From Colwellia sp. 39_35_sub15_T18 (GTDB lineage Bacteria > Pseudomonadota > Gammaproteobacteria > Enterobacterales > Alteromonadaceae), in the NCBI GenBank assembly GCA_002162675.1, contig MAAE01000025.1, positions 1 through 64,000 on the forward strand: a stretch of DNA of 64,000 bases. Reading direction: 5' to 3'. Positions 1-64,000 of this stretch are shown here, one piece after another. Every line of letters begins with the position of its first letter. Position 1 is the stretch's first letter. A program made the translations under genes and the position numbers. Below the pieces are notes generated by a model. The model was not told where the DNA came from and did no database searches. It worked only from the letters and a program-made list of their open reading frames with translations.

Positions 1-5
1 CAAAA

Positions 6-91
6 TGGTACGGGTCAAGAGACTTGAACTCTCACATCTTGCGATACTGGAACCTACTTTTTCTAACATAAGCAGCGCGTCTGGCAATTCC
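6..91 (-). pseudogene. Decayed tRNA-Leu copy
   Basis: The 3' half (6-56) is identical base for base to the intact tRNA-Leu at 156-240, including the CCA end, T arm and variable arm. After that the anticodon arm is replaced by unrelated sequence with a small insertion. A piece of D arm (about 74-91) remains, but the 5' acceptor strand is gone. It cannot fold as a tRNA, so I call it a pseudogene at the distal end of the tRNA transcript. It lies close to the window edge, but the whole copy is visible. Confidence 0.75.
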
Positions 92-155
92 GCTATGTAA
101 TTTTATTAAGTTGATTGAAGTTTATTGATTTTATTAAGTTAGAAGGGGATCAAAA

Positions 156-240
<85 letters not shown>

Positions 241-270
241 ATTTTGATGTTTTACTTTTTTAAATAAATA

Positions 271-312
271 TAGCAAAGATAAGAGAATTTGAAACTCTGA
301 TATCACTGCGAA
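271..312 (-). pseudogene. tRNA-Gln 3' half remnant
   Basis: The stretch resembles the 3' half of the neighbouring tRNA-Gln (T arm and acceptor strand) with scattered substitutions, and it is preceded by the same AAATAAATAT flank that precedes the intact copy at 357. The CCA complement and acceptor pairing are lost. It looks like an old tandem duplicate of tRNA plus spacer that is decaying. Confidence 0.5.
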
Positions 313-356
313 GCGAAATCGTTTTGATGATTTTGCTTTTTTACTTTAAATAAATA

Positions 357-431
357 TGGCAGGGATAAGAGGATTTGAACCTCTGAATGACGGGATCAAA
401 ACCCGCTGCCTTACCGCTTGGCTATATCCCT
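357..431 (-). tRNA. tRNA-Gln (anticodon UUG)
   Basis: A 75-nt tRNA on the minus strand. Acceptor AGGGATA pairs with TATCCCT, followed by discriminator G and an encoded CCA. The D arm is GCCAAGCGGTAAGGC, and anticodon loop TTTTGAT gives anticodon TTG. The T arm is intact. It is identical in sequence to the copy at 505-579. The first base is A rather than the U1 of the E. coli tRNA-Gln, but A1 pairs with U72 here. Confidence 0.95.
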
Positions 432-504
432 ACTGAGGGGTAATTACATTACATATTTTATTAAAACATCTATTAAACATTGTTTTATAAAAGTTTAATA
501 AAAA

Positions 505-579
505 TGGCAGGGATAAGAGGATTTGAACCTCTGAATGACGGGATCAAAACCCGCTGCCTTACCGCTTGGCTATATCCCT
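505..579 (-). tRNA. tRNA-Gln (anticodon UUG), second copy
   Basis: Same 75-nt sequence and fold as the copy at 357-431: acceptor AGGGATA/TATCCCT, anticodon TTG, encoded CCA. The two copies are about 75 bases apart. The Met-Leu-Gln-Gln order resembles the E. coli metT-leuW-glnU-glnW operon. Confidence 0.95.
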
Positions 580-624
580 GCAATGTTATTACTTTTTACA
601 TTTGCAACTATTGTTGCTTTGAAA

Positions 625-709
<85 letters not shown>

Positions 710-725
710 ATTACATCCAAGTTTT

Positions 726-765
726 AAAGAGACTTGAACTCTTATACTTTGCAATACTGAAACCC
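726..765 (-). pseudogene. tRNA-Leu 3' half remnant
   Basis: The stretch around GACTTGAACTCT matches the T arm and variable arm of the tRNA-Leu genes with several substitutions, and lacks the 5' half and the acceptor strand. A weaker echo may follow at 785-800. It sits between tRNA-Met and tRNA-Leu in the operon. Confidence 0.45.
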
Positions 766-817
766 GTATTACATTTAAACTTTTTAAGAGGTTAAACTCT
801 TTTTTACCGAAGTAAAA

Positions 818-894
818 TGGTGGCTACACCGGGATTTGAACCTGGGACCCCATCATTATGAGTGATGTGCTCTAACCAGCTGAGCTATGTAGCC
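818..894 (-). tRNA. tRNA-Met (elongator, anticodon CAU)
   Basis: A 77-nt tRNA on the minus strand. Acceptor GGCTACA pairs with TGTAGCC, the D arm is AGCTCAGCTGGTTAGAGC, and stem CATCA/TGATG holds loop CTCATAA with anticodon CAT. It has a T arm with TTCAAAT and an encoded CCA. The perfectly paired first acceptor base pair and lack of the three-GC anticodon stem argue for elongator rather than initiator. It is the first gene of the operon. Confidence 0.95.
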
Positions 895-920
895 TTTTCA
901 TCTCGCCTCTCAGCAAGTGG

Positions 921-954
921 CGCGTATTATGCAAATCTGCTTGGCTTACGTCAA
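921..954 (-). promoter_or_regulatory. Promoter of the tRNA operon with GC-rich discriminator
   Basis: On the minus strand there is a -35 TTGACG (949-954), a 17-base spacer and a -10 CATAAT (926-931), followed at once by a GC-rich discriminator (ACGCGCC). This is the layout of stable-RNA promoters under stringent (ppGpp/DksA) control. The tRNA-Met gene begins about 30 bases further down. Confidence 0.8.
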
Positions 955-1139
955 CCGTTTTTTTTCAAAAAACGCGACTTTTTATTCGTTTGGCTATTGC
1001 CTGTGCAAATTGGCGGTAAACTGCACAAAAAATGCATCCCTGACTTGTTAAAATCGAAGTATGCATTTTGAGAGTTCAGCCTCTTAGATAAATAGCGTTT
1101 ATTTCAAGATAACTTTTTGGCTTCTCTTCACTACTTTTA

Positions 1140-2231
1140 TTAAACATTAAAACGGAAATGTATTACGTCACCATCTTTTACGCGGTAGTCTTTACCCTCT
1201 AAGCGCCATTTACCCGCTTCTTTAGCACCCGACTCACCATTGAATTCAATAAAGTCGTCATAACTAATTATTTCGGCACGAATGAAACCCTTCTCAAAGT
1301 CAGTATGAATAACACCTGCTGCTTGAGGTGCAGTAGCATTTTGCTTTACTGTCCACGCGCGTACTTCTTTAACACCGGCAGTAAAATAGGTTTGTAAGTG
1401 CAGTAAGGAATAACCAGCATTTATAACACGATTTAGACCAGGTTCTTCTAAGCCTAGATCAGCCATAAACTCAACACGGTCTTCGTCATCCATTTCAGAT
1501 AACTCACTTTCAATTTCAGCACAAACAGCAACAACGATCGCACCTTCAGCATCCGCTATCTCTTGTACTTGATCAAGGTAAGGATTGTCTTCAAAACCAT
1601 CATCATTGACATTCGCTATATACATCGTCGGCTTAAGTGTTAAAAAATTTAAGTAATCGACAGCGGCTTTCTCTTCTTTAGATAACTCTAAAGAACGCAC
1701 CATCTGACCTTCTTCAACATGCTTTAATATTTTTTCTAATACAGGCATCTCAAATTTTGCGTCTTTATCGCCACCTTTAGCTTTCTTTGCTAAACGAAAA
1801 ATAGCGCGCTCTGCGGTGTCCATATCAGATAAAGCTAACTCAGTGTTGATGACATCGATATCATCAATAGGGCTGACTTTATTCGCGACATGAATAATAT
1901 TGTCATTATCAAAGCAGCGAACTACATGACCGATAGCATCAGTTTCACGAATGTTGGCTAAAAATTTATTACCTAAACCTTCACCTTTTGATGCGCCAGC
2001 AACAAGACCTGCAATATCAACAAATTCCATAGTGGTGGCTAATACACGTTCAGGATTAACTATCTCAGTTAATCTATCTAAGCGAGGATCCGGTACTGGT
2101 ACTACGCCAGTATTTGGCTCAATAGTACAAAAAGGGAAGTTTGCTGCATCAATACCTGCTTTAGTGAGTGCGTTAAATAAAGTTGATTTTCCAACGTTGG
2201 GTAAACCAACGATGCCACATTTAAATCCCAT
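1140..2231 (-). CDS. ychF: Redox-regulated ATPase/GTPase YchF (Obg family)
   Basis: A 363-residue translation-associated P-loop NTPase that binds ribosomes and, in this family, hydrolyses ATP rather than GTP. The P-loop GLPNVGKST is at residues 9-17 and switch II is DIAGLV near residue 72. The specificity motif reads NVND instead of the GTPase NKxD, as expected for an ATP-using YchF. A helical insert follows, then a C-terminal TGS domain in about the last 85 residues. Length matches E. coli YchF (363). It is the last gene of a minus-strand block and lies about 100 bases after pth, the same neighbour as in E. coli. Confidence 0.96.
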
Positions 2232-2334
2232 GATTTATACCTGTTAAATATGTTAATTTGAACTCAGGAGTCATTCCTAGAGTATTGAGTTTTGTAGGGG
2301 TTAGCCTATTAATAATGAAGGCATAAATGCCAAC

Positions 2335-2919
2335 TTATACGCCCTTAAACGCGTGTAAACGTTGTTGAGCTTTTGTTAAACCATCTTTTTGCCAGATATC
2401 GAAACAACGGCTTGCTTCATCAATGGCGTCTTCAATAAGTACTTGTTCATTTTGTGGTGCTTTGCCTAGCACATGACCGGTAACTTTATCTCTATGTCCC
2501 GGATGGCCGATACCAATACGTAAACGGTAGAACTCTTTATTGTTTGCCATACGAGCAATAATATCTTTTAAGCCGTTGTGTCCGCCATGACTACCACCTT
2601 GTTTTATTTTAACACTACCAGGGGGGATATCTAACTCGTCATGCGCAATGAGAATATTATCAACGGGGATACGGAAAAAATTTGCTAAAGGAGCAACCGC
2701 TTGACCACTTCTATTCATAAAGGTGGCAGGAATTAATAAGTGGACGAGTTCGCCACCGATAATACCTTTGCCATAGAGGCCGGAATATTTTTTTTCTGCG
2801 CGGAGAGAAATGTTATTGCGTTGTGCCAGTTCTTCAACAAACCAAACACCAGCATTGTGACGTGTTCTTGTATATTCGGGGCCAGGATTACCCAGCCCCG
2901 CAATCATTTTAATAGTCAT
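2335..2919 (-). CDS. pth: Peptidyl-tRNA hydrolase
   Basis: A 194-residue cytosolic enzyme that cleaves peptidyl-tRNAs dropped from ribosomes, recycling tRNA. The family pattern is complete: GLGNPGPEY near the start, catalytic His21 in RHNAG, the substrate-binding TFMNRSG segment, AHDELD with the conserved Asp, and GGHNGLKDI. Length matches the family. It starts 16 bases after the rplY stop and so is probably co-transcribed with rplY, tying it to translation. Confidence 0.96.
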
Positions 2920-2935
2920 TTTATTAAATTAACTA

Positions 2936-3562
2936 TTATTCTGCTGCTGGTGCTTCTTCAGTAGCTTCTTCGCTATCGTCGTCGCTGTTACCTTTAGGGG
3001 CATTAGCTGTAACAACGGCTTGGTCATGGCTTTCGCCTTTTTCTAGTTCGTCAGAAGTTACGCCTTTAGGCAATGTAACGTCTGATAAATGTAGTGTTTG
3101 ACCCACTTCTAAATCAGCTAAATCAACTTCAATAAACTCAGGTAAGTCTTTTGGTAAACAAGTAACGGCAATTTCAGTTACGTGATGAGCAATAGTTGCA
3201 CCTGCTTTTGAAACATTCTCTTCGTTGATGAAGTGAACAGGAACATTAGCATGTAAAGCATGGTTTGCATCAATGCGGATAAAATCCATGTGCATAACAA
3301 TGTTTTTGAACGGATGACGTTGCATGTCTTTGATTAAACATTCAACTGGCTTACCAGCAACATTTAACGTTAAAACGTGCGAGTAGAAAGCTTCTTCTTG
3401 TTGAGCACGGAAAACATTTTTGTGCTCTAAAGTTAAAGATACTGGCTCTTGGCCTTCGCCGTAAAGGATAGCAGGAACTTTATTCGCGTGACGTAGGCGG
3501 CGGCTCGCACCTTTCCCTAAATCTGTGCGTACTTCAGCTTCTAAAGTGAATAAATCAGTCAT
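2936..3562 (-). CDS. rplY: 50S ribosomal protein L25/Ctc, long form
   Basis: A 208-residue protein that binds 5S rRNA in the large subunit. The N-terminal L25 domain (about residues 4-92) is followed by a TL5/Ctc-type beta domain (about 98-185) and a disordered acidic tail rich in Glu and Ala. E. coli L25 has only the first domain (94 residues), so this is the long Ctc-type variant found in many bacteria. The spacer to pth is 16 bases. A 9-bp hairpin lies in its leader. Confidence 0.93.
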
Positions 3563-3598
3563 GATAAATACTCTTATATAATATTGATAAAATTAAGT

Positions 3599-3623
3599 CT
3601 TGTTTTTTGCGACCAAAAACAAG
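3599..3623 (-). promoter_or_regulatory. Hairpin in the rplY leader
   Basis: CTTGTTTTT (3599-3607) pairs perfectly with AAAAACAAG (3615-3623) around a 7-base loop, about 37 bases before the rplY start codon. It is too AT-rich and lacks the right U run to be a convincing terminator for the minus strand. It may be a leader structure for autogenous control, which is only an inference. Confidence 0.3.
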
Positions 3624-3751
3624 GATGTTTGCTTTTTTAAACTAGCCAAACGCTCAATAATGAAATTTGTTAGATAAAAAAGGCGCGGCATAATAACACT
3701 AGCGCTTAGCTAAAGCTATTGATAACTACTTAAGAATAATAAAAAGGCAAT

Positions 3752-3785
3752 AAAAAAGCAGATATTGCGATAATATCTGCTTTTT
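3752..3785 (-). terminator. Intrinsic terminator after prs
   Basis: A perfect 9-bp stem GCAGATATT/AATATCTGC with a 5-base loop is flanked by A and T runs on both sides. It lies 26 bases past the prs stop codon and separates prs from rplY. The flanks make it work in either direction, but only minus-strand genes surround it. Confidence 0.85.
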
Positions 3786-3810
3786 ATTGGATGTAATTAA
3801 TGACTAGAGA

Positions 3811-4758
3811 CTAGTGATCAAACATCGCTGAAATAGATTCTTCGTTACATACACGGCGAATAGCTTCACTTAGCATGCCACTTAAGGTTAATTGACGAAC
3901 CATTTTAAGCTTTTTAATTTCATCTGATAATGGAATTGAGTCAGTAACAACAACTTCATCAATCACTGAGTTTTTAAGGTTTTCAGCCGCATTACCTGAT
4001 AGTACCGGGTGAGTTGCATAAGCAATAACACGTTTTGCACCATGTTCTTTTAAAGCTTCAGCCGCTTTTGCTAAAGTACCGCCAGTATCAATCATGTCAT
4101 CAACAATAATACAATCACGGTCTTTTACATCACCAATAATATGCATTACCTGCGCAACATTAGCTTTAGGACGACGTTTATCAATAATAGCTAAGTCAGC
4201 ATCATCTAATAATTTTGCGACTGCACGAGCACGTACAACACCACCAATATCAGGAGAAACAACAACCGGATTGTTTAAATCACGGTTTTTCATATCTTCT
4301 AATAAAATAGGCGTACCAAAGGCATTATCAACAGGAACGTCGAAGAAACCTTGAATTTGCTCGGCGTGTAAATCAACCGTTAATACACGGTCAACACCGA
4401 CACTTGATAAGAAGTCAGCAACTACTTTCGCCGTAATTGGCACACGGGCACTACGTACACGTCTGTCTTGACGAGCATAACCAAAATAAGGAATAACGGC
4501 AGTAATTCTGCCTGCTGATGCGCGACGAAAAGCGTCGATCATCACAATAAGTTCCATTAGGTTGTTGTTCGTTGGGGCACAGGTTGATTGAATAATAAAA
4601 ACATCGCTGCCGCGTACGTTTTCATTAATTTCAAAGCTTATTTCACCATCACTAAAACTGCCTATTTTGGCATCACCTAAAGTAATATATAAGCGATTGG
4701 CAATTTGTTTGGCCAGTTCAGGGGTGGCATTACCCGCAAAAATCTTCATGTCAGGCAC
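3811..4758 (-). CDS. prs: Ribose-phosphate pyrophosphokinase (PRPP synthetase)
   Basis: Makes PRPP from ribose 5-phosphate and ATP for nucleotide, histidine, tryptophan and NAD synthesis. The product closely follows E. coli Prs throughout: GRFSDGE-like loop (GSFSDGEIS), [10 protein letters not shown] flexible loop, [11 protein letters not shown], and the PRPP-binding [11 protein letters not shown] chose the GTG at 4758 rather than the ATG at 4785. It gives 315 residues, the E. coli length and N-terminus (PDMK), and a GAGGAA ribosome site sits 6 bases before it. The upstream ATG would add nine non-conserved residues. Follows ispE in the same direction, as in E. coli. Confidence 0.95.
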
Positions 4759-4801
4759 AGTCAGTTCCTCAGAAACTTTTGACATTAAAAATATACTCTC
4801 T

Positions 4802-4814
4802 GTTTACAGTAAAC
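4802..4814. repeat. Perfect 13-nt palindrome in the prs leader
   Basis: GTTTACAGTAAAC is an odd-length perfect palindrome about 45 bases upstream of the prs start. It does not match the PurR box known for E. coli prs. It could be an operator or chance; the evidence is only its symmetry. Confidence 0.2.
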
Positions 4815-4878
4815 GTGTTAAACATTGAGCCGTATAAAACCAAAATTAATGCTAGTTATAAACACTAATTTCAGCAAA

Positions 4879-5826
4879 TTAGTTTGATTTTTTCAGCTGC
4901 TCAATTACTGAGCATAAAGGCGACTTGTTCAGCCCCTGTGCAACAAACGAGCTAATCCCGTTGGGAAGTTTTGCTTGCAGTTCACACGCCTCTTGTTGAT
5001 TGGAAAAACGCGAAAAAATGCACGCGCCCGTTCCTGTCATTCTAGACGGCGCGTATTCTACCAACCAAGCGAGTAGCTTGGCAACTTCAAAGTAATTTTT
5101 TATTACCATGGTTTGACAGTCATTATGATATTTATCTTCGTTAAACAAGTCGTTATCGTGATAGAAGTCGCTAAAATTATGATGTATTAACTTAGCTGTA
5201 TTTCGAGGTAATTCTTTGGCGGTAAAAACACTGGCGGTTGAAATGCTCACCTCTGGCTTAGTGACTAAATACCAACACTCATCAGGCTCTACAGGTGTTA
5301 ACTGTTCGCCAATCCCTTGTGCAAAAGCTGAAAAACCATGAATGAAAATAGGTACGTCAGCGCCTAAAACCAAGCCCATTTCGGCTAACTCTGTGTTGGT
5401 GAAATCACTTTGCCAGAGTGTATTTAACGCCAGTAATATAGTGGCCGCATTAGACGAACCACCGCCTAATCCTCCTCCCATGGGTAAAACTTTTTTAATA
5501 CTAATTTGGGCACCATAAATGATAGAGCCGTACTTTCTTTCTATATGCTTTTGTAATAATTGGGCTGCTTTGACAATTAAATTGTCTTCATTTTTTACAT
5601 CTTTAATAGGCGTCAATAACTCGATGTTGGTACTATTAGTGACTGATATTGTTAGCGTATCGCTATAATCAACAAACTGAAATAAAGTTTCTAACTCGTG
5701 ATAACCGTCAGCTCGTTGCCCAACTACATGCAAGAATAAATTAAGCTTAGCGGGGGATGGAAAACTAAAGCGCTTGCTTAAGTAAGGGGATGCTGTTGAA
5801 TTGGGCGATATTGCAGGTAAAGTCAT
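4879..5826 (-). CDS. ispE: 4-diphosphocytidyl-2-C-methyl-D-erythritol kinase
   Basis: ATP-dependent kinase of the MEP pathway to isoprenoid precursors, cytosolic. GHMP-kinase hallmarks are present: SPAKLNLFLHV at about residues 24-34 and the glycine-rich ATP loop PMGGGLGGGSSNAA near residue 115. The C-terminal MTGTGACIF motif is also there. At 315 residues it is somewhat longer than E. coli IspE (283), mainly from a poorly conserved N-terminal extension of about 20 residues and a His/Asp-rich insert in the middle. It follows lolB by 27 bases, the conserved lolB-ispE-prs arrangement. Confidence 0.95.
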   Translation of the reverse strand: MTLPAISPNSTASPYLSKRFSFPSPAKLNLFLHVVGQRADGYHELETLFQFVDYSDTLTISVTNSTNIELLTPIKDVKNEDNLIVKAAQLLQKHIERKYGSIIYGAQISIKKVLPMGGGLGGGSSNAATILLALNTLWQSDFTNTELAEMGLVLGADVPIFIHGFSAFAQGIGEQLTPVEPDECWYLVTKPEVSISTASVFTAKELPRNTAKLIHHNFSDFYHDNDLFNEDKYHNDCQTMVIKNYFEVAKLLAWLVEYAPSRMTGTGACIFSRFSNQQEACELQAKLPNGISSFVAQGLNKSPLCSVIEQLKKSN

Positions 5827-5853
5827 TATATTACTTATTATTAGTTGGTATTA

Positions 5854-6519
5854 TTAGCTTGCATTGTGAGTAAAGGACCATTTTTTGATGGAGACCTTGA
5901 TCAATAGTCCATCTTTTTTAATGGTAAATTTAGTGGCCATTGGTAAGTGCTCAAAAACTTTGTATTTATCATAAGTAATTTGCCAAGCAGAGTTTTGATA
6001 AGTACTTGTCATATTAAGGGGTAACTTAGTTTTGCTATTATAAACAATTTTATCTGATGATTGATAAGGAAGGCCTTTTAACCAAAAAGTAAGCGCCTGT
6101 GTCGGTAATGTTAGCCCTGTCAGCGAGTATATTAATTGCGGTAAGTCATCAGAGCGGTACTCTTTTGAGTTAACTTTAATTAAGTGCTGCCCTTGCATTG
6201 AAGATAAATGTAAAACATTGATGCCTAAATAGCTGGTTAGGTTAAGTGTTTGGTTTTTATTACCTTCATCGACTTGCCATGAGATAGCAGCGCTTTCGCG
6301 TTTATCTTGTTCATCCAGTGTTTTTTGGATAAAGGCTATCTTGCCACTAATTTTCCATTGGCTTAATTGCTGTAATTGGCTTGCTCGTTGCTGAGCTGTT
6401 TGAACCGGTAGTGGCTTAATCGTTACCTTATTTGAAACACAAGCCATTAAAGTGAATAGTGAAAGAGCTGCTAAGAAAAATAAACGAAAAGAGGTTTTAA
6501 GCATAAGATAAATTAGCAT
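5854..6519 (-). CDS. lolB: Outer membrane lipoprotein receptor LolB
   Basis: LolB takes lipoproteins from the periplasmic carrier LolA and inserts them in the outer membrane. The protein starts with a lipoprotein signal peptide ending in lipobox LMAC (Cys27 if the first Met is used, Cys22 if Met6 is). Val follows the Cys, so there is no inner-membrane retention Asp. The mature part is weakly conserved, but length (221) and position divergent from hemA and upstream of ispE match E. coli. Neither candidate start has a clear ribosome site. Confidence 0.85.
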   Translation of the reverse strand: MLIYLMLKTSFRLFFLAALSLFTLMACVSNKVTIKPLPVQTAQQRASQLQQLSQWKISGKIAFIQKTLDEQDKRESAAISWQVDEGNKNQTLNLTSYLGINVLHLSSMQGQHLIKVNSKEYRSDDLPQLIYSLTGLTLPTQALTFWLKGLPYQSSDKIVYNSKTKLPLNMTSTYQNSAWQITYDKYKVFEHLPMATKFTIKKDGLLIKVSIKKWSFTHNAS

Positions 6520-6745
6520 TGGAAATAGGAGGCTATTTGAGCATAGCTTGCCTTCTTGTTCAATATCACCCTTTTAATTAGCGAATATTTTTCGCTAAAT
6601 TGTCACGTTTTTATGATCTGTGTTATCACAGCTCATATTTTAAAGACCAACCCTGAGTAATAATAGGGATATTAGCGTATACTCTTTAATGTTGCTGTGG
6701 GTATCGCAGCCTCTTGTTTAATATTGATCATATAGGTTTATCACA

Positions 6746-8014
6746 TTGTCCATTGTTGCTGTTGGAATTAATCATAAAACTGCCCCCGTTTCGGTAAGGG
6801 AAAAAATATCCTTTAATCCGGACAAACTTTCTGCTGCCTTGCAAGAAATGTTGTCTGCGGTACAGTGTCGTGAAGTCGCCATTTTATCTACCTGTAATAG
6901 AACCGAGCTTTATCTGATTCAAGATGGTGATATAACTATTACGCAAGAACGATTAGTTAAATGGTTAGAAAGTTATCATAGTGTTCCTGCCTCAATTATT
7001 TTACCCAGCATTTATTGGCATCAAGACCAACAAGCCGTAAACCATATTATGCGTGTTGCTTGTGGTCTCGACTCCTTAGTACTAGGTGAACCGCAAATAT
7101 TAGGACAAATGAAGCAGGCATACACTCAAGCTAAGGCTGCAGGCTCTATGGCGTTAGTGATGGACAGATTATTTCAGCGAACTTTTGGTGTTGCTAAGCA
7201 AGTACGTACAGAAACAGATATAGGCACTAGTGCCGTGTCAGTTGCTTTTGCCAGTGTTAATTTGGCGAAACATATTTTTGCCAGCCTTAAAAAAGTACGG
7301 GTTTTATTAGTTGGTGCGGGTGAAACGATAGAATTGGTTGCTAAGCATTTATATGAAAACAATGTCGGTAAAATTACTGTTGCTAATCGCACTATAGCGC
7401 GGGCTGAAGGAATGGCGAATAAAATTGGTGCCGATGTCATTACCTTAGCGCAAATTCCTGAAGTGATGAGTCAAGCGGATATTGTTATTAGTTCGACAGG
7501 GTCAACATTACCACTTATTGGTAAAGGTATGGTTGAACAAGCGTTAACTAAGCGTAGGCATCAACCTATTTTTATGGTTGATTTAGCCGTACCACGCGAT
7601 ATAGAGGAACAAGTTGGCGACTTAGAAGATGTTTTTCTTTACACCGTTGATGATTTACAAAGCATTATTGCCCAAAATTTAGAAAATCGTCGTAAAGCCG
7701 CCGTTGAAGCCGAAAGTATTGTTAGTAGTCAGTCAGACAGTTTTATGGCTTGGTTACGTGGTTTAAACACTCAAGATACCGTAGTGAGCTATCGCAAGCA
7801 GTGTTTATCTGAGCGTGATTTATTACTTGAAAAGGCGATGACGCAATTAAATAGCGGTAAAAATGCCGAGTCTGTTATCAATGAACTGGCGACTAAATTA
7901 ACCAATAAATTTATGCATGCACCAACGAGTGCCTTGCAGTCTGCTGCTCAAGGTGGTGAGCTAGACAAACTTATTTATTTGCGTGATATTTTTAATATCG
8001 ATAACGGCAAGTAA
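6746..8014 (+). CDS. hemA: Glutamyl-tRNA reductase
   Basis: First committed step of tetrapyrrole synthesis: reduces Glu-tRNA to glutamate-1-semialdehyde using NADPH. The N-terminal catalytic domain has nucleophile Cys50 in STCNRTEL. The signature around residue 110 (GLDSLVLGEPQILGQMKQAY) is present, then the NADPH-binding domain (LVGAGETIELVAKHL) and a C-terminal dimerisation helix region. The start is TTG at 6746, supported by an in-register match to other HemA N-termini (VGINHKTAPV) and an AGG upstream. Divergent from lolB and followed by prfA, as in E. coli. Confidence 0.96.
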   Translation: MSIVAVGINHKTAPVSVREKISFNPDKLSAALQEMLSAVQCREVAILSTCNRTELYLIQDGDITITQERLVKWLESYHSVPASIILPSIYWHQDQQAVNHIMRVACGLDSLVLGEPQILGQMKQAYTQAKAAGSMALVMDRLFQRTFGVAKQVRTETDIGTSAVSVAFASVNLAKHIFASLKKVRVLLVGAGETIELVAKHLYENNVGKITVANRTIARAEGMANKIGADVITLAQIPEVMSQADIVISSTGSTLPLIGKGMVEQALTKRRHQPIFMVDLAVPRDIEEQVGDLEDVFLYTVDDLQSIIAQNLENRRKAAVEAESIVSSQSDSFMAWLRGLNTQDTVVSYRKQCLSERDLLLEKAMTQLNSGKNAESVINELATKLTNKFMHAPTSALQSAAQGGELDKLIYLRDIFNIDNGK

Positions 8015-8043
8015 AAACCATTACACCCAACTACCCTCATTTC

Positions 8044-8077
8044 TTTTTACATAGTAGCAGCTTTGACTATGTAAAAA
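8044..8077. repeat. 12-bp perfect inverted repeat before prfA
   Basis: TTTTTACATAGT and ACTATGTAAAAA form perfect arms around a 10-base loop. The A run follows the stem, so it is not a normal Rho-independent terminator for hemA. It overlaps the region just upstream of the probable prfA promoter. Confidence 0.5.
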
Positions 8078-8086
8078 TTGCTATTG

Positions 8087-8095
8087 TGCTAGAAT
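8087..8095 (+). promoter_or_regulatory. Possible extended -10 promoter for prfA
   Basis: TGCTAGAAT is an extended -10 element 68 bases before the prfA start. The -35 region is poor: a TTGACT lies 21 bases upstream, which is too far for standard spacing. Moderate support only. Confidence 0.35.
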
Positions 8096-8163
8096 AGCGC
8101 CAGTTTAGTTTTGCCACGCTTAAAACTCCTTTATTAATAAGACCATAAGAAAAGATTAATTTA

Positions 8164-9252
8164 ATGAAATCGTCAGTATATCAAAAGCTTGAAGGCTTAG
8201 TAGAACGCTTTGAAGAGGTTCAAGCCTTATTATCAGATCCCGCAACTATCGCTGATCAAGAAAAGTTTCGCACACTCTCCCAAGAATTTAAGCGTTTAGA
8301 TGAAGTCACCGTCGTGTTTAATAATTATAGAAGTGCGGAAGATGATTTCTCTACGGCTGAATTGATGCTTAAAGATGATGATCCTGATATGCGTGAAATG
8401 GCACAGGAAGAATTTAAAGAGGCTAAAAAAGCGGTTGCTGTATTAGCTGACGAGTTGCAAATATTATTGCTGCCACGCGATCCTAATGATGATAATAACT
8501 GTTTTGTTGAAATTCGCGCCGGTGCTGGTGGCGATGAAGCCGCTATTTTTGCTGGTGATTTGTTTAGAATGTACAGTCGCTATGCTGAGAAGAAAGGCTG
8601 GAAAATTGAAGTCATGAACACTAATGAAAGTGAGCAGGGCGGTTATAAAGAAATGATCATGAAAGTGAACGGCGAAGGTGTTTATGGTCACATGAAGTTT
8701 GAATCGGGTGGGCATAGAGTACAACGTGTACCTGAAACCGAATCTCAAGGTCGTGTACACACTTCTGCTTGTACCGTGGTCGTTATGCCTGAAATTCCCG
8801 AAGCCGATGCTATTGAGATTAACAAAGCTGATTTAAAAGTAGATACTTTTCGCGCCTCTGGTGCCGGTGGTCAGCACGTTAACAAAACGGATTCTGCGAT
8901 ACGAATTACCCATATTCCATCAGGAGTTGTGGTTGAATGTCAGGATCAACGCTCGCAACATAAAAACCGTGCGCAAGCTATGTCTGTATTGCAAGCACGT
9001 TTACAACAAGCTGAAGACGAAAAGCGCCGTAGTGCAGAAGAGTCATCACGTCGAAACCTTGTTGCCAGTGGCGATCGCTCTGAGCGTATTCGTACTTATA
9101 ATTTCCCTCAAGGGCGTATGAGTGATCACCGTATTAATTTAACTTTATACCGTTTAAATGAAGTGATGGAAGGTAATCTGCAATTAATTATGGAACCAAT
9201 CATGCAAGAAAACCAAGCTGATCTGTTAGCTGAGCTTGCAGAACAGCATTAG
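8164..9252 (+). CDS. prfA: Peptide chain release factor 1
   Basis: Recognises UAA and UAG stop codons and triggers peptide release. The stop-codon reading loop has the PxT motif as PET (in VPETESQGR). The catalytic GGQ is at residues 235-237 within [13 protein letters not shown], whose Gln is methylated by PrmC, encoded 4 bases downstream. Length (362) matches E. coli RF1. Part of hemA-prfA-prmC, a widely conserved cluster. Confidence 0.97.
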
Positions 9253-9256
9253 TTAA

Positions 9257-10132
9257 ATGAATACGGCAATGCGTATGCGTTTTATTGGTGATAACTCTAT
9301 TGCCAATTTCCTTAGCCAAGGTCAGCAGATATTACAAAAAGGCTCGGACAGTGCATTACTTGATGCACAAGTATTATTGTCTTTTGTACTTAATAAACCA
9401 CGCAGTTATTTATTTACTTGGCCTGAAAAACACCTGAATAATAAACAAGTTGAGCAGTTTGTTAATTTGCTTACTCGCCGTTATTTAGGTGAGCCTATTG
9501 CCTATATTACCGGCGAGAAAGAATTTTGGTCACTACCCTTAAAAGTTTCTCCTGCAACACTTATACCTCGTCCAGATACTGAAACATTAGTTGAACTGGT
9601 ACTTGAGCACTTTGGTGATACCAAACATATCAATTGTCTTGATTTAGGCACTGGCACTGGCGCTATCGCGTTAGCTTTAGCCAGTGAAAATTCGACATGG
9701 AAAATTGATGCCATAGATTTTAATGCCGAGGCCGTACAGCTTGCCCTGCTTAATGCTGAAAACCTTAAGTTAACGCAAGTTAATATTTTTCAAAGTGATT
9801 GGTTTACACAGGTTAAAACGGGTAAGAAGTTTGATGTCATTGTTTCAAATCCACCTTATATAGACGGTGAAGATGAAAATTTAAGTCAAGGGGATGTGCG
9901 TTTTGAACCGGCATCAGCGCTTGTTGCTAATGAGCAGGGCTTAGCGGATATAAAGCATATAGCCAAGGCAGCACGCAACTTTTTAACGTCCTCTGGGGCG
10001 TTATTTTTTGAGCATGGTTATCAACAAGGACAAATCGTGCGGAACATATTAATGGCTTTGGGGTTTGAAAATCCTCAAACCGAGCAAGACTTGAATGGTC
10101 ATGATCGCATTACTTGGGCGATTTTACCGTAA
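9257..10132 (+). CDS. prmC: Release factor glutamine N5-methyltransferase
   Basis: Methylates the GGQ glutamine of RF1 and RF2 with SAM. The N-terminal helical domain is followed by a Rossmann methyltransferase domain with LDLGTGTGAIALALA (SAM motif I) and the catalytic VSNPPYID. Length is 291 residues versus 277 in E. coli. The first ATG (9257) lies 4 bases from the prfA stop. Another ATG at 9269 would fit the homologue length slightly better, and no strong ribosome site decides, so translation may be coupled. Confidence 0.95.
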   Translation: MNTAMRMRFIGDNSIANFLSQGQQILQKGSDSALLDAQVLLSFVLNKPRSYLFTWPEKHLNNKQVEQFVNLLTRRYLGEPIAYITGEKEFWSLPLKVSPATLIPRPDTETLVELVLEHFGDTKHINCLDLGTGTGAIALALASENSTWKIDAIDFNAEAVQLALLNAENLKLTQVNIFQSDWFTQVKTGKKFDVIVSNPPYIDGEDENLSQGDVRFEPASALVANEQGLADIKHIAKAARNFLTSSGALFFEHGYQQGQIVRNILMALGFENPQTEQDLNGHDRITWAILP

Positions 10133-10145
10133 TAATTTAACTTCA

Positions 10146-10213
10146 TTTGTAGGAGCTGTTTTAATCGCGAAGATTTGCTCATAAGTTATCGAGAATAAAT
10201 TCTCTCCTACAAA
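10146..10213. repeat. Inverted pair of REP-like sequences
   Basis: TTTGTAGGAG at 10146-10155 is mirrored by CTCCTACAAA at 10204-10213. Read inward, each arm resembles the palindromic REP core known from Pseudomonas and other gammaproteobacteria (GTAGGAG, AT-rich part, TCGCGA or TCTCGA). Two REPs facing each other form a BIME-like unit. It fills the prmC-sirB2 gap. Confidence 0.6.
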
Positions 10214-10238
10214 AACAATAAACACTATAGGAACTGCA

Positions 10239-10607
10239 ATGTTTAAACATTTACATCTAACTTTGGCGGCGATTAGCGTCGGCCTTTTTACTTTACGCTT
10301 TTTTTGGACACTCGCAAATTCGTCAAAATTACAGGCCAAATGGGTAAAAATCACCCCACACATTGTTGATACCTTATTGCTTGGTATAGGTATTGTTATG
10401 GCGGTGCAGTATTCTATCAACCCGCTAGAGCAATTGTGGCTTGGCGAGAAAATATTGGCAGTGCTGGCATACATTTTTACTGGCTATTACACGTTAAAAC
10501 TTGCCCGTAATAAAGGTATGCAAATTATTGGTTATTTAGGAGCGATGGGCTGGGTTATGCTAATTGTGCGTTTAGCCATGACTAGAGAGCCATTATTTTT
10601 ACTATAA
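10239..10607 (+). CDS. SirB2 family membrane protein
   Basis: A 122-residue integral membrane protein with four predicted hydrophobic helices (about residues 5-22, 42-60, 70-90 and 98-115). It matches the SirB2 family in length and in its position between prmC and the SirB1-like gene. The family was named after a Salmonella locus once thought to regulate invasion genes; its molecular function is not established. Start ATG follows AGGAACTGCA. Confidence 0.85.
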   Translation: MFKHLHLTLAAISVGLFTLRFFWTLANSSKLQAKWVKITPHIVDTLLLGIGIVMAVQYSINPLEQLWLGEKILAVLAYIFTGYYTLKLARNKGMQIIGYLGAMGWVMLIVRLAMTREPLFLL

Positions 10608-10639
10608 CCTTATGAAAATTATTTAACTATTAAGTTGCT

Positions 10640-11494
10640 ATGAATACTTCGTTATTACCAGAATTACTATTGTCAGAGTTAAAATCTGATACCAAAGACT
10701 TGTTGCAAACACTTGTCTTGCTAGAAGAATACATTTTTCAAGGTCGCAATGTTGCTAAAACTGTTGATGCCAAGGCACTACAAGCTGAACAGTCTCTTGA
10801 TGCAATAGAAACCATTATTGAACAATGCCAAGCGGTGATTAATGAAATTGAATCACCGTTAGAGCAAGCAGAAGTATTATTGAATGAACTGTTCTATCAA
10901 CATTTGTTTATTGATGAGCAGAAAAGTGATTGGCCAGTGGATACCTTTAAAGTGGCCACTGGTTTAAATCAGCGCTTGATGTCGCCGATAATCAAAGCCG
11001 CAATAGTGAGTGAAATTATCAATGCTTGTGGTTTTCACTGTGATTTAGTTTTTGTGCCCACTAAAGTGATGGTACGCCTTTGCTGTAATGACGATTATGC
11101 TATTATTTTTGATGCTATTTCAGGTGAATCTCTTGATTGGCACGAGCTAGATTTATGCTTAGATGATGCTGAAGGCGACCCAAGTCAGTATGAGCTTGAC
11201 AGTATGAAACGTTCGGCGGTATTGGTAGAGCATTTGAGTGCCCTAAAAAATGCCCTTATTCGTGAGCAAGAATTTGATAAAGCTTTGCTTTGTGTTGATG
11301 TGTTGCTGTCATTAAATCCTGACGATCCTAGGCAACGTCGTGATCGTGGATTTTTGCTTCATCAGTTAGATTGTTTTAAAGTAGCGGTTGATGATTACCG
11401 TTACTTTGTTGAACAATGCCCTACAGATCCTGCAGCGCAGTTACTCAAGCTACAGCTTGATAATATCACCTTAAGTGACCCTACTTTTCACTAA
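10640..11494 (+). CDS. SirB1 family protein (transglutaminase-like fold plus TPR)
   Basis: A 284-residue soluble protein. An acidic helical N-terminus leads into a SirB1/transglutaminase-like core (about residues 60-190), then TPR-like helices near the C-terminus (EFDKALLCVDVLLSLNPDDP, then FKVAVDDYRYFVEQCPTDP). In many gammaproteobacteria this gene sits between sirB2 and kdsA. Function is unknown; no catalytic triad is obvious to me. Confidence 0.82.
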   Translation: MNTSLLPELLLSELKSDTKDLLQTLVLLEEYIFQGRNVAKTVDAKALQAEQSLDAIETIIEQCQAVINEIESPLEQAEVLLNELFYQHLFIDEQKSDWPVDTFKVATGLNQRLMSPIIKAAIVSEIINACGFHCDLVFVPTKVMVRLCCNDDYAIIFDAISGESLDWHELDLCLDDAEGDPSQYELDSMKRSAVLVEHLSALKNALIREQEFDKALLCVDVLLSLNPDDPRQRRDRGFLLHQLDCFKVAVDDYRYFVEQCPTDPAAQLLKLQLDNITLSDPTFH

Positions 11495-11545
11495 TAAAAT
11501 ACTTATTTTATAAAATTAAAATTAATAATAATAATAGGAAAATAG

Positions 11546-12814
11546 ATGTCTGCACCATTGTCTGCACCGCTAGCTACCCCATTAATAACAAACGACGCCA
11601 CTGTATTAGGGCTATTAGCCATAATTCTAGGCTTTGTTTTTTACAGCTCAAACAGTCAACACCCGGTATGGAAGAAATTCTATCAATATGTGCCAGCATT
11701 ACTTATTTGTTATTTGCTGCCTTCGCTACTTAACACCTTTGGTATTGTTAGCGCAGAAATCAGTCAAGTGGATGATGTGGCAAAATACTATTTGCTGCCC
11801 GCTTGTTTAGTGTTGCTTACGTTAAGTATTGATCTGAAAGCTATTGCAGCCCTCGGCAATAAAGCCATTATTATGTTTTTAACGGGCACGATTGGAGTGG
11901 TGATTGGTGGTCCAATTGCATTACTCGCTATATCCGTTATTTGGCCTGAGTTAATTGGCGTAAGTGGCCCTGATGCTGTTTGGCGCGGTATGGCGGCATT
12001 GGCAGGTAGCTGGATTGGCGGTGGCGCTAATATGCTCGCCATGAAAGAAATCTACGGTGCTGATGGTAAAATATTCACTATTATGGTGACGGTTGATATT
12101 GTTGTTGCCAATCTTTGGATGGCGGTTTTACTTTATTTTGCTGCTAATCATAAACGTATTGATGCCAAAAGCGGTGCGGATACCTCTGGTATTGATAAAT
12201 TAATTGCTAAAGTGGAAGCCTTTGAACGTGATCACGCTAGGCGCCCTGAACTAAAAGATTTTATATTTATAATTGCCATTGCTTTTGGCGCCGCAGGTTT
12301 TGCTCACTTAGCGGCCGACTTTCTAGTACCCTTTTTTAAGGTTAATTACCCCGAACTAGAGAAATTCAGTCTACACAGTAAATTATTTTGGATTATTGTT
12401 TTAGTCACCTCTGTTGGTTTGATGTTTTCTTTTACGCGATTAAGACAACTAGAGGCGGTTGGTGCATCAAAAGTGGGCAGTAGTTTTCTTTATATATTGG
12501 TTGCCACCATAGGCTTGCACATGGATATAACGCAAATTATTGAAGCGCCAAAGTATGTGGTCATCGGTTTGATTTGGATGGCGGTACACGTGCTCTTACT
12601 CTTTATTGTTGGCAAAATGATTAAAGCGCCGATATTTTATTTAGCGGTAGGGAGTAAAGCCAATATTGGTGGTGCAGCATCAGCCCCTGTTATTGCCTCA
12701 GCATTTCATCCGTCATTAGCACCTGTTGGGGTATTATTAGCGGTATTAGGTTATGCCTTAGGTACTTATATGGCGTGGATTTGCGGACAGTTGCTTCGCA
12801 TCATAGGTTCTTAA
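11546..12814 (+). CDS. DUF819 family integral membrane protein (putative transporter)
   Basis: A 422-residue polytopic membrane protein with about ten to eleven hydrophobic segments split into two halves by a charged central loop (about residues 205-235). It carries the glycine-rich WIGGGANMLAMKEIYG segment and the second-half KANIGGAASAPVIASAFHPSLAPVGVLLAVLGYALGTY region typical of DUF819 (YjcL-like). The duplicated layout suggests a secondary transporter, but substrate is unknown. It sits between sirB1 and kdsA, which are adjacent in many relatives, so it looks like an insertion into that cluster. Confidence 0.8.
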   Translation: MSAPLSAPLATPLITNDATVLGLLAIILGFVFYSSNSQHPVWKKFYQYVPALLICYLLPSLLNTFGIVSAEISQVDDVAKYYLLPACLVLLTLSIDLKAIAALGNKAIIMFLTGTIGVVIGGPIALLAISVIWPELIGVSGPDAVWRGMAALAGSWIGGGANMLAMKEIYGADGKIFTIMVTVDIVVANLWMAVLLYFAANHKRIDAKSGADTSGIDKLIAKVEAFERDHARRPELKDFIFIIAIAFGAAGFAHLAADFLVPFFKVNYPELEKFSLHSKLFWIIVLVTSVGLMFSFTRLRQLEAVGASKVGSSFLYILVATIGLHMDITQIIEAPKYVVIGLIWMAVHVLLLFIVGKMIKAPIFYLAVGSKANIGGAASAPVIASAFHPSLAPVGVLLAVLGYALGTYMAWICGQLLRIIGS

Positions 12815-12883
12815 TTATTTACTGTGTATTTTGCCCTTTTAGCAAGGGTCTTTACTAACACTTTTATTAGCGCACTTTATTAG

Positions 12884-13735
<852 letters not shown>

Positions 13736-13773
13736 CCGTTAGAGGCTTTATGGTGTTAAAACGGTGTTAGAAC

Positions 13774-13804
13774 AAAAAAGCTGTCAATTGACAGCTTTTT
13801 TAAT
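13774..13804 (+). terminator. Intrinsic terminator after kdsA
   Basis: AGCTGTCAA/TTGACAGCT is a perfect palindrome with A run before and T run after, about 40 bases past the kdsA stop. It would work in both directions; the gene on the other side (13882-14181, minus strand) converges on it, so it can serve both. Confidence 0.9.
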
Positions 13805-13881
13805 TTTTATATGCAAATAAAATGTGCGAGCATTTTGAGGTGATATTTTTGATGACGCTCTTGATGAAGTAACGCTTTAAG

Positions 13882-14181
13882 TTACTCACTGATAAGCGTA
13901 ACCTTAGTTAAAGTCATCGATTGGTTAGTATCAGCAGTACGCTGTTGTGTAACTATCATAGTCTCTGCGTCATTTTCGCTGAAATCATTAACCATTAATG
14001 TTGTAAATGATGAGGCTAAGCTGTCTTTTGCTGCTTCAATTAAGCTATGTTGTACAACTGGCTCTGCTTTTAATGATTCAGTTGCTTGTGCAATAGAAAC
14101 TATGCCTGAAGCAAAGTAAACCATTACAAAAGAGGTAGCAACAATGGCTAGTTTATATGAGTATGCGTTAGTTTTTTTCAT
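13882..14181 (-). CDS. Small exported hypothetical protein
   Basis: A 99-residue protein that I do not recognise. It has a basic N-terminus, a hydrophobic stretch at about residues 11-31 and a plausible signal peptidase site after SIAQA, leaving about 65 mostly polar residues. The start ATG has AGGA about 10 bases upstream and a strong nested hairpin before that. It is divergent from gcvA across a structured 328-bp gap and converges on the kdsA terminator. Probably periplasmic, function unknown. Confidence 0.6.
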   Translation of the reverse strand: MKKTNAYSYKLAIVATSFVMVYFASGIVSIAQATESLKAEPVVQHSLIEAAKDSLASSFTTLMVNDFSENDAETMIVTQQRTADTNQSMTLTKVTLISE

Positions 14182-14200
14182 GATTTTAATCCTGTTTTGA

Positions 14201-14256
14201 CCTAATAATAAATGTTTTTGTTAATGCCCAGCAATTGGGCGAATAGACTTATTAGG
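14201..14256 (-). promoter_or_regulatory. Nested hairpin in the leader of the small exported gene
   Basis: CCTAATAA (14201-14208) pairs with TTATTAGG (14249-14256), and inside it GCCCA (14226-14230) pairs with TGGGC (14236-14240). The structure lies just upstream of the ribosome site of the minus-strand 99-residue gene and would be in its mRNA. It may be a regulatory leader; no known riboswitch class is apparent. Confidence 0.35.
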
Positions 14257-14291
14257 ACCTTTTCTCGCATTGGCTCTTTTCTTTAAAATAT

Positions 14292-14319
14292 AAGCTGTGG
14301 GGTTGGGTCGCACAGCTTG
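14292..14319. repeat. Hairpin in the gcvA upstream region
   Basis: AAGCTGTG and CACAGCTT (8 bp) enclose an 11-12 base G-rich (plus-strand) loop, with AT-rich flanks on both sides. It could be a weak terminator or part of a small RNA or leader between the divergent genes. Confidence 0.35.
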
Positions 14320-14419
14320 TATTTATATTTTCTAGAACGTTGAGATGATGTCCTTCATCTACGGGAGCTATAATAGCCAAGATAACAGCAAAATAAAAAT
14401 GACAAATAATAATGTTATT

Positions 14420-14436
14420 CATTAGAAAAACTAATG
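14420..14436 (+). promoter_or_regulatory. LysR-type operator candidate upstream of gcvA
   Basis: CATTAGAAAAACTAATG is a perfect 6-bp inverted repeat around 5 A residues, with the CTAAT half-sites known for GcvA binding in E. coli. It contains the LysR-type T-N11-A pattern and lies 74 bases before the gcvA start codon, a position suited to autoregulation or control of the divergent transcript. Confidence 0.6.
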
Positions 14437-14509
14437 CAAGCTTGTTATGCTCTGTTTGTAATTAATTATGCAGTCGATATGAAAAAATCATTTGAAGGAA
14501 TAATAACTT

Positions 14510-15442
14510 TTGGCTAGTAGACTCCCACCATTAAACGCACTTAGAGCATTTGAAGCATCAGCTAGGCAGCTTAGTTTTACCCGTGCTGCTGAAGAGTTGT
14601 TTGTTACTCAGGCGGCTGTTAGCCATCAAATAAAAGCATTGGAAGAGCATTTAGGTATAAAAATGTTTATGCGAAAAAATCGTGCTTTGCTACTAACAGA
14701 AGAAGGGCAGTCTTATTATCTTGATATCAAAGATATTTTTAATTCGCTCCATGAAGCGACAGAAAAACTATTAGCACGTGGTGCTAAAGGGGCAATAACA
14801 GTTAGCTCGCAAGCAAGTTTTGCTATTCAGTGGTTAGTGCCAAGACTGAGTGCTTTTAATGCTTTGCACCCAGACATTGATGTGCGGATCAAAGCGGTTG
14901 ATCAAGCGGAAAATTCACTAACTGAAGATGTCGATGTTGCTATTTACTATGGACGGGGACGTTGGCCTAATATTCATGCTGATAAATTACATACCGAGTA
15001 TTTAATCCCCGTTTGTTCGCCTTTACTGCTTCAAGAAAATGTGACTAGTGGTAAGCCGCCACTATTAACGTTAGCCGATTTGCAGCATCATACCTTATTG
15101 CATGATACTTCTCGTAAAGATTGGAAACGCTGGTTTAAGCAGGTAGCCGTTAAAGGTGGAAATGTTAATCATGGCCCTATTTTTAGCCATTCAGCCATGG
15201 TGTTACAAGCCGCTTTATATGGGCAAGGTGTGGCCTTAGCTTATAGTGTTTTGGCTAAACCTGATATTGATTCAGGGCGTCTTATTTGTCCGTTCAATGA
15301 TGTCTTAGTCAGTAAAAATGCTTATTTTGTTGTTTGTCGAGAAACACAAAAAGAGATCGGGAAAATTGAAGCGTTCAGGGATTGGTTACTGGACATGGTT
15401 GCCGCAGAGCAAGAGCAGATCACCGATGGACAAATTTCATAG
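14510..15442 (+). CDS. gcvA: LysR-type regulator GcvA
   Basis: In E. coli GcvA controls the glycine cleavage operon gcvTHP. Here the N-terminal winged helix-turn-helix (about residues 6-65) includes RLPPLNALRAFEASARQLSF and FVTQAAVSHQIKALE, close to E. coli GcvA, and the effector domain holds FSHSAMVLQAA and LICPFNDVLVSKNA, also close. The start is TTG at 14510, with GAAGGAA ten bases upstream and the expected N-terminus. The gcvA-DUF423-rlmM order is the same as in E. coli (gcvA-ygdD-rlmM), here with an extra hydrolase gene between. Confidence 0.93.
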   Translation: MASRLPPLNALRAFEASARQLSFTRAAEELFVTQAAVSHQIKALEEHLGIKMFMRKNRALLLTEEGQSYYLDIKDIFNSLHEATEKLLARGAKGAITVSSQASFAIQWLVPRLSAFNALHPDIDVRIKAVDQAENSLTEDVDVAIYYGRGRWPNIHADKLHTEYLIPVCSPLLLQENVTSGKPPLLTLADLQHHTLLHDTSRKDWKRWFKQVAVKGGNVNHGPIFSHSAMVLQAALYGQGVALAYSVLAKPDIDSGRLICPFNDVLVSKNAYFVVCRETQKEIGKIEAFRDWLLDMVAAEQEQITDGQIS

Positions 15443-15505
15443 CCATCTATGTTAAAGCTGAACTACTATCGAGATGACTGTTTTTTGGAAAGGTTATCGT
15501 AAACG

Positions 15506-15609
15506 TATTTATTCAGCTTAGAATATTTACCACAGACGCACTACATCGAGCATAACAACGTCTCTGTGTAGACTCGAAGAGCTCTCTGTGAAGCATCGCG
15601 GCTAATTAC
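15506..15609. repeat. Dispersed hairpin repeat, copy 1 (degenerate)
   Basis: Shares with three other intergenic stretches the sequence order TATTTATTCAGCTT, TTACCAC(A/C)GA, a variable centre, CTCTGTGTAG, CTCGAAGAGC and CTCTGTGAAGCAT(C/A)GCGGCT. This copy has lost the right terminal arm CGGTGGT, so the outer stem is incomplete. It separates gcvA from the hydrolase gene. Confidence 0.75.
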
Positions 15610-15628
15610 TCGTAAACTAGGTAAACAA

Positions 15629-16297
15629 ATGACAACTAAACTTATAAATGATGTCGAAAAGCCCATTGCGCAAATTATTTTTGCTCATGGTGCTGGCGCC
15701 GATATGCATCATGACTTCATGACACAAATAACCGCATTGTTAAATCAAGCCAATATTAACGTGCTGCGCTTTAATTTTCCTTATATGGATAAACGTGTTG
15801 AAACGGGCAAGCGTTACCCTCCCGATAGAATGCCTAAACTGCTTGCTTGCTATCGTGATGTTATTACTGAGCTGCACGATAGCAAACATGCTAATGCCGA
15901 GTTGCCTTTGTTTATTGGTGGTAAATCCATGGGTTCACGTGTTGCGGCAACACTGGCAGGGCAAGATGATATTAGCGTCTATATAGCAGGAGTGTTTTGT
16001 TTAGGTTACCCCTTTCACCCCATTAAAAAGTTAGAAAAATTGCGATTAGAGCCATTACAGTTAACGAAAAAACCTGTATTGATAGTACAAGGAGAGCGAG
16101 ATCTTTTAGGCTCTCAGCTGGAAATTGCCGGTTTTGAGTTATCTCATTTATGCCAATGTGTTTTTTTAGCCGACGGCGATCATAGTTTAAAGCCTAGGGT
16201 GAAATCAGGCTTTACACATCAACAACATATAAAAAGTGCGGTACAGGCCATCGTTACCTTTATTTTAGAAGAAACTACTTTAGAAAAAACAATTTAG
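15629..16297 (+). CDS. Alpha/beta hydrolase (KANL3/Tex30-like family)
   Basis: A 222-residue alpha/beta-hydrolase. It has FAHGAGADMHHDFM (oxyanion region), nucleophile elbow GGKSMGSR (Ser about residue 104), an acid in VQGERD (about 156) and the catalytic His in DGDHSLKP (about 188). The N-terminal HGAGA motif and short length fit the small KANL3/Tex30-like hydrolases. No signal peptide, so cytosolic; substrate unknown. Followed by the DUF423 gene in the same direction with 23 bases between them. Confidence 0.8.
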   Translation: MTTKLINDVEKPIAQIIFAHGAGADMHHDFMTQITALLNQANINVLRFNFPYMDKRVETGKRYPPDRMPKLLACYRDVITELHDSKHANAELPLFIGGKSMGSRVAATLAGQDDISVYIAGVFCLGYPFHPIKKLEKLRLEPLQLTKKPVLIVQGERDLLGSQLEIAGFELSHLCQCVFLADGDHSLKPRVKSGFTHQQHIKSAVQAIVTFILEETTLEKTI

Positions 16298-16320
16298 AAA
16301 AAACTAATTTGGAAAAATTA

Positions 16321-16749
16321 ATGATGCATAAAGCTATATCAACTAATAGGCAAAGTAAGCAACAGCATAAAAGGCAAATAGCAAAATTTTTAATGATTTT
16401 TGTTGGCATCAGCGGCTGCTTTTCTGTACTATTCGGCGCTTGGCTCGCCCATGGCGGGCAAGCGCTTGCTCTTAATGTGCAATTAAGCTTAAAAACAGCA
16501 CTGCAATATCAATTATTACACACGCTGGCTTTATTGGCGTCATTAGTATGGGTAATAAATAAATCACCGAGCAAAATACTTATTGCAGCCTGTATCGGCT
16601 TTTTTATCGGTATTTTGTGTTTTAGCGGTAGTATTTATATCAAAACATTTTTCAGTTTTGCCATTATTGGTAAATTAACTCCCTTAGGCGGAATATCTTT
16701 AGCGATTGCTTGGTTATTACTGTCTATTGAAGGTATAAAAAATTTATGA
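16321..16749 (+). CDS. DUF423 family membrane protein (YgdD-like)
   Basis: A polytopic membrane protein of 142 residues with four hydrophobic segments, among them the DUF423 pattern around FGAWLAHGGQAL and a FSGSIYIKTF-LTPLGGISLAIAWLLL block. I use ATG 16321, which has GGAA six bases upstream; an in-frame TTG at 16309 would add four residues. It is next to rlmM as in E. coli (ygdD-rlmM). Its stop overlaps the start of a small decayed rlmM-like reading frame (ATGA). Function unknown. Confidence 0.85.
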   Translation: MMHKAISTNRQSKQQHKRQIAKFLMIFVGISGCFSVLFGAWLAHGGQALALNVQLSLKTALQYQLLHTLALLASLVWVINKSPSKILIAACIGFFIGILCFSGSIYIKTFFSFAIIGKLTPLGGISLAIAWLLLSIEGIKNL

Positions 16750-16832
16750 CTTCTATAAAGTATATTGTCATATTATCGGCTCCAGCTTTGAAAAAAGAGC
16801 TGTTGAGCGCAGAAATTCAAGGTAAAAAATAA
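16746..16832 (+). pseudogene. Partial duplicate of the rlmM 5' end (28 codons)
   Basis: An ATG overlapping the DUF423 stop (ATGA) opens 28 codons ending in TAA. The product (beginning MTSIKYIVILSAPALKKE, later AEIQGKK) aligns residue by residue with the real RlmM start (beginning MTAIVLYCRPGFEKE, later AEIQEKA), and the DNA aligns too. The two start codons are exactly 90 bases apart, and the small frame is in register with rlmM. It looks like a tandem partial duplication with later decay; it could act as a translated leader. Not a functional methyltransferase piece. Confidence 0.8.
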
Positions 16833-16835
16833 CTT

Positions 16836-17933
16836 ATGACTGCTATTGTATTATATTGTCGTCCTGGCTTTGAAAAAGAGTGCGGGGCTGAAATTCAAGA
16901 AAAAGCGGCTTGGAATGAAATGTATGGCTATTTAGAGCTTAAAAAGAATCAAGGCTTAGTATTTTTTCATTTACATGATGGTAGTCATGGTGAAGCATTA
17001 ATGAAAAATCTTCCCCTAAAACGGCTTATTTTTGCCCGGCAATGGTTTGTGACCTTAACTGAAAAAATTGACTTACCCGATTATAATCGTGTCGAAGCTA
17101 TTGTTGATGCCTTAGGTAATGAATGGCAATACGATGATTTACGTATGGAAATGGCAGATACTAATGATGGTAAAGCGTTAAGTAAATTTTGTCGAAAACT
17201 TGCGGTACCGCTTCGTCAAGGGTTGCGTAAAGTTAAAGTATTAACAGATAAGCAAAGTAAAACTGACGTTAATCAAGATGGTGCTATTTTACATGCCTTG
17301 TTTTTAACAGGACAAACCGTAGTTTTAGGCTTTTCATTGGCTCGTAATAGCTCTAACCATGTGATGGGTATTCCGCGCCTTAAATTTCCGAGTCAATCGC
17401 CAAGCCGCTCGACCTTGAAACTCGATGAGGCTTTTTTACATTTTATTCCTAAAGATGAATGGGAAACACGGTTAACGTCGGGCATGAATGCGGTTGATTT
17501 AGGCTCTGCACCAGGCGGTTGGACTTATCAATTAGTGCGCCGTGGTATGATGGTTACCGCAATAGATAATGGCCCTATGGCTGAGTCGTTGATGGAAACG
17601 GGACAAGTCAAACATAAAATGATGGATGGTTTTAAATACGTGCCAATGAAGCAAAATGTTTATTGGCTGGTATGCGATATGATTGAAAAGCCGCAACGTG
17701 TGGCTAAGTTAATGGCTGAATGGTTGTTAAATGGCTATTGTAAAGAAGCGATGTTTAATTTGAAACTACCCATGAAAGGGCGCTATCAGCAAGTGACTGA
17801 TGATTTACAAAGCATAAAAGATGCTTTTAGTCAGCACAACATGACTTATGAATTATATGCTAAGCACTTGTATTATGACCGTGAAGAAATTACCGTGCAC
17901 GCAAGGTTGTTATCGCCACTGCCACAAAAGTAA
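16836..17933 (+). CDS. rlmM: 23S rRNA (cytidine-2498-2'-O)-methyltransferase RlmM
   Basis: SAM-dependent 2'-O-methyltransferase acting on C2498 in the peptidyl transferase centre. The N-terminal THUMP-like domain (about residues 1-170) is followed by a Rossmann domain with DLGSAPGGWTYQLVRRG (SAM site, about 222-238), VCDMIEKPQ and the catalytic Lys region FNLKLPMKGRY. Length (365) matches E. coli RlmM. The start at 16836 gives the family N-terminus; a 90-base upstream duplicate of this start precedes it. Confidence 0.96.
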   Translation: MTAIVLYCRPGFEKECGAEIQEKAAWNEMYGYLELKKNQGLVFFHLHDGSHGEALMKNLPLKRLIFARQWFVTLTEKIDLPDYNRVEAIVDALGNEWQYDDLRMEMADTNDGKALSKFCRKLAVPLRQGLRKVKVLTDKQSKTDVNQDGAILHALFLTGQTVVLGFSLARNSSNHVMGIPRLKFPSQSPSRSTLKLDEAFLHFIPKDEWETRLTSGMNAVDLGSAPGGWTYQLVRRGMMVTAIDNGPMAESLMETGQVKHKMMDGFKYVPMKQNVYWLVCDMIEKPQRVAKLMAEWLLNGYCKEAMFNLKLPMKGRYQQVTDDLQSIKDAFSQHNMTYELYAKHLYYDREEITVHARLLSPLPQK

Positions 17934-17976
17934 GATGCAATGACGATATAGTTAACTAAACAGCGGTTAACTTTTG

Positions 17977-18117
17977 TATTTATTCAGCTTGAAAAGTATT
18001 ACCACCGAGAACACAGAGATCACTGCACTATACCTAAAATAATACCGAGAACAATAAACCTCTTTGTTGACTCAAGAGCCTTCTGTGAAGCATAGCGGCT
18101 CGGTGGTGAATAGTTAT
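17977..18117. repeat. Dispersed hairpin repeat, copy 2
   Basis: Contains TATTTATTCAGCTTGAAAAG, then left arm ACCACCGAGAACACAGAG, a variable centre, TTCTGTGAAGCATAGCGGCT and right arm CGGTGGTGAATAGTTA. The arms ACCACCGAG and CTCGGTGGT are perfect inverted repeats, so the element can fold into a long stem. Close to copy 3 at 36058 in sequence. Fills the gap between rlmM and the DUF1244 gene. Confidence 0.85.
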
Positions 18118-18142
18118 TAACTTTTAACTACTTGTTTTTTTA

Positions 18143-18430
18143 CTACTTCTTATTTAACTCATTAAATTTTGCTAGCTGCTCAGGTGTAGCTGGCTGTTGA
18201 TGATTTTCTTTCCATTCTTGGTAACTCATGCCGTAAACTTGCTGCTGCGCCGTGGCTAAGTCAACCTCAACACCCAACTTTTCAGCTTCGGCAACGGTCC
18301 ATTTGCTAAAGCAATTACGGCAAAAGCCAGCAAGATTCATTAATTCAATATTCTGCACATCTTTACGATTGTCTAAATGGGCGAGTATACGGCGAAAAAC
18401 CGCGGCTTGAATTTCTATTTCTTTATCCAT
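18143..18430 (-). CDS. DUF1244 family protein
   Basis: A 95-residue soluble protein with the signature of this family: VQNIELMNLAGFCRNCFSKW and VYGMSYQEWKENHQ. The two Cys in GFCRNC are conserved in DUF1244. I start at ATG 18430, which has AGAGAG seven bases upstream and gives the family length; an in-frame start at 18478 adds 16 unrelated residues. Function unknown. Lies downstream of the CsiV-like gene in the same direction. Confidence 0.85.
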   Translation of the reverse strand: MDKEIEIQAAVFRRILAHLDNRKDVQNIELMNLAGFCRNCFSKWTVAEAEKLGVEVDLATAQQQVYGMSYQEWKENHQQPATPEQLAKFNELNKK

Positions 18431-18493
18431 GGTGCTCTCTATTTTGTTGATTGTGTATTCGATACTCGTGCCTAGCAACTAGGCAGTTAGTTT

Positions 18494-19924
18494 TTATTTA
18501 ATCGCTTGGCTTACTGCTTCATCGGCAGGCTTAGACGGATCAAAGCGTCTTATTTGTACTATCATGCCAATGTAGGGATGATCAAAGTAATGAATTTCTC
18601 CGCTGATCACACGTCTATTTTGGCTGAAATTGATAAGTTTCACTTCTTCTTGCTCAGCATCAATCAATGGCTTGCTTTGCCCTGTTTTTCTCTGCCCAGT
18701 GTTGCTTTGTCTCATGCTACTAAGCAAATTGAAGTCAGCGGTAATATAGAGGTAATGATCTAAGTGTACTTTAAAAAAACCTTCTAAAAACCAAGGCTGT
18801 AATGGTTTAACCGGTGGCTTAGCCATATTTGGTGCTTGCTCACTAGCATTACTGATAACCTCATTGTTTGTTAGTAAATCGTCGAGGTTTTGCTGGCCTA
18901 ATTGCTTAATGGTTTCATCAATGAAGCCACTTTCTGTATCGTCACTATTGAGTACTTTGTTATCATTGAATGCATCAAGGTCGGCAAAAAGTCGTGTTAA
19001 GGCTTGCTGTTTTATTTGTGCATCATCAGTAGCTTTAAGCTGTTCAAACAGCAATTGCGTTTGCTGTTCGGTTTCAGTTAGTTCAATTTGGTAATCATTT
19101 AGGGCTTGTTGATAGTCGTTTTCAGCATGCTGCCCGGCAAACAATTTTAATGGTATGGCTTTTTTTCGGGTAACACCCACTTGTCGCCAGCCAAAATGTA
19201 ATAGCGGTTTAAATTCTTTACTCCAACGTAAACGTTTGCTGATATCGTTTAATAACAAGTCATTGTCTGCGATAAGGTATGGGCTGGATTTAATGTGCGC
19301 CCCCGAAGCATTAAGCTTTTTGGGTAAGGCAGTAACCGCAAAACCATCAAGTGAAAAATTGGTGAGCTGTTGTTCATCTAAAATTTTATCAAAGTCTGTT
19401 TGGCTGTAAACACAAAGTTTACTTGGAGAAAATAGTGGGCTGTTAAGTGATGCAGTTTGCCAAGTATATACTCGTTCAGTATTTTTTGAACTAGTCGCTT
19501 GCTCTACTATTATTGGTTGATATATAAAAGCATTCGCTTGTGCAAGAAAGTGCGTTTGTTCGGGTATCAGTAGAGCAAGTTTTTTTTGTGCTAAGGAAAA
19601 GCTACTTTGACCATCAGTATTGTTACACAGGGGAATAAATTGCTTAATGGCGGTTAAATCAGGTTGCAGATAAGCATTGAGTAAATCAACTGAACGCTTA
19701 TATTGAGGTAAGCTATTAGCACTCATGTCATCGAGAAATTGCTCTTTTAAGTTATTTTTATTACCTAGTTGTTTAAATAGAATCACTTCTATTTCAAACC
19801 AACGTTCAGGTTTTGCTTCTTGCGCCGCCAAAGTCGACATACTTGTACCACTGAGGGTTAACAAGCAAGTATTCACGATAAACTTAGCGAATAGAGAAGA
19901 AAAAAATTGTGCTTTAAATTTCAT
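18494..19924 (-). CDS. CsiV family protein (putative exported)
   Basis: A 476-residue protein with a long signal-like N-terminus (hydrophobic to about residue 33, cleavage near TLAAQ). WFEIEVILFKQ follows directly after the cleavage region, and the C-terminus carries VISGEIHYFDHPYIGMIVQIRRF. Both end motifs fit the CsiV family, which often sits next to mfd. The middle has a helical, Gln-rich segment (about 265-310) likely coiled-coil. It begins 44 bases after the mfd stop. Probable periplasmic protein; CsiV of Shewanella has been linked to peptidoglycan, but function here is inferred. Confidence 0.7.
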   Translation of the reverse strand: MKFKAQFFSSLFAKFIVNTCLLTLSGTSMSTLAAQEAKPERWFEIEVILFKQLGNKNNLKEQFLDDMSANSLPQYKRSVDLLNAYLQPDLTAIKQFIPLCNNTDGQSSFSLAQKKLALLIPEQTHFLAQANAFIYQPIIVEQATSSKNTERVYTWQTASLNSPLFSPSKLCVYSQTDFDKILDEQQLTNFSLDGFAVTALPKKLNASGAHIKSSPYLIADNDLLLNDISKRLRWSKEFKPLLHFGWRQVGVTRKKAIPLKLFAGQHAENDYQQALNDYQIELTETEQQTQLLFEQLKATDDAQIKQQALTRLFADLDAFNDNKVLNSDDTESGFIDETIKQLGQQNLDDLLTNNEVISNASEQAPNMAKPPVKPLQPWFLEGFFKVHLDHYLYITADFNLLSSMRQSNTGQRKTGQSKPLIDAEQEEVKLINFSQNRRVISGEIHYFDHPYIGMIVQIRRFDPSKPADEAVSQAIK

Positions 19925-19967
19925 TAAGTGTCCATTTACTGCTTATTTCTAGGATCAGCTTTTAGGG

Positions 19968-22900
19968 CTAATCTTTAGGGCTAACATTATTTTGCGTCAG
20001 TTCGTTTATCAAGGTAGTAATTAAGCTGAACCTTGCTTGCTCACCTTCATTTACGCGAGTAAATTTAAGTTTATTGGGTGGCACCATTTTATACATTGTT
20101 GGCTGTTTTTGCACCAAAGATATTATCAGCAGATGATCTACTTTGGTATCGTCGCTAAACTCAATTGAACCACCGGCATTGCTAGCTTCAACGCGGTTAA
20201 TACCAATTTTTTGTGCTTTTAAGCGTAATTTGGCAATCTGAATTAAGTTTTTGGTTGCTTGCGGTAATAAACCAAAACGATCGATAAGCTCAACTTGTAC
20301 CTCATCTAATTGATTTTTATTTTTACAACTGGCAATACGTTTATATAAGCTTAAGCGCAAACTGACATCGAAAATATAATCTTCGGGTATTAAAGCCGGA
20401 AGCCGTAATTCTATTTCAGTTTGTTTTGAGGTTACTTGGTTAAGTGACAGTTGCTTACCTTCTTTTAATGCTTCAACGGCGTGATCTAACATTTCCATAT
20501 ACAGGCTAAAACCTACTTGGCTCATCGAGCCTGATTGATCTTCACCTAACAGTTCACCGGCACCACGTATTTCTAAATCGTGTGTTGCTAGGGTAAAGCC
20601 TGCACCTAGGTCTTCTAATGAAGCGATGGCCTCAAGGCGTTTTTTAGCATCCTTGGTCATGCGCTTTTCATGAGGCGTTAGTAAATAAGCGTATGCTTGA
20701 TGATGTGAACGACCAACGCGGCCACGCAATTGATGCAGTTGTGCTAAACCTAAATGATCCGCTCTGTCCATAATTATTGTGTTTGCACTCGGTACATCAA
20801 TACCTGTTTCAATGATGGTAGTACACACAATGACATTAAAGCGTTGATGGTAAAAATCGCGCATAATACGTTCAAGATCACGTTCACGCATTTGTCCATG
20901 GGCCGTAACAACGCGAGCCTCAGGTACTAGTGCTTGAATATCTGCGGCAGTTTTTTCTATGGTGTCAACGTGGTTATGTAAAAAATACACCTGACCACCA
21001 CGTAGGGTTTCCCGTAAAATGGCTTCACGAATTAAGGCGTCGTCATGTTGTCGAACAAAGGTTTTTACCGCCAGTCTTTTAGCTGGTGGTGTGGCAATAA
21101 TTGATAAATCGCGCATGCCGCCCATAGCCATATTTAAGGTTCGAGGAATGGGGGTTGCTGTTAAGGTGAGAATATCGACATTGCTACGTAATTGTTTGAT
21201 TTTCTCTTTTTGTTTAACGCCAAACCTGTGCTCCTCATCAACAACAAGTAAACCTAAGTCTTTATACTTTATGCTGTTTTGTAAAAGCTTATGGGTACCA
21301 ATTAAAATATCCACTTGGCCTGACTCTACTTTGGCTATTACTTCATTTTGTTGTTTAGCGGTTTTGAAGCGTGATAACACTTCAATGCTTACCGGCCAGT
21401 TGGCAAAGCGATCTCGAAAATTTTCATAATGTTGTTGGGCAAGCAATGTTGTTGGCACTAAAATAGCCACTTGTTTACCATCATTTACCGCAACAAACGC
21501 GGCACGCATGGCAACTTCAGTTTTACCAAAACCAACATCACCACAAACCAGCCTGTCCATAGCTTTGCTAGAAAGCATGTCACTAACAACGGCATTAATG
21601 GCTTGATGTTGATCAAAGGTTTCTTCAAAGCCAAAGCTGTCACTAAAAGCGAGATAATCTTCTTTATCACGTTTAAAACTGTAACCTGTGTTGCTGGCGC
21701 GTTTAGCGTAAATATCTAATAACTCTGCGGCAACATCACGTACTTTTTCCGCGGCTTTTTGTTTGGCTTTACTCCAAGTGTCGCTGCCTAGTTTATGTAA
21801 TGGTGCATGTTCGCTGTCGGTGCCAGAATAGCGACTGATTAAATGTAGTGAGGCAACAGGAACATATAGCTTGGCATCGTTAGCGTAACTAAGCATTAAA
21901 AATTCAGTAGTAATGCCACCCGTTTCTAAGGTTTGTAAGCCTAAGTAACGACCAATGCCATGTTCTATATGAACAACGGCTTGACCTATTGACAGTTCAG
22001 CCAAATTTTTGAAAATAGCATCAGTTTCGATATCTTGAGATTTATTTCGTCTTCTTGATTGTCGAACATGGGAGCCAAGTAGCTCAGCTTCGGTGATCAG
22101 GGCGATGGCATTTTTTTTAGCCGTGCCCTTTGCTTGGAAAGAAAAACCTTGATTTAGGGCGTTAACACAAATACCCAATAAGGTATCAGCGTTGATAAAG
22201 TCATCAAGTGAATCAAAAAGCACAGGTTTTATATTATCACGAGCTAAAAGCTCTAAGACACTTTCTCTCCGGCCTTGGCTTTCGGCAATAAAGATAATTT
22301 TATTGGGACTTTCTTTATCTTGAATAAATTGGTTTATTAATTCAAAAGGCTGCTTTAATTTATGATTTACCGTTAAATCTGGCAGAGGTTTAACGTCAAA
22401 ATAGATAGCACTGCTTTTCGATTTTTCTGGCTGCGCTAACTGTTCTAACTGCTCTGTACTTAGCGCCGCCTCTTGCACATTGGCTTGCGTACTTGTTTGT
22501 ATGTTTGCAGGAGCAATAGTAATACGGGCAAAAGGCTTGAGTGCAGTATATAAAGTTTCTTTTGTTAAAAATAACTGCTCAGGCGATAGTAGAGGTCTAG
22601 TGGGATCATAGCGTCTGTTTTCATATCTATAATCTATGTCTTGCCAGTATTGCTGCAGTGATTTGTCAAGATCTCCATAAATGGCTACTAAGGTATTAGG
22701 GGCTAAATAATCGCATAAGGTGCTGGTGTTACCGTGTTTCTCATCTGTGCTGTCAGCATTGCTACTATTAAAAAATAGCGGTAGATAATATTCAATACCT
22801 GCGGGTAAAATACCGTTACTGACTTGATGATAAATAGACTCTTTATCAATTGAACTTTTAAATAACTGACGATATTGGCTGCGAAATAAACTGATCGCTT

Positions 22901-23594
22901 CTTTATCGGTCGGAAACTCGTGAGCGGGTAATAAGTTGATATTGTCTATTTTATCGCCAGAACGTTGGTTTTCGGGATCAAATAAACGAATTTCATCAAT
23001 TTCATCATCAAAAAAATCAAGACGAAATGGTATTTTGCTGCCCATAGGGAATAAATCTACAATAGCACCACGAGCAGAAAACTCACCATGCTCCATCACT
23101 TGTTCAACACAGCGATAGCCATTGCCTTCTAACTCTTGACGTAATTGATGTAAATCTTTTCTATCGCCTTTTTTAATAATTAAACTATTGGCTTCTAAAT
23201 ATTGTTTCGGTGCTAGCCTTTGTACCAATGTTGTTACGGGCACTATCACTATGCCTTTTTGCATTCTCGATAATTGATACAAAGTCGCTAAGCGCTGAGA
23301 AATAATATCTTGATGAGGTGAAAATGTATCATAAGGCAGTGTTTCCCAATCTGGAAACAAACAAATAGTTAAGGGCTGTTGCTCTAGCGATAAGCTCTGT
23401 AGCTCTTGTTCTAAACGTAACGCTGACGGCGTATCGTGAGTGATTATTAACAAAGGCGCTTCGGCGCTTAAAGCCCCTTGATATAGAGCAATGCTTGAGC
23501 TGCTGCCATATAAATTATGCCAAGATTTCTTATCTGTGGTTTTTGCTTTGTTCTTGGCCAGAGGGGGCGTTAGTAAACAGCTTATTTTGCTCAT
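19968..23594 (-). CDS. mfd: Transcription-repair coupling factor Mfd
   Basis: A 1208-residue translocase that removes RNA polymerase stalled at DNA lesions and recruits UvrA. It has a UvrB-like N-terminal part (PLLIITHDTPSALRLEQEL, FPDWETLPYD, RGAIVDLFP), an RNA polymerase-interacting CarD-like domain (SIGQAVVHIEHGIGRYLGL), and a RecG-like helicase core with Walker A CGDVGFGKTEVA, Walker B VVDEEHRFG, LTATPIPRTL and the TRG region ATHDLEIRGAGELLGEDQSG. A C-terminal UvrA-binding D7 domain follows. Length is slightly above E. coli (1148). Monocistronic promoter region shared with the divergent comEA-like gene. Confidence 0.97.
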   Translation of the reverse strand: MSKISCLLTPPLAKNKAKTTDKKSWHNLYGSSSSIALYQGALSAEAPLLIITHDTPSALRLEQELQSLSLEQQPLTICLFPDWETLPYDTFSPHQDIISQRLATLYQLSRMQKGIVIVPVTTLVQRLAPKQYLEANSLIIKKGDRKDLHQLRQELEGNGYRCVEQVMEHGEFSARGAIVDLFPMGSKIPFRLDFFDDEIDEIRLFDPENQRSGDKIDNINLLPAHEFPTDKEAISLFRSQYRQLFKSSIDKESIYHQVSNGILPAGIEYYLPLFFNSSNADSTDEKHGNTSTLCDYLAPNTLVAIYGDLDKSLQQYWQDIDYRYENRRYDPTRPLLSPEQLFLTKETLYTALKPFARITIAPANIQTSTQANVQEAALSTEQLEQLAQPEKSKSSAIYFDVKPLPDLTVNHKLKQPFELINQFIQDKESPNKIIFIAESQGRRESVLELLARDNIKPVLFDSLDDFINADTLLGICVNALNQGFSFQAKGTAKKNAIALITEAELLGSHVRQSRRRNKSQDIETDAIFKNLAELSIGQAVVHIEHGIGRYLGLQTLETGGITTEFLMLSYANDAKLYVPVASLHLISRYSGTDSEHAPLHKLGSDTWSKAKQKAAEKVRDVAAELLDIYAKRASNTGYSFKRDKEDYLAFSDSFGFEETFDQHQAINAVVSDMLSSKAMDRLVCGDVGFGKTEVAMRAAFVAVNDGKQVAILVPTTLLAQQHYENFRDRFANWPVSIEVLSRFKTAKQQNEVIAKVESGQVDILIGTHKLLQNSIKYKDLGLLVVDEEHRFGVKQKEKIKQLRSNVDILTLTATPIPRTLNMAMGGMRDLSIIATPPAKRLAVKTFVRQHDDALIREAILRETLRGGQVYFLHNHVDTIEKTAADIQALVPEARVVTAHGQMRERDLERIMRDFYHQRFNVIVCTTIIETGIDVPSANTIIMDRADHLGLAQLHQLRGRVGRSHHQAYAYLLTPHEKRMTKDAKKRLEAIASLEDLGAGFTLATHDLEIRGAGELLGEDQSGSMSQVGFSLYMEMLDHAVEALKEGKQLSLNQVTSKQTEIELRLPALIPEDYIFDVSLRLSLYKRIASCKNKNQLDEVQVELIDRFGLLPQATKNLIQIAKLRLKAQKIGINRVEASNAGGSIEFSDDTKVDHLLIISLVQKQPTMYKMVPPNKLKFTRVNEGEQARFSLITTLINELTQNNVSPKD

Positions 23595-23777
23595 AAAGTG
23601 AAATAATTTATCGAATTGAATCTATAGCTACATATTCTATGTGATTTGAAATGCATTTGACAAAAAATTATTTTACTTCTACACCTAATAATGATTGTTA
23701 AATTTATTTTTTATCTTTTTATGTATGAATTTAGCAGCTCAACTCACCATTAATGGATAAACTTACAAGGACTTATT

Positions 23778-24086
23778 ATGAAATTCATATCACTCAAAGC
23801 ATTATCTCGTCTGTTACTTGCCAGTTGTTTGGTTTTCACCTCTCACTTTGCACTCGCTGAAGCTAAAATACCTTATGAAGAAAGCGCGAAACAGCAAGTG
23901 ATTAATTTAAATAATTCAACACTAGACCAGCTAGTGACCTTAAAAGGAATTGGTCAAAAAAAAGCTGAGGCGATTTTAGCCTACCGCGAGCAAGTTGGCG
24001 CTTTTAAATCTGTAGATGATTTAATAAAGGTTAAAGGCATTGGAGAAAAAGTATTAATGGCTAATAAATCTCGATTGAGGATTTGA
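23778..24086 (+). CDS. ComEA-like helix-hairpin-helix protein, exported
   Basis: A 102-residue protein with a signal peptide (residues 1-28, ending FALAEA) followed by two helix-hairpin-helix motifs: LDQLVTLKGIGQKKAEAIL and VDDLIKVKGIGEKVL. This is the small periplasmic DNA-binding ComEA type found in gammaproteobacteria, often linked to DNA uptake. Start ATG has ACAAGGA upstream. A terminator follows. Confidence 0.88.
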   Translation: MKFISLKALSRLLLASCLVFTSHFALAEAKIPYEESAKQQVINLNNSTLDQLVTLKGIGQKKAEAILAYREQVGAFKSVDDLIKVKGIGEKVLMANKSRLRI

Positions 24087-24134
24087 TTTTAACAACATTA
24101 CTTTTAGTATAATCGGTAAAATCCAGCTATTCAG

Positions 24135-24157
24135 GCCAGCATATTGCTGGCTTTTTC
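24135..24157 (+). terminator. Intrinsic terminator after comEA-like gene
   Basis: GCCAGCA/TGCTGGC with a 3-base loop, then TTTTT, 49 bases past the stop codon. Compact GC-rich stem and U run are typical. Confidence 0.9.
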
Positions 24158-24207
24158 TATTTATTGGTTAAATAAGTTTAACTACAAATATTTATATTCC
24201 TTTTTGT

Positions 24208-24213
24208 TATAAT
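24208..24213 (+). promoter_or_regulatory. Consensus -10 element upstream of cysD
   Basis: TATAAT lies 73 bases before the chosen cysD start. No good -35 is seen at the right distance, which would fit an activator-dependent promoter such as those under CysB control, although I see no definable CysB site. Confidence 0.35.
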
Positions 24214-24285
24214 AAAGCTGTTTGTTATGTGGAAATGCTTTGCTCATTATGGCATTCTAGCATTAACAATTTTTTCCTTATTTGT

Positions 24286-25191
24286 ATGCAGATGAACTTA
24301 ACCCATTTAAAAAAATTAGAAGCGGAATCTATTCATATTTTTCGTGAAGTTGCCGCTGAATTTGACAACCCAGTAATGCTTTACTCGGTAGGTAAAGATT
24401 CAGCTGTGCTATTACACCTTGCCCGTAAAGCTTTTGCACCCGGTAAGATTCCTTTTCCGTTATTACATGTTGATACTAATTGGAAATTTAAAGAAATGAT
24501 CGCTTTTCGCGATCAAATGGCCAAAGATTATGGTTTTGAACTGCTAGTTCATCAAAACCCTGAAGGCATTAAAATGGGCATGGGGCCTTTTACTCATGGT
24601 AGTGCCACGCATACTGATGTCATGAAAACTCAAGGTTTAAAGCAAGCGTTAAATAAATACGGTTTTGATGCTGCCTTTGGTGGCGCGCGTCGTGATGAAG
24701 AAAAATCGCGAGCTAAAGAACGTGTTTACTCTTTCCGCGATGAAAATCATCGTTGGGATCCTAAAAGTCAGCGTCCAGAATTATGGAATATTTACAATGG
24801 TAAAGTGCATAAAGGCGAAAGCATCCGTGTTTTCCCGTTATCTAACTGGACTGAACTTGATATTTGGCAATACATTTATTTAGAAAGTATTCCAATTGTG
24901 CCACTTTATTTGGCTGAAAAACGACCCGTCGTTGAGCGTGATGGTACCTTGATCATGGTTGATGATGATCGTATGCCTATTGCTGACGATGAAGAAATTC
25001 AAATGAAGAGTGTTCGCTTTAGAACCTTAGGTTGTTACCCATTAACAGGCGCGGTTGAGTCAACAGCAAATACCTTACCTGAAATTATTCAAGAAATGTT
25101 ATTAACCAAAACCTCTGAGCGCCAAGGTCGTGTCATAGATCACGATAGTGCTGGCTCGATGGAGAAGAAAAAAATGGAAGGTTACTTCTAG
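24286..25191 (+). CDS. cysD: Sulfate adenylyltransferase subunit 2
   Basis: ATP sulfurylase catalytic subunit: makes APS from sulfate and ATP, with CysN supplying GTP hydrolysis. The N-type ATP pyrophosphatase P-loop reads [17 protein letters not shown], and [30 protein letters not shown] and the C-terminal [21 protein letters not shown] are all present. The chosen ATG (24286) gives 301 residues, close to E. coli (302); in-frame upstream starts would add a non-conserved stretch. First gene of cysD-cysN-SLC13-cysC. Confidence 0.95.
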
Positions 25192-25265
25192 GCTAATACT
25201 TCTAAGCCCAGGCTTCTAAGCTATAGCTGCTAAAGAATAGCCTTTAAAGCATAGCTTTAGCCAAT
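25192..25265. repeat. Imperfect inverted repeat between cysD and cysN
   Basis: The gap is built from short repeated words (CTTCTAAG, GCTATAGC, AAGCATAGC) and can fold: GGCTAA at the left end pairs with TTAGCC at the right end, and AAGCTAT pairs with ATAGCTT inside. No U run follows, so it is not an obvious terminator. It might tune the cysD to cysN ratio. Confidence 0.3.
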
Positions 25266-25304
25266 AACATTTTTATTTGATTAAAATTTCCGAAGGAAAA
25301 ACTT

Positions 25305-26708
25305 ATGAGTCACCAATCAGACTTAATCGAAGACGATATTCAAGCTTATTTAAAGCAACATGAAAACAAAGAATTAGTAAGGTTTTTAACCTGTGGTAGT
25401 GTTGATGATGGTAAAAGTACCTTAATAGGTCGTTTATTACATGATTCAAAAATGATCTTTGAAGATCAATTAGCCGCTATTGAAAAAGATTCTAAAAAAT
25501 CAGGCACCACTGGTGAAGCGATAGATCTGGCTTTATTAGTTGATGGTTTGCAATCAGAACGTGAGCAGGGCATTACTATTGATGTTGCTTATCGTTACTT
25601 TTCTACCGACAAACGTAAATTTATTATTGCTGATACTCCAGGCCATGAACAATATACCCGTAATATGGCAACTGGCGCGTCAACGTGTGACATTGCTATT
25701 ATTTTGATTGATGCTCGTTACGGCGTGCAAACTCAAACACGTCGCCACTCGTTTATTTGTTCATTATTGGGCATTAAGCACATTGTTGTTGCGGTTAATA
25801 AGATGGACTTGGTTGATTATTCACAAGACCGTTATCAGGCGATAAAGAAAGATTACCGAGAGTTCACTGAAAGTTTAGATTTTTCTGATGTACGTTTTGT
25901 ACCTATGTCAGCATTAAATGGCGACAATGTTGTTGAAGAAAGTGACAACATGCCTTGGTATCCGGGCGCAACTTTAATGAAGTTGCTCAATACCATGGAC
26001 GTTAAAGAAACAAATGAATTTACCCAACTGCGCTTTCAAGTACAATATGTTAACCGCCCTAATTTAGACTTCCGCGGCTTTGCCGGTACTATCGCTTCGG
26101 GTCACGTATTAGTGGGCGATACTATTGTTGCTCTGCCGTCGGGTAAAGAAAGTGTTGTTAAAGAAATTGTCACCTTTGATGGTAATTTAGAACGCGCTGA
26201 CAAAGGCATGGCGGTAACGCTAACCTTAGAAGATGAAATTGATATTAGCCGTGGCGAAACCATTGTCAAAAAAGGCAGTTTACCTATTTCGGCTAAAGAG
26301 CTTAATGCAACAGTCGTTTGGATGCATGAGAATGAGTTAGAGCCCGGTCGTGAATACTTCATCAAACACGGCAGTAAAATGACCACTGGTCATGCGAATA
26401 AAATTGTCAGTAGGTATGATGTTAATACCATGGAAAAGTTACCAGCATCACAATTAGCCGTGAATGATATTGGCACCGTTGATTTTGTTGTCAGTGAAAC
26501 CTTGCATTTTGATGATTATCAAGTAAACCGAGGTACAGGCGCATTTATCATCATTGACAGATTGACTAATGTTACTGTTGGTGCGGGTATGATTAATCAT
26601 GCCATTGACTCACAAAACCATGAATATTCAGCGTTTGAGTTAGAGTTTAATGCTCTGGTACGTAAGCAGTTCCCACATTGGGGTGCTAGAGATATCAGCA
26701 AGGCATAA
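25305..26708 (+). CDS. cysN: Sulfate adenylyltransferase subunit 1 (GTPase)
   Basis: GTPase partner of CysD, an EF-Tu-like protein. G1 is [17 protein letters not shown] (about residues 31-47). The switch I segment ends [14 protein letters not shown]3 is [11 protein letters not shown], and G4 is [11 protein letters not shown]-Tu-like beta domains follow. The 467 residues match stand-alone CysN with no CysC fusion; APS kinase is encoded separately downstream. Start ATG has GAAGGAAAAAC upstream. Confidence 0.95.
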
Positions 26709-26784
26709 ATAAGTATAAAAGGGACTTTATTGCTAATGTAGGCGTGAAGTCCTCTCGTCTATAAAACCTATTTGAAGGATGATA

Positions 26785-28512
26785 ATGACAATAGCTCAGT
26801 ACACGATGATAGCCGTCTTTATTATCACTTTTCTTGGTTTAGTCAAATATAGCCAAGTGCCGGAACGTGTGTTTGCTATTACGGTACTTGTCTGTTTAGT
26901 CCTATCTTTCGTCAGTGTTGACGATATTCTCACTAACGCCGCCAATCCTGGCTTAGTGACCTTAGTATTACTGGTGTTGTGCTCATTTTCATTTGAGCGC
27001 ACCAGCATTTTACGACGTCTTAGTGCTAGCGTTTTTAATGGCTCTAAAGTTAATTCTATGCTGCGGCTTTTTATTGGTACGGCGTTCGCCTCAGCGCTAA
27101 TGAGTAATACTGCCGTGGTGGCAACCCTCATTAATAGCGTAAAAAACAACCAGCTGATTAATGCAGGTAAGTTACTACTGCCGCTTTCCTATGCGGCTAT
27201 TTTAGGTGGCACACTTACCTTAGTGGGTACCTCAACTAATCTCATTGTAAATAGCTTATTGATAAAACAAGGTGTTTCAGGCTTTAGCTTTTTTGACTTT
27301 ACCGCGATTGGTTTTGTTGCTTTAGTCTCGTGTTTACTCATTGTAGTTATACGCGCTAAAAGCTTGCCTAATATGGAACAAGGTCAGATCAAAATGCAAG
27401 ACTACTTGCTGGAAGCTGAAGTATCACTTTCATCAAAGTTGATAGCTAAGAGCGTTGAAGAAAATGGCTTGAGAAATTTAGATGCCTTATTTTTAGTAGA
27501 AATAGTGCGTCAAGGTCGATTAATATCGCCAGTGACCCCTGAAGAAACCTTACAGGCGCGCGATAAACTCATTTTTAGTGGCGATATTTCTAAAATACTA
27601 ACCTTGCAGCAATTTGATGGCTTAACCTTGTTTGCACAGCAAGATGATTTATTAAAAAATAATCTCACCGAGGTTTTAATCAAGCCTGATTCGGCCATTA
27701 CCGGTAAAACCTTAAAAAAAGCGGGTTTTCGAGCTCGTTTTGATGCCGCTGTGGTGGCGGTTCGCCGTGAAGGTTGTGCATTATCAGGTAAACTTGGCGA
27801 TATTGTTTTACAGTCAGGCGATTTTCTCGTGCTAGCTGTTGGGCAAGACTTTGCCAGTAGAACCAATTTATCGAAAAACTTTTTTATTCTCTCAGGACAT
27901 CAAGCGGTCAATATGCTCAGTGGTTGGCGAGATCACGGCACCGTTTGGGGTTTTATTGCCGCTATTTTTATCTCTGTGGTTACGCCTGTATCCTTACTGA
28001 GCTGTTTATTTATTTACATCGCCGCGCTTATTTTTAGTGGCGCTTTAACGGTAAATGAAATAAAGCGCCGTTTTCCGTTAGAAATATGGATGATGGTACT
28101 TGGTGCGTTAACATTGGCCAGTGCCATTGAAAATACGGGTTTGGCGGTGACAATTTCACAATACATAGAAGCGTTATTAGATGGCCATAGCGCCTATTTA
28201 GCTTTAATCGGTATTTTTATCATCACCTTATTGATGACAGAACTGATCACCAATAGTGCTGCAGCAGCGTTAACGTTTCCTATTGCTTATAATATTGCCT
28301 TAGGGCTGGGAGTTGACCCTATTCCCTTTGTGATGGCTGTAGCTTTTGCTGCTAGTGGTAGTTTTATTAGCCCTTATGGCTATCAAACTAATATCATGGT
28401 ATATAACGCTGGTAATTATCAACTAACTGATTTCATTAAGTTTGGTTTGCCGGTGTCGATTGTTTACAGCGTAACCGTGTTATTAATGATCCCGCTAGTT
28501 TTTCCTTTTTAG
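26785..28512 (+). CDS. SLC13 family permease with RCK_C domains (probable sulfate transporter)
   Basis: A 575-residue membrane protein. An N-terminal block of about five helices and a C-terminal block of about six flank a cytosolic part with two RCK_C/TrkA-C-like domains (about residues 205-285 and 290-370). SNTAVVATLINSV and VGTSTNLIVN in the first half, and TNSAAAALTFPIA and SGSFISPYGYQTNIMVYNAG in the second, are the duplicated SLC13 signatures. Its place between cysN and cysC suggests sulfate uptake. I use ATG 26785, with GAAGG at proper spacing; ATG 26779 is too close to it. Confidence 0.85.
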   Translation: MTIAQYTMIAVFIITFLGLVKYSQVPERVFAITVLVCLVLSFVSVDDILTNAANPGLVTLVLLVLCSFSFERTSILRRLSASVFNGSKVNSMLRLFIGTAFASALMSNTAVVATLINSVKNNQLINAGKLLLPLSYAAILGGTLTLVGTSTNLIVNSLLIKQGVSGFSFFDFTAIGFVALVSCLLIVVIRAKSLPNMEQGQIKMQDYLLEAEVSLSSKLIAKSVEENGLRNLDALFLVEIVRQGRLISPVTPEETLQARDKLIFSGDISKILTLQQFDGLTLFAQQDDLLKNNLTEVLIKPDSAITGKTLKKAGFRARFDAAVVAVRREGCALSGKLGDIVLQSGDFLVLAVGQDFASRTNLSKNFFILSGHQAVNMLSGWRDHGTVWGFIAAIFISVVTPVSLLSCLFIYIAALIFSGALTVNEIKRRFPLEIWMMVLGALTLASAIENTGLAVTISQYIEALLDGHSAYLALIGIFIITLLMTELITNSAAAALTFPIAYNIALGLGVDPIPFVMAVAFAASGSFISPYGYQTNIMVYNAGNYQLTDFIKFGLPVSIVYSVTVLLMIPLVFPF

Positions 28513-28569
28513 CAGCACTGTTTAAAAAGACCTTTTTTACCAACATTATCTAAGTAGAGTTTACTTTTT

Positions 28570-29184
28570 ATGAAAACTGAAAACACCGTTTGGCATGAAC
28601 AACATATAACTAAAGCACAACGAGCTGATTTGAAACAGCAAAAACCTTGCTTACTTTGGTATACAGGTTTAAGTGGTTCAGGAAAATCAACGGTTGCTAA
28701 TGCGGTTGACGCGCTATTATTTAAACTGGGCTATCATAGTTATTTACTCGATGGTGATAATGTTCGTCATGGTTTAAACGGTGATTTAGATTTTACTGAT
28801 CAAGCAAGAGTTGAAAATATTCGCCGTATTAGTGAGGTTTCAAAGCTTTTTCTTGATGCAGGACTCATTGTTTCCACCGCCTTTATTTCTCCTTTTGCAC
28901 AAGACAGAGCCAGTGCTCGCGCTAAACTTGCCGAAGGTGAATTTATTGAAGTGTTTATTGATACCCCTATTGATATTTGTGAGCAACGTGACCCTAAAGG
29001 CTTGTATAAAAAAGCCCGTGCCGGTGAAATAAAAGACTTTACCGGTATTGATTCTAGCTATGATGTACCACAATCTCCTGAGATTCATGTACACACCGCT
29101 GAGAAATCAATTGCCGAATGCGCCGAGCAAATTGTTAAGCACTTAGCTGAGCAAGGTTTTATTTCAGCAGCTTCATTGTCTTAA
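28570..29184 (+). CDS. cysC: Adenylylsulfate kinase
   Basis: Phosphorylates APS to PAPS, second step of assimilatory sulfate activation. The P-loop [15 protein letters not shown] is at about residues 34-48. [30 protein letters not shown] and the Lys-containing [22 protein letters not shown] lid are family motifs. Length (204) is that of E. coli CysC. It follows the permease by 57 bases, completing the sulfate cluster. Confidence 0.95.
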
Positions 29185-29205
29185 TATTACCCCTGGAATA
29201 ACACT

Positions 29206-30213
29206 ATGCATTATGATGTTTTTAATGGTGATGCTGACGGCATCATTGCTTTATTACAATTACGTTTGTCTAACAAGAAGTCTAACAATGAGCCTAAAAA
29301 AGAGCCGAAACAAGAATCAAACAACGTTGAAAAAAGCACCCTGATCACTGGGGTAAAACGTGATATTAGTTTACTCAAACAAGTTGATGTCAGTCGGGCC
29401 ACCTCGGTTACCGTACTTGATATTTCTTTAGAAAAAAATATTGATGCGCTAACTGACTTGCTTAACAATAATGTTGAGGTTTTTTATGTTGATCATCACC
29501 GAGCTGGCAATGTTCCTCAGTCAGAAAAGCTAACTTATTTGCTTGATCTTGATGCTAACACTTGTACCAGTTTATTGGTTAATGAACATTTACAAGGTGA
29601 GTTTGCTACTTGGGCCGTTGCGGCAGCATTTGGTGATAATATGCAAGCATCAGCAATAGCACTAGCCAATAAACTTGGTTTGACGGATGCTGAGCAATCT
29701 TTGTTACAAGAGTTAGGTATTTACATTAATTACAACGGCTATGGCTCAAGCCTTGATGATTTACACTTTCATCCCGCCGACTTATATCAACAATTACTTG
29801 AGTACCCGAACCCTTTCGATTTAATTTACCAACCCAATTCAGTGTTTTCTCAGCTAAAAACGGCTTACTTAGCCGATATGGCGAAAGCAAAAGCCGCTGA
29901 GATTATTTTTGATGATAATCATGTTAAAGCGTTGCAACTTGCTGATGAACCCTGGGCAAGACGAGTCAGTGGCGTTTTTGGCAACGAGCTAGCTAATGCT
30001 GCACCAGATAAAGCTCATGTTGTGCTAACGCTTAATAGTGACAAAAGTTATACCATTAGCTTGAGAGCGCCATTAAATAATAAGCAAGGAGCCGGAGAGT
30101 TGTGTGCCCAATTTCCAACGGGTGGTGGTAGAGCTGCCGCTGCAGGTATTAATGCTTTATCGGAAGAAATGCTTGGTGATTTTATTGAGCGCGTGTCAAA
30201 ATATTACACATAA
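29206..30213 (+). CDS. DHH family phosphoesterase
   Basis: A 335-residue soluble protein. The metal-binding motif FNGDADGIIAL is at residues 6-16, the DHH signature is in FYVDHHRAG (about 95-103), and a C-terminal DHHA1-like segment ends GGGRAAAAGINAL. Such proteins cleave phosphoester bonds in short oligonucleotides, cyclic dinucleotides or PAP-like molecules. Its place 21 bases after cysC raises the idea of a PAP phosphatase role, but sequence alone does not show this. A Lys/Glu/Asn-rich insert (about 25-45) is probably a disordered loop. Confidence 0.75.
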   Translation: MHYDVFNGDADGIIALLQLRLSNKKSNNEPKKEPKQESNNVEKSTLITGVKRDISLLKQVDVSRATSVTVLDISLEKNIDALTDLLNNNVEVFYVDHHRAGNVPQSEKLTYLLDLDANTCTSLLVNEHLQGEFATWAVAAAFGDNMQASAIALANKLGLTDAEQSLLQELGIYINYNGYGSSLDDLHFHPADLYQQLLEYPNPFDLIYQPNSVFSQLKTAYLADMAKAKAAEIIFDDNHVKALQLADEPWARRVSGVFGNELANAAPDKAHVVLTLNSDKSYTISLRAPLNNKQGAGELCAQFPTGGGRAAAAGINALSEEMLGDFIERVSKYYT

Positions 30214-30261
30214 GATTTATTGAGATAATATTTAAAACAGTATTTAAGACAAGGAAATGTG

Positions 30262-31284
30262 ATGAGTTTATTAATAACAGGCGGCACGGGTTATATAGGT
30301 AGCCACACCATTGTTGAGTTGCAAACCTTAGCCACTAATGAAGGGATAGCGCAAGATATTGTTATTGTTGATGACTTGTCTAATTCATCAACAAAAGTAC
30401 TTGATAGGCTGGCCCAAATTACCGCTAAAAAAGTTACTTTTATTCAAGCTGATATTTGTGACTATGACGCCATGAATGCTGTCTTTGAACAGCACAACAT
30501 TGAAGCGGTAATACACTTCGCGGGCCATAAAGCCGTAGGGGAGTCGAGTGAAAAACCGTTAAGCTATTATTATAATAATGTTTCCGGTACCGTTATTTTG
30601 CTAAAAGTGATGGCTGAGCATAAGGTTAAAAAGCTGGTTTTTAGCTCTTCTGCGACGGTTTACGGTGATAATGTTTCGCCGTTAAATGAAACTATGTCTA
30701 CTTCTGCTACGAACCCTTATGGGCAAACTAAATTGATGATCGAACATATTCTGTTTGATTTAGCGAAAAGTGATAGTGACTGGTCTATTGCCTGTTTACG
30801 TTATTTTAACCCGATTGGCGCTCATGAATCTGGCTTAATAGGTGAAAACCCTAATGGTATTCCTAATAATTTATTGCCTTTCGTTGCTCAAGTTGCGGTT
30901 GGTCGTTTAGCACAGTTACAAGTGTTTGGTGATGATTACGACACGGTAGATGGCACGGGTGTTCGTGACTATATTCATGTGGTTGATTTAGCACAAGGCC
31001 ATGTTAAAGCGTTACAAAATTTAGACAAAATATCAGGCTGCCAAGCGATTAATTTAGGTACTGGCAATGGTACTTCGGTATTAGAAATAGTGAATACTTT
31101 TAAAGAAATCAGTGGTCAAAACATACCGTATAAAATAGTCCCTAGACGAGCGGGTGATTTAGCAACCGTTTATGCTGATGCCACGTTAGCCAATGATTTG
31201 CTTAATTGGCAAGCTACTCGGAATTTAGCCACTATGATCAGTGATACTTGGCGCTGGCAATCAGAGAATCCGCAAGGCTTTTAG
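30262..31284 (+). CDS. galE: UDP-glucose 4-epimerase
   Basis: NAD-dependent epimerase interconverting UDP-glucose and UDP-galactose (possibly N-acetyl forms). Short-chain dehydrogenase fold: GGTGYIGSH at residues 7-15, VIHFAGHKAVGESSEKP, SSSATVYG with the catalytic Ser/Thr, NPYGQTKLM with the YxxxK pair, and RYFNPIGAHESG. 340 residues, as in E. coli (338). ATG 30262 is better spaced from AAGGAA than the preceding GTG. Confidence 0.93.
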   Translation: MSLLITGGTGYIGSHTIVELQTLATNEGIAQDIVIVDDLSNSSTKVLDRLAQITAKKVTFIQADICDYDAMNAVFEQHNIEAVIHFAGHKAVGESSEKPLSYYYNNVSGTVILLKVMAEHKVKKLVFSSSATVYGDNVSPLNETMSTSATNPYGQTKLMIEHILFDLAKSDSDWSIACLRYFNPIGAHESGLIGENPNGIPNNLLPFVAQVAVGRLAQLQVFGDDYDTVDGTGVRDYIHVVDLAQGHVKALQNLDKISGCQAINLGTGNGTSVLEIVNTFKEISGQNIPYKIVPRRAGDLATVYADATLANDLLNWQATRNLATMISDTWRWQSENPQGF

Positions 31285-31331
31285 TTTAATTGATGAGCAT
31301 GTTTTGCATGGGGTAATTTGTATAGGTTAAG

Positions 31332-32552
31332 TTACCCCGCTAGCGTACTTTGCTCGTCAGCCCAAGCTAATGCTTCATTATAATGCTTTACTGCTTGCTC
31401 TTTATCTAGCTTTAGCTTTTCCATAACAAGGTTAGTTTTATCCCACTGGGCATGCTCAATAAATTCAAGTAACTTAATCACGGCCGCCATAGTCCCCTTG
31501 CGAGTTAATAAGGGCTCTTTAATTTCTGCCGCTAAAGGTAGTTTATCTAAAACAATTTCTAGCTCTTCATCTAAAATTGCATCAATCATAGATAACAAAC
31601 CGGTTAAAAAAGCGATGGAATCATCAATTGTTGCGTTCATATCTTTTGCGACTAACTCACAGAATTTAGCTCGAGTCATGGCAAGTTTAATGAGCTCGGT
31701 CGGTTTATCAGGATTGGCGGTAACAGCAAACATTAATCCTAAAAAGCGTTTAAGCTCGCTAGAGCCTAAAATAACCAGCGCCTGTTTGATGGTTGATATT
31801 TCGCTGCGGCGCCTAAAAATGGCTGAGTTGGCATAACGCAAGAGCTTGTACGATAAAGACACATCACGCTCAAAAACACCGGTAATGCTATTAAGATCTA
31901 ATTCAGGTTTCGATGTTTCGTAAAGTAGCTCTGCCATTGCAAGTTGTGACGGCGATAAGTTTTTTGCTTTCACCATTTCAGGTTTAGCAAAAAAGAAGCC
32001 TTGAAAGTATTTAAAACCAAGCTGTAATGCTTGCTCGTATTCTTGATAAGTCTCAACTTTTTCAGCTAATAGTTCAATATGAGGGTGATCTTTTATCGCC
32101 GTAATAACCTGCTTTATTTCAGCTAAATCGCTTTGTTGAATATCTATTTTTATAATTTTGATGAACGGATAAAAATGTACCCAAACACTTTGGTGCTCAT
32201 AATCATCTAAAGCGATAGTGTAGCCTTTACTATGTAAGTCTTTGCACAATGATAATAGTTTTTTACCTGGTTTAATAGTTTCCAATATCTCAACAACCAC
32301 TTCTTCATTGGTGAGCATTTCAGGATAGCCTTGACTCAACGTTTCTAAAGTGAAGTTGATAAAGGCTGGTTTACTGCTGGTAAATTCGCTAATGCCCATA
32401 TTGAATTTACTTGCTTCAATCATTCTACTGGTTGCTTCATCACCATCTATTTCAGGAAACACATTATCTATGCTGTCACGGAATAATAATTCATAAGCAT
32501 AAAGATTTTTGTTTGCATCTAGAATAGGTTGTCGGGCAGCATAAAAGTACAT
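31332..32552 (-). CDS. EAL-HDOD regulatory protein, probably non-catalytic
   Basis: A 406-residue cytosolic protein with an N-terminal EAL-like domain (about residues 1-195) and a C-terminal HDOD domain (about 200-395). The EAL triad reads ELL (YELLFRD), and the DDFGTG loop is reduced to DDYEHQ, though Glu in VEILET, Lys in IIKIDI and Glu in LAEKVE remain. This is the YuxH-like architecture, usually thought to bind rather than cleave cyclic-di-GMP. Convergent with galE and divergent from putP. Confidence 0.85.
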   Translation of the reverse strand: MYFYAARQPILDANKNLYAYELLFRDSIDNVFPEIDGDEATSRMIEASKFNMGISEFTSSKPAFINFTLETLSQGYPEMLTNEEVVVEILETIKPGKKLLSLCKDLHSKGYTIALDDYEHQSVWVHFYPFIKIIKIDIQQSDLAEIKQVITAIKDHPHIELLAEKVETYQEYEQALQLGFKYFQGFFFAKPEMVKAKNLSPSQLAMAELLYETSKPELDLNSITGVFERDVSLSYKLLRYANSAIFRRRSEISTIKQALVILGSSELKRFLGLMFAVTANPDKPTELIKLAMTRAKFCELVAKDMNATIDDSIAFLTGLLSMIDAILDEELEIVLDKLPLAAEIKEPLLTRKGTMAAVIKLLEFIEHAQWDKTNLVMEKLKLDKEQAVKHYNEALAWADEQSTLAG

Positions 32553-32773
32553 AGTTTGAGCAATATCTTTAGAATAAAAAACAATTACTAATAAATATAT
32601 GGTAAAGCCGTGTCTTTTTCATTATTTATTTACATTTTTCTTTTATTTGCTTGCTTTGTGAGCAAGTTATTAACACTTAGCTTTATTTTTACTGGTGTTC
32701 TTGATAGCGTAGCTGTCAATTTTGATACTACTTCATTTAATATTGATCATAAACACCTTTTAAGGAGAAGTTC

Positions 32774-34261
32774 TTGGCATTTGGTACATTAATTTCATTA
32801 GCACTTTATTTCATTGTCATGCTAGGAATAGGGCTATATGCCTATAAAAAATCAACCAGTGATGTTTCAGGTTATATGCTGGGAGGGCGTAGTTTAAGTC
32901 CAAGCGTTGCTGCGCTTTCTGCTGGTGCATCAGACATGAGTGGCTGGATGTTAATGGGATTGCCTGGTGCTATGTACCTTAGTGGCGTGAGTAGCCTTTG
33001 GATTGCTATTGGTTTGGTTATTGGTGCTTTTCTAAATTACCTTATAGTGGCGCCGCGTTTGAGAACCTATACCGAGGTGGCTAATGACTCTATTACCTTG
33101 CCGGACTTTTTTGAAAATCGCTTTAAGGATAACTCACGTTTGTTAAGAGTTGTTTCATCAGTGGTTATTGTGGTTTTCTTTACCTTGTATACTTCTAGCG
33201 GCATTGTTGCCGGTGGTAAATTATTTGAAAGCTCTTTTGGCTTAAACTATGAAGTAGGTTTATATGTAACCGCAGGTGTGGTGGTTGCTTATACCTTGTT
33301 TGGTGGCTTTTTAGCGGTGAGTTTAACGGATTTTGTGCAGGGCTGTATTATGTTTATTGCCTTAGTGTTAGTGCCTGTGGTCACTATTAATGAAATCGGG
33401 GGCTTAGGTGAAATGCAAGCGAGTATTAACGCGATTAATCCAGAGCTTTTTGATATTTTTAACGGTGTTAGCTTTATCGGCATAATTTCAGCGATGGCGT
33501 GGGGGTTAGGTTATTTTGGTCAGCCCCATATTATTGTTCGTTTTATGGCCATACGCAGCGTTAAAGATATGCCAACGGCTCGTCGTATTGGTATGAGTTG
33601 GATGATAGTCGCTATTATTGGTGCTATGGTCACAGGTTTTGCGGGTATTGCTTATGTGGCTAAAACAGGTATGAAACTAGATGATGCGGAAACTATTTTT
33701 ATTGTGCTGTCACAAATTTTATTTAGCCCACTGATTGCGGGCTTTTTATTAGCGGCAATTTTAGCGGCAATTATGAGTACTATTTCATCACAATTACTCG
33801 TCACTTCAAGTTCATTGACAGAAGATTTTTATAAAACATTTTTACATAAAGAGGCTAGTGACAAGCAGCAGGTATTGGTTGGTCGCATTGCTGTTTTTGT
33901 TGTTGCTTTACTGGCCATTTATTTAGCTTATGATCGTAATTCAACTATTTTGTCTTTAGTGAGTAATGCTTGGGCAGGCTTTGGCGCTGCTTTTGGCCCG
34001 GTGATTATTGGCTGTTTATATTGGAAACAAATGACTAGAAATGGCGCACTCGCGGGTATGATCACGGGCGCAGCAACGGTACTATTTTGGATTTACGCAC
34101 CTATCACGATTAACGGCCAATCCTTAAGTGCTGTTATGTATGAAATTGTGCCAGGCTTTATTTTGTGCTCGTTAGTTATTTATGTGGTTAGTAAAATATC
34201 CCCACAAGATGATGCTGACATTTTAGCTAAGCATGATGAAATGTTAACGCATCATGGTTAA
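32774..34261 (+). CDS. putP: Sodium/proline symporter
   Basis: Sodium-coupled proline uptake across the inner membrane (SSS family, LeuT-like fold, about 13 helices). Family marks include GGRSLSPSVAALSAGASDMSGWMLMGLPG in TM2, YTLFGGFLAVSLTDFVQG, GYFGQPHIIVRFMAI and SSQLLVTSSSLTEDFYK. 495 residues versus 502 in E. coli. Start is TTG 32774 with a strong AAGGAGA four to seven bases upstream. No putA next to it. Confidence 0.92.
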   Translation: MAFGTLISLALYFIVMLGIGLYAYKKSTSDVSGYMLGGRSLSPSVAALSAGASDMSGWMLMGLPGAMYLSGVSSLWIAIGLVIGAFLNYLIVAPRLRTYTEVANDSITLPDFFENRFKDNSRLLRVVSSVVIVVFFTLYTSSGIVAGGKLFESSFGLNYEVGLYVTAGVVVAYTLFGGFLAVSLTDFVQGCIMFIALVLVPVVTINEIGGLGEMQASINAINPELFDIFNGVSFIGIISAMAWGLGYFGQPHIIVRFMAIRSVKDMPTARRIGMSWMIVAIIGAMVTGFAGIAYVAKTGMKLDDAETIFIVLSQILFSPLIAGFLLAAILAAIMSTISSQLLVTSSSLTEDFYKTFLHKEASDKQQVLVGRIAVFVVALLAIYLAYDRNSTILSLVSNAWAGFGAAFGPVIIGCLYWKQMTRNGALAGMITGAATVLFWIYAPITINGQSLSAVMYEIVPGFILCSLVIYVVSKISPQDDADILAKHDEMLTHHG

Positions 34262-34301
34262 TTTTTATTAAATGGTAAAGTAACAAAGACGAGAGTGCGA
34301 A

Positions 34302-35939
34302 TTGTTAAAATTTTCTAATACTTACATTGAGTTAGGCGAGCAATTTTTTCAGCGAATATTACCTGAAAAAGTTGCTTCAGCAGGTTTATTATTATGGAAT
34401 GAAAAATTGGCGAAACAGTTAAATTTTTCTAATGATTTGCCACTAGGTTCCTGTGAAGAAAAAGCGTTATTAGCGCAATACTTTTCGGGCAATAATATAC
34501 TTGATGGCGCCGAACCTATTGCCTTAGCCTATTCTGGTCATCAATTTGGCCATTTTAATCCGCAATTAGGTGATGGCCGTGCTCACTTGCTGGGTGAAGT
34601 GCTAGATAGCAATGGCATCCGCCGAGATATTCAACTTAAAGGCTCTGGAAGAACGGCTTTTTCACGACGCGGTGATGGTAAGTGCGCGTTAGCTCCGGCA
34701 CTGCGAGAATATATGATGAGTGAGGCAATGTTCGCCCTTGGCGTGCCAACAAGCCGCTGTTTAGCGGTGGTGAGCACAGGTGAACTTATAAATCGCGGTA
34801 CGGCTAAAGCAGGCGCTGTGGTTACTCGTGTTGCTAGCAGCCATATTCGAGTGGGTACGTTTCAATATTTTGCATCCCGTGGTGATCTTGTTTCATTAAC
34901 ATCATTACTTGATTACACGATTGACCGGCATTTCCCTGAAATAAACAACTCAGCGGTAAGTCGCGAGGATGATCTTCAAGAGCAACGGTTATTAGCCTTT
35001 TTAGAACAAGCGATTGCTAAGCAAATTACTTTAGTGGTTGCTTGGTTGCGTGTTGGCTTTATTCATGGCGTGATGAACACTGATAATACGGCAATATGCG
35101 GCGAAACCATTGATTTTGGCCCTTGCGCCATGTTGGGTATTTACGATGAAAATGCTGTTTTTAGCTCAATTGATGAATATGGCCGCTATGCTTTTACTAA
35201 TCAGGCAAAAATTGCTCAATGGAATATGGCTAGATTAGCCGATTGCTTATTGCCTTTATTGCTTGAGTGTAGCGATGGAAAGCGTGATGAAAAGAGCGAT
35301 AAGAGCGGCTATTCAAAAGAGCAAGAGTCACGAGCGGTAGCAAAAGTTGAAGCAGTTATTCATCAATATACCCATAAGTTCGAGCAAGCTTATTATGCAA
35401 TGTATGCCAATAAATTGGGTTTAGATGCAGCGAATTCGGATAATCATGACTTGATTGATGGTTTGCTAGCCATAATGCAAACTAAAGGCTTAGATTATAC
35501 CCAAACTTTTCATCGTTTAACGCAGTCTTTAACGCAGTCTCTAACGGGTAAGGTTAAAGCTGAAGCACTAAAAAATGAACTGGGCGAATGGTATGAAACT
35601 TGGCTGTGCGCACTCAATAGTACAAATTCGGCTGTTCAACATAAGGTAAATATTCAAGATAAAGTTAATATTCAAGTTAAAGCAGCTCAAACGTTAATGA
35701 GTAAAAGCAACCCTGTGGTTATTCCTCGAAATCATCATGTTGAGGCCATATTAACTCGTTGTGAAGAGGCTATTAATGATGACTCGCAACAGGTTGCTGC
35801 TAATGACAGCATTAATCATATTGTTAATGAATTTCTGACGGTATTACAGTCTCCGTATCAAGAGCTTGATAGCACTAAAAACTTTCAAGATACGCCTGAA
35901 GATGGCGATCAATACTATCAGACCTTTTGTGGTACTTAG
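34302..35939 (+). CDS. selO: Protein adenylyltransferase SelO (YdiU family)
   Basis: Pseudokinase-fold enzyme that transfers AMP to Ser/Thr/Tyr of target proteins, linked to redox homeostasis. Motifs: YSGHQFGHFNPQLGDGRAHLLGE, the ATP-site region IQLKGSGRTAFSRRGDG with the Lys, ALREYMMSEAMFALGVPTSR, and MNTDNTAICGETIDFGPCA with metal-binding Asn/Asp. A C-terminal Cys (FCGT) replaces the selenocysteine of vertebrate SelO. 545 residues, with a polar low-complexity insert near 330-345 and short tandem repeats around 408-415 and 455-465. Start TTG 34302. Confidence 0.93.
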   Translation: MLKFSNTYIELGEQFFQRILPEKVASAGLLLWNEKLAKQLNFSNDLPLGSCEEKALLAQYFSGNNILDGAEPIALAYSGHQFGHFNPQLGDGRAHLLGEVLDSNGIRRDIQLKGSGRTAFSRRGDGKCALAPALREYMMSEAMFALGVPTSRCLAVVSTGELINRGTAKAGAVVTRVASSHIRVGTFQYFASRGDLVSLTSLLDYTIDRHFPEINNSAVSREDDLQEQRLLAFLEQAIAKQITLVVAWLRVGFIHGVMNTDNTAICGETIDFGPCAMLGIYDENAVFSSIDEYGRYAFTNQAKIAQWNMARLADCLLPLLLECSDGKRDEKSDKSGYSKEQESRAVAKVEAVIHQYTHKFEQAYYAMYANKLGLDAANSDNHDLIDGLLAIMQTKGLDYTQTFHRLTQSLTQSLTGKVKAEALKNELGEWYETWLCALNSTNSAVQHKVNIQDKVNIQVKAAQTLMSKSNPVVIPRNHHVEAILTRCEEAINDDSQQVAANDSINHIVNEFLTVLQSPYQELDSTKNFQDTPEDGDQYYQTFCGT

Positions 35940-35972
35940 TTGTACCCATATTTTGAAGCGCTATAAAGGCAA

Positions 35973-36004
35973 AAAAGCATCATAGCTAAAGGTCTGATGC
36001 TTTT
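35973..36004 (+). terminator. Intrinsic terminator after selO
   Basis: AAAAGCATCA pairs with TGATGCTTTT around a 12-base loop, 33 bases past the stop codon. Stem is moderately strong with a short U run. Confidence 0.7.
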
Positions 36005-36057
36005 AAAGATACTCAATGTAGAAAATATTTATAAAGTTCTTATTTATAAGTATTTGG

Positions 36058-36188
36058 TATTTATTCAGCTTGAAAAGTGTTACCACCGAGAACACAGAGA
36101 TGCTGCGCACTACACCGAGAATAATAAAACCTTTGTGTAGGCTCGAAGAGCCCTCTGTGAAGCATAGCGGCTCGGTGGTGAATAGTTA
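36058..36188. repeat. Dispersed hairpin repeat, copy 3
   Basis: Nearest to copy 2: TATTTATTCAGCTTGAAAAG, left arm ACCACCGAGAACACAGAG, then CTTTGTGTAGG, CTCGAAGAGCCCTCTGTG, AAGCATAGCGGCT and right arm CGGTGGTGAATAGTTA. Perfect outer arms. Lies in the convergent gap between selO and the DUF3379 gene. Confidence 0.85.
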
Positions 36189-36219
36189 CAGTATTTGTAA
36201 GTAAAGTAGCGAGCTATGA

Positions 36220-36933
36220 CTAAATCGACCAGGTGATATTGTCACTAATAGCGCGTTGCCATTGACTTAATGATTCATTTTTATCTGCAATAACAATAAC
36301 ATTGGTATTTTTGAAACCAATGGATTCACCTTGTAATTTGCTATCGCTAAAATATTGACTAAAAGCTAATTGCTCATTTTTAGGTACCACGAATACGGTC
36401 ACTGTATCAGTGATGCCTTTGAAAACAAGGTGCAGGCTTTTCATGCCATCAAATCGGCAATAGTCAGCAGAAATAAGTTGCCCTAACGATTGCTCAAAAC
36501 TACCGTTAAAAGCGATCATTTTTTGATTTAATGACGTTAAACTGACTAGGTTTTTATCATCATTAGAAAAATCATCCTGCTCATGATAAACATGGGCTAG
36601 GGCATAGTCACCTAGATTGGTAAAGCTGCTGGAAAACTGTAAATAATTTACGGCTAAACCAGCAATAATAGCAACCGATGCTGCTAATGCTAAATGCACG
36701 CGTGACTTACGCTTTTTCTGCTGATGGCTGGCTAAGGTTTGACGTAAAATTAATTTTTCACATAAACCGTCAGGCACAGGCACTTGCATGGCTCGTTTTA
36801 ATCGTTCATCAAGCTGAATTAGATCTTGAGCAAATTCTTTTTTTGCTGGATCGGCTTGTTGTGCCGCAAGTATATCTTCATCTTGGCAGGTAGGATCTGC
36901 GTAAATACTGCGTCTATATTGCAAATCATCCAT
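36220..36933 (-). CDS. DUF3379 family protein, likely anti-sigma factor partner
   Basis: A 237-residue single-pass membrane protein: cytosolic N-terminal 75 residues, a membrane segment at about 82-100 after a KKRKSR stop-transfer-like basic cluster, then a periplasmic domain of about 135 residues. The pattern matches DUF3379. Its start overlaps the ECF sigma gene stop by 8 bases, the usual sign of a sigma/anti-sigma pair. No zinc-binding HxxxCxxC motif is seen, so the anti-sigma role is inferred from topology and context. Confidence 0.75.
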   Translation of the reverse strand: MDDLQYRRSIYADPTCQDEDILAAQQADPAKKEFAQDLIQLDERLKRAMQVPVPDGLCEKLILRQTLASHQQKKRKSRVHLALAASVAIIAGLAVNYLQFSSSFTNLGDYALAHVYHEQDDFSNDDKNLVSLTSLNQKMIAFNGSFEQSLGQLISADYCRFDGMKSLHLVFKGITDTVTVFVVPKNEQLAFSQYFSDSKLQGESIGFKNTNVIVIADKNESLSQWQRAISDNITWSI

Positions 36934-37465
36934 TGTATTGACCTCGGGTTACTGGTTCTTTTTCTAAAGCTTCTTTTAACTGATTACGCGCCCTAAATAA
37001 GCGTGTCATAACCGTGTTTTTATTTAGGTTAAGCATGGTAGCGATATCTTCGCCGCTATAACCGCCTAAAATTTGTAATACCAAGGGTTCTGAGTATTCT
37101 GGCGGTAGTTGTGCCATTTTTTCTCTTAACCAGTGGTTTTCAATTTCTTGCTCTGTGCTTGTTGATTGGGTATCCATTACATTCGCTTCTTCATACTCAC
37201 TCATTTCAAAGCGTTTACGCTCGAATCGTCGAGCATTTTCGCGTCTTAAAATTGTGATCAACCATGACTTAGCTGCTTTCTCATCTTTCAATGAATCAAG
37301 GGCACGCCATGCACGTAAAAATGTTTCTTGCACTAAATCTTCAGAGATCTGTTTGTCGTGAGTTAACCAATAAGCATATCGGTATAAATCAGTGTGCAGA
37401 GCTCTTACTAGTGCTTCGTATCTAACTTGTTTTGTCGCCATATTGTTAGAGACCTGTGATGGCAT
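36926..37465 (-). CDS. RNA polymerase ECF sigma factor
   Basis: A 179-residue sigma-70 family group 4 factor. Region 2 (about residues 15-80) has YRYAYWLTHDKQISEDLVQETFLRAWRA, and region 4 (about 112-165) has LPPEYSEPLVLQILGGYSGEDIATMLNLNKNTVMTRLFRAR. ATG 37465 has GGGA at good spacing; ATG 37441 is an alternative. It follows batD by 35 bases on the same strand and overlaps the DUF3379 gene, so it may be part of the Bat operon or have its own promoter. Confidence 0.9.
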   Translation of the reverse strand: MPSQVSNNMATKQVRYEALVRALHTDLYRYAYWLTHDKQISEDLVQETFLRAWRALDSLKDEKAAKSWLITILRRENARRFERKRFEMSEYEEANVMDTQSTSTEQEIENHWLREKMAQLPPEYSEPLVLQILGGYSGEDIATMLNLNKNTVMTRLFRARNQLKEALEKEPVTRGQYNG

Positions 37466-37500
37466 TATTTAATTCCCAATTATTTTTTGTTTTTACTGAG

Positions 37501-39240
37501 TTAAGATGGATTTAGTTTCATTTCATCATTATCAGCTATTTTAACGCTTTTCGCATTAATGTTTTGAACGGCGGATAAAAGCGCTTTGCCTTGCCAAGTA
37601 TCAATGTCTGTATTTTTACCATATAAGTCTTGCTGAACATCATTCACCGCCTGTGTAAACGCTGAGTCGTTAGCAAAGGTGAGTACTTCTGACAAGGTGG
37701 TGATTGCTAATTTAGGCTTTAGGTTATTTATCCAAGGCACGATTAAGTTTACTGCTTGTTCGGCATTATTTTGCTTACATGCTGCCATAAGCGCAAGGTA
37801 GTGGTTATTAATGGGGGTCTTGTTATCGGTATTAGCTTTCATTTTCTTGCCGCGTTTCAGGTAAATAACATGACTAAGCCAAGCTAAAAGAGTAAACAGC
37901 CATAAAGCTAAGAATAACCATTGCAGCATTGAACTTTGCTTGATGATAATTGGGGAAGCATTGGTTGTTGTATGGGGAGGTTGTTGTGCAGAGCCAATAA
38001 TATGTTCACCTGCATTGGTATTATTCAAAGGTGAAAACTCTTTATTGGCATCGCTATTAGGTAATATGGTGATGGTTTGCTCGGGCAGCACGGCTTGCTG
38101 GTATTTATTGGTGACAGTATTCCACCAAGCAATCGTTACTTTAGGCAATATATAATCACCCGCTTGGCTAGCAACTAAGGCAAAATTCTGTTTTTTCTGG
38201 CTAACTAAGCGCTCTTTAGACAAATTTGAGTGCAGCTCTGCTTGGTCTGGATAAACTTTTAATCCTGGCGGAGCGCTCATAGGAATGATAGGCAATTGGG
38301 ATTTAGCCAGGCCTGCTGCGGTTAAAGTAATGGTGCGAGTGATAGGTTCACCCACTTTAAATTCATTCTTGCCTTGTGAAGAGACAGGTTGCCATTCTTG
38401 ATGTAGGGTGAGTAACTCACTGGGCAGCCAGCTGGCATTGCTAGAATAGCTGTCAGGAATGGGGCGAACCGTTAAAGAGAGTTTTTCACCTAAAATATTC
38501 ACAGGCTTGGTTTCACCAAAGCTTAAAAAGCCAGAGCGACGTTGTGATTGCACCATAATTTCACCGGCAAACATGGGAGAAATTAATGTTAACTCGCCGC
38601 TTTGCTCTGGGGTAATGGCGTAAGTGCGTTCGATAATACGGTAGCGTTTACCGTTAATGATGCCATCGCTTTCTTGATCTTTACCTATTTGAACAATAGT
38701 AGCGCCTGATAACGTCGGCTCGGTCAAGCTGCCTCGTTGCAGTTGTACGCCAATATGTAGCTTTACGGTCAGTGTTACTAACTGCTGTACATAAATATCG
38801 TTTGTTGATAATTCGGCGCTAATAAAAATGTCTTGTTGTTTTGTCGAGTGTGTACTGCCTTGCTCTACAACGGTAACCGCTATTGCGTTAGAGTAATGAT
38901 TTTCTAACTGCAAAGCAGGTATGATTAATTTACCTGTTTTTCTTGGAATAAGTACAATCTGCCAGCGAGTTGTTCTACTGGTTTTAAAATTCACCATGCT
39001 GGTTTGTGAGCTAACTTCGGTGCGGGCGATAATAAAATCAGTTGCTAACGGGCTAGTATCAAGGGCATCTCGCTCGACACTGTCATCTGCTGTAACCGTT
39101 AGCACAATAGACTCATTACTCATCACTGGGTTCGAGTCAATACTCGCGGTAACTTTGCTTAACGCAAAAGCTGTGTTGTTTATACCTAAAGAAGCTGTTA
39201 AAGCTAATATTGCGACTAGCTTGAAGATAATGTTTACCAC
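37501..39240 (-). CDS. batD: BatD-like protein (oxygen tolerance family)
   Basis: A 579-residue protein with a signal peptide (to about AFALS, residue 28), a large periplasmic Ig-like beta region typical of BatD (VTASIDSNPVMSNESIVLTV at the start), one membrane helix at about residues 435-455 (WLFLALWLFTLLAWLSHVIYL) and a cytosolic tail of about 120 residues. It overlaps the upstream batB/C gene by 7 bases. Bat proteins were linked to aerotolerance in Bacteroides and Leptospira; exact action is unknown. Confidence 0.85.
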   Translation of the reverse strand: MVNIIFKLVAILALTASLGINNTAFALSKVTASIDSNPVMSNESIVLTVTADDSVERDALDTSPLATDFIIARTEVSSQTSMVNFKTSRTTRWQIVLIPRKTGKLIIPALQLENHYSNAIAVTVVEQGSTHSTKQQDIFISAELSTNDIYVQQLVTLTVKLHIGVQLQRGSLTEPTLSGATIVQIGKDQESDGIINGKRYRIIERTYAITPEQSGELTLISPMFAGEIMVQSQRRSGFLSFGETKPVNILGEKLSLTVRPIPDSYSSNASWLPSELLTLHQEWQPVSSQGKNEFKVGEPITRTITLTAAGLAKSQLPIIPMSAPPGLKVYPDQAELHSNLSKERLVSQKKQNFALVASQAGDYILPKVTIAWWNTVTNKYQQAVLPEQTITILPNSDANKEFSPLNNTNAGEHIIGSAQQPPHTTTNASPIIIKQSSMLQWLFLALWLFTLLAWLSHVIYLKRGKKMKANTDNKTPINNHYLALMAACKQNNAEQAVNLIVPWINNLKPKLAITTLSEVLTFANDSAFTQAVNDVQQDLYGKNTDIDTWQGKALLSAVQNINAKSVKIADNDEMKLNPS

Positions 39241-41237
39241 TTTTTCTTTACTCCTTGACCAGCACCACTTTGTTGACGTTTTTGATACTCTAATTGCATT
39301 TTATTGCGCAGTAACAGGTAAGGATCATCAGTGACTTTATTTAATAACTGTTGATGCTTTTGCTCTGTTTCTTTTGCTTGTTGTTCAGCGGCTATTTGTG
39401 CGGCTGTTTTCTCTTTACCTTGTTGCTCTTTTGATTCTTCATTTGGCTGAGGCGACTCTTGTTGCTCGGGCGATTTTTGCTGTTCTTTTTGTTCTTTGCC
39501 TACATCTTCAGGCTTATTTTGTTGTTGCTGTTTTTCTTGGGCATCGTTGTCAGACTTTGAGTCAGTGTCATTTTGTTGTTGGCTATCATCAGACTGCTGT
39601 TGCTGTTTATCTTTTTGATCTTGTGATTGTTGATCCTGAGAATCTTGTTGCTGATCTTGTTTATCGTTTTTATCTTGCTGTTGTTCGTCTTGAGGTTGTG
39701 AGTCTTTCGACTGCTGATCTTGTTGCTGCTGTTTTTGCTCTTGTTCTTGTTTTTTCTGTTGTTGTTTGATTTTCTCTAGGTTGTCTTTGGCATCTGCTAA
39801 GTCAGGATTTTGCTGTAATGCTTGTTCATAATACTCAATCGCTTGTTGATATTGCTGCATTTGCGCTAAAGCATTGCCTTGGTTATACAATGAATCGGCA
39901 CTATTAGCTTGTTCGCCCTGTTTAAAAGCATCTAAAGCTTGCTGATAGTTACCGGCTTTGTAGTGGGCACTGCCTTGCCATTGGTCATTTTCAAACTGCT
40001 GAGCGGCACCTTGATAGTCTTGTTGGTTATAGCGTTGTTGTGCTTGTTGATCATCAGTTTGCCATAAGTTTTGCCATGTTTTTTGTAGTGTTGACTTTTG
40101 AGGGGCTACTTGCTGCTCGTTGGCGAAAGTATTAGGGCTAAATAATGAAAAAGAGAGTAAGGCGATAAAAGGTAAGCTCATTGATGAAACCATTAACATA
40201 GCACTACCACGGCGGAAGTAGCTTAGCAGTAAAGGCAGCGCTATCATCAATAACCAAGGACCTTGTTCTTGCCATTGGTCACCATTTTGTTGACTTTGCT
40301 GTTTATTTTTACTGTTTTTTTCTAATGTTTTGTCATTATCGAGTAATCTTTCTATATCGCTATCGTTATTATTAATGGTTTGATAGTGACCATTACCACG
40401 GGTAGCTAAGGCATTGAGTTTTTGTATTGGCAGTTTTGGGACCACAATAGCGCCATGATTATCTTTGAGTAATTCGCCTGAGGGCAGGGTAATAGGTGCG
40501 CCGTCTTGGCTACCAATACCTAAAATATTGAGTTGATGACCGAATTTTGCTGACCAGTCATAAATATCGCTCATGTCTTCATTATCAACATCATCCGTAA
40601 ACCAGTAAATGTCGCCATTAATATGTCCGGCATTGTGTAACATGTCATGGGCGAGTGACAACGCCGCGAAAGGGTTTGCACCAAGCTCAGGCATAATTTC
40701 AGGGGTTAATGACGGTAATAATAACTCAATGTTTTTTATATCTTGTGTTAACGGGCTAATGACAAAAGCATCACCCGCATAGGCTATCAAACCTATGTCA
40801 CCCTCATTCAGCTTATTGAGTAAATCTATGGCTTTATAGCGTGCTCGTGTTAACCGGTTAGGTTTAATGTCTGTGGCGTACATGGAATAAGACATATCCA
40901 TAATCAGTACTGAGCCTCGTTCCGTTTGATAAACTGGCTGAGGAAGTTTTTGCCACGTTGGGCCAGCAAGAGCAATAATAGTGAGCAAGCCCATGATAAA
41001 GGGCTTAATTAAGTTTCCTTGGCTTGAGAAAAAGCTCAGCTTAGTTTTTGTTGTATGGGCATCAGCGCCCTCAACGAGCACCTGACTTAAATGGGCGGGT
41101 AGAAATTTATTCCAAGGAGAATGATTAAAGCGGTGCTTTTTCAGTAGCCATAGCGCAAAAAACAAGGCGATTAGCGCTAAAAACCACCAAGGCCTAATAA
41201 AATGAAAATGGCTTAAAAATAAGGGAAGAGATGTCAT
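39234..41237 (-). CDS. BatB/BatC-like fusion: VWA plus TPR plus Gln-rich tail
   Basis: A 667-residue protein. Two membrane segments near the start are followed by a von Willebrand A domain with MIDAS motif DMSYS (about residues 108-112), another membrane pair near 330-365, then TPR helices (AQQFENDQWQGSAHYKAGNYQQAL; YNQGNALAQMQQYQQAIEYY). After the TPRs comes about 130 residues of almost pure Gln, Lys, Asp, Glu and Ser, then a conserved end VTDDPYLLLRNKMQLEYQKRQ. Fuses what other genomes encode as BatB and BatC. Confidence 0.85.
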   Translation of the reverse strand: MTSLPLFLSHFHFIRPWWFLALIALFFALWLLKKHRFNHSPWNKFLPAHLSQVLVEGADAHTTKTKLSFFSSQGNLIKPFIMGLLTIIALAGPTWQKLPQPVYQTERGSVLIMDMSYSMYATDIKPNRLTRARYKAIDLLNKLNEGDIGLIAYAGDAFVISPLTQDIKNIELLLPSLTPEIMPELGANPFAALSLAHDMLHNAGHINGDIYWFTDDVDNEDMSDIYDWSAKFGHQLNILGIGSQDGAPITLPSGELLKDNHGAIVVPKLPIQKLNALATRGNGHYQTINNNDSDIERLLDNDKTLEKNSKNKQQSQQNGDQWQEQGPWLLMIALPLLLSYFRRGSAMLMVSSMSLPFIALLSFSLFSPNTFANEQQVAPQKSTLQKTWQNLWQTDDQQAQQRYNQQDYQGAAQQFENDQWQGSAHYKAGNYQQALDAFKQGEQANSADSLYNQGNALAQMQQYQQAIEYYEQALQQNPDLADAKDNLEKIKQQQKKQEQEQKQQQQDQQSKDSQPQDEQQQDKNDKQDQQQDSQDQQSQDQKDKQQQQSDDSQQQNDTDSKSDNDAQEKQQQQNKPEDVGKEQKEQQKSPEQQESPQPNEESKEQQGKEKTAAQIAAEQQAKETEQKHQQLLNKVTDDPYLLLRNKMQLEYQKRQQSGAGQGVKKKW

Positions 41238-41252
41238 TTTGTCTTGATGAAC

Positions 41253-42248
41253 CTAGGTTGTTTTGCGACTAAAGCTGGAAAAGTTAATGATGAGTAAATA
41301 GCAAAAGCTTAACAATAAAGCCAAGGCTAATGGCCAGTAAAATAAGGCGGTTAAAGGTCGCATTTGTTGTTGATCTTGCTCTACGGGTTCTAGCTCGTCG
41401 AGTAACTGATAAATTTGCTCCATGCCTTGGCTATCTTTAGCACGAAAATATTTACCACCTGTTTGCTGTGCAAGCTTGGTTAAGGTTTGCTCGTCTAATT
41501 CACTGGAAGGGTTAATGCGGCGAGAGCCAAACAAGGATTGTTGTAACATAACATCTGCGCCAATACCGATAGCATATATGGTGATATTTTTAGCAATAGC
41601 TAATTCAAGCGCTTGCTCGGGCGATATTCTCCCGGCCGTATTTTGACCGTCGGTGAGTAATAGCAGTACTTTATTTGATTTTTGTTTAGCATCAAAGCGT
41701 TTTACCGCTAAAGCTATGGCATCGCCGATGGCGGTTTTTCTACCCACTAAACCTAGTACACTTTCATCGAGCATTTGTTTAACAGTTTTTCTATCAAATG
41801 TCATAGGGGTTTGCATATAAGCATCGTCAGCAAAAAGTATTAAGCCAAGCCTATCGCCGACGCGACGCTCAATAAAATCTCCTAAAACGGCTTTGAGCAT
41901 ATCAAGGCGGTTTACTGTGCTGCCACGTAAACTCATATCTTCAATTTGCATGCTGCCAGATAAGTCGACAGCAATCATCATTTCACGGCCTTCGGTGGGA
42001 ATATCTATCGCATCTCCTAGCCATTGGGGTTGGCTTAAGGCAATTACGCTTAATAACCAACACAAAGAGAGCATAATGAGGGGCGATTTTTTGTTGTCTT
42101 GAACGGCTGTGCTCACCGTCGAGCCAGATAAAACCTCTGGCACAATAAGTGCGGCACTGACACGGTTTTGACTTTTTTTAGGTAACCAGTACACCAATAA
42201 TGGTAGCGGTAAAAGTAGTAGCAACCAAGGCCAAGCAAAACTTATCAT
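41253..42248 (-). CDS. batA: BatA-like VWA domain protein
   Basis: A 331-residue inner membrane protein with helices at the N-terminus (about residues 5-20 and 58-75) and C-terminus (about 305-322) around a VWA domain. The MIDAS motif is complete: DLSGS (about residue 93), Thr in FDRKT, and TDGQNTAGR. Overlaps the upstream DUF4381 gene by 4 bases. Works with BatB and MoxR in the family model. Confidence 0.88.
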   Translation of the reverse strand: MISFAWPWLLLLLPLPLLVYWLPKKSQNRVSAALIVPEVLSGSTVSTAVQDNKKSPLIMLSLCWLLSVIALSQPQWLGDAIDIPTEGREMMIAVDLSGSMQIEDMSLRGSTVNRLDMLKAVLGDFIERRVGDRLGLILFADDAYMQTPMTFDRKTVKQMLDESVLGLVGRKTAIGDAIALAVKRFDAKQKSNKVLLLLTDGQNTAGRISPEQALELAIAKNITIYAIGIGADVMLQQSLFGSRRINPSSELDEQTLTKLAQQTGGKYFRAKDSQGMEQIYQLLDELEPVEQDQQQMRPLTALFYWPLALALLLSFCYLLIINFSSFSRKTT

Positions 42249-42868
42249 CTGTTGGCTCCTTGTTGCTCTTTCGCTGTTGAGACTATAACTTCTTTCGGCT
42301 TAGATGGTTTAGGCGGTAAAGCGTGCGTAAGCCATAACATAGCGGCTTGATGAAGTTCTTGGTTTGTTTTCGCGCTAAGCTCAGTTTGGCTGGACTTATT
42401 TGTTTGGGCTTGATATTGCTCACTAAAAGCTTGTGTTGATAATTGCTTAAATTCTTTTTGGTGTTTTTCAGTTAATTTTTCGATTAAAAATTGCTGAAAC
42501 TGTTCGCTAAATAATTTAGCCAGCTGCACACGTGAAAAGTAATGTATTGCGGCCCATTTAAGTAATGCTATAACGTCAGAATTACTCATGCTAGGGGAAT
42601 TTTTTAATTGCTTTATCGCTTGTTGTTGATGGCGTTTCAATTTAGCTTTTTGACGACTTTTAATGAATAAAAAAACAATCACTATCAGAGTCATAACCGC
42701 TAATAGCCACCAACCATAAGCAATGGGGTAGTTGCTTACTTGTGCAGGTATGTGAATATCATTCAATTCAATTGTATTAGTCATAGGTGCACTAGTCATA
42801 GGCGCGTTAGCCACAGACGCATTAGCAGGAATAGGCATGGTAACGGGAGCTGGATTTATTTGCTGCAA
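42245..42868 (-). CDS. DUF4381 family membrane protein
   Basis: A 207-residue protein. A Pro/Ala/Met/Asn-rich N-terminal stretch contains repeated NAPMTSAPMT-like words, then IHIPAQVSNYPIAYGWWLLA into one membrane helix (about residues 52-69). A basic, Gln-rich cytosolic region follows, with KWAAIHYFSRVQLAKLFSEQF typical of DUF4381. Overlaps the DUF58 gene start side by 13 bases and batA by 4, so translation is probably coupled. Confidence 0.82.
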   Translation of the reverse strand: MQQINPAPVTMPIPANASVANAPMTSAPMTNTIELNDIHIPAQVSNYPIAYGWWLLAVMTLIVIVFLFIKSRQKAKLKRHQQQAIKQLKNSPSMSNSDVIALLKWAAIHYFSRVQLAKLFSEQFQQFLIEKLTEKHQKEFKQLSTQAFSEQYQAQTNKSSQTELSAKTNQELHQAAMLWLTHALPPKPSKPKEVIVSTAKEQQGANR

Positions 42869-43923
42869 AATTGCACTCCACTTTTTAACTGTTGTTCTAA
42901 CGTTTGCCCAGCGCTTAAATGAATAACACGAGCACCGGCTTTAATAAGTGCTTGTTGACATTGCTCTTTGTTAATACTTGCTTGCTCTTTATAAGTAGCG
43001 GCAGTCGCTTTATCACCTAAAGTGAATTGTTGTCGGTTATTACCATCAGTAAGGGTAACATTAAGTTTGCTGGCACTTGCTGGTAACTCTTGCTCTAAGG
43101 GATCTTTGATTAAACACACCACTAATTCACAATGTTGGCTTATTTGCGTTAAATGGCGTAAGGCATCATTTTTATGCTTAAGTGCCGCATCATCAGTGGC
43201 CATTGCCCGAAGAGATTGACCATCAGTAATTAAATATACTAAGGAGCCTGGTTTGGCTATGTGTCTTATGCGTGCACAGTTATTGCTGAAATAGCTATTG
43301 CTGCTGTTATCAGATAGCGTGTTTTGGCTTTGTTGATATTGCTGCTTATGCTGACTATGGTGCAACGTAGATAAGGCATGCAAGTAATGCAGCACGCCTT
43401 CTTTGCGGCTTCTTGGTTTTAGCTCGAAGTGCTCGTGTTGATTAAAAACGATGCCTCCTAAGCGATCACCACGATTTTTTGCATGCCAAGCCACTAATGA
43501 GGCTAAGTGAGCGGCTTGAACGGATTTAAATAATAATTGACTGCCAAAATGCATGCTAGCACTTAAATCTGTGGCAATAAGTACCGGCCGCTCTAATTCT
43601 TCGCGGAATAATTTTGTGTGAGTTTTACCTGTTCTGGCCGTTACGCGCCAGTCAATGGCACGAATATCATCGCCGGTTTGATAATGGCGAACTTCATCAA
43701 ACTCCATGCCACGACCTTTACTACGAGAAAGGTAGTTGCCTGACATTTTGCCATGAATATTTTTTCGCGCTGACAAATCGATCAGTGCGGTTTTATTTTG
43801 ATAATGAAGTAATTCAGGCATGGCAAGTTCAACACCATTACTTTGAAAGCTTGCCAGCTGAGTTTGACAGCGGCTATTATTAGCCTCTGAATCTTTGCTT
43901 TTTGTTTTTTGTTTAAACCACAT
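42856..43923 (-). CDS. DUF58 domain protein of the MoxR/Bat operon
   Basis: A 355-residue soluble protein. The DUF58 core reads GNYLSRSKGRGMEFDEVRHY, GDDIRAIDWRVTARTGKTHTK and FREELERPVLIATDLSASM, the last being a VWA-like MIDAS (DLSAS). It is the usual partner encoded after moxR, 22 bases downstream here. A Ser/Asn/Gln-rich loop lies near residues 190-215. Confidence 0.88.
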   Translation of the reverse strand: MWFKQKTKSKDSEANNSRCQTQLASFQSNGVELAMPELLHYQNKTALIDLSARKNIHGKMSGNYLSRSKGRGMEFDEVRHYQTGDDIRAIDWRVTARTGKTHTKLFREELERPVLIATDLSASMHFGSQLLFKSVQAAHLASLVAWHAKNRGDRLGGIVFNQHEHFELKPRSRKEGVLHYLHALSTLHHSQHKQQYQQSQNTLSDNSSNSYFSNNCARIRHIAKPGSLVYLITDGQSLRAMATDDAALKHKNDALRHLTQISQHCELVVCLIKDPLEQELPASASKLNVTLTDGNNRQQFTLGDKATAATYKEQASINKEQCQQALIKAGARVIHLSAGQTLEQQLKSGVQFCSK

Positions 43924-43945
43924 AGCTAATAATTAATCTTATGCG

Positions 43946-44911
43946 CTAAGCGACTGCAACTAGACTTAATAAGTGATCAAGTAATTGATTTGCCGTAATA
44001 CCTTCAGCTTCAGCTTGATAACTTAATAAAATTCTATGTCTTAGTACATTGTGAAATACCGCTTGAATATCTTCGGGGCTGACAAAATCACGATTATGCA
44101 ACCAAGCGCGTGAACGAGCGCATCTATCTAACGCAATGGTCGCTCTTGGGCTAGCGCCATAAGCTAACCATGATTTTAGCTGGTCGTCATATTTTTCTGG
44201 TTGACGGGTAGCCATGATCAAATCAACCATGTAGGTTTCAATGGCCGGTGCCATGTGAATATTAAGCACTGCTTCACGAGCGCTAAATATTTCTGCTTGG
44301 CTTAATACTCTTAATTGTGGTTTTTCTTGATTCGCATTGGCAAGTGCCTCACCGCGATTCAGTTTTAAGATTTCAAGTTCACTGGCGGCATCTGGGTAGT
44401 CAATTTCTAAATGCATTAAAAATCGATCTAATTGCGCTTCAGGTAACGGATAAGTTCCTTCTTGCTCGATAGGATTTTGTGTCGCCATCACGAGAAATAG
44501 TTCAGGCAGTTGATAGGTTTTTCTGCCTACGGTTACTTGTCCTTCAGCCATAGCTTCTAACAAAGCCGATTGTACTTTGGCGGGCGCACGGTTAATTTCA
44601 TCAGCAAGAACGAGATTTTGAAATAAAGGCCCTGCTTGGAAAACAAAACTACCGTCTTCTGGGCGATAAATATCTGTGCCCGTTAAATCAGCAGGTAATA
44701 AGTCAGGGGTAAATTGAATACGATGAAAGTCTGCTTCTAGGCCCTCAGCCAAGGCATTAATTGCGCGAGTTTTTGCTAACCCCGGCGGCCCTTCAACAAT
44801 TAAATGACCATTTGCTAATAAAGCAATAAGTAAATTTTCAACAAAGGCAGGTTGGCCAATAATTTGTTTTGATAAATGTTGTTTTAATGTTGAGAAATGT
44901 TCAATAGCCAT
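43946..44911 (-). CDS. MoxR family AAA+ ATPase
   Basis: A 321-residue chaperone-like ATPase, first gene of the Bat operon. Walker A is GPPGLAKTRA (about residues 41-50), Walker B is LVLADEINRAPAKVQSALLEAMAEGQ, sensor 1 is ATQNPIEQEGTYPLPEAQLDRF, and sensor 2 is ASPRATIALDRCARSRAW. I start at ATG 44911 (MAIEHF), which gives the family length; in-frame upstream TTG at 45007 would add 32 poor residues. Divergent from fadI. Confidence 0.93.
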   Translation of the reverse strand: MAIEHFSTLKQHLSKQIIGQPAFVENLLIALLANGHLIVEGPPGLAKTRAINALAEGLEADFHRIQFTPDLLPADLTGTDIYRPEDGSFVFQAGPLFQNLVLADEINRAPAKVQSALLEAMAEGQVTVGRKTYQLPELFLVMATQNPIEQEGTYPLPEAQLDRFLMHLEIDYPDAASELEILKLNRGEALANANQEKPQLRVLSQAEIFSAREAVLNIHMAPAIETYMVDLIMATRQPEKYDDQLKSWLAYGASPRATIALDRCARSRAWLHNRDFVSPEDIQAVFHNVLRHRILLSYQAEAEGITANQLLDHLLSLVAVA

Positions 44912-45145
44912 ATTTATTTTGTCTTTCAATTTATTATTTATAGTAGAGTGAGCGCTAGCTGAAATGCACTTTAGCATTTTATATAAGGGTTTTGCTAAAG
45001 AAAACAAGCCTTATTCAACTTATATTTAACTTAGTTGTAACAAAATTTTACTTATTTGCTGTAGTTAATCAGCTATGCTTGCGGTAGTAAAAAAATTCAG
45101 GGATTGATATTTTTTGATAGTTAGTTAGAATCAAGGGTAATATTC

Positions 45146-45162
45146 AAGAGGTCAGACCTCTT
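45146..45162 (+). promoter_or_regulatory. FadR-type operator upstream of fadI
   Basis: AAGAGGTCAGACCTCTT is a perfect 17-base palindrome with the GGTCNGACC core of FadR boxes. It is 55 bases before the fadI start. The neighbour genes (fadI, fadJ) are classic FadR targets, which makes repression relieved by acyl-CoA the likely control. Confidence 0.8.
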
Positions 45163-45217
45163 TGTGTCTTTATCTATTCTTGCAATAGGTAAGCGCTATA
45201 ACTGGAGAATAAAGTAT

Positions 45218-46522
45218 ATGACGATAAAAATGACCACATCAAAAGGCGAACGCATTGCGGTAGTCGCAGGGCTTAGAACTCCTTTTGCCAAACAAGCGAC
45301 CGCTTTTCATGGCGTGCCTGCCGTTGATTTAGGTAAATTAGTCGTAAATGAGCTATTGCAAAAGCACGACATTGACCCTGCCATTATTGACCAGTGTGTT
45401 TTTGGTCAAGTAGTGCAAATGCCAGAAGCGCCAAATATTGCTCGTGAAATTGTACTCGGTACCGGCATGAATGTTCATACCGATGCTTACAGTGTCTCGC
45501 GTGCTTGTGCGACTAGTTTTCAATCAACCGTGAATGTTGCCGAGTCTATTATGGCTGGCTTTGTTGATGTCGGTATTGCCGGCGGTGCCGATTCTTCTTC
45601 TGTTGCGCCTATTGGTGTCTCGAAAAAATTCGCAAGAACTTTATTAGATTTAAGTAAAACTAAAACCTTAGGGCAAAAAATCGCCTTAATTCGCAAGTTA
45701 GGTTTGAAAGATATTATGCCTGTTGCACCTGCTGTGGCTGAATATTCAACGGGAATTTCTATGGGGCAAACGGCTGAACAAATGGCCAAAACCTATAATA
45801 TTGCTCGTGAAGATCAAGATGCGTTAGCACATCGCTCTCATACTTTAGCGACGCAAAGTTGGGCAGAAGGTAAGTTAGCGGGCGAAGTAATGAGCGCTCA
45901 CAGTGAACCTTATAAAGTTTTTATCGATAAAGATAATTGTATTCGTGAAAACTCTGTCTTAGAAAGTTACGCAAAATTACGCCCTTGTTTTGATAGAAAA
46001 CACGGTACGGTAACGGCGGCGACGAGTACGCCGTTAACTGATGGCGGCGCCGCAATATTATTAATGCGTGAAGGAAGAGCAAAAGAGTTGGGTTATAAGC
46101 CGTTAGGTTATATTCGCAGCTATGGTTTTGCAGCGATTGATGTCTGGCAAGACATGTTAATGGGTCCAAGTCACGCCACGCCAATCGCATTAAAACGTGC
46201 CGGTATGGAATTAGCTGATTTAGATCTAATAGAAATGCATGAAGCTTTTGCAGCACAAGCACTGGCTAATATGAAAATGTTTGCCAGTAACAAGTTTGCT
46301 AAAGAGCATTTAGGTCGAGATAAAGCCATTGGTGAAATTGATATGACTAAATTTAATGTGATGGGCGGCTCGTTGGCTTATGGTCATCCATTTGCGGCAA
46401 CAGGTGCGCGTTTAATTACCCAAACACTTAATGAGCTAAATCGTCGTGGTGGTGGTGTTGGCTTAACTACGGCTTGTGCCGCAGGTGGTTTAGGTGCAGC
46501 TATGGTTGTGGAGACAGACTAA
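45218..46522 (+). CDS. fadI: Acetyl-CoA acyltransferase FadI (3-ketoacyl-CoA thiolase)
   Basis: Last step of beta-oxidation: thiolytic cleavage of 3-ketoacyl-CoA. The nucleophile Cys is in [10 protein letters not shown] (about residue 99), with HEAFAAQ and C-terminal [16 protein letters not shown] and [12 protein letters not shown] containing the other catalytic His and Cys. I start at ATG 45218 with TGGAGA nine bases upstream, giving 434 residues; E. coli FadI has 436. The stop overlaps the fadJ start (TAATG). Confidence 0.95.
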
Positions 46523-48771
46523 TGAATGATATTAAAACAGATACTAAAGCAGATACGAGTAGCGAAATGAATAGTGATGAGTTACAAGTAGAGAGTCAAG
46601 TTGCAAATAGTGAGCTGAGTAGCGAGTCGAATAAAAGCAGTGCTTTCACCTTAGTTCGTCAAGAAAACGGCATTGTGCATTTGGTTATGGATGTTGTTGA
46701 TGACACCATGAACACGCTTAAAGCAGAATTTGCTGAGCAAGTGGCGGATGTGTTGGCTGAAATTAAGGCTGATGCTGCTATTACTGGTGTTGTGTTATGT
46801 AGTGGTAAAGAAGACTCTTTTGTTGCCGGCGCTGATATAAATATGATCAATGACTGCAAAACCAAAGAAGAAGTGGTTGCGTTGACGCGTCAAGGTCAAA
46901 TGATTTTCTCACAGCTTGAACAATTGAATGTACCTGTCGTGGCTGCGATTAATGGTGCTTGTTTAGGCGGTGGCTTAGAGCTCGCCATGGCATGTCATGC
47001 ACGTGTTTGTAGTGACAACCCTAAAACAGCATTAGGTTTACCTGAAGTGCAATTAGGTTTATTACCCGGCGGCGGCGGTACACAACGTCTACCTAAGCTT
47101 GTTGGCGTGCAAAAAGCACTAGATATGATGTTAACAGGTAAGCAGCTTAGAGCTAAGCAAGCGTTGAAACTAGGTTTAGTCGATGATGTTGTGCCTAATA
47201 GTATTTTAATTGCCACAGCCGAAAAGATGGCGCTGGCCGGTAATTTTAAAAAAACCGAAAAGTTTAAATCATCGCTGATTAATAAATTTCTTGAAGGTAC
47301 TTCAGTTGGTCGTGGCATTGTTTATAAACAGGCAACAAAGTCTGTTTTATCTAAAACTAAAGGTAATTACCCTGCGCCGGTTAAAATTATTAATTGCATA
47401 AAAACAGGCGTGGAGCAATCTTCAGCAAAAGGCTTTCAAGTAGAAGCTGAACATTTCGCTGAATTAGTGATGAGTTCAGAATCAGCTCAATTACGTAACC
47501 TATTTTTTGCAACGACAGAGATGAAGAAAGAGCAGGGCGTTGCTGATGTCATGCCTGAAAAAATAGCTAAAGCAGGTGTGCTTGGTGGTGGTTTAATGGG
47601 AGGCGGTATTGCTTTTGTTACGGCAACCAAGGCTAATATTCCTGCCCGTATAAAAGATATTGGTCATCAAGGCATTAGCCACGCACTTAAATACAGTTTT
47701 GACATACTTAATAAAAAAGTAAAGCGTCGCTTCATGCGTAACAGCGAAATGCAAAAGCAAATGGCGATGATCACGGGTTGTATTGATTACTCTGGTTTTG
47801 AAGATATCGATATTGTTGTTGAAGCAGTATTTGAAAATTTAGAGCTAAAACAAAATATGGTGCTAGAAATTGAACAGCATGCTAAAGAGTCAACCATTTT
47901 TGCTAGTAACACCTCTAGTTTACCTATTAGCGATATAGCGGCCAAAGCAGCACGCCCTGAAAATGTTATTGGTTTACATTATTTCTCTCCAGTAGATAAA
48001 ATGCCATTGGCGGAAATAATTCCTCATGCCAGCACGTCAGATAAAACCATTTCAACGACGGTTGCTTTTGCTAAAAAGCAAGGTAAAACGCCTATTGTTG
48101 TTAAAGACAAAGCAGGTTTTTACGTTAATCGTATTTTAACTCCTTACATGAATGAAGCAGCCATTTTATTACTGGCAGGAGAGCCTATTGATAAAGTTGA
48201 TAAAGCCTTAGTGAACTTTGGTTTCCCTGTTGGGCCTATACAATTGCTTGATGAAGTAGGTATTGATGTTGGTGCTAAAATAAGCCCCATACTACAAGCT
48301 AATTTAGGCGAACGTTTTGCTGCTCCTTCGGCATTTTCTAAGTTACTTGATGATGGTCGCTTAGGTAAAAAAGTAGAGAAAGGTTTTTACCTGTATGGTA
48401 AGAATGTCAAGAAAGGCTTGATGAAAAAAGGAAAGCAAGTTGATGAAAGCATATATAGTTTATTGAACTTGACGCCAGCGGGCAGTTTATCGGCGGATGA
48501 AATAGCTAAACGTTGTACATACATGATGCTTAATGAAGCGGCACGTTGTGTTGATGAAGGCATAGTGCGTAATGCTCGTGATGGTGATATTGGTGCTATT
48601 TTTGGTATTGGCTTTCCACCATTCTTAGGCGGTCCGTTACGTTATATTGATAAAATAGGCGCGCAATCGTTAGTTGCACAATTATCACGATGGGCAGAGC
48701 AGCACGGTGAACGTTATACACCTTGTGATGCTTTAGTAGCTATGGCTGAAAGTGGCGCTAAATACTATTAG
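46522..48771 (+). CDS. fadJ: Multifunctional fatty acid oxidation enzyme FadJ
   Basis: A 749-residue two-domain enzyme. The N-terminal enoyl-CoA hydratase (AGADINMI, NGACLGGGLELAMACHAR, GLPEVQLGLLPGGGGTQRLP) is followed by an L-3-hydroxyacyl-CoA dehydrogenase (NAD site GVLGGGLMGGGIAF, then ASNTSSLPISDIA and GLHYFSPVDKMPLAEII with the catalytic His). About 35 extra acidic, Ser-rich residues precede the first domain compared with E. coli FadJ. One-base overlap with fadI. Forms the FadI-FadJ complex. Confidence 0.95.
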   Translation: MNDIKTDTKADTSSEMNSDELQVESQVANSELSSESNKSSAFTLVRQENGIVHLVMDVVDDTMNTLKAEFAEQVADVLAEIKADAAITGVVLCSGKEDSFVAGADINMINDCKTKEEVVALTRQGQMIFSQLEQLNVPVVAAINGACLGGGLELAMACHARVCSDNPKTALGLPEVQLGLLPGGGGTQRLPKLVGVQKALDMMLTGKQLRAKQALKLGLVDDVVPNSILIATAEKMALAGNFKKTEKFKSSLINKFLEGTSVGRGIVYKQATKSVLSKTKGNYPAPVKIINCIKTGVEQSSAKGFQVEAEHFAELVMSSESAQLRNLFFATTEMKKEQGVADVMPEKIAKAGVLGGGLMGGGIAFVTATKANIPARIKDIGHQGISHALKYSFDILNKKVKRRFMRNSEMQKQMAMITGCIDYSGFEDIDIVVEAVFENLELKQNMVLEIEQHAKESTIFASNTSSLPISDIAAKAARPENVIGLHYFSPVDKMPLAEIIPHASTSDKTISTTVAFAKKQGKTPIVVKDKAGFYVNRILTPYMNEAAILLLAGEPIDKVDKALVNFGFPVGPIQLLDEVGIDVGAKISPILQANLGERFAAPSAFSKLLDDGRLGKKVEKGFYLYGKNVKKGLMKKGKQVDESIYSLLNLTPAGSLSADEIAKRCTYMMLNEAARCVDEGIVRNARDGDIGAIFGIGFPPFLGGPLRYIDKIGAQSLVAQLSRWAEQHGERYTPCDALVAMAESGAKYY

Positions 48772-48825
48772 TTAAGCCTAAGTATAACGTTATGCTAGCC
48801 ACTCAGTGGTATCGTGCATCATTAC

Positions 48826-48860
48826 AAAAAACGTCAACTTTCAGGAGTTGGCGTTTTTTT
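48826..48860 (+). terminator. Intrinsic terminator after fadJ
   Basis: CGTCAACT/AGTTGGCG (one G-U pair) with a 6-base loop, preceded by A6 and followed by T7, about 55 bases past the fadJ stop. Strong. Confidence 0.9.
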
Positions 48861-49161
48861 ATGCTTGCAGCGGAGCAACCAATTAGTTTTATTATATTAC
48901 GATTATTGCTCATGATAATGAGAGCGCCATTTATTTGACTGCAAAAATAATCCGAGTGCTGGCAAAGATATTCCTTACTAGAGGCGAGTTATTGCCAGTA
49001 AAACGTAGTGAAATATTAATAGCCATTGCAATAAGTGATTGAGTATTCACCCAGCTTTTATTATATTAGCGGCGATTTTTTTTACTGCCATTGTTTATGG
49101 AATGTTTTTTAGCCTATTTCTTGGGAATTCTTTATGAAGGTATTGCTATGAGGGTATTGTT
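48861..49161. other. Gene-free gap, no recognisable feature
   Basis: About 300 AT-rich bases between the fadJ terminator and the small membrane protein. I find no convincing reading frame, tRNA, stem with a U run or copy of the dispersed repeats. A short near-duplicate (GAAGGTATTGCTATG then GAGGGTATTG) sits at its right end, next to the ribosome site of the following gene. Confidence 0.5.
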
Positions 49162-49371
49162 TTGTTGCTGTTAATTTTACTTATAGGCTGTTGTAGCCTA
49201 GTTTGTGGGCTTTTCTTTAACATTCAAGCATTGCTGACTGGCTTAGGACGAAAACGTTGGACGATAGCTGGCTTGGTTTTTGGTCCACTGGTGTGGCCAA
49301 TGTTTATGATGAAAAAACGTATGCAGCTTAACCATCTGTTTGGATTAAACCAGTTGATTTTTAAGGCCTAG
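49162..49371 (+). CDS. Small membrane protein, hypothetical
   Basis: A 69-residue protein starting at TTG, with GAGGG about eight bases upstream. Two hydrophobic segments (about residues 1-20 and 34-50) are separated by the basic turn GLGRKRW; a tail follows beginning MMKKRM. Small proteins of this pattern occur in marine gammaproteobacteria, but I cannot name a family. The reading frame lacks stop codons over a length that is only moderately unlikely by chance, so reality is not certain. Confidence 0.5.
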   Translation: MLLLILLIGCCSLVCGLFFNIQALLTGLGRKRWTIAGLVFGPLVWPMFMMKKRMQLNHLFGLNQLIFKA

Positions 49372-49529
49372 AGCTTTTTGCTGTACAAAAAGGGTTATAA
49401 AAGGAGCTTCAGTGAGCTTAAATAGAACTGAGAAGGTGAATAAATAAAAAGTTTTCTAAGAGGGGTTATATACTTCAGATAATAAAGTCACCAACATCCA
49501 TGTTAGTGCGTCTTAAATAGACTTAACTT

Positions 49530-49646
49530 TTACGACCACCAAGAGTTGGCAGACGTTTCTTTAAATTCAATACGAGCAGCAATAGGGTTTGCTTTCGTTT
49601 TTTTAGCGGTATTAGCCGTAAATAATGCTTTGAATAGATTAATCAT
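49530..49646 (-). CDS. 38-residue microprotein with strong ribosome site
   Basis: The reading frame starts MINLFKALF and ends ETSANSWWS. The start ATG has AAGGAG seven bases upstream, among the best ribosome sites in this window. The product is basic in the middle (AKKTKANP) and aromatic at the C-terminus (WW). There is no signal peptide or long hydrophobic stretch. It lies 52 bases after the repeat-peptide gene on the same strand, so the two may share a transcript. I do not recognise it. It is short enough to be missed by routine gene calling. Confidence 0.6.
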   Translation of the reverse strand: MINLFKALFTANTAKKTKANPIAARIEFKETSANSWWS

Positions 49647-49698
49647 TATATGACTCCTTATTAATTAAGTAATGAGTAGTTATATTATTAATAAGCGT

Positions 49699-49935
49699 TT
49701 ATATGCGCATAGAGCCACGCGCTTTACCCGCTTTTTCAATGGATAAGTTTTCTTTAGAGTTTATACGCATAGAGCCACGCGCTTTACCCGCTTTTTCAAT
49801 AGTTAGATCTTGTTCAGCGTTTATGCGCATAGAGCCACGCGCCTTACCAATTTCTTGAATATCTAAACTGTGAGTATCAGCAATAGGAGCAGGTGAAACT
49901 GACATTGCCATTGATAGAATAATTGAACTTAACAT
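49699..49935 (-). CDS. Small exported protein with three GKARGSMRI repeats
   Basis: A 78-residue protein. Residues 1-19 look like a short signal peptide (hydrophobic, ending SPAPIA) but lack N-terminal basic residues. The rest is three units of 20 residues: DIQEIGKARGSMRINAEQDL, then TIEKAGKARGSMRINSKENL and SIEKAGKARGSMRI, where the last unit stops right after GSMRI. The nine residues GKARGSMRI are invariant. Ribosome site AAGGAA lies six to seven bases before ATG. I know no family for it. It could be a secreted multi-copy peptide precursor, a small beta-rich surface protein, or a partner of the neighbouring sensor; none is shown. Confidence 0.75.
   Translation of the reverse strand: MLSSIILSMAMSVSPAPIADTHSLDIQEIGKARGSMRINAEQDLTIEKAGKARGSMRINSKENLSIEKAGKARGSMRI
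49702..49860. repeat. 60-bp tandem repeat inside the GKARGSMRI gene
   Basis: Three copies in exact 60-base register at 49702-49740, 49761-49800 and 49821-49860. The first two share 35 identical bases (49706-49740 and 49766-49800). The third, encoding the N-terminal unit, differs at several positions. The near identity suggests recent expansion or gene conversion. Confidence 0.9.
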
Positions 49936-50155
49936 GCACTTTTCCTTAAAATATAATTGTTTATATGTATTGTTGATTTGTTTTACTAATTAGACTAATG
50001 CTTAAATTATGCCAAGTTAAAAGTGTTTATGTGTAGAAGGGAGTAAAGCTTTGGTTTTAAAAGCCTGCATACGAGCGAGCAATTATTTTTCGATAAAAGG
50101 GTAATAGTTGTCGTCGGAGTATTTAGCTGGAGTTATATTTTTGACGCTAAATTAT

Positions 50156-50180
50156 TAAATAAAAGCAGAGCTTTATTTTT
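50156..50180 (-). terminator. Possible terminator overlapping the sensor gene stop
   Basis: On the minus strand AATAAAGC pairs with GCTTTTATT around a 3-base loop, and an AT-rich tail follows. The stem is weak and includes the stop codon region, so low confidence. Confidence 0.3.
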
Positions 50181-53100
50181 GATTGAAGCTAGTGGATTTA
50201 TGAGTTATCTGGTGAGATAACAAGTATTTTTGAAATTGTTCAGTAGCCAGCGGTTTACTGTATAAATAACCTTGTAACTGTTCACAACGTAAGCCAGATA
50301 AAAAACTAAGCTGTTGATTGGTTTCAACGCCTTCTGCGACAACATCCATGCCTAAGTTATGGGCAATGGTGACAATAGTGGCTACCATATTTCTCCCTTG
50401 CTCGGACTCTTCAATGTCATCAACAAAGGCTTTGTCTATTTTTAGGGTGTTAAGAGGGAATTTTTTTAAATAGGCCAATGAAGAGTAACCGGTGCCAAAG
50501 TCATCAAGGGACAAGTGAATACCCATAGCCCTAATCTGCAACATGGTATCGATAGCCTCTTGAGGTGAGTCCATTACCGTACCTTCGGTTATTTCAAGCT
50601 CTAGATGCTTAGCAGGAAGTTGACTTTCTTTCAATATATCAGCAATTTGACCCACCAAGTTACTTTGGGTAAATTGCACTGCGGATAAGTTAACCGCGAC
50701 TCGGCCATCAAATAAGCCAGCATCGACCCACTTCTTGGTAGCAAAACAGGCTTTTCTTAAGACTATTTCACCTATGTCGATAATTTGTCCCGTTTCTTCT
50801 GACACTGGGATAAAGACAATAGGGCTAATGACGCCTTTATTGGGGGTTTCAAATCTCACTAAAGCTTCCATACCCGCCACTTTACCAGTAGATATTTCAA
50901 TTTTAGGTTGATAGAACACAGAAAAAGAGTCTTCCTTTAAACCATGGCGGATCAAGTTTTCAATTTGCAAGCGTTTGACGGCTTGCTTGTTCATAGAGTC
51001 ACTGAAAAATTGATATTTATTGCCACCACTGCCTTTGGCGTGATACATGGCGGTATCAGCATTTTTTAATAACTCATGGCCTGAGTTGCCATCTTCAGGA
51101 AAGAGCACGATACCTATGCTGCTGTATAGTACTATTTCTTGATTCTTTAGTTTAAAGGGCTGGGCAGTAGCACTTAAAATATTTTTGGCTAATGAAGTGA
51201 TAGTGTGAATATCATTAGTTCCTTCAATGATGATACTAAATTCATCGCCTCCTAGACGATAGACGCTGTCTTGTTTTCTACTCAGTGCCAACATGCGACT
51301 AGCTACTTGGCATAAAACATTGTCGCCTACTTGATGTCCCATAGAGTCGTTTATTTTTTTAAAATTATCTAAATCAAAAACTAATAGAGCATGGTTGATT
51401 TTATTCTTAACCAGTCTCGCCTGATTTGCTTGAAAAAATGAGCGGTTAGGTAAACCCGTTAATGTATCTAAACTAGCGAGTTTTCTTAGCTCAGCTTCTG
51501 TTTCTTTCCGTTTAGTTATATCAGAAAATACACCAACAAAATGAGTGATGTTGCCACCTTCATCACGAATGATATCAAGATTTAAATCGGTTAAATATTT
51601 ACTGCCATTAGCACGTAAACTTTCAATTTCACCATGCCAGCCGCCTTTGGTGAGCAAATGTTTTTTGATGCTTTGACTAAAGCTATTGGGGTATTGATTA
51701 AAGCTCATTGAACGGCCAACCATTTGATTTTTACTTTTACCCGTTATGCGCTGAAATGCTTTATTAACGTCAACGGTAATAAATTGACGATCATAAATAA
51801 CCACAGCGTCAGAAATGTTTTGGATACAACGGGCAAACAATTTCAAACGCTCTTCAGCTTTTTTGATGTGACTGATATCTTTTAAGGTACCCGTCATACG
51901 CGTCGGTTTATTATTATCATCGCGTTCAACAATTTTGCCGCGGTCTAAAATCCAAATCCAACGATTATTTTTATCTTTAACACGATAAGTACTTTCAAAA
52001 TGCTCGTTATTATCATTGAGGTGATCCGTTAAAGCTTGTTTAACTCTTGCTAAATCTTGATGATGAATATTGGTTTCGGCATTGGCATTACGGGTACTGT
52101 CTTGAGGGAATGCTAAGTTGCTCCAAGTATTGGTGTGGTACACCTTGTCGGTTTTAATATTCCAATCCCACATTTCATCGCCACTGCCCCAAAGGGAAAG
52201 CTTTAAACGCTCTTCGCTTTCTTTTATTTGTGAGTTATATAACTGTTTATTGCGATACTGTTGTATAACATAAACAAAAAACAGCATTGAGACTAGGGTA
52301 TAGAAAAGCATAGCGCTGGTGGATAACCACCAGGGAGGCAATATGTGAACATTAAGCTGGCTAGTTTTTGAGTTTTCAGGATGATTGACATCATAAGCTT
52401 CTACCTCAAAGACATAATCACCAGCGCTGAGGTTAGTATAGGTGGCGCGATTATTATTACTACCCGTATCTGTGGCGGCATCAATCCAATGCTTTTCTAA
52501 GCCGATTAGTCGATATTTATAGCGAATTTGGGCAGGTAATTTAGGGTTTGGAGAAACAAATTCAAAGCTGACAGGCGATTGTTTATAGGCCAGTTCAAGT
52601 TGTACTAATGAGTTTAATTGTTTAGCTAACGTATATTCTTTGTTAGTCATTTCTTCTTTTTTGGTAAAACTAGTAATATCAATTTTTTTATTGGCGACGT
52701 ATAAATTGGTAAACAATGGTTTTGCGATGTTTTGTGTTATTTGTAATATTTCATTCGGACTAAATTTAAATAAACCATTTGAACTGCCAAAATACATATC
52801 GTTTGACTCTGATTTTAATGCGGCAAATTCAATAAATTCAGGTTTACTAATGGCAAAGTCATTATCAAAGTTTGTTACACGTTTTTCAAATGGATTTATT
52901 TTTGTTATACCTATATTTGTTGCCAACCAGGCATTTTCTTGTTCATCAATTAATATAGAGGCAACAAAGTCATTTTTTAAGCCATTACTTTCATTAAATA
53001 CTTCTATTTTTTTAGTTATACGATTGATTAATATAACTCCTTGAGAATCAGAGCCAAACCAAAGCCAGTTTTTACTTACCTGTAGTTTTTTAATATAAGT

Positions 53101-54870
53101 GCCATATAGAACTTCAGGTAGCTTGGTTTGTAGTTTTGTGAATGATTCTTTTTGAATATCGAATTTATAAATATGATTACTTTTTGTGAGAACCCATAAC
53201 GTATTATCATTTTGTGACTGTAAGCTGGTGATCGAAACGCTATTTTTAGTTTTGTATGAAGTAAATTTTTTTTGTTTAGTGTTATAACTAGTTAACTCAC
53301 CAGACTCATTAATAAACCAAAAGTCATTTTCAATTATTGTTAATAGTTTGTCTGCTGAGTAATTCGATTTTGACGACCAGCTTAAATGTTCAAATAACTT
53401 ATCGTCATAAGGTAAGTATTCATAAAGGTTGTTGTTTGCAGAACGTAACCAGATAGAATTGGAGTTATTCGCTATTATCCACCTCGGTTTAACATCAAGT
53501 TTTGAACTTAATCTTTTATTTGCTTTCTTATTTGTTAATGAAAATAGTCCCTGCTTTTCAGTAGATAGCCAAACCACTCCATCAGAGGTTTCGGCAAAAG
53601 ATTCTACCCGGTAGTTCTGAGCTTCATTACCAGCCAAACCATGATAAAACAAACTAGTAAGTGGTGAGTATTTATTGATACCACCACCGTAAGTAGCTAA
53701 CCACATATTACCATTGTTATCTTGGTACATGTCCATCAGCCAGTTTTCACTGAGAGAGTTTTTATTTGTATTGTTTTGATAAGCATGAATGCTGTCATCA
53801 AGCAGGTTGATGGTATTTAAACCATTGTGGGTTGCTAACCATACATGAGTATCATCATACTGAGCAATAGCGCGAATATTATTTGATAATAGTGATTGAG
53901 ATGTACTGCTGTTTTCTTGTTTTGTCGTTAAATGAGATAGTAATTGATAGTCGTCATCAATAATAAATAAACCATTATTGGTTGCTAACCAATAATGGTT
54001 GTCGATAGTTTTTATATCAAATAGTGATTGGGCATTCACCGTTAAATCAAATTTATTATTTTCTTGTAATGAGCCAATGTAAGTTAAATTTTTACTGATA
54101 AGGTGTATGCCATTGTCATAACTGCCTAGCCAGTAGTTTTGTTGCTTGTCTTGAAAAATGGTTTTTATTTCTTGAAATTTATTATTATGGCCACGTATAT
54201 CAATACGTTTAAATAGTGCACTTTTATTGCTACTTTCAAGGGATAAAGTATGCAATCCGAGCGTTGTTGATACCCAAAGTAAGCCTTTTTGTTGTACTTT
54301 TTTACCTGATTTGTCTTTTATTATTTTCCCCGTATCTTGATAGATATCCCAAATAACATTATCTCGAAGCGAGTTACTATCATTAGTAATCTGGCTAAAA
54401 GTATCAAAGTTATCGAGTTCAAGATTATAGCGACTTAAACCTTTTTTAGTACCAATCCAGAGGGTATTATCACTATCAATGAATATTTTTCGAATAACAT
54501 TGTCGGCGATAGAATGGTTGTCGTTGGCATTGTGGCGGTAGGTAATAAAATTATTACCGTCATAGCGGTTCAAGCCATCTTCGGTGGCAAACCAGATAAA
54601 GCCTTGGTGATCTTGAGTGATGCCGAAAACATTAGAATTTGAAAGGCCATCCATTGCGGAGAGTTGGCTGAATTTTAATTGTTCATTTTCTGAATAAATA
54701 ATTTGCGAAGTATGGTTTTCAGCCTGAGCTATGCCAATAAATAATGACAATAAGGCGGTACAGCCGAGAATAAGATATTTTAGCTTTAATAAAGCATAGT
54801 GATTAAAAAATAACACTATGGATGATGGTACTGATAAAAAAGAAGAAAGCTTGAAAAAATTTAAAAGCAC
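50173..54870 (-). CDS. Beta-propeller sensor with PAS, GGDEF and EAL domains
   Basis: A 1565-residue hybrid cyclic-di-GMP enzyme. A signal or anchor segment (about residues 25-50) leads to many two-component-regulator propeller repeats (for example FGITQDHQGFIWFATEDGLNRYDG), likely forming two seven-bladed periplasmic propellers to about 745. A Y_Y_Y domain, a membrane helix (about 860-880) and two PAS domains (about 890-1140) follow. GGDEF comes next, with RLGGDEF intact and an RxxD inhibitory site five residues before it. Last is EAL with EALVRF, LEITEG, DDFGTGYSSL and VAEGVET, so both domains look catalytic. Probably senses an extracytoplasmic ligand. Confidence 0.92.
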   Translation of the reverse strand: MLLNFFKLSSFLSVPSSIVLFFNHYALLKLKYLILGCTALLSLFIGIAQAENHTSQIIYSENEQLKFSQLSAMDGLSNSNVFGITQDHQGFIWFATEDGLNRYDGNNFITYRHNANDNHSIADNVIRKIFIDSDNTLWIGTKKGLSRYNLELDNFDTFSQITNDSNSLRDNVIWDIYQDTGKIIKDKSGKKVQQKGLLWVSTTLGLHTLSLESSNKSALFKRIDIRGHNNKFQEIKTIFQDKQQNYWLGSYDNGIHLISKNLTYIGSLQENNKFDLTVNAQSLFDIKTIDNHYWLATNNGLFIIDDDYQLLSHLTTKQENSSTSQSLLSNNIRAIAQYDDTHVWLATHNGLNTINLLDDSIHAYQNNTNKNSLSENWLMDMYQDNNGNMWLATYGGGINKYSPLTSLFYHGLAGNEAQNYRVESFAETSDGVVWLSTEKQGLFSLTNKKANKRLSSKLDVKPRWIIANNSNSIWLRSANNNLYEYLPYDDKLFEHLSWSSKSNYSADKLLTIIENDFWFINESGELTSYNTKQKKFTSYKTKNSVSITSLQSQNDNTLWVLTKSNHIYKFDIQKESFTKLQTKLPEVLYGTYIKKLQVSKNWLWFGSDSQGVILINRITKKIEVFNESNGLKNDFVASILIDEQENAWLATNIGITKINPFEKRVTNFDNDFAISKPEFIEFAALKSESNDMYFGSSNGLFKFSPNEILQITQNIAKPLFTNLYVANKKIDITSFTKKEEMTNKEYTLAKQLNSLVQLELAYKQSPVSFEFVSPNPKLPAQIRYKYRLIGLEKHWIDAATDTGSNNNRATYTNLSAGDYVFEVEAYDVNHPENSKTSQLNVHILPPWWLSTSAMLFYTLVSMLFFVYVIQQYRNKQLYNSQIKESEERLKLSLWGSGDEMWDWNIKTDKVYHTNTWSNLAFPQDSTRNANAETNIHHQDLARVKQALTDHLNDNNEHFESTYRVKDKNNRWIWILDRGKIVERDDNNKPTRMTGTLKDISHIKKAEERLKLFARCIQNISDAVVIYDRQFITVDVNKAFQRITGKSKNQMVGRSMSFNQYPNSFSQSIKKHLLTKGGWHGEIESLRANGSKYLTDLNLDIIRDEGGNITHFVGVFSDITKRKETEAELRKLASLDTLTGLPNRSFFQANQARLVKNKINHALLVFDLDNFKKINDSMGHQVGDNVLCQVASRMLALSRKQDSVYRLGGDEFSIIIEGTNDIHTITSLAKNILSATAQPFKLKNQEIVLYSSIGIVLFPEDGNSGHELLKNADTAMYHAKGSGGNKYQFFSDSMNKQAVKRLQIENLIRHGLKEDSFSVFYQPKIEISTGKVAGMEALVRFETPNKGVISPIVFIPVSEETGQIIDIGEIVLRKACFATKKWVDAGLFDGRVAVNLSAVQFTQSNLVGQIADILKESQLPAKHLELEITEGTVMDSPQEAIDTMLQIRAMGIHLSLDDFGTGYSSLAYLKKFPLNTLKIDKAFVDDIEESEQGRNMVATIVTIAHNLGMDVVAEGVETNQQLSFLSGLRCEQLQGYLYSKPLATEQFQKYLLSHQITHKSTSFNQK

Positions 54871-55035
54871 AGTTCAACCTGAATAAAGAAAAAAGTGATA
54901 ATTATTATTAAAAAATGCCAGACCATTTAAAGTCATGCATAGCCTTAAGTCAACTACTGTTCGTCGTTAGTTAATTTGCTTAGTTAGTTCTTCATTAGTT
55001 AAAATAACTTAGGCAATAGTTTATTATCGGCAGTA

Positions 55036-57846
55036 TTAATATTTTCTTTTACTTTTTTTAATAAAATCATCGCAGTTGCTTATTATTTCTGCATTTGAGG
55101 TTGTCGCTTTTAGTCTAAATTCCACATTCTTCTCGGTAGGGGTGGAAGTCAAAATAAGCCTGTCAGGATTAGTTGTTGCCATTAATTGCTCTTTAATAAA
55201 GGTTTTCACTTGCTCAAAGGTGAGTGACAAAATTGCCGAGAGTAATTGCTCTTTATGGGAAAATAGATGGTCTTTATTGCATATAGCGGCCCAAAAACGT
55301 TGGCTTTTAATTCTCAAGTTACTGTCTTTTTCTTCAAGCTGCCCAGCTAACCCTTGAATGAGATGAGACCAGTTTTCATCGGTTAGGTCATCCAGCATAA
55401 TTAAACTGTTGTTGATAAAGTCATCTATAGCGGTTGTTAAATCGTTAGCATTGGTATGTGGTGACTGAATATAAAAAGCGATACCGGGATAGCGATTGAT
55501 AGGAACATAGCCAACCCCAACGATGTATCCGTATTGTTTTTCTGTGCGCATTTCTTGAAAGAAGAATGGTGATAAAAGGTGGCTGGTTACCATAGTTAAA
55601 GCGACTAAATGATTATCTCGTTTTGGTAGCGGGCTGTAAACGACTGTGGCGTGATCATGCTCAGGAATTATCATTGGTAGTAAGAGGGTGTTTTGGTTTT
55701 TAAAATCAATAACCGGGCACTGTACGGCAAACTTTTTATGGTAGCTGCTGCTAAAAACTTGTTTAATATTTTTGGCAATAGTTTGGGCATGTTCAAGCAA
55801 CCAGTTACCATGAATAAGCGCTTCAAGGGTTATTTGCTTAAATAGTTGCTGGCAAAAAACTTGATATTGTGAAAAATCAATTTGGCTAAGTGCCTTAGCC
55901 AGTGTCTCGGCATTTGGGTTGTTTGGCTGGGTAAAAGAGCTAAGCGTAGAAAATAATTGTGAAATTGACTTACTCTTGTCGGTATTTTGCCAGTGGCTAA
56001 TTAATTGCTGTTTAAATAAGTCAAAGTCTTGCTCGGTAGCATCATGCGTTTGTAAGCGGTATAACAATTTTTTTAATAATGCCGGCTGGTTTTCGCTAAT
56101 GCCTGAAACTTGTAGGGTAATACCACCTTGGTGGGCGTAAAGGTGATAATGAATGCATGCAAGTTCAGCATCATAGTTTTCTTCAACGACGGTATTGGTG
56201 TATAAGTCGACAAATAATCGCGTCATGGCGATGTTTTCTATACTCAAAATAGAGTAGGGAGAGTCAATGCCAAGATAGATATAACCTTTGGGTACTTTAA
56301 AGGTGGTGTCTTGCTTATACCAAATTGCTAGGCCACTAGCTTCTTCAATTTTTATCGGTACTTCTTTTGGTTCAACATTCGCATAAATATGCGGGTTGCC
56401 GATAATGTAAGGGTTTGCATCGGGTAGATATAAGCCATTTTTTGCTGCGCTTTTATTATTGGCAGCAGATAGCTCACGCCAATGAGTTAATTTTTGTTTA
56501 GCAATATTTTTAACATAGTAGGGGACTTGGTACCAAGCGCTAGTTTGCGTGAATTGATTGTTTTGACTGATGTGAGTGATACGCATGTTGTCGGCATTTA
56601 AATAAGCAAGTAAATGACTGATGTTATTATGATCCATCCCCGACATGATGTAATCACCAAATATATAATCATCAACAGGGTAATGTTGCATGTTAATGAC
56701 TAATTGACTGACATTATCTAAAGGCCGTGTTTTTTCGTGATATGTAAAAGACAACTCGGCAATCGCTTGTTTTTCTTTATAATAGTGTTCGGGTAATGGT
56801 GCTGACTTTAATAAGCCTATATACGAAAACACCACCGCTATGATGTCATCTACATGTTGTTCACCATACTCAGTTAGGCTAATACTAATATTAAAGTCTT
56901 TGAAATTTGAGCCATTAATGCCTGATCCTGCGGTTAAGCCCATCGCCCACTGTTCATGTTTTAATTTCGCTAAAATGCTGCCAGCACCCTCATGACCAAG
57001 CAAGTAAGCCAATATTGATTCAGGTTTATCTTGATAATATTTATCAATACTTTCCATGGCAAAACTGATGATTAACTGATGATCATTTTTTACCGGGCAA
57101 ATAGCTATGCTTATACTTTGATGCTCAGCAAGATATAATGGCTCAGATACCTTTGCAAGCGGGGTAGCGGTGGTTTTTATTGCGTTAAACATCTGCTCTG
57201 CTAATTGAGCTAACTCAGTTAAAGGTTGAGGCCCTTCAATGGCCAGTGTCATATAGCTAGCCTGATAATATTGGTCAAAAAAATTGTTGACTTCATTGAC
57301 AATACTATTGTCGTCTCTATCTGCAAGGGTGTCGATATTACCGACTGAAAATTGTGAGAAAGGGTGAGCTTGGTTGATGGTTTCTTTATGGACATCATAT
57401 AAACGGCGAATATCATCTTTTAGCTTTAACTTAAATTCAGCATCAATATTTTTTCTTTCTTTAACAATAAACTCTTCGCTGAGCAAAGGCGCGGTAAAAA
57501 ACTGACTAAAACGATCAAGGGCACTACTAAAATGTTGATGATGAACGTCAAAATAGAAACAAGTATGCTCTGTTGCTGTCCAAGCATTGTTACTACCACC
57601 ATGTTGACTGATAAATTTTTGATATTCACTACCGTCAGGATATTTTTCTGTGCCTAAAAATAGCATGTGTTCAAGAAAATGCGCCAAACCTTGTCTATCT
57701 TTTGGGTCATTAAAATGCCCAACGTTAACCGCTAATGCTGCTGCTGACTTATCAGAATCTTCATTATGAATAAGTAATACTCGTAAACCATTGCTCAAGG
57801 TAAGTGATTGGTATTGTTTTAAATCGTTTGGGCTTTGCTTCAACAC
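55036..57846 (-). CDS. ptrA: Insulinase-like metalloprotease (protease III/pitrilysin)
   Basis: A 936-residue M16 family peptidase. The zinc site HFLEHMLFLGTEKYP (HxxEH) is at about residues 55-70, with the third ligand Glu in the ERKNIDAEFK region. The C-terminal inactive half-domain carries EMRTEKQYGYIVGVGY. E. coli Ptr has 962 residues and a signal peptide; here the protein begins with SPNDLKQYQSLTLSNGLRVLL without an evident signal, so it may be cytosolic or use another route. Confidence 0.88.
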   Translation of the reverse strand: MLKQSPNDLKQYQSLTLSNGLRVLLIHNEDSDKSAAALAVNVGHFNDPKDRQGLAHFLEHMLFLGTEKYPDGSEYQKFISQHGGSNNAWTATEHTCFYFDVHHQHFSSALDRFSQFFTAPLLSEEFIVKERKNIDAEFKLKLKDDIRRLYDVHKETINQAHPFSQFSVGNIDTLADRDDNSIVNEVNNFFDQYYQASYMTLAIEGPQPLTELAQLAEQMFNAIKTTATPLAKVSEPLYLAEHQSISIAICPVKNDHQLIISFAMESIDKYYQDKPESILAYLLGHEGAGSILAKLKHEQWAMGLTAGSGINGSNFKDFNISISLTEYGEQHVDDIIAVVFSYIGLLKSAPLPEHYYKEKQAIAELSFTYHEKTRPLDNVSQLVINMQHYPVDDYIFGDYIMSGMDHNNISHLLAYLNADNMRITHISQNNQFTQTSAWYQVPYYVKNIAKQKLTHWRELSAANNKSAAKNGLYLPDANPYIIGNPHIYANVEPKEVPIKIEEASGLAIWYKQDTTFKVPKGYIYLGIDSPYSILSIENIAMTRLFVDLYTNTVVEENYDAELACIHYHLYAHQGGITLQVSGISENQPALLKKLLYRLQTHDATEQDFDLFKQQLISHWQNTDKSKSISQLFSTLSSFTQPNNPNAETLAKALSQIDFSQYQVFCQQLFKQITLEALIHGNWLLEHAQTIAKNIKQVFSSSYHKKFAVQCPVIDFKNQNTLLLPMIIPEHDHATVVYSPLPKRDNHLVALTMVTSHLLSPFFFQEMRTEKQYGYIVGVGYVPINRYPGIAFYIQSPHTNANDLTTAIDDFINNSLIMLDDLTDENWSHLIQGLAGQLEEKDSNLRIKSQRFWAAICNKDHLFSHKEQLLSAILSLTFEQVKTFIKEQLMATTNPDRLILTSTPTEKNVEFRLKATTSNAEIISNCDDFIKKSKRKY

Positions 57847-58014
57847 ATGGCTGTCCTGAGTGAAATGAATATTTATATTTATATTTATATCGTTTTTAAC
57901 AATAGGTTAACTTATCTAATTACTATATGGAATAACTAGACTTTCTTTATTCTTAACAGTTAATTTAAAAGGCTGGAAGATTCTATTACTATAGCCGCAA
58001 AAGATGATCTGCGT

Positions 58015-58063
58015 GTAAATTTATCCACTAATCTGGTTGTTATTATTAAGTGGGTAAATTTAC
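58015..58063. repeat. 15-bp inverted repeat upstream of sixA
   Basis: GTAAATTTATCCACT and AGTGGGTAAATTTAC are arms with one mismatch around a 19-base AT-rich loop, ending 27 bases before the sixA start. No U run, so an operator or leader stem is more likely than a terminator. Confidence 0.55.
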
Positions 58064-58089
58064 TTATTTCTAAGAAAAATGAGTATTTA

Positions 58090-58602
58090 ATGCAAATTTT
58101 TATTATGCGCCATGGTGAAGCAAGTAACCAATGTATAACTTCAAACAGTAGTGATGCCTTAAGACCTTTGACCGCATTAGGGGCGTCTGAAGCGAGAAAA
58201 ATGGGTCAGTGGTTAGCGAGTATTCAAACTAACACCATTGAAATACTCGTTAGCCCTTATCTGCGAGCACAGCAAACTTGTGGTCATGTTGTTAATATGT
58301 TGACTGAAAATGGTTTATCGTTGGCGAATGAGCCGACAAGCTTAGATTTTATTACTCCAGCAGGTAATATTCAGCAAACCCATGACTTTATTGATGGTTT
58401 ACTTGCTCAAAGTGCTGATGATAAAAAAGTTATTTTGCTGGTTTCACACATGCCATTTGTGAGTTATTTAGTGGCGCAACTGACTCAAAGTCAAAATATG
58501 CCTATTTTTGCTACGGGGGCCATTGCGCAGATCAATTATGATAGCAATGCCATGCAAGGACAGTTGGTTGGCTTGGTTTCACCTGAAAAAGTATCAAGCT
58601 AG
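58090..58602 (+). CDS. sixA: Phosphohistidine phosphatase SixA
   Basis: Removes phosphate from phosphohistidine, in E. coli from the nitrogen-related phosphotransferase protein NPr and from ArcB. Histidine phosphatase fold: RHG at residues 7-9 (MRHGEAS, His8), PYLRAQQTC and VSHMPFVSYL with the second His. 170 residues versus 161 in E. coli. The stop codon shares the bases CTAG with the stop of the convergent smrB. Confidence 0.93.
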   Translation: MQIFIMRHGEASNQCITSNSSDALRPLTALGASEARKMGQWLASIQTNTIEILVSPYLRAQQTCGHVVNMLTENGLSLANEPTSLDFITPAGNIQQTHDFIDGLLAQSADDKKVILLVSHMPFVSYLVAQLTQSQNMPIFATGAIAQINYDSNAMQGQLVGLVSPEKVSS

Positions 58603-59171
58603 CTTTTATCAAACTTATTTTTTAATTCAATTAAAGCTAATAAAGCACCATTGCCACCCCACTTTAAAGGCGCTTGATGAAAAGCCATGACATCGGGGTG
58701 TTGAACTAGCCAATGAGGCACTTTATTCTTTAATATTTTCGAGCCAATACCGTGAATAATACATATACATTGAGCATGTTCTTTTTGGCAAGCATGTAAT
58801 AGTGCCGCTAATTCTTTTTTTGCTTGGTGTTGATCTAACCCGTGTAAGTCTAAGATGAGATCGGGTTGGTAAAAACCGCGACGTAAGTTTTTTGCCTCAA
58901 AGCTATCAACATCAGCGCGAACATATTTCATCGGGCCTGATGTTGATAAATCAGGCTCAAACTCATCTGAAAAATGAAATTGAGCCAATGCTCTATTAGA
59001 CTTTTTGTCGCTATGGTGCGTTTTAGGCTTGCTGGTTGTTTTTTCAAAGTGTATTGTGTCAGCCATTATCGGCTTGACCTTGCCAATAGTCTCTTTAAAT
59101 AGCTGTTTATCGTCTACACTAAGTAGCTTATTAGTTGTATTTTTCTTTTTCATGGCGGCAGTGTAAAACAT
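58599..59171 (-). CDS. smrB: Ribosome-rescue endonuclease SmrB
   Basis: Smr-domain nuclease that cleaves mRNA at collided ribosomes. SDEFEPDLSTSGPMKYVRADVDSFEAKNLRRG is the conserved N-terminal extension, and the Smr domain (about residues 100-185) has DLHGLDQHQAKKELAALL, IIHGIGSKILKNKVPHWL and AFHQAPLKWGGNGALLALIE. I keep ATG 59171 because AAAGGG lies six bases upstream; ATG 59153 would give the E. coli-like start MKKKN. Divergent from prmB. Confidence 0.92.
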   Translation of the reverse strand: MFYTAAMKKKNTTNKLLSVDDKQLFKETIGKVKPIMADTIHFEKTTSKPKTHHSDKKSNRALAQFHFSDEFEPDLSTSGPMKYVRADVDSFEAKNLRRGFYQPDLILDLHGLDQHQAKKELAALLHACQKEHAQCICIIHGIGSKILKNKVPHWLVQHPDVMAFHQAPLKWGGNGALLALIELKNKFDKS

Positions 59172-59240
59172 CTGTAGCCCTTTACAAGTAGATTATCGAG
59201 TGAAATGCCAGCATGCTCAAAATAATTAGGAATACCTTTT

Positions 59241-60173
59241 GTGAATAAGATAACCTCAGTAACTGACCAGTTGCACACTATTGCCGATTACTGCCGTTAT
59301 GGCGCCACCTTATTTAATCAAGCTGAATTGTTTTACGGTCATGGCAGTGACAACGCCTTCAGTGATGCTCATACCTTAGTGATGTATGCCTTATCATTAC
59401 CAGCAGAAGTTAATAGCAGCTTGATGAATTGTCGATTAGTCGAAACTGAAAAAGAATTTGTCCTCGCGCTATTTAATCGTCGAGTTGAAGAGCAAATTCC
59501 AGTGGCTTATATCACTAATATTGCTTATTTTTCTCAATTACCTTTTTATGTTGATGAACGAGTACTTATACCACGTTCGCCTTTTGGCGAGCTAATAGAG
59601 CAGCAGTTTTCTCCTTATATTGCGGCGAATAAGCCTCCGAAAAGAATTTTAGATTTATGTACTGGCAGTGGTTGTATTGCCATTGCTTGTGCTAGTAACT
59701 TCAGTGACGCCGAAGTCGATGCTGTTGACCTATCTATTGATGCCTTAAATGTGGCGCAAATCAATATTGAAAATCATGGACTTAGTGAACAAGTTATTCC
59801 AATTCAATCTGATGTTTTTTCTGGGGTTGAAGGGCAAGTTTATGATTTAATTGTTACTAACCCACCTTATGTTGATCAACAAGACATTGATTCTTTACCC
59901 GCTGAGTACCTTCATGAGCCAGAAATGGGCTTAGGTTGTGGCGCTGATGGTTTAGATATAGTGCGTAAAATATTGGCAGAAGGTGCTAAACACCTTACTG
60001 AGGATGGTTTGCTGTTTTGTGAAGTGGGTAATTCAGAGGTACATGTTAAAGCTTTATATCCCGATATACCTTTTACTTGGCTTACCTTTGAACGAGGTGG
60101 GCACGGAGTATTTATGTTAACCAAATCACAATTAGTCGCGTATGCAGCAAGCTTTGTTGCGGCATTAAAGTAA
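59241..60173 (+). CDS. prmB: Ribosomal protein L3 glutamine N5-methyltransferase
   Basis: Methylates Gln150 of ribosomal protein L3. Paralogue of PrmC: ILDLCTGSGCIAIACA (SAM motif I) and catalytic VTNPPYVDQQD. RVEEQIPVAYITNIAYF and VDERVLIPRSPFGELIE are PrmB-specific. 310 residues, as in E. coli. Start GTG 59241 with TTAGGAAT upstream. Followed by aroC as in E. coli. Confidence 0.95.
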   Translation: MNKITSVTDQLHTIADYCRYGATLFNQAELFYGHGSDNAFSDAHTLVMYALSLPAEVNSSLMNCRLVETEKEFVLALFNRRVEEQIPVAYITNIAYFSQLPFYVDERVLIPRSPFGELIEQQFSPYIAANKPPKRILDLCTGSGCIAIACASNFSDAEVDAVDLSIDALNVAQINIENHGLSEQVIPIQSDVFSGVEGQVYDLIVTNPPYVDQQDIDSLPAEYLHEPEMGLGCGADGLDIVRKILAEGAKHLTEDGLLFCEVGNSEVHVKALYPDIPFTWLTFERGGHGVFMLTKSQLVAYAASFVAALK

Positions 60174-60225
60174 TTATTTTTAATAATTAATGAATTTTTT
60201 TTAAAGTAAAGGCGTTGGAGTAATA

Positions 60226-61350
60226 ATGTCAGGCAATACATTTGGAAAGTTGTTTACCGTAACCTCATTTGGTGAAAGCCATGGCTTAGGCTTAGGCGCC
60301 ATTATTGACGGTTGTCCGCCAGGAATAGAGCTTTGTGAGGCTGATCTACAAATTGATCTTGATAGAAGGCGCCCAGGCACTTCTCGCTTTACTACCGCAC
60401 GTAACGAGGCTGATCAAGTCAAAATTATGTCGGGTGTTTTTGAAGGGAAAACAACAGGCACACCTATTGGTTTGCTCATTGAAAACACCGATCAGCGCTC
60501 AAAAGATTATGGCAATATTGCCCAAAGCTTTCGTCCTGGCCATGCAGACTACACTTACTGGCAAAAATATGGTTTGCGTGATTATCGCGGTGGCGGTCGT
60601 TCATCAGCAAGGGAAACAGCCATGCGAGTTGCTGCGGGTGCTATTGCTAAAAAATATTTAACACAAAAATTTGGCATGAAAATTCAAGCTTGTGTAACAC
60701 AAATTGGTGCTATTACGGCAACAGGTGAAAATGGTGCGCCACTTGACTGGCAAAATATTGATTGGGCAGGTGTTGAAGCAAATCCATTTTTCTTTCCTGA
60801 TAGTACTAAGCTTGAACAACTCGATCAGCATTTACGTGACATTATGCGTACTAAAGATTCTATAGGTGCAAAAGTGAGTGTGGTTGCCACTAATGTGCCG
60901 GTGGGGTTAGGTGAACCAATATTTGATCGTTTAGATGCTGAAATTGCTCATGGCTTAATGAGTATTAATGCTGTTAAGGGTGTTGAAATTGGTGATGGTT
61001 TTGCTGTTGTTAATCAAAAAGGCTCAGAGCATAGAGATGAGTTAACACCTAATGGCTTTGCAAGTAACCACGCTGGTGGTGTGTTGGGCGGCATTTCATC
61101 AGGTCAGCAAATTATTGCTCATTTAGCACTGAAACCAACCTCTAGCATTGGTGTTAGCGGTAAAACGGTTGATTTATCAGGTCAGTCTACCGACATTATT
61201 ACTCGCGGTAGGCATGATCCCTGTGTTGGTATTCGTGCCGTGCCTATTGCTGAAGCGATGCTGGCATTGACCTTGATGGATCACTATTTAAGACACCGAG
61301 CACAAAATGCCGATGTACTTTGTAGTACTCCCGTGATCACAGCAGATTGA
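60226..61350 (+). CDS. aroC: Chorismate synthase
   Basis: Final step of the shikimate pathway: EPSP to chorismate, using reduced FMN. Signatures: [19 protein letters not shown] near the start, [41 protein letters not shown], and the C-terminal [30 protein letters not shown]. 374 residues (E. coli 361). Start ATG has TTGGAG upstream. Lies 52 bases after prmB, probably co-transcribed. Confidence 0.97.
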
Positions 61351-61364
61351 TCAACTTTTTTGCA

Positions 61365-61480
61365 TCATCAGCTTAAAAAAATTTACCACAGAGATCACCG
61401 AACACTGAGCATGAAAAAACCTCTGTGTAGGCTCGAAGAGCCCTCTGTGGAGCTTCGCGGCTCGGTGATGAACAGTTACC
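61365..61480. repeat. Dispersed hairpin repeat, copy 4
   Basis: Shares TCAGCTT, TTACCACAGAGATCACCGA, CCTCTGTGTAGG, CTCGAAGAGCCCTCTGTG, GCGGCTCGGTGATGAACAGT with the copies at 15506, 17977 and 36058. The outer arms here are TCACCGA and TCGGTGA, that is, both arms changed together and still pair. Sits between aroC and the MFS gene. Confidence 0.85.
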
Positions 61481-61519
61481 TTTTTATTGTATAAATGTTG
61501 GGTAGATAAGGAATAAGAT

Positions 61520-62737
61520 TTGTCATTATTTACTCGACTGTCATCAAACTACTTTTTTTACTTCGCCATTCTTGGCCTAGTGTCGCCATATCTTTCAGTA
61601 TTTCTTGATGCAAAAGGTTTTACTTCAACAGAGCTTGGTGAAATTTTTGCCATCATAACCGCGACAAAAATTGTTGCTCCTAGTCTATGGGCTGTTTTAG
61701 CCGATAAAACAGGACAACAGTTATTGATCATTCGCCTCGGCGCGCTCTTTGCTCTCATTAGCTTTATTTTGCTATTTTGGTTAAGCAGTTATTGGCCTAT
61801 TAGCTTCGCTTTAGCGTTATTTAGCCTTTTTTGGACTGCCGTTTTACCGCAGCTTGAAGTACTGACATTAAACTCGGTACGTCGTAGTAGTAAAATATAT
61901 GCACGTATTCGTTTATGGGGAAGTATAGGTTTTATTGTACTTGCACTTATTGCCGGACAAGTGATGGAGTACTTTCCTATTGAAAGTTTTACTTTCTCTT
62001 TTACCTTGATGGGAAGCTTAATTTTACTGTTATTATTGCTGTCAACATTAACAATAAAGCCTCAGCATAGTTTCAATAAAAATAAACAAGCGCCAATAGC
62101 TATTCGAGCAAAGCTCTTTGAGTCTCGTTTTGTTGTGTTCTTTATTGCGGGCATATTATTGCAAATAAGCTTTGGTCCTTATTATGGTTTTTTTGCTCTG
62201 TTTTTACGTGATTTAAGCTACTCTGGTTTTGCTATTGGTTTATTAATATCGCTCGGCGTGGTCGCTGAAATCATGGTGTTTATTTATGCAGGCACTTTTT
62301 TTAAAACGTTTACTTTAAAACAATTATTGGTTTTTAGCTTGGCGATTACGGCGTTGCGTTGGTACTTGGTGGCATTATTTGCAGACTCGGTGTGGGTATT
62401 GTTATTAACACAAGTCATTCATGCGGCAAGCTTTGGGCTTTATCATAGTGCCAGCATGTTATTTATTAGTGAACACTTTAGCGCTTGTCAACAATCACGA
62501 GGGCAGGCGATATACCTTGGCGGAGTGTATGGTCTGGGTGGTGCTGTAGGTGCTTATTTAGCAGGAATATTATGGCTTGATGGTCAAGGAGCAAAAACAA
62601 CGTTTATTGTTGCCAGTTGCGCGGCTTTATTGGCTACTTTTTTGATGCTTTTCTTTAAGGAAAAAGCCTTTTTTGAAAAGCCTTGGCAGAAAAAAGCCCA
62701 GTCAAAGATTGGGCAAAAAAGTACCATAAATAACTAA
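61520..62737 (+). CDS. MFS transporter (LacY/HcaT-like)
   Basis: A 405-residue, 12-helix secondary transporter of the MFS_1-like or nucleoside/oligosaccharide symporter type. Features: YFFYFAILGLVSPYLSVFLDAKGFTSTELGEIF at the start, RLWGSIGFIVLALIAGQVMEYF (motif A region of helix 4-5), and FGPYYGFFALFLRDLSYSGFAIGLLISLGVVAEI in the second half. Similar to E. coli HcaT; substrate unknown. TTG start with AAGGAA upstream. Downstream of aroC in relatives too. Confidence 0.82.
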   Translation: MSLFTRLSSNYFFYFAILGLVSPYLSVFLDAKGFTSTELGEIFAIITATKIVAPSLWAVLADKTGQQLLIIRLGALFALISFILLFWLSSYWPISFALALFSLFWTAVLPQLEVLTLNSVRRSSKIYARIRLWGSIGFIVLALIAGQVMEYFPIESFTFSFTLMGSLILLLLLLSTLTIKPQHSFNKNKQAPIAIRAKLFESRFVVFFIAGILLQISFGPYYGFFALFLRDLSYSGFAIGLLISLGVVAEIMVFIYAGTFFKTFTLKQLLVFSLAITALRWYLVALFADSVWVLLLTQVIHAASFGLYHSASMLFISEHFSACQQSRGQAIYLGGVYGLGGAVGAYLAGILWLDGQGAKTTFIVASCAALLATFLMLFFKEKAFFEKPWQKKAQSKIGQKSTINN

Positions 62738-62750
62738 AATAAATAACAAT

Positions 62751-62793
62751 AATTAGGCTAATTCTTTAAGGGGGAGGAATTAGCCTAAATTTT
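62751..62793. terminator. Bidirectional terminator between MFS gene and small heat shock gene
   Basis: TTAGGCTAATTC pairs perfectly (12 bp) with GAATTAGCCTAA around a 12-base purine-rich loop, with A/T flanks. It lies between the two convergent stop codons at 62737 and 62799. Confidence 0.8.
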
Positions 62794-62798
62794 AACAA

Positions 62799-63269
62799 TT
62801 AACTTTCGCTAAGTAAGCTTTTGCCATTAATTGCTATCTTACGGGGTTTTAATGCTTCAGGAATTTCTCGTTGTAAATCCACATGCAGTAAACCATTTTC
62901 CATAAAAGCACCAATGACTTTTACATGGTCGCCTAATTGAAATTTTCGTTCAAAATTGCGCTCGGCAATGCCTTGATGTAAAAATCTTCGACTGTTAGTT
63001 GTTTTATCGTCACTTGCTTTGTTAGCACCGATATTTTTAGTGCCAACAATAACTAAGCTGTTGTCTTTGGACTCAATATCAATATCTTCTTCACTAAAAC
63101 CTGCAACAGCCATGGTAATTCTGTATTGATCTTCAGCGAGTAATTCGACGTTATAAGGAGGATAAGACGATTGTTTATCGGCGCGCGATGCTTTGTCTAT
63201 TAAACCAGCTAAGTGGTCAAAACCGATGAATGAACGATATAAAGGGCTGAAATCTGTAGATGTACGCAT
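62799..63269 (-). CDS. Small heat shock protein (Hsp20/IbpA-like)
   Basis: A 156-residue alpha-crystallin-type holdase. N-terminal SPLYRSFIGFDHLAGLID resembles IbpA, the alpha-crystallin core (about residues 37-135) has YNVELLAEDQYRITMAVAGFSEEDI and RNFERKFQLGDHVKVIGAFMENGLLHVDLQREIPE, and PRKIAI near the end is the family IxI-type tail. I found no clear sigma-32 promoter in front. Confidence 0.92.
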   Translation of the reverse strand: MRTSTDFSPLYRSFIGFDHLAGLIDKASRADKQSSYPPYNVELLAEDQYRITMAVAGFSEEDIDIESKDNSLVIVGTKNIGANKASDDKTTNSRRFLHQGIAERNFERKFQLGDHVKVIGAFMENGLLHVDLQREIPEALKPRKIAINGKSLLSES

Positions 63270-63475
63270 AATAAAATATCCTAATAAATAGCAATAAAAA
63301 TATTATTAAAGCAATAAGTGGCTGTGGCTGTTGATTTCTATACTTTGCTACTTTTACCAATTAAATTGCCTAAAAGTGTTTTACATTGCTTGTATAGATA
63401 ACTCAGCCGTACTCATTGATAAAATAATGCTGCCTTTCTTGCCTAAAATAGGCGTTAACGAACAGGCAATGAGTT

Positions 63476-63504
63476 TAATGTAGTCCCTTACGGCGACTAC
63501 ATTA
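63476..63504. repeat. 10-bp hairpin between hsp20 and tpx genes
   Basis: TAATGTAGTC and GACTACATTA are perfect arms around a 9-base loop. It lies about 75 bases past the tpx stop on the minus strand and could be its terminator, although the U run is short. The rest of this 309-base gap shows nothing else I can name. Confidence 0.5.
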
Positions 63505-63578
63505 TTAAAGATGGGGATAAGGAATTTTATTTCAATAAGAAATTGAAATTATTTTTTAACCGATTGAATTTATATGGT

Positions 63579-64000
63579 TTATTTTTTAGTTTCTGCTGAT
63601 GTAGCAACATCGTCTTTATTTTCATCTTGCACAACTAACACAGGAGCAATGTCTTTTATGGCAATCAATGCTTTTGAGTAGTCTGGGTGCTGTGAAATAT
63701 TGGCGACTAATTCTTTATATTTTACTTTTCCGTGTTCATCAATAATAAAAATAGCGCGAGTTAGCAAGCCCATATCTTTAATAATTAAACCATACTTTGC
63801 TCCAAAGTCTCGCCAAACAGAGTCAGATAATACTTTGATTTTATCAATATTTTCCACTTTACAAAAACGTTTTTGTGCAAAGGGCAGGTCATTACTGATA
63901 GTGAGAAGAGTGATGTTTTTAGCTAATTTTGCGCTTTCTTCATTAAAGCGTTTAGTTTGCAAAGAGCAAACACCCGTGTCTAAACTTGGCACAACCGAAA
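63579..64000 (-). CDS. tpx: Thiol peroxidase (Tpx-type peroxiredoxin), 5' end beyond window
   Basis: The visible 140 codons begin in the middle of the gene. The frame is open to the window edge and encodes SVVPSLDTGVCSLQTKRFNEE, the peroxidatic Cys segment of Tpx. The resolving Cys is in FCKVENID and the family region GLLTRAIFIIDEHGKVKY follows. The end carries about 20 extra acidic residues after the usual Tpx terminus. Reduces alkyl hydroperoxides using thioredoxin. The missing N-terminus means a signal peptide cannot be judged. Confidence 0.9.
   Translation of the reverse strand, partial: SVVPSLDTGVCSLQTKRFNEESAKLAKNITLLTISNDLPFAQKRFCKVENIDKIKVLSDSVWRDFGAKYGLIIKDMGLLTRAIFIIDEHGKVKYKELVANISQHPDYSKALIAIKDIAPVLVVQDENKDDVATSAETKK

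Follow-up and report, generated by a model that had tools for sequence, protein, structure and literature searches.

Gene organisation at the locus

The window, by which we mean the whole stretch of 64,000 nucleotides of Colwellia sp. 39_35_sub15_T18 that was analysed (contig MAAE01000025.1, positions 1 to 64,000), contains a short repeat gene, here called gene A, and around it the following features.

46474..48771, (+) strand: fadJ-like flanking gene (enoyl-CoA hydratase / 3-hydroxyacyl-CoA dehydrogenase domains by Pfam), locus marker
49162..49371, (+) strand: gene C, small hydrophobic protein of about 66-70 aa, convergent (ORF reading, genome searches)
49530..49646, (-) strand: gene B, 38 aa, MINLFKALF...NPIAARIEFKETSANSWWS, small ORF beginning 52 nt beyond A, preceded by AAGGAG
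49699..49935, (-) strand: gene A, repeat peptide (precursor), 78 aa, probably exported (ORF reading and homologs)
49879..49935, (-) strand: A leader, residues 1-19, hydrophobic with an A-P-I-A|D-like end (kept in relatives; composition)
49822..49848, (-) strand: core copy 1, GKARGSMRI, residues 30-38
49762..49788, (-) strand: core copy 2, GKARGSMRI, residues 50-58
49702..49728, (-) strand: core copy 3, GKARGSMRI, residues 70-78, abutting the stop
50173..54870, (-) strand: sensor, 1565 aa, Reg_prop propeller and Y_Y_Y followed by PAS-PAS-GGDEF-EAL (Pfam, translation)
55036..57846, (-) strand: M16 peptidase flanking gene (Pfam; ptrA in our scripts), locus marker

Gene A opens with an ATG and translates as MLSSIILSMAMSVSPAPIADTHSLDIQEIGKARGSMRINAEQDLTIEKAGKARGSMRINSKENLSIEKAGKARGSMRI, with the stop codon directly behind core 3. 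Reading of the frame bore out the account in an earlier note made from the sequence alone, namely three exact GKARGSMRI units at a 20-residue period ending on the third GSMRI, together with a run of 35 identical bases common to the last two units. Tandem Repeats Finder ranked the array first of its 46 rows in the window (score 224, period 60, 2.5 copies). The gene is single-copy in the 4.0 Mb genome. Both A and B are preceded by a Shine-Dalgarno-like sequence, which for A is AAGGAAAA, 5' of the ATG, and an I-x-I-x-E-like stretch stands ahead of the first core. Comparison with relatives indicates that gene A is protein-coding and not a chance repeat, since homologs keep the frame, the leader and the core boundaries, and the core copies vary almost only synonymously. 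An RNA element at the locus was also considered and rejected, the two Rfam matches in the window being sub-threshold (20.1 against 55 bits and 16.9 against 100 bits). A promoter scan found 5 where 3.6 were expected.

The N-terminus, which the earlier note had called signal-like, fits that description in part: it is hydrophobic up to about residue 14 and then offers an A-P-x-A|D-like site (judged by eye), but in the set of 88 A proteins assembled below, 77 lack K/R at residues 2-10. Relatives in other genera and families do carry K/R near the N-terminus (MLKAYAMAL..., MIKGIVTSIAL...). From the composition of the leader, A is probably exported. An AlphaFold model of A built from two sequences gave no confident fold (pLDDT 53.6), which alone would be weak evidence against a repeat-protein reading.

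The sensor gene, a neighbour that the earlier note had overlooked, lies upstream of A on the same strand, at a distance of 237 nt. Its Reg_prop, Y_Y_Y, PAS, GGDEF and EAL domains all exceed the Pfam cut-offs, and the GGDEF and EAL letter motifs can be read in the translation. The propeller/Y_Y_Y part is predicted to be periplasmic; a model of this part from three sequences was strand-rich but weak (pLDDT 59).

The forms of gene B that we read encode 30-39 aa, and in most of them WW lies close to the C-terminus. This ending recurs between families (SANSWWS, STWWN, AKGWWN) and is lost in some genera of the window's family (PAAKSL). B may be an accessory gene, possibly encoding an adaptor or a second ligand for the sensor.

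The remaining neighbours appear less specific. Gene C, with the motif GLGxKRWAxAGLxFGPxxWPMF, is part of the block within the window's genus, yet it is distributed far beyond A, B or the sensor (227 of the family's 295 genomes and 89 of the order's 384), and this wider distribution weakens it as a candidate component of a specific A system. The fadJ-like gene is outside the A system and marks the locus. The M16 peptidase was considered as an A-processing protease and set aside: it has no special link to A and stays beside the fadJ-like gene where the block is absent.

A near-constant leader precedes a core that differs between species

At E 0.1, a protein search of the 295 genomes of the window's family detected A in 58, spurious matches among them; hits in open frames of roughly 290-470 aa were disregarded. 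In the loci read, the leader is near-constant (MLSSLILSLAMS.SPAP...). The core differs between most species and is identical or nearly so within each gene; examples from different species are GTRRGTIRI, GTKRSQVRI, GKSHGKVRI, GRKVSTVRI, GSRRGAKRI, SQKRRGSRI and GKRIKI. Cores abut directly or are joined by linkers, often of 10-11 residues. One match in Actinomycetospora (L004, 33%) was discounted as probably due to chance.

We assembled 88 A proteins, including that of the window. Proteins containing X, cut at contig ends or with a leader missing the pattern were left out, as were a wrong pick for G037 and a duplicate in G656 (examples of genomes left out are G003, G008, G030, G040, G046, G076, G092, G112, G249 and G662). 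By an automatic rule, which mis-phased a few cores (G034, G120), at least two copies are present in 70 proteins and at least three in 68, with a maximum of 14. The comparison of unit numbers between genomes, proposed in the earlier note, thus returned 1 to 14 copies in this set, and longer arrays occur elsewhere. The protein ends in RI or RL in 61 of the 88, and the cores of the 70 multi-core genes have a mean net charge of +2.7. Single-core relatives measure 46-68 aa; in one genus (g14) all four loci have a single core at the C-terminus. Modular cores, copies identical at the protein level and a core that varies between species strongly support the layout of a multi-copy peptide precursor, as the earlier note had suggested, and we refer to A as a putative precursor.

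Two irregularities were seen among the arrays. In three loci (L049, L059 and L067) the final unit has decayed (ends NEISI, NEVSI) and all remaining copies are perfect, which looks like a loss of constraint on the last one. In addition, the earlier note had named a repeat frame broken without consequence as an argument against a precursor. In one copy, that of Colwellia maritima (L003/G662), the leader and a perfect five-core array lie in different frames; the gene may be broken there, or the sequence in error.

Selection appears to act on one peptide common to all copies

Core copies within a gene differ at synonymous sites far more than at non-synonymous ones. Over 63 genes, and at columns that were not used for choosing the copies, pS was 0.303 and pN 0.0026, giving a pN/pS of 0.008. 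The linkers of A gave 0.19, and the first three core columns, which are looser in sequence, 0.195. Between species of one genus, pN of the cores reached 0.26; in the 15 species of genus g8, pN/pS was 0.007 within genes versus 0.458 between species. A single case illustrates the pattern: G264 has six GTKRSQVRI copies with many synonymous differences, and in the related G182 the peptide, also present six times, is GTKRTQVRI.

Since the copies have diverged synonymously and remain protein-identical, with cores that differ between species, these substitution patterns indicate that selection targets one peptide common to all copies of a gene. Every copy, it seems, has to fit one and the same partner.

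Gene A, gene B and the sensor gene occur together

In the 295 family genomes, gene B was detected in 76 at E 1e-3. Orthologous sensors, with E values no higher than 1.2e-101 against 2.7e-93 for the following match, were detected in 78. Both cut-offs were set after viewing the match lists. Sensor and B were both present in 74 genomes and both absent from 215, with four genomes having the sensor only and two B only. Most, though not all, of these six mismatches are due to contig ends. Among the sensor-only genomes, G159 has A together with a B that has diverged beyond the reach of the model, and in G048 and G107 the contig ends within the sensor. The fourth, G080, has two partial sensors, both on short contigs. 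One is cut by its contig end; the 1.2 kb following the other (L169) contains neither A nor B, and this sensor is, as far as seen, a real exception to the pairing. Of the B-only genomes, G057 has a sensor fragment adjoining A and G249 begins at a contig end. Second sensor copies or fragments were noted in G101 (C1:97328-99631) and G080 (L169, L170).

The window's genus comprises 31 genomes, from which 20 loci were read. Eight have the block, and ten lack C, B, A and sensor together, with the fadJ-like gene directly adjoining the M16 peptidase; for four of these ten (G078, G207, G247, G271) whole-genome searches also found no B, sensor or C. The other two are atypical: G666 has kept C and lacks B and the sensor, and G672 has the four genes together, elsewhere in its genome. 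B and the sensor are absent from G668 as well. In G281 and G292, A and B are at the old place and the sensor is elsewhere, both parts being retained; in G281 they are 1.1 Mb apart. The gene adjoining the G281 sensor (L172 1964-3172) is presumably transposase-like and the likely cause of this split, and the two splits may be one event. Linkage alone accounts for much of the co-occurrence of sensor, A and B. The peptide gene is tied to the gene of its putative receptor, the exceptions being one genus described below (g3) and the G080 sensor mentioned above.

Presence of A goes with the sensor's periplasmic domain

Gene C served as a place marker for 79 further loci, some from the window's family and some from others; of the two G005 loci one was omitted. 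Fifty of the 79 have a sensor with a propeller and 11 a sensor without, in 17 no sensor was found or the contig was too short, and one is cut (G289, in which the rule for A hit twice, one hit being no more than the sensor's own end). Beside the propeller-bearing sensors, a leader-based rule found an A-like gene in 46 of 50 loci, or 47 if G465 is included, whose A of 432 aa exceeds the length limit of the rule and was found on reading. The three sensors lacking A (G002, G116, G140) all belong to genus g3. In the slot occupied by propeller-less GGDEF-EAL proteins (745-886 aa), A was found in 0 of 11 loci, seven of which have a gap of <70 nt with no room for it. Fisher's test on 46/4 versus 0/11 gave p 3e-9, a value that overstates the case because the loci are related. 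The rule also fires in 6 of 50 opposite-strand gaps and in 7.5% of shuffled gaps; it had been relaxed to allow one acidic residue, adding MLKEYA-type genes, and these false-positive rates were measured afterwards. An internal repeated 5-mer is present in 22 of the 46 A-like genes and a core-like end pair in 20, so that some of the more distant ones are called from leader and position only.

Since A accompanies 47 of 50 propeller-bearing sensors and none of 11 propeller-less ones, gene content indicates that A tracks the periplasmic domain of the sensor and not its c-di-GMP domains. Genus g3 (L241, L287, L291), with a propeller sensor, no A and a gap of 17-62 nt, is the only clade in this comparison that breaks the rule.

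Several other families contribute to this picture. In family f6, all 13 propeller loci have arrays of mostly 13-residue units in proteins of 94 to 432 aa. Their cores differ between most genomes (GLPNIKF, GSPHIKF, GYPYVKF, GAPNVRW), and B ends in AKGWWN or similar. The two loci of family f20 have repeats and B, and the three of family f15 have B and a short leader-bearing ORF with no clear core. More distantly, 24 weaker sensors were found, and in 14 of 14 loci read a small leader-bearing gene lies directly downstream; none of the 14 has B. These genes end in, for example, ...VQIWKPGSVRI or ...GVRAGTVRFYGVRAGTVRF, and most have one core or none that is clear.

Core and sensor co-vary modestly

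The periplasmic part of the sensor evolves fast. Within genus g8 its mean difference was 0.354 versus 0.076 for the cytoplasmic part, that is, 4.7 times faster. With region borders drawn by eye, the fastest stretch was residues 331-700 (0.45, versus 0.225 for residues 60-330 and 0.10 for the fadJ-like protein). Fast periplasmic evolution may, however, be common among sensors generally. With cytoplasmic distance held, core distance correlated positively with periplasmic distance in six of six genera (combined p 0.0009), and in five genera with fadJ also held (p 0.007), though the p values of single genera were mostly >0.05. The converse comparison, of core with cytoplasmic distance with the periplasm held, was null (p 0.68, or 0.80 with fadJ held). 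The co-variation analysis omits G030, G662 and G670, and G1-type genomes with no long fadJ piece are absent from the comparison of regions. Since the A leader, intended as a negative control, also correlated with periplasmic distance (combined p 0.0135), we regard the modest co-variation of core and sensor sequences as suggestive only.

A matches no known family in the libraries searched

Pfam, NCBIfam and PHROGs gave no match to A, B or C of the window, A having none even at E 1 in Pfam or NCBIfam, and PADLOC gave none to these three or to the sensor. This agrees with the earlier note, whose author knew no family for A, and the match to a known structural family that it had named as counting against a precursor did not appear in these libraries. 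Some longer arrays from other genomes do match PHROGs or Pfam, and one array of genus g52 scores above the cut-offs for DUF7239 and for the 19-position Leader_Erm; we take these as matches to repeat composition. By Pfam, none of the nine genes run at 39234-57846 of the window is a RiPP enzyme; six are of the VWA/TPR, VWA, DUF4381, DUF58, MoxR-type AAA and thiolase kinds, and the other three are the fadJ-like gene, the sensor and the M16 peptidase. Clusters of these flanking genes recur in the 40 loci with a located A.

By the tests run, A is not a member of the RiPPs, the curli proteins or the fungal KEPs. The modifying enzyme that would be encoded with a RiPP precursor was not seen among the nine flanking genes of the window. 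A curli or beta-solenoid assignment finds no profile match for the window's protein and no confident fold in the model (pLDDT 53.6 from two sequences, itself weak), and single-core members exist. Fungal KEX2-processed repeat proteins and multi-core pheromone precursors are outlined in PMC7329392, PMC9769878 and PMC6339444. The nearest layout to A is that of the fungal KEPs, which share with A and with alpha-factor-type precursors a leader followed by several near-identical short cores; a leader, judged by eye and composition, and at least three near-identical cores are found in 68 of the 88 A proteins. Unlike the fungal KEPs, however, A is bacterial, its cores can abut and no dibasic pair is common to its core boundaries, although dibasic pairs lie inside some cores. 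The fungal pheromone members have a receptor; the partner of A would be the neighbouring sensor, which has the Reg_prop/Y_Y_Y GGDEF-EAL architecture.

Gram-positive autoinducing peptides of the agr and ComX types are strain- or species-specific and encoded near their own membrane receptor. They have one core per precursor, a dedicated exporter or modifier and a histidine-kinase receptor. A differs in having up to 14 cores, a number exceeded in other families, and in its putative receptor, a c-di-GMP enzyme. YfiR-YfiN and VtrA/VtrC resemble the A locus in that a membrane signalling protein has a small periplasmic partner, but those partners are folded proteins, whereas A is a repeated peptide. 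Co-component cassettes of the VtrA/VtrC kind are called fast-evolving in the title of PMC9214523, and YfiR-YfiN, as a periplasmic cyclase regulator, is treated in PMC3375315. In one open-access library, the titles and abstracts listed yielded no description of a self-encoded peptide beside a Reg_prop/Y_Y_Y GGDEF-EAL sensor, nor of bacterial multi-core precursors or Gram-negative peptide pheromones of this kind. Since no known kind was matched in the libraries and literature searched, the findings suggest that a self-encoded peptide of this sort, hypervariable, present in several copies and linked to a c-di-GMP sensor, is a new kind. If binding were disproved, A would instead be an undescribed family of repeat proteins.

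A putative self-encoded ligand for a c-di-GMP sensor

A adjoins the sensor gene, its presence goes with the propeller domain and its copies are held identical by selection. The reading that we favour, and consider probable, is that A is a self-encoded periplasmic peptide ligand, or a multi-copy precursor of one, for the upstream sensor with its c-di-GMP output. A would be exported to the periplasm, where its core would be recognised by the propeller/Y_Y_Y region; recognition would set the balance of the GGDEF and EAL domains between synthesis and breakdown of c-di-GMP. Export, binding, the direction of the effect and the c-di-GMP output are all what we infer from this arrangement. The identical cores could yield several free peptides per precursor or form a multivalent ligand able to bridge sensors, and tandem copies would raise the dose. 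The core would drift along with its receptor from species to species, and all copies would follow, because each meets the same partner.

For many c-di-GMP sensors the ligand is not known. Here the genome itself would name a likely one, with its own version per species and across many species, and species-matched pairs of peptide and sensor would form a ready set for tests of sensor specificity. A bolder form of the proposal, which we put forward only tentatively, is that of a Gram-negative peptide pheromone: each species, in one large family and at least three others, would secrete its own multi-copy peptide, perceive it through the propeller receptor and adjust attachment by kin identity through c-di-GMP. 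Should the peptide leave the cell, this would amount to a kin-specific Gram-negative peptide language that acts directly on the second messenger controlling attachment. If instead the peptide is retained, the locus would still offer a clean example of selection on the dose or multivalency of a peptide.

The alternative that fares best falls inside the favoured reading, although we doubt it somewhat: A could be a periplasmic subunit that is never released and that bridges or locks sensor dimers, with no diffusible signal. Joined cores with no evident common protease site would be in keeping with this, several copies would suit bridging, and YfiR, the periplasmic regulator of the cyclase YfiN, provides the principle. 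Yet such hypervariability would be an unusual trait in an internal subunit, and single-core forms exist.

Alternatively, A might be a small structural or adhesive repeat protein of a surface or matrix fibre, with a sensor that merely regulates surface functions. Short repeat proteins can assemble, the basic charge of the cores would be compatible with such a role and c-di-GMP often controls matrix genes. We nevertheless consider this unlikely, given the short single-core relatives, a core that changes between related species while hardly varying within a gene, the lack of a family match for the window's A and a presence of A that goes with the sensor propeller. The earlier note had placed an adhesive or beta-rich protein on an equal footing with a precursor, a parity that the single-core relatives and the library searches have weakened.

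It is improbable, too, that A, and with it B, is a RiPP precursor whose enzymes are encoded elsewhere in the genome and whose product is a signal, metallophore or antimicrobial. The leader-core layout, the I-x-I-x-E-like stretch and the WW end of B are reminiscent of such precursors, but the nine flanking genes at 39234-57846 include no RiPP enzyme by Pfam, and clusters of them recur in other loci. A narrow-spectrum antimicrobial peptide, diversified by competition between strains, would explain why the cores are mostly cationic, hypervariable and numerous per precursor; this seems very improbable, as Pfam analysis of the window's flanks revealed no evident immunity gene adjoining A and the presence of A is tied to a propeller-bearing c-di-GMP sensor. 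Finally, a neutral tandem repeat kept uniform by slippage and gene conversion can hardly be the answer: copy number does differ in close relatives (seven in G281, six in G292) and some arrays are nearly DNA-identical (G130), but copies at a pS of about 0.3 still encode the same protein, DNA-level homogenisation would erase both kinds of difference, and the within-gene pN/pS leads us to reject a chance or neutral repeat.

Duplicated genes were also observed at some of the loci. In genus g52 (L128-L133, L135, L136, L137, L139) a tandem pair of B genes lies beside A, the second having a diverged middle and a similar W-W/F-S end, and G465 (L301) likewise has two B genes. One locus (L275) has a tandem pair of near-identical A genes, ending SKSATRAGTVRF, behind a single sensor.
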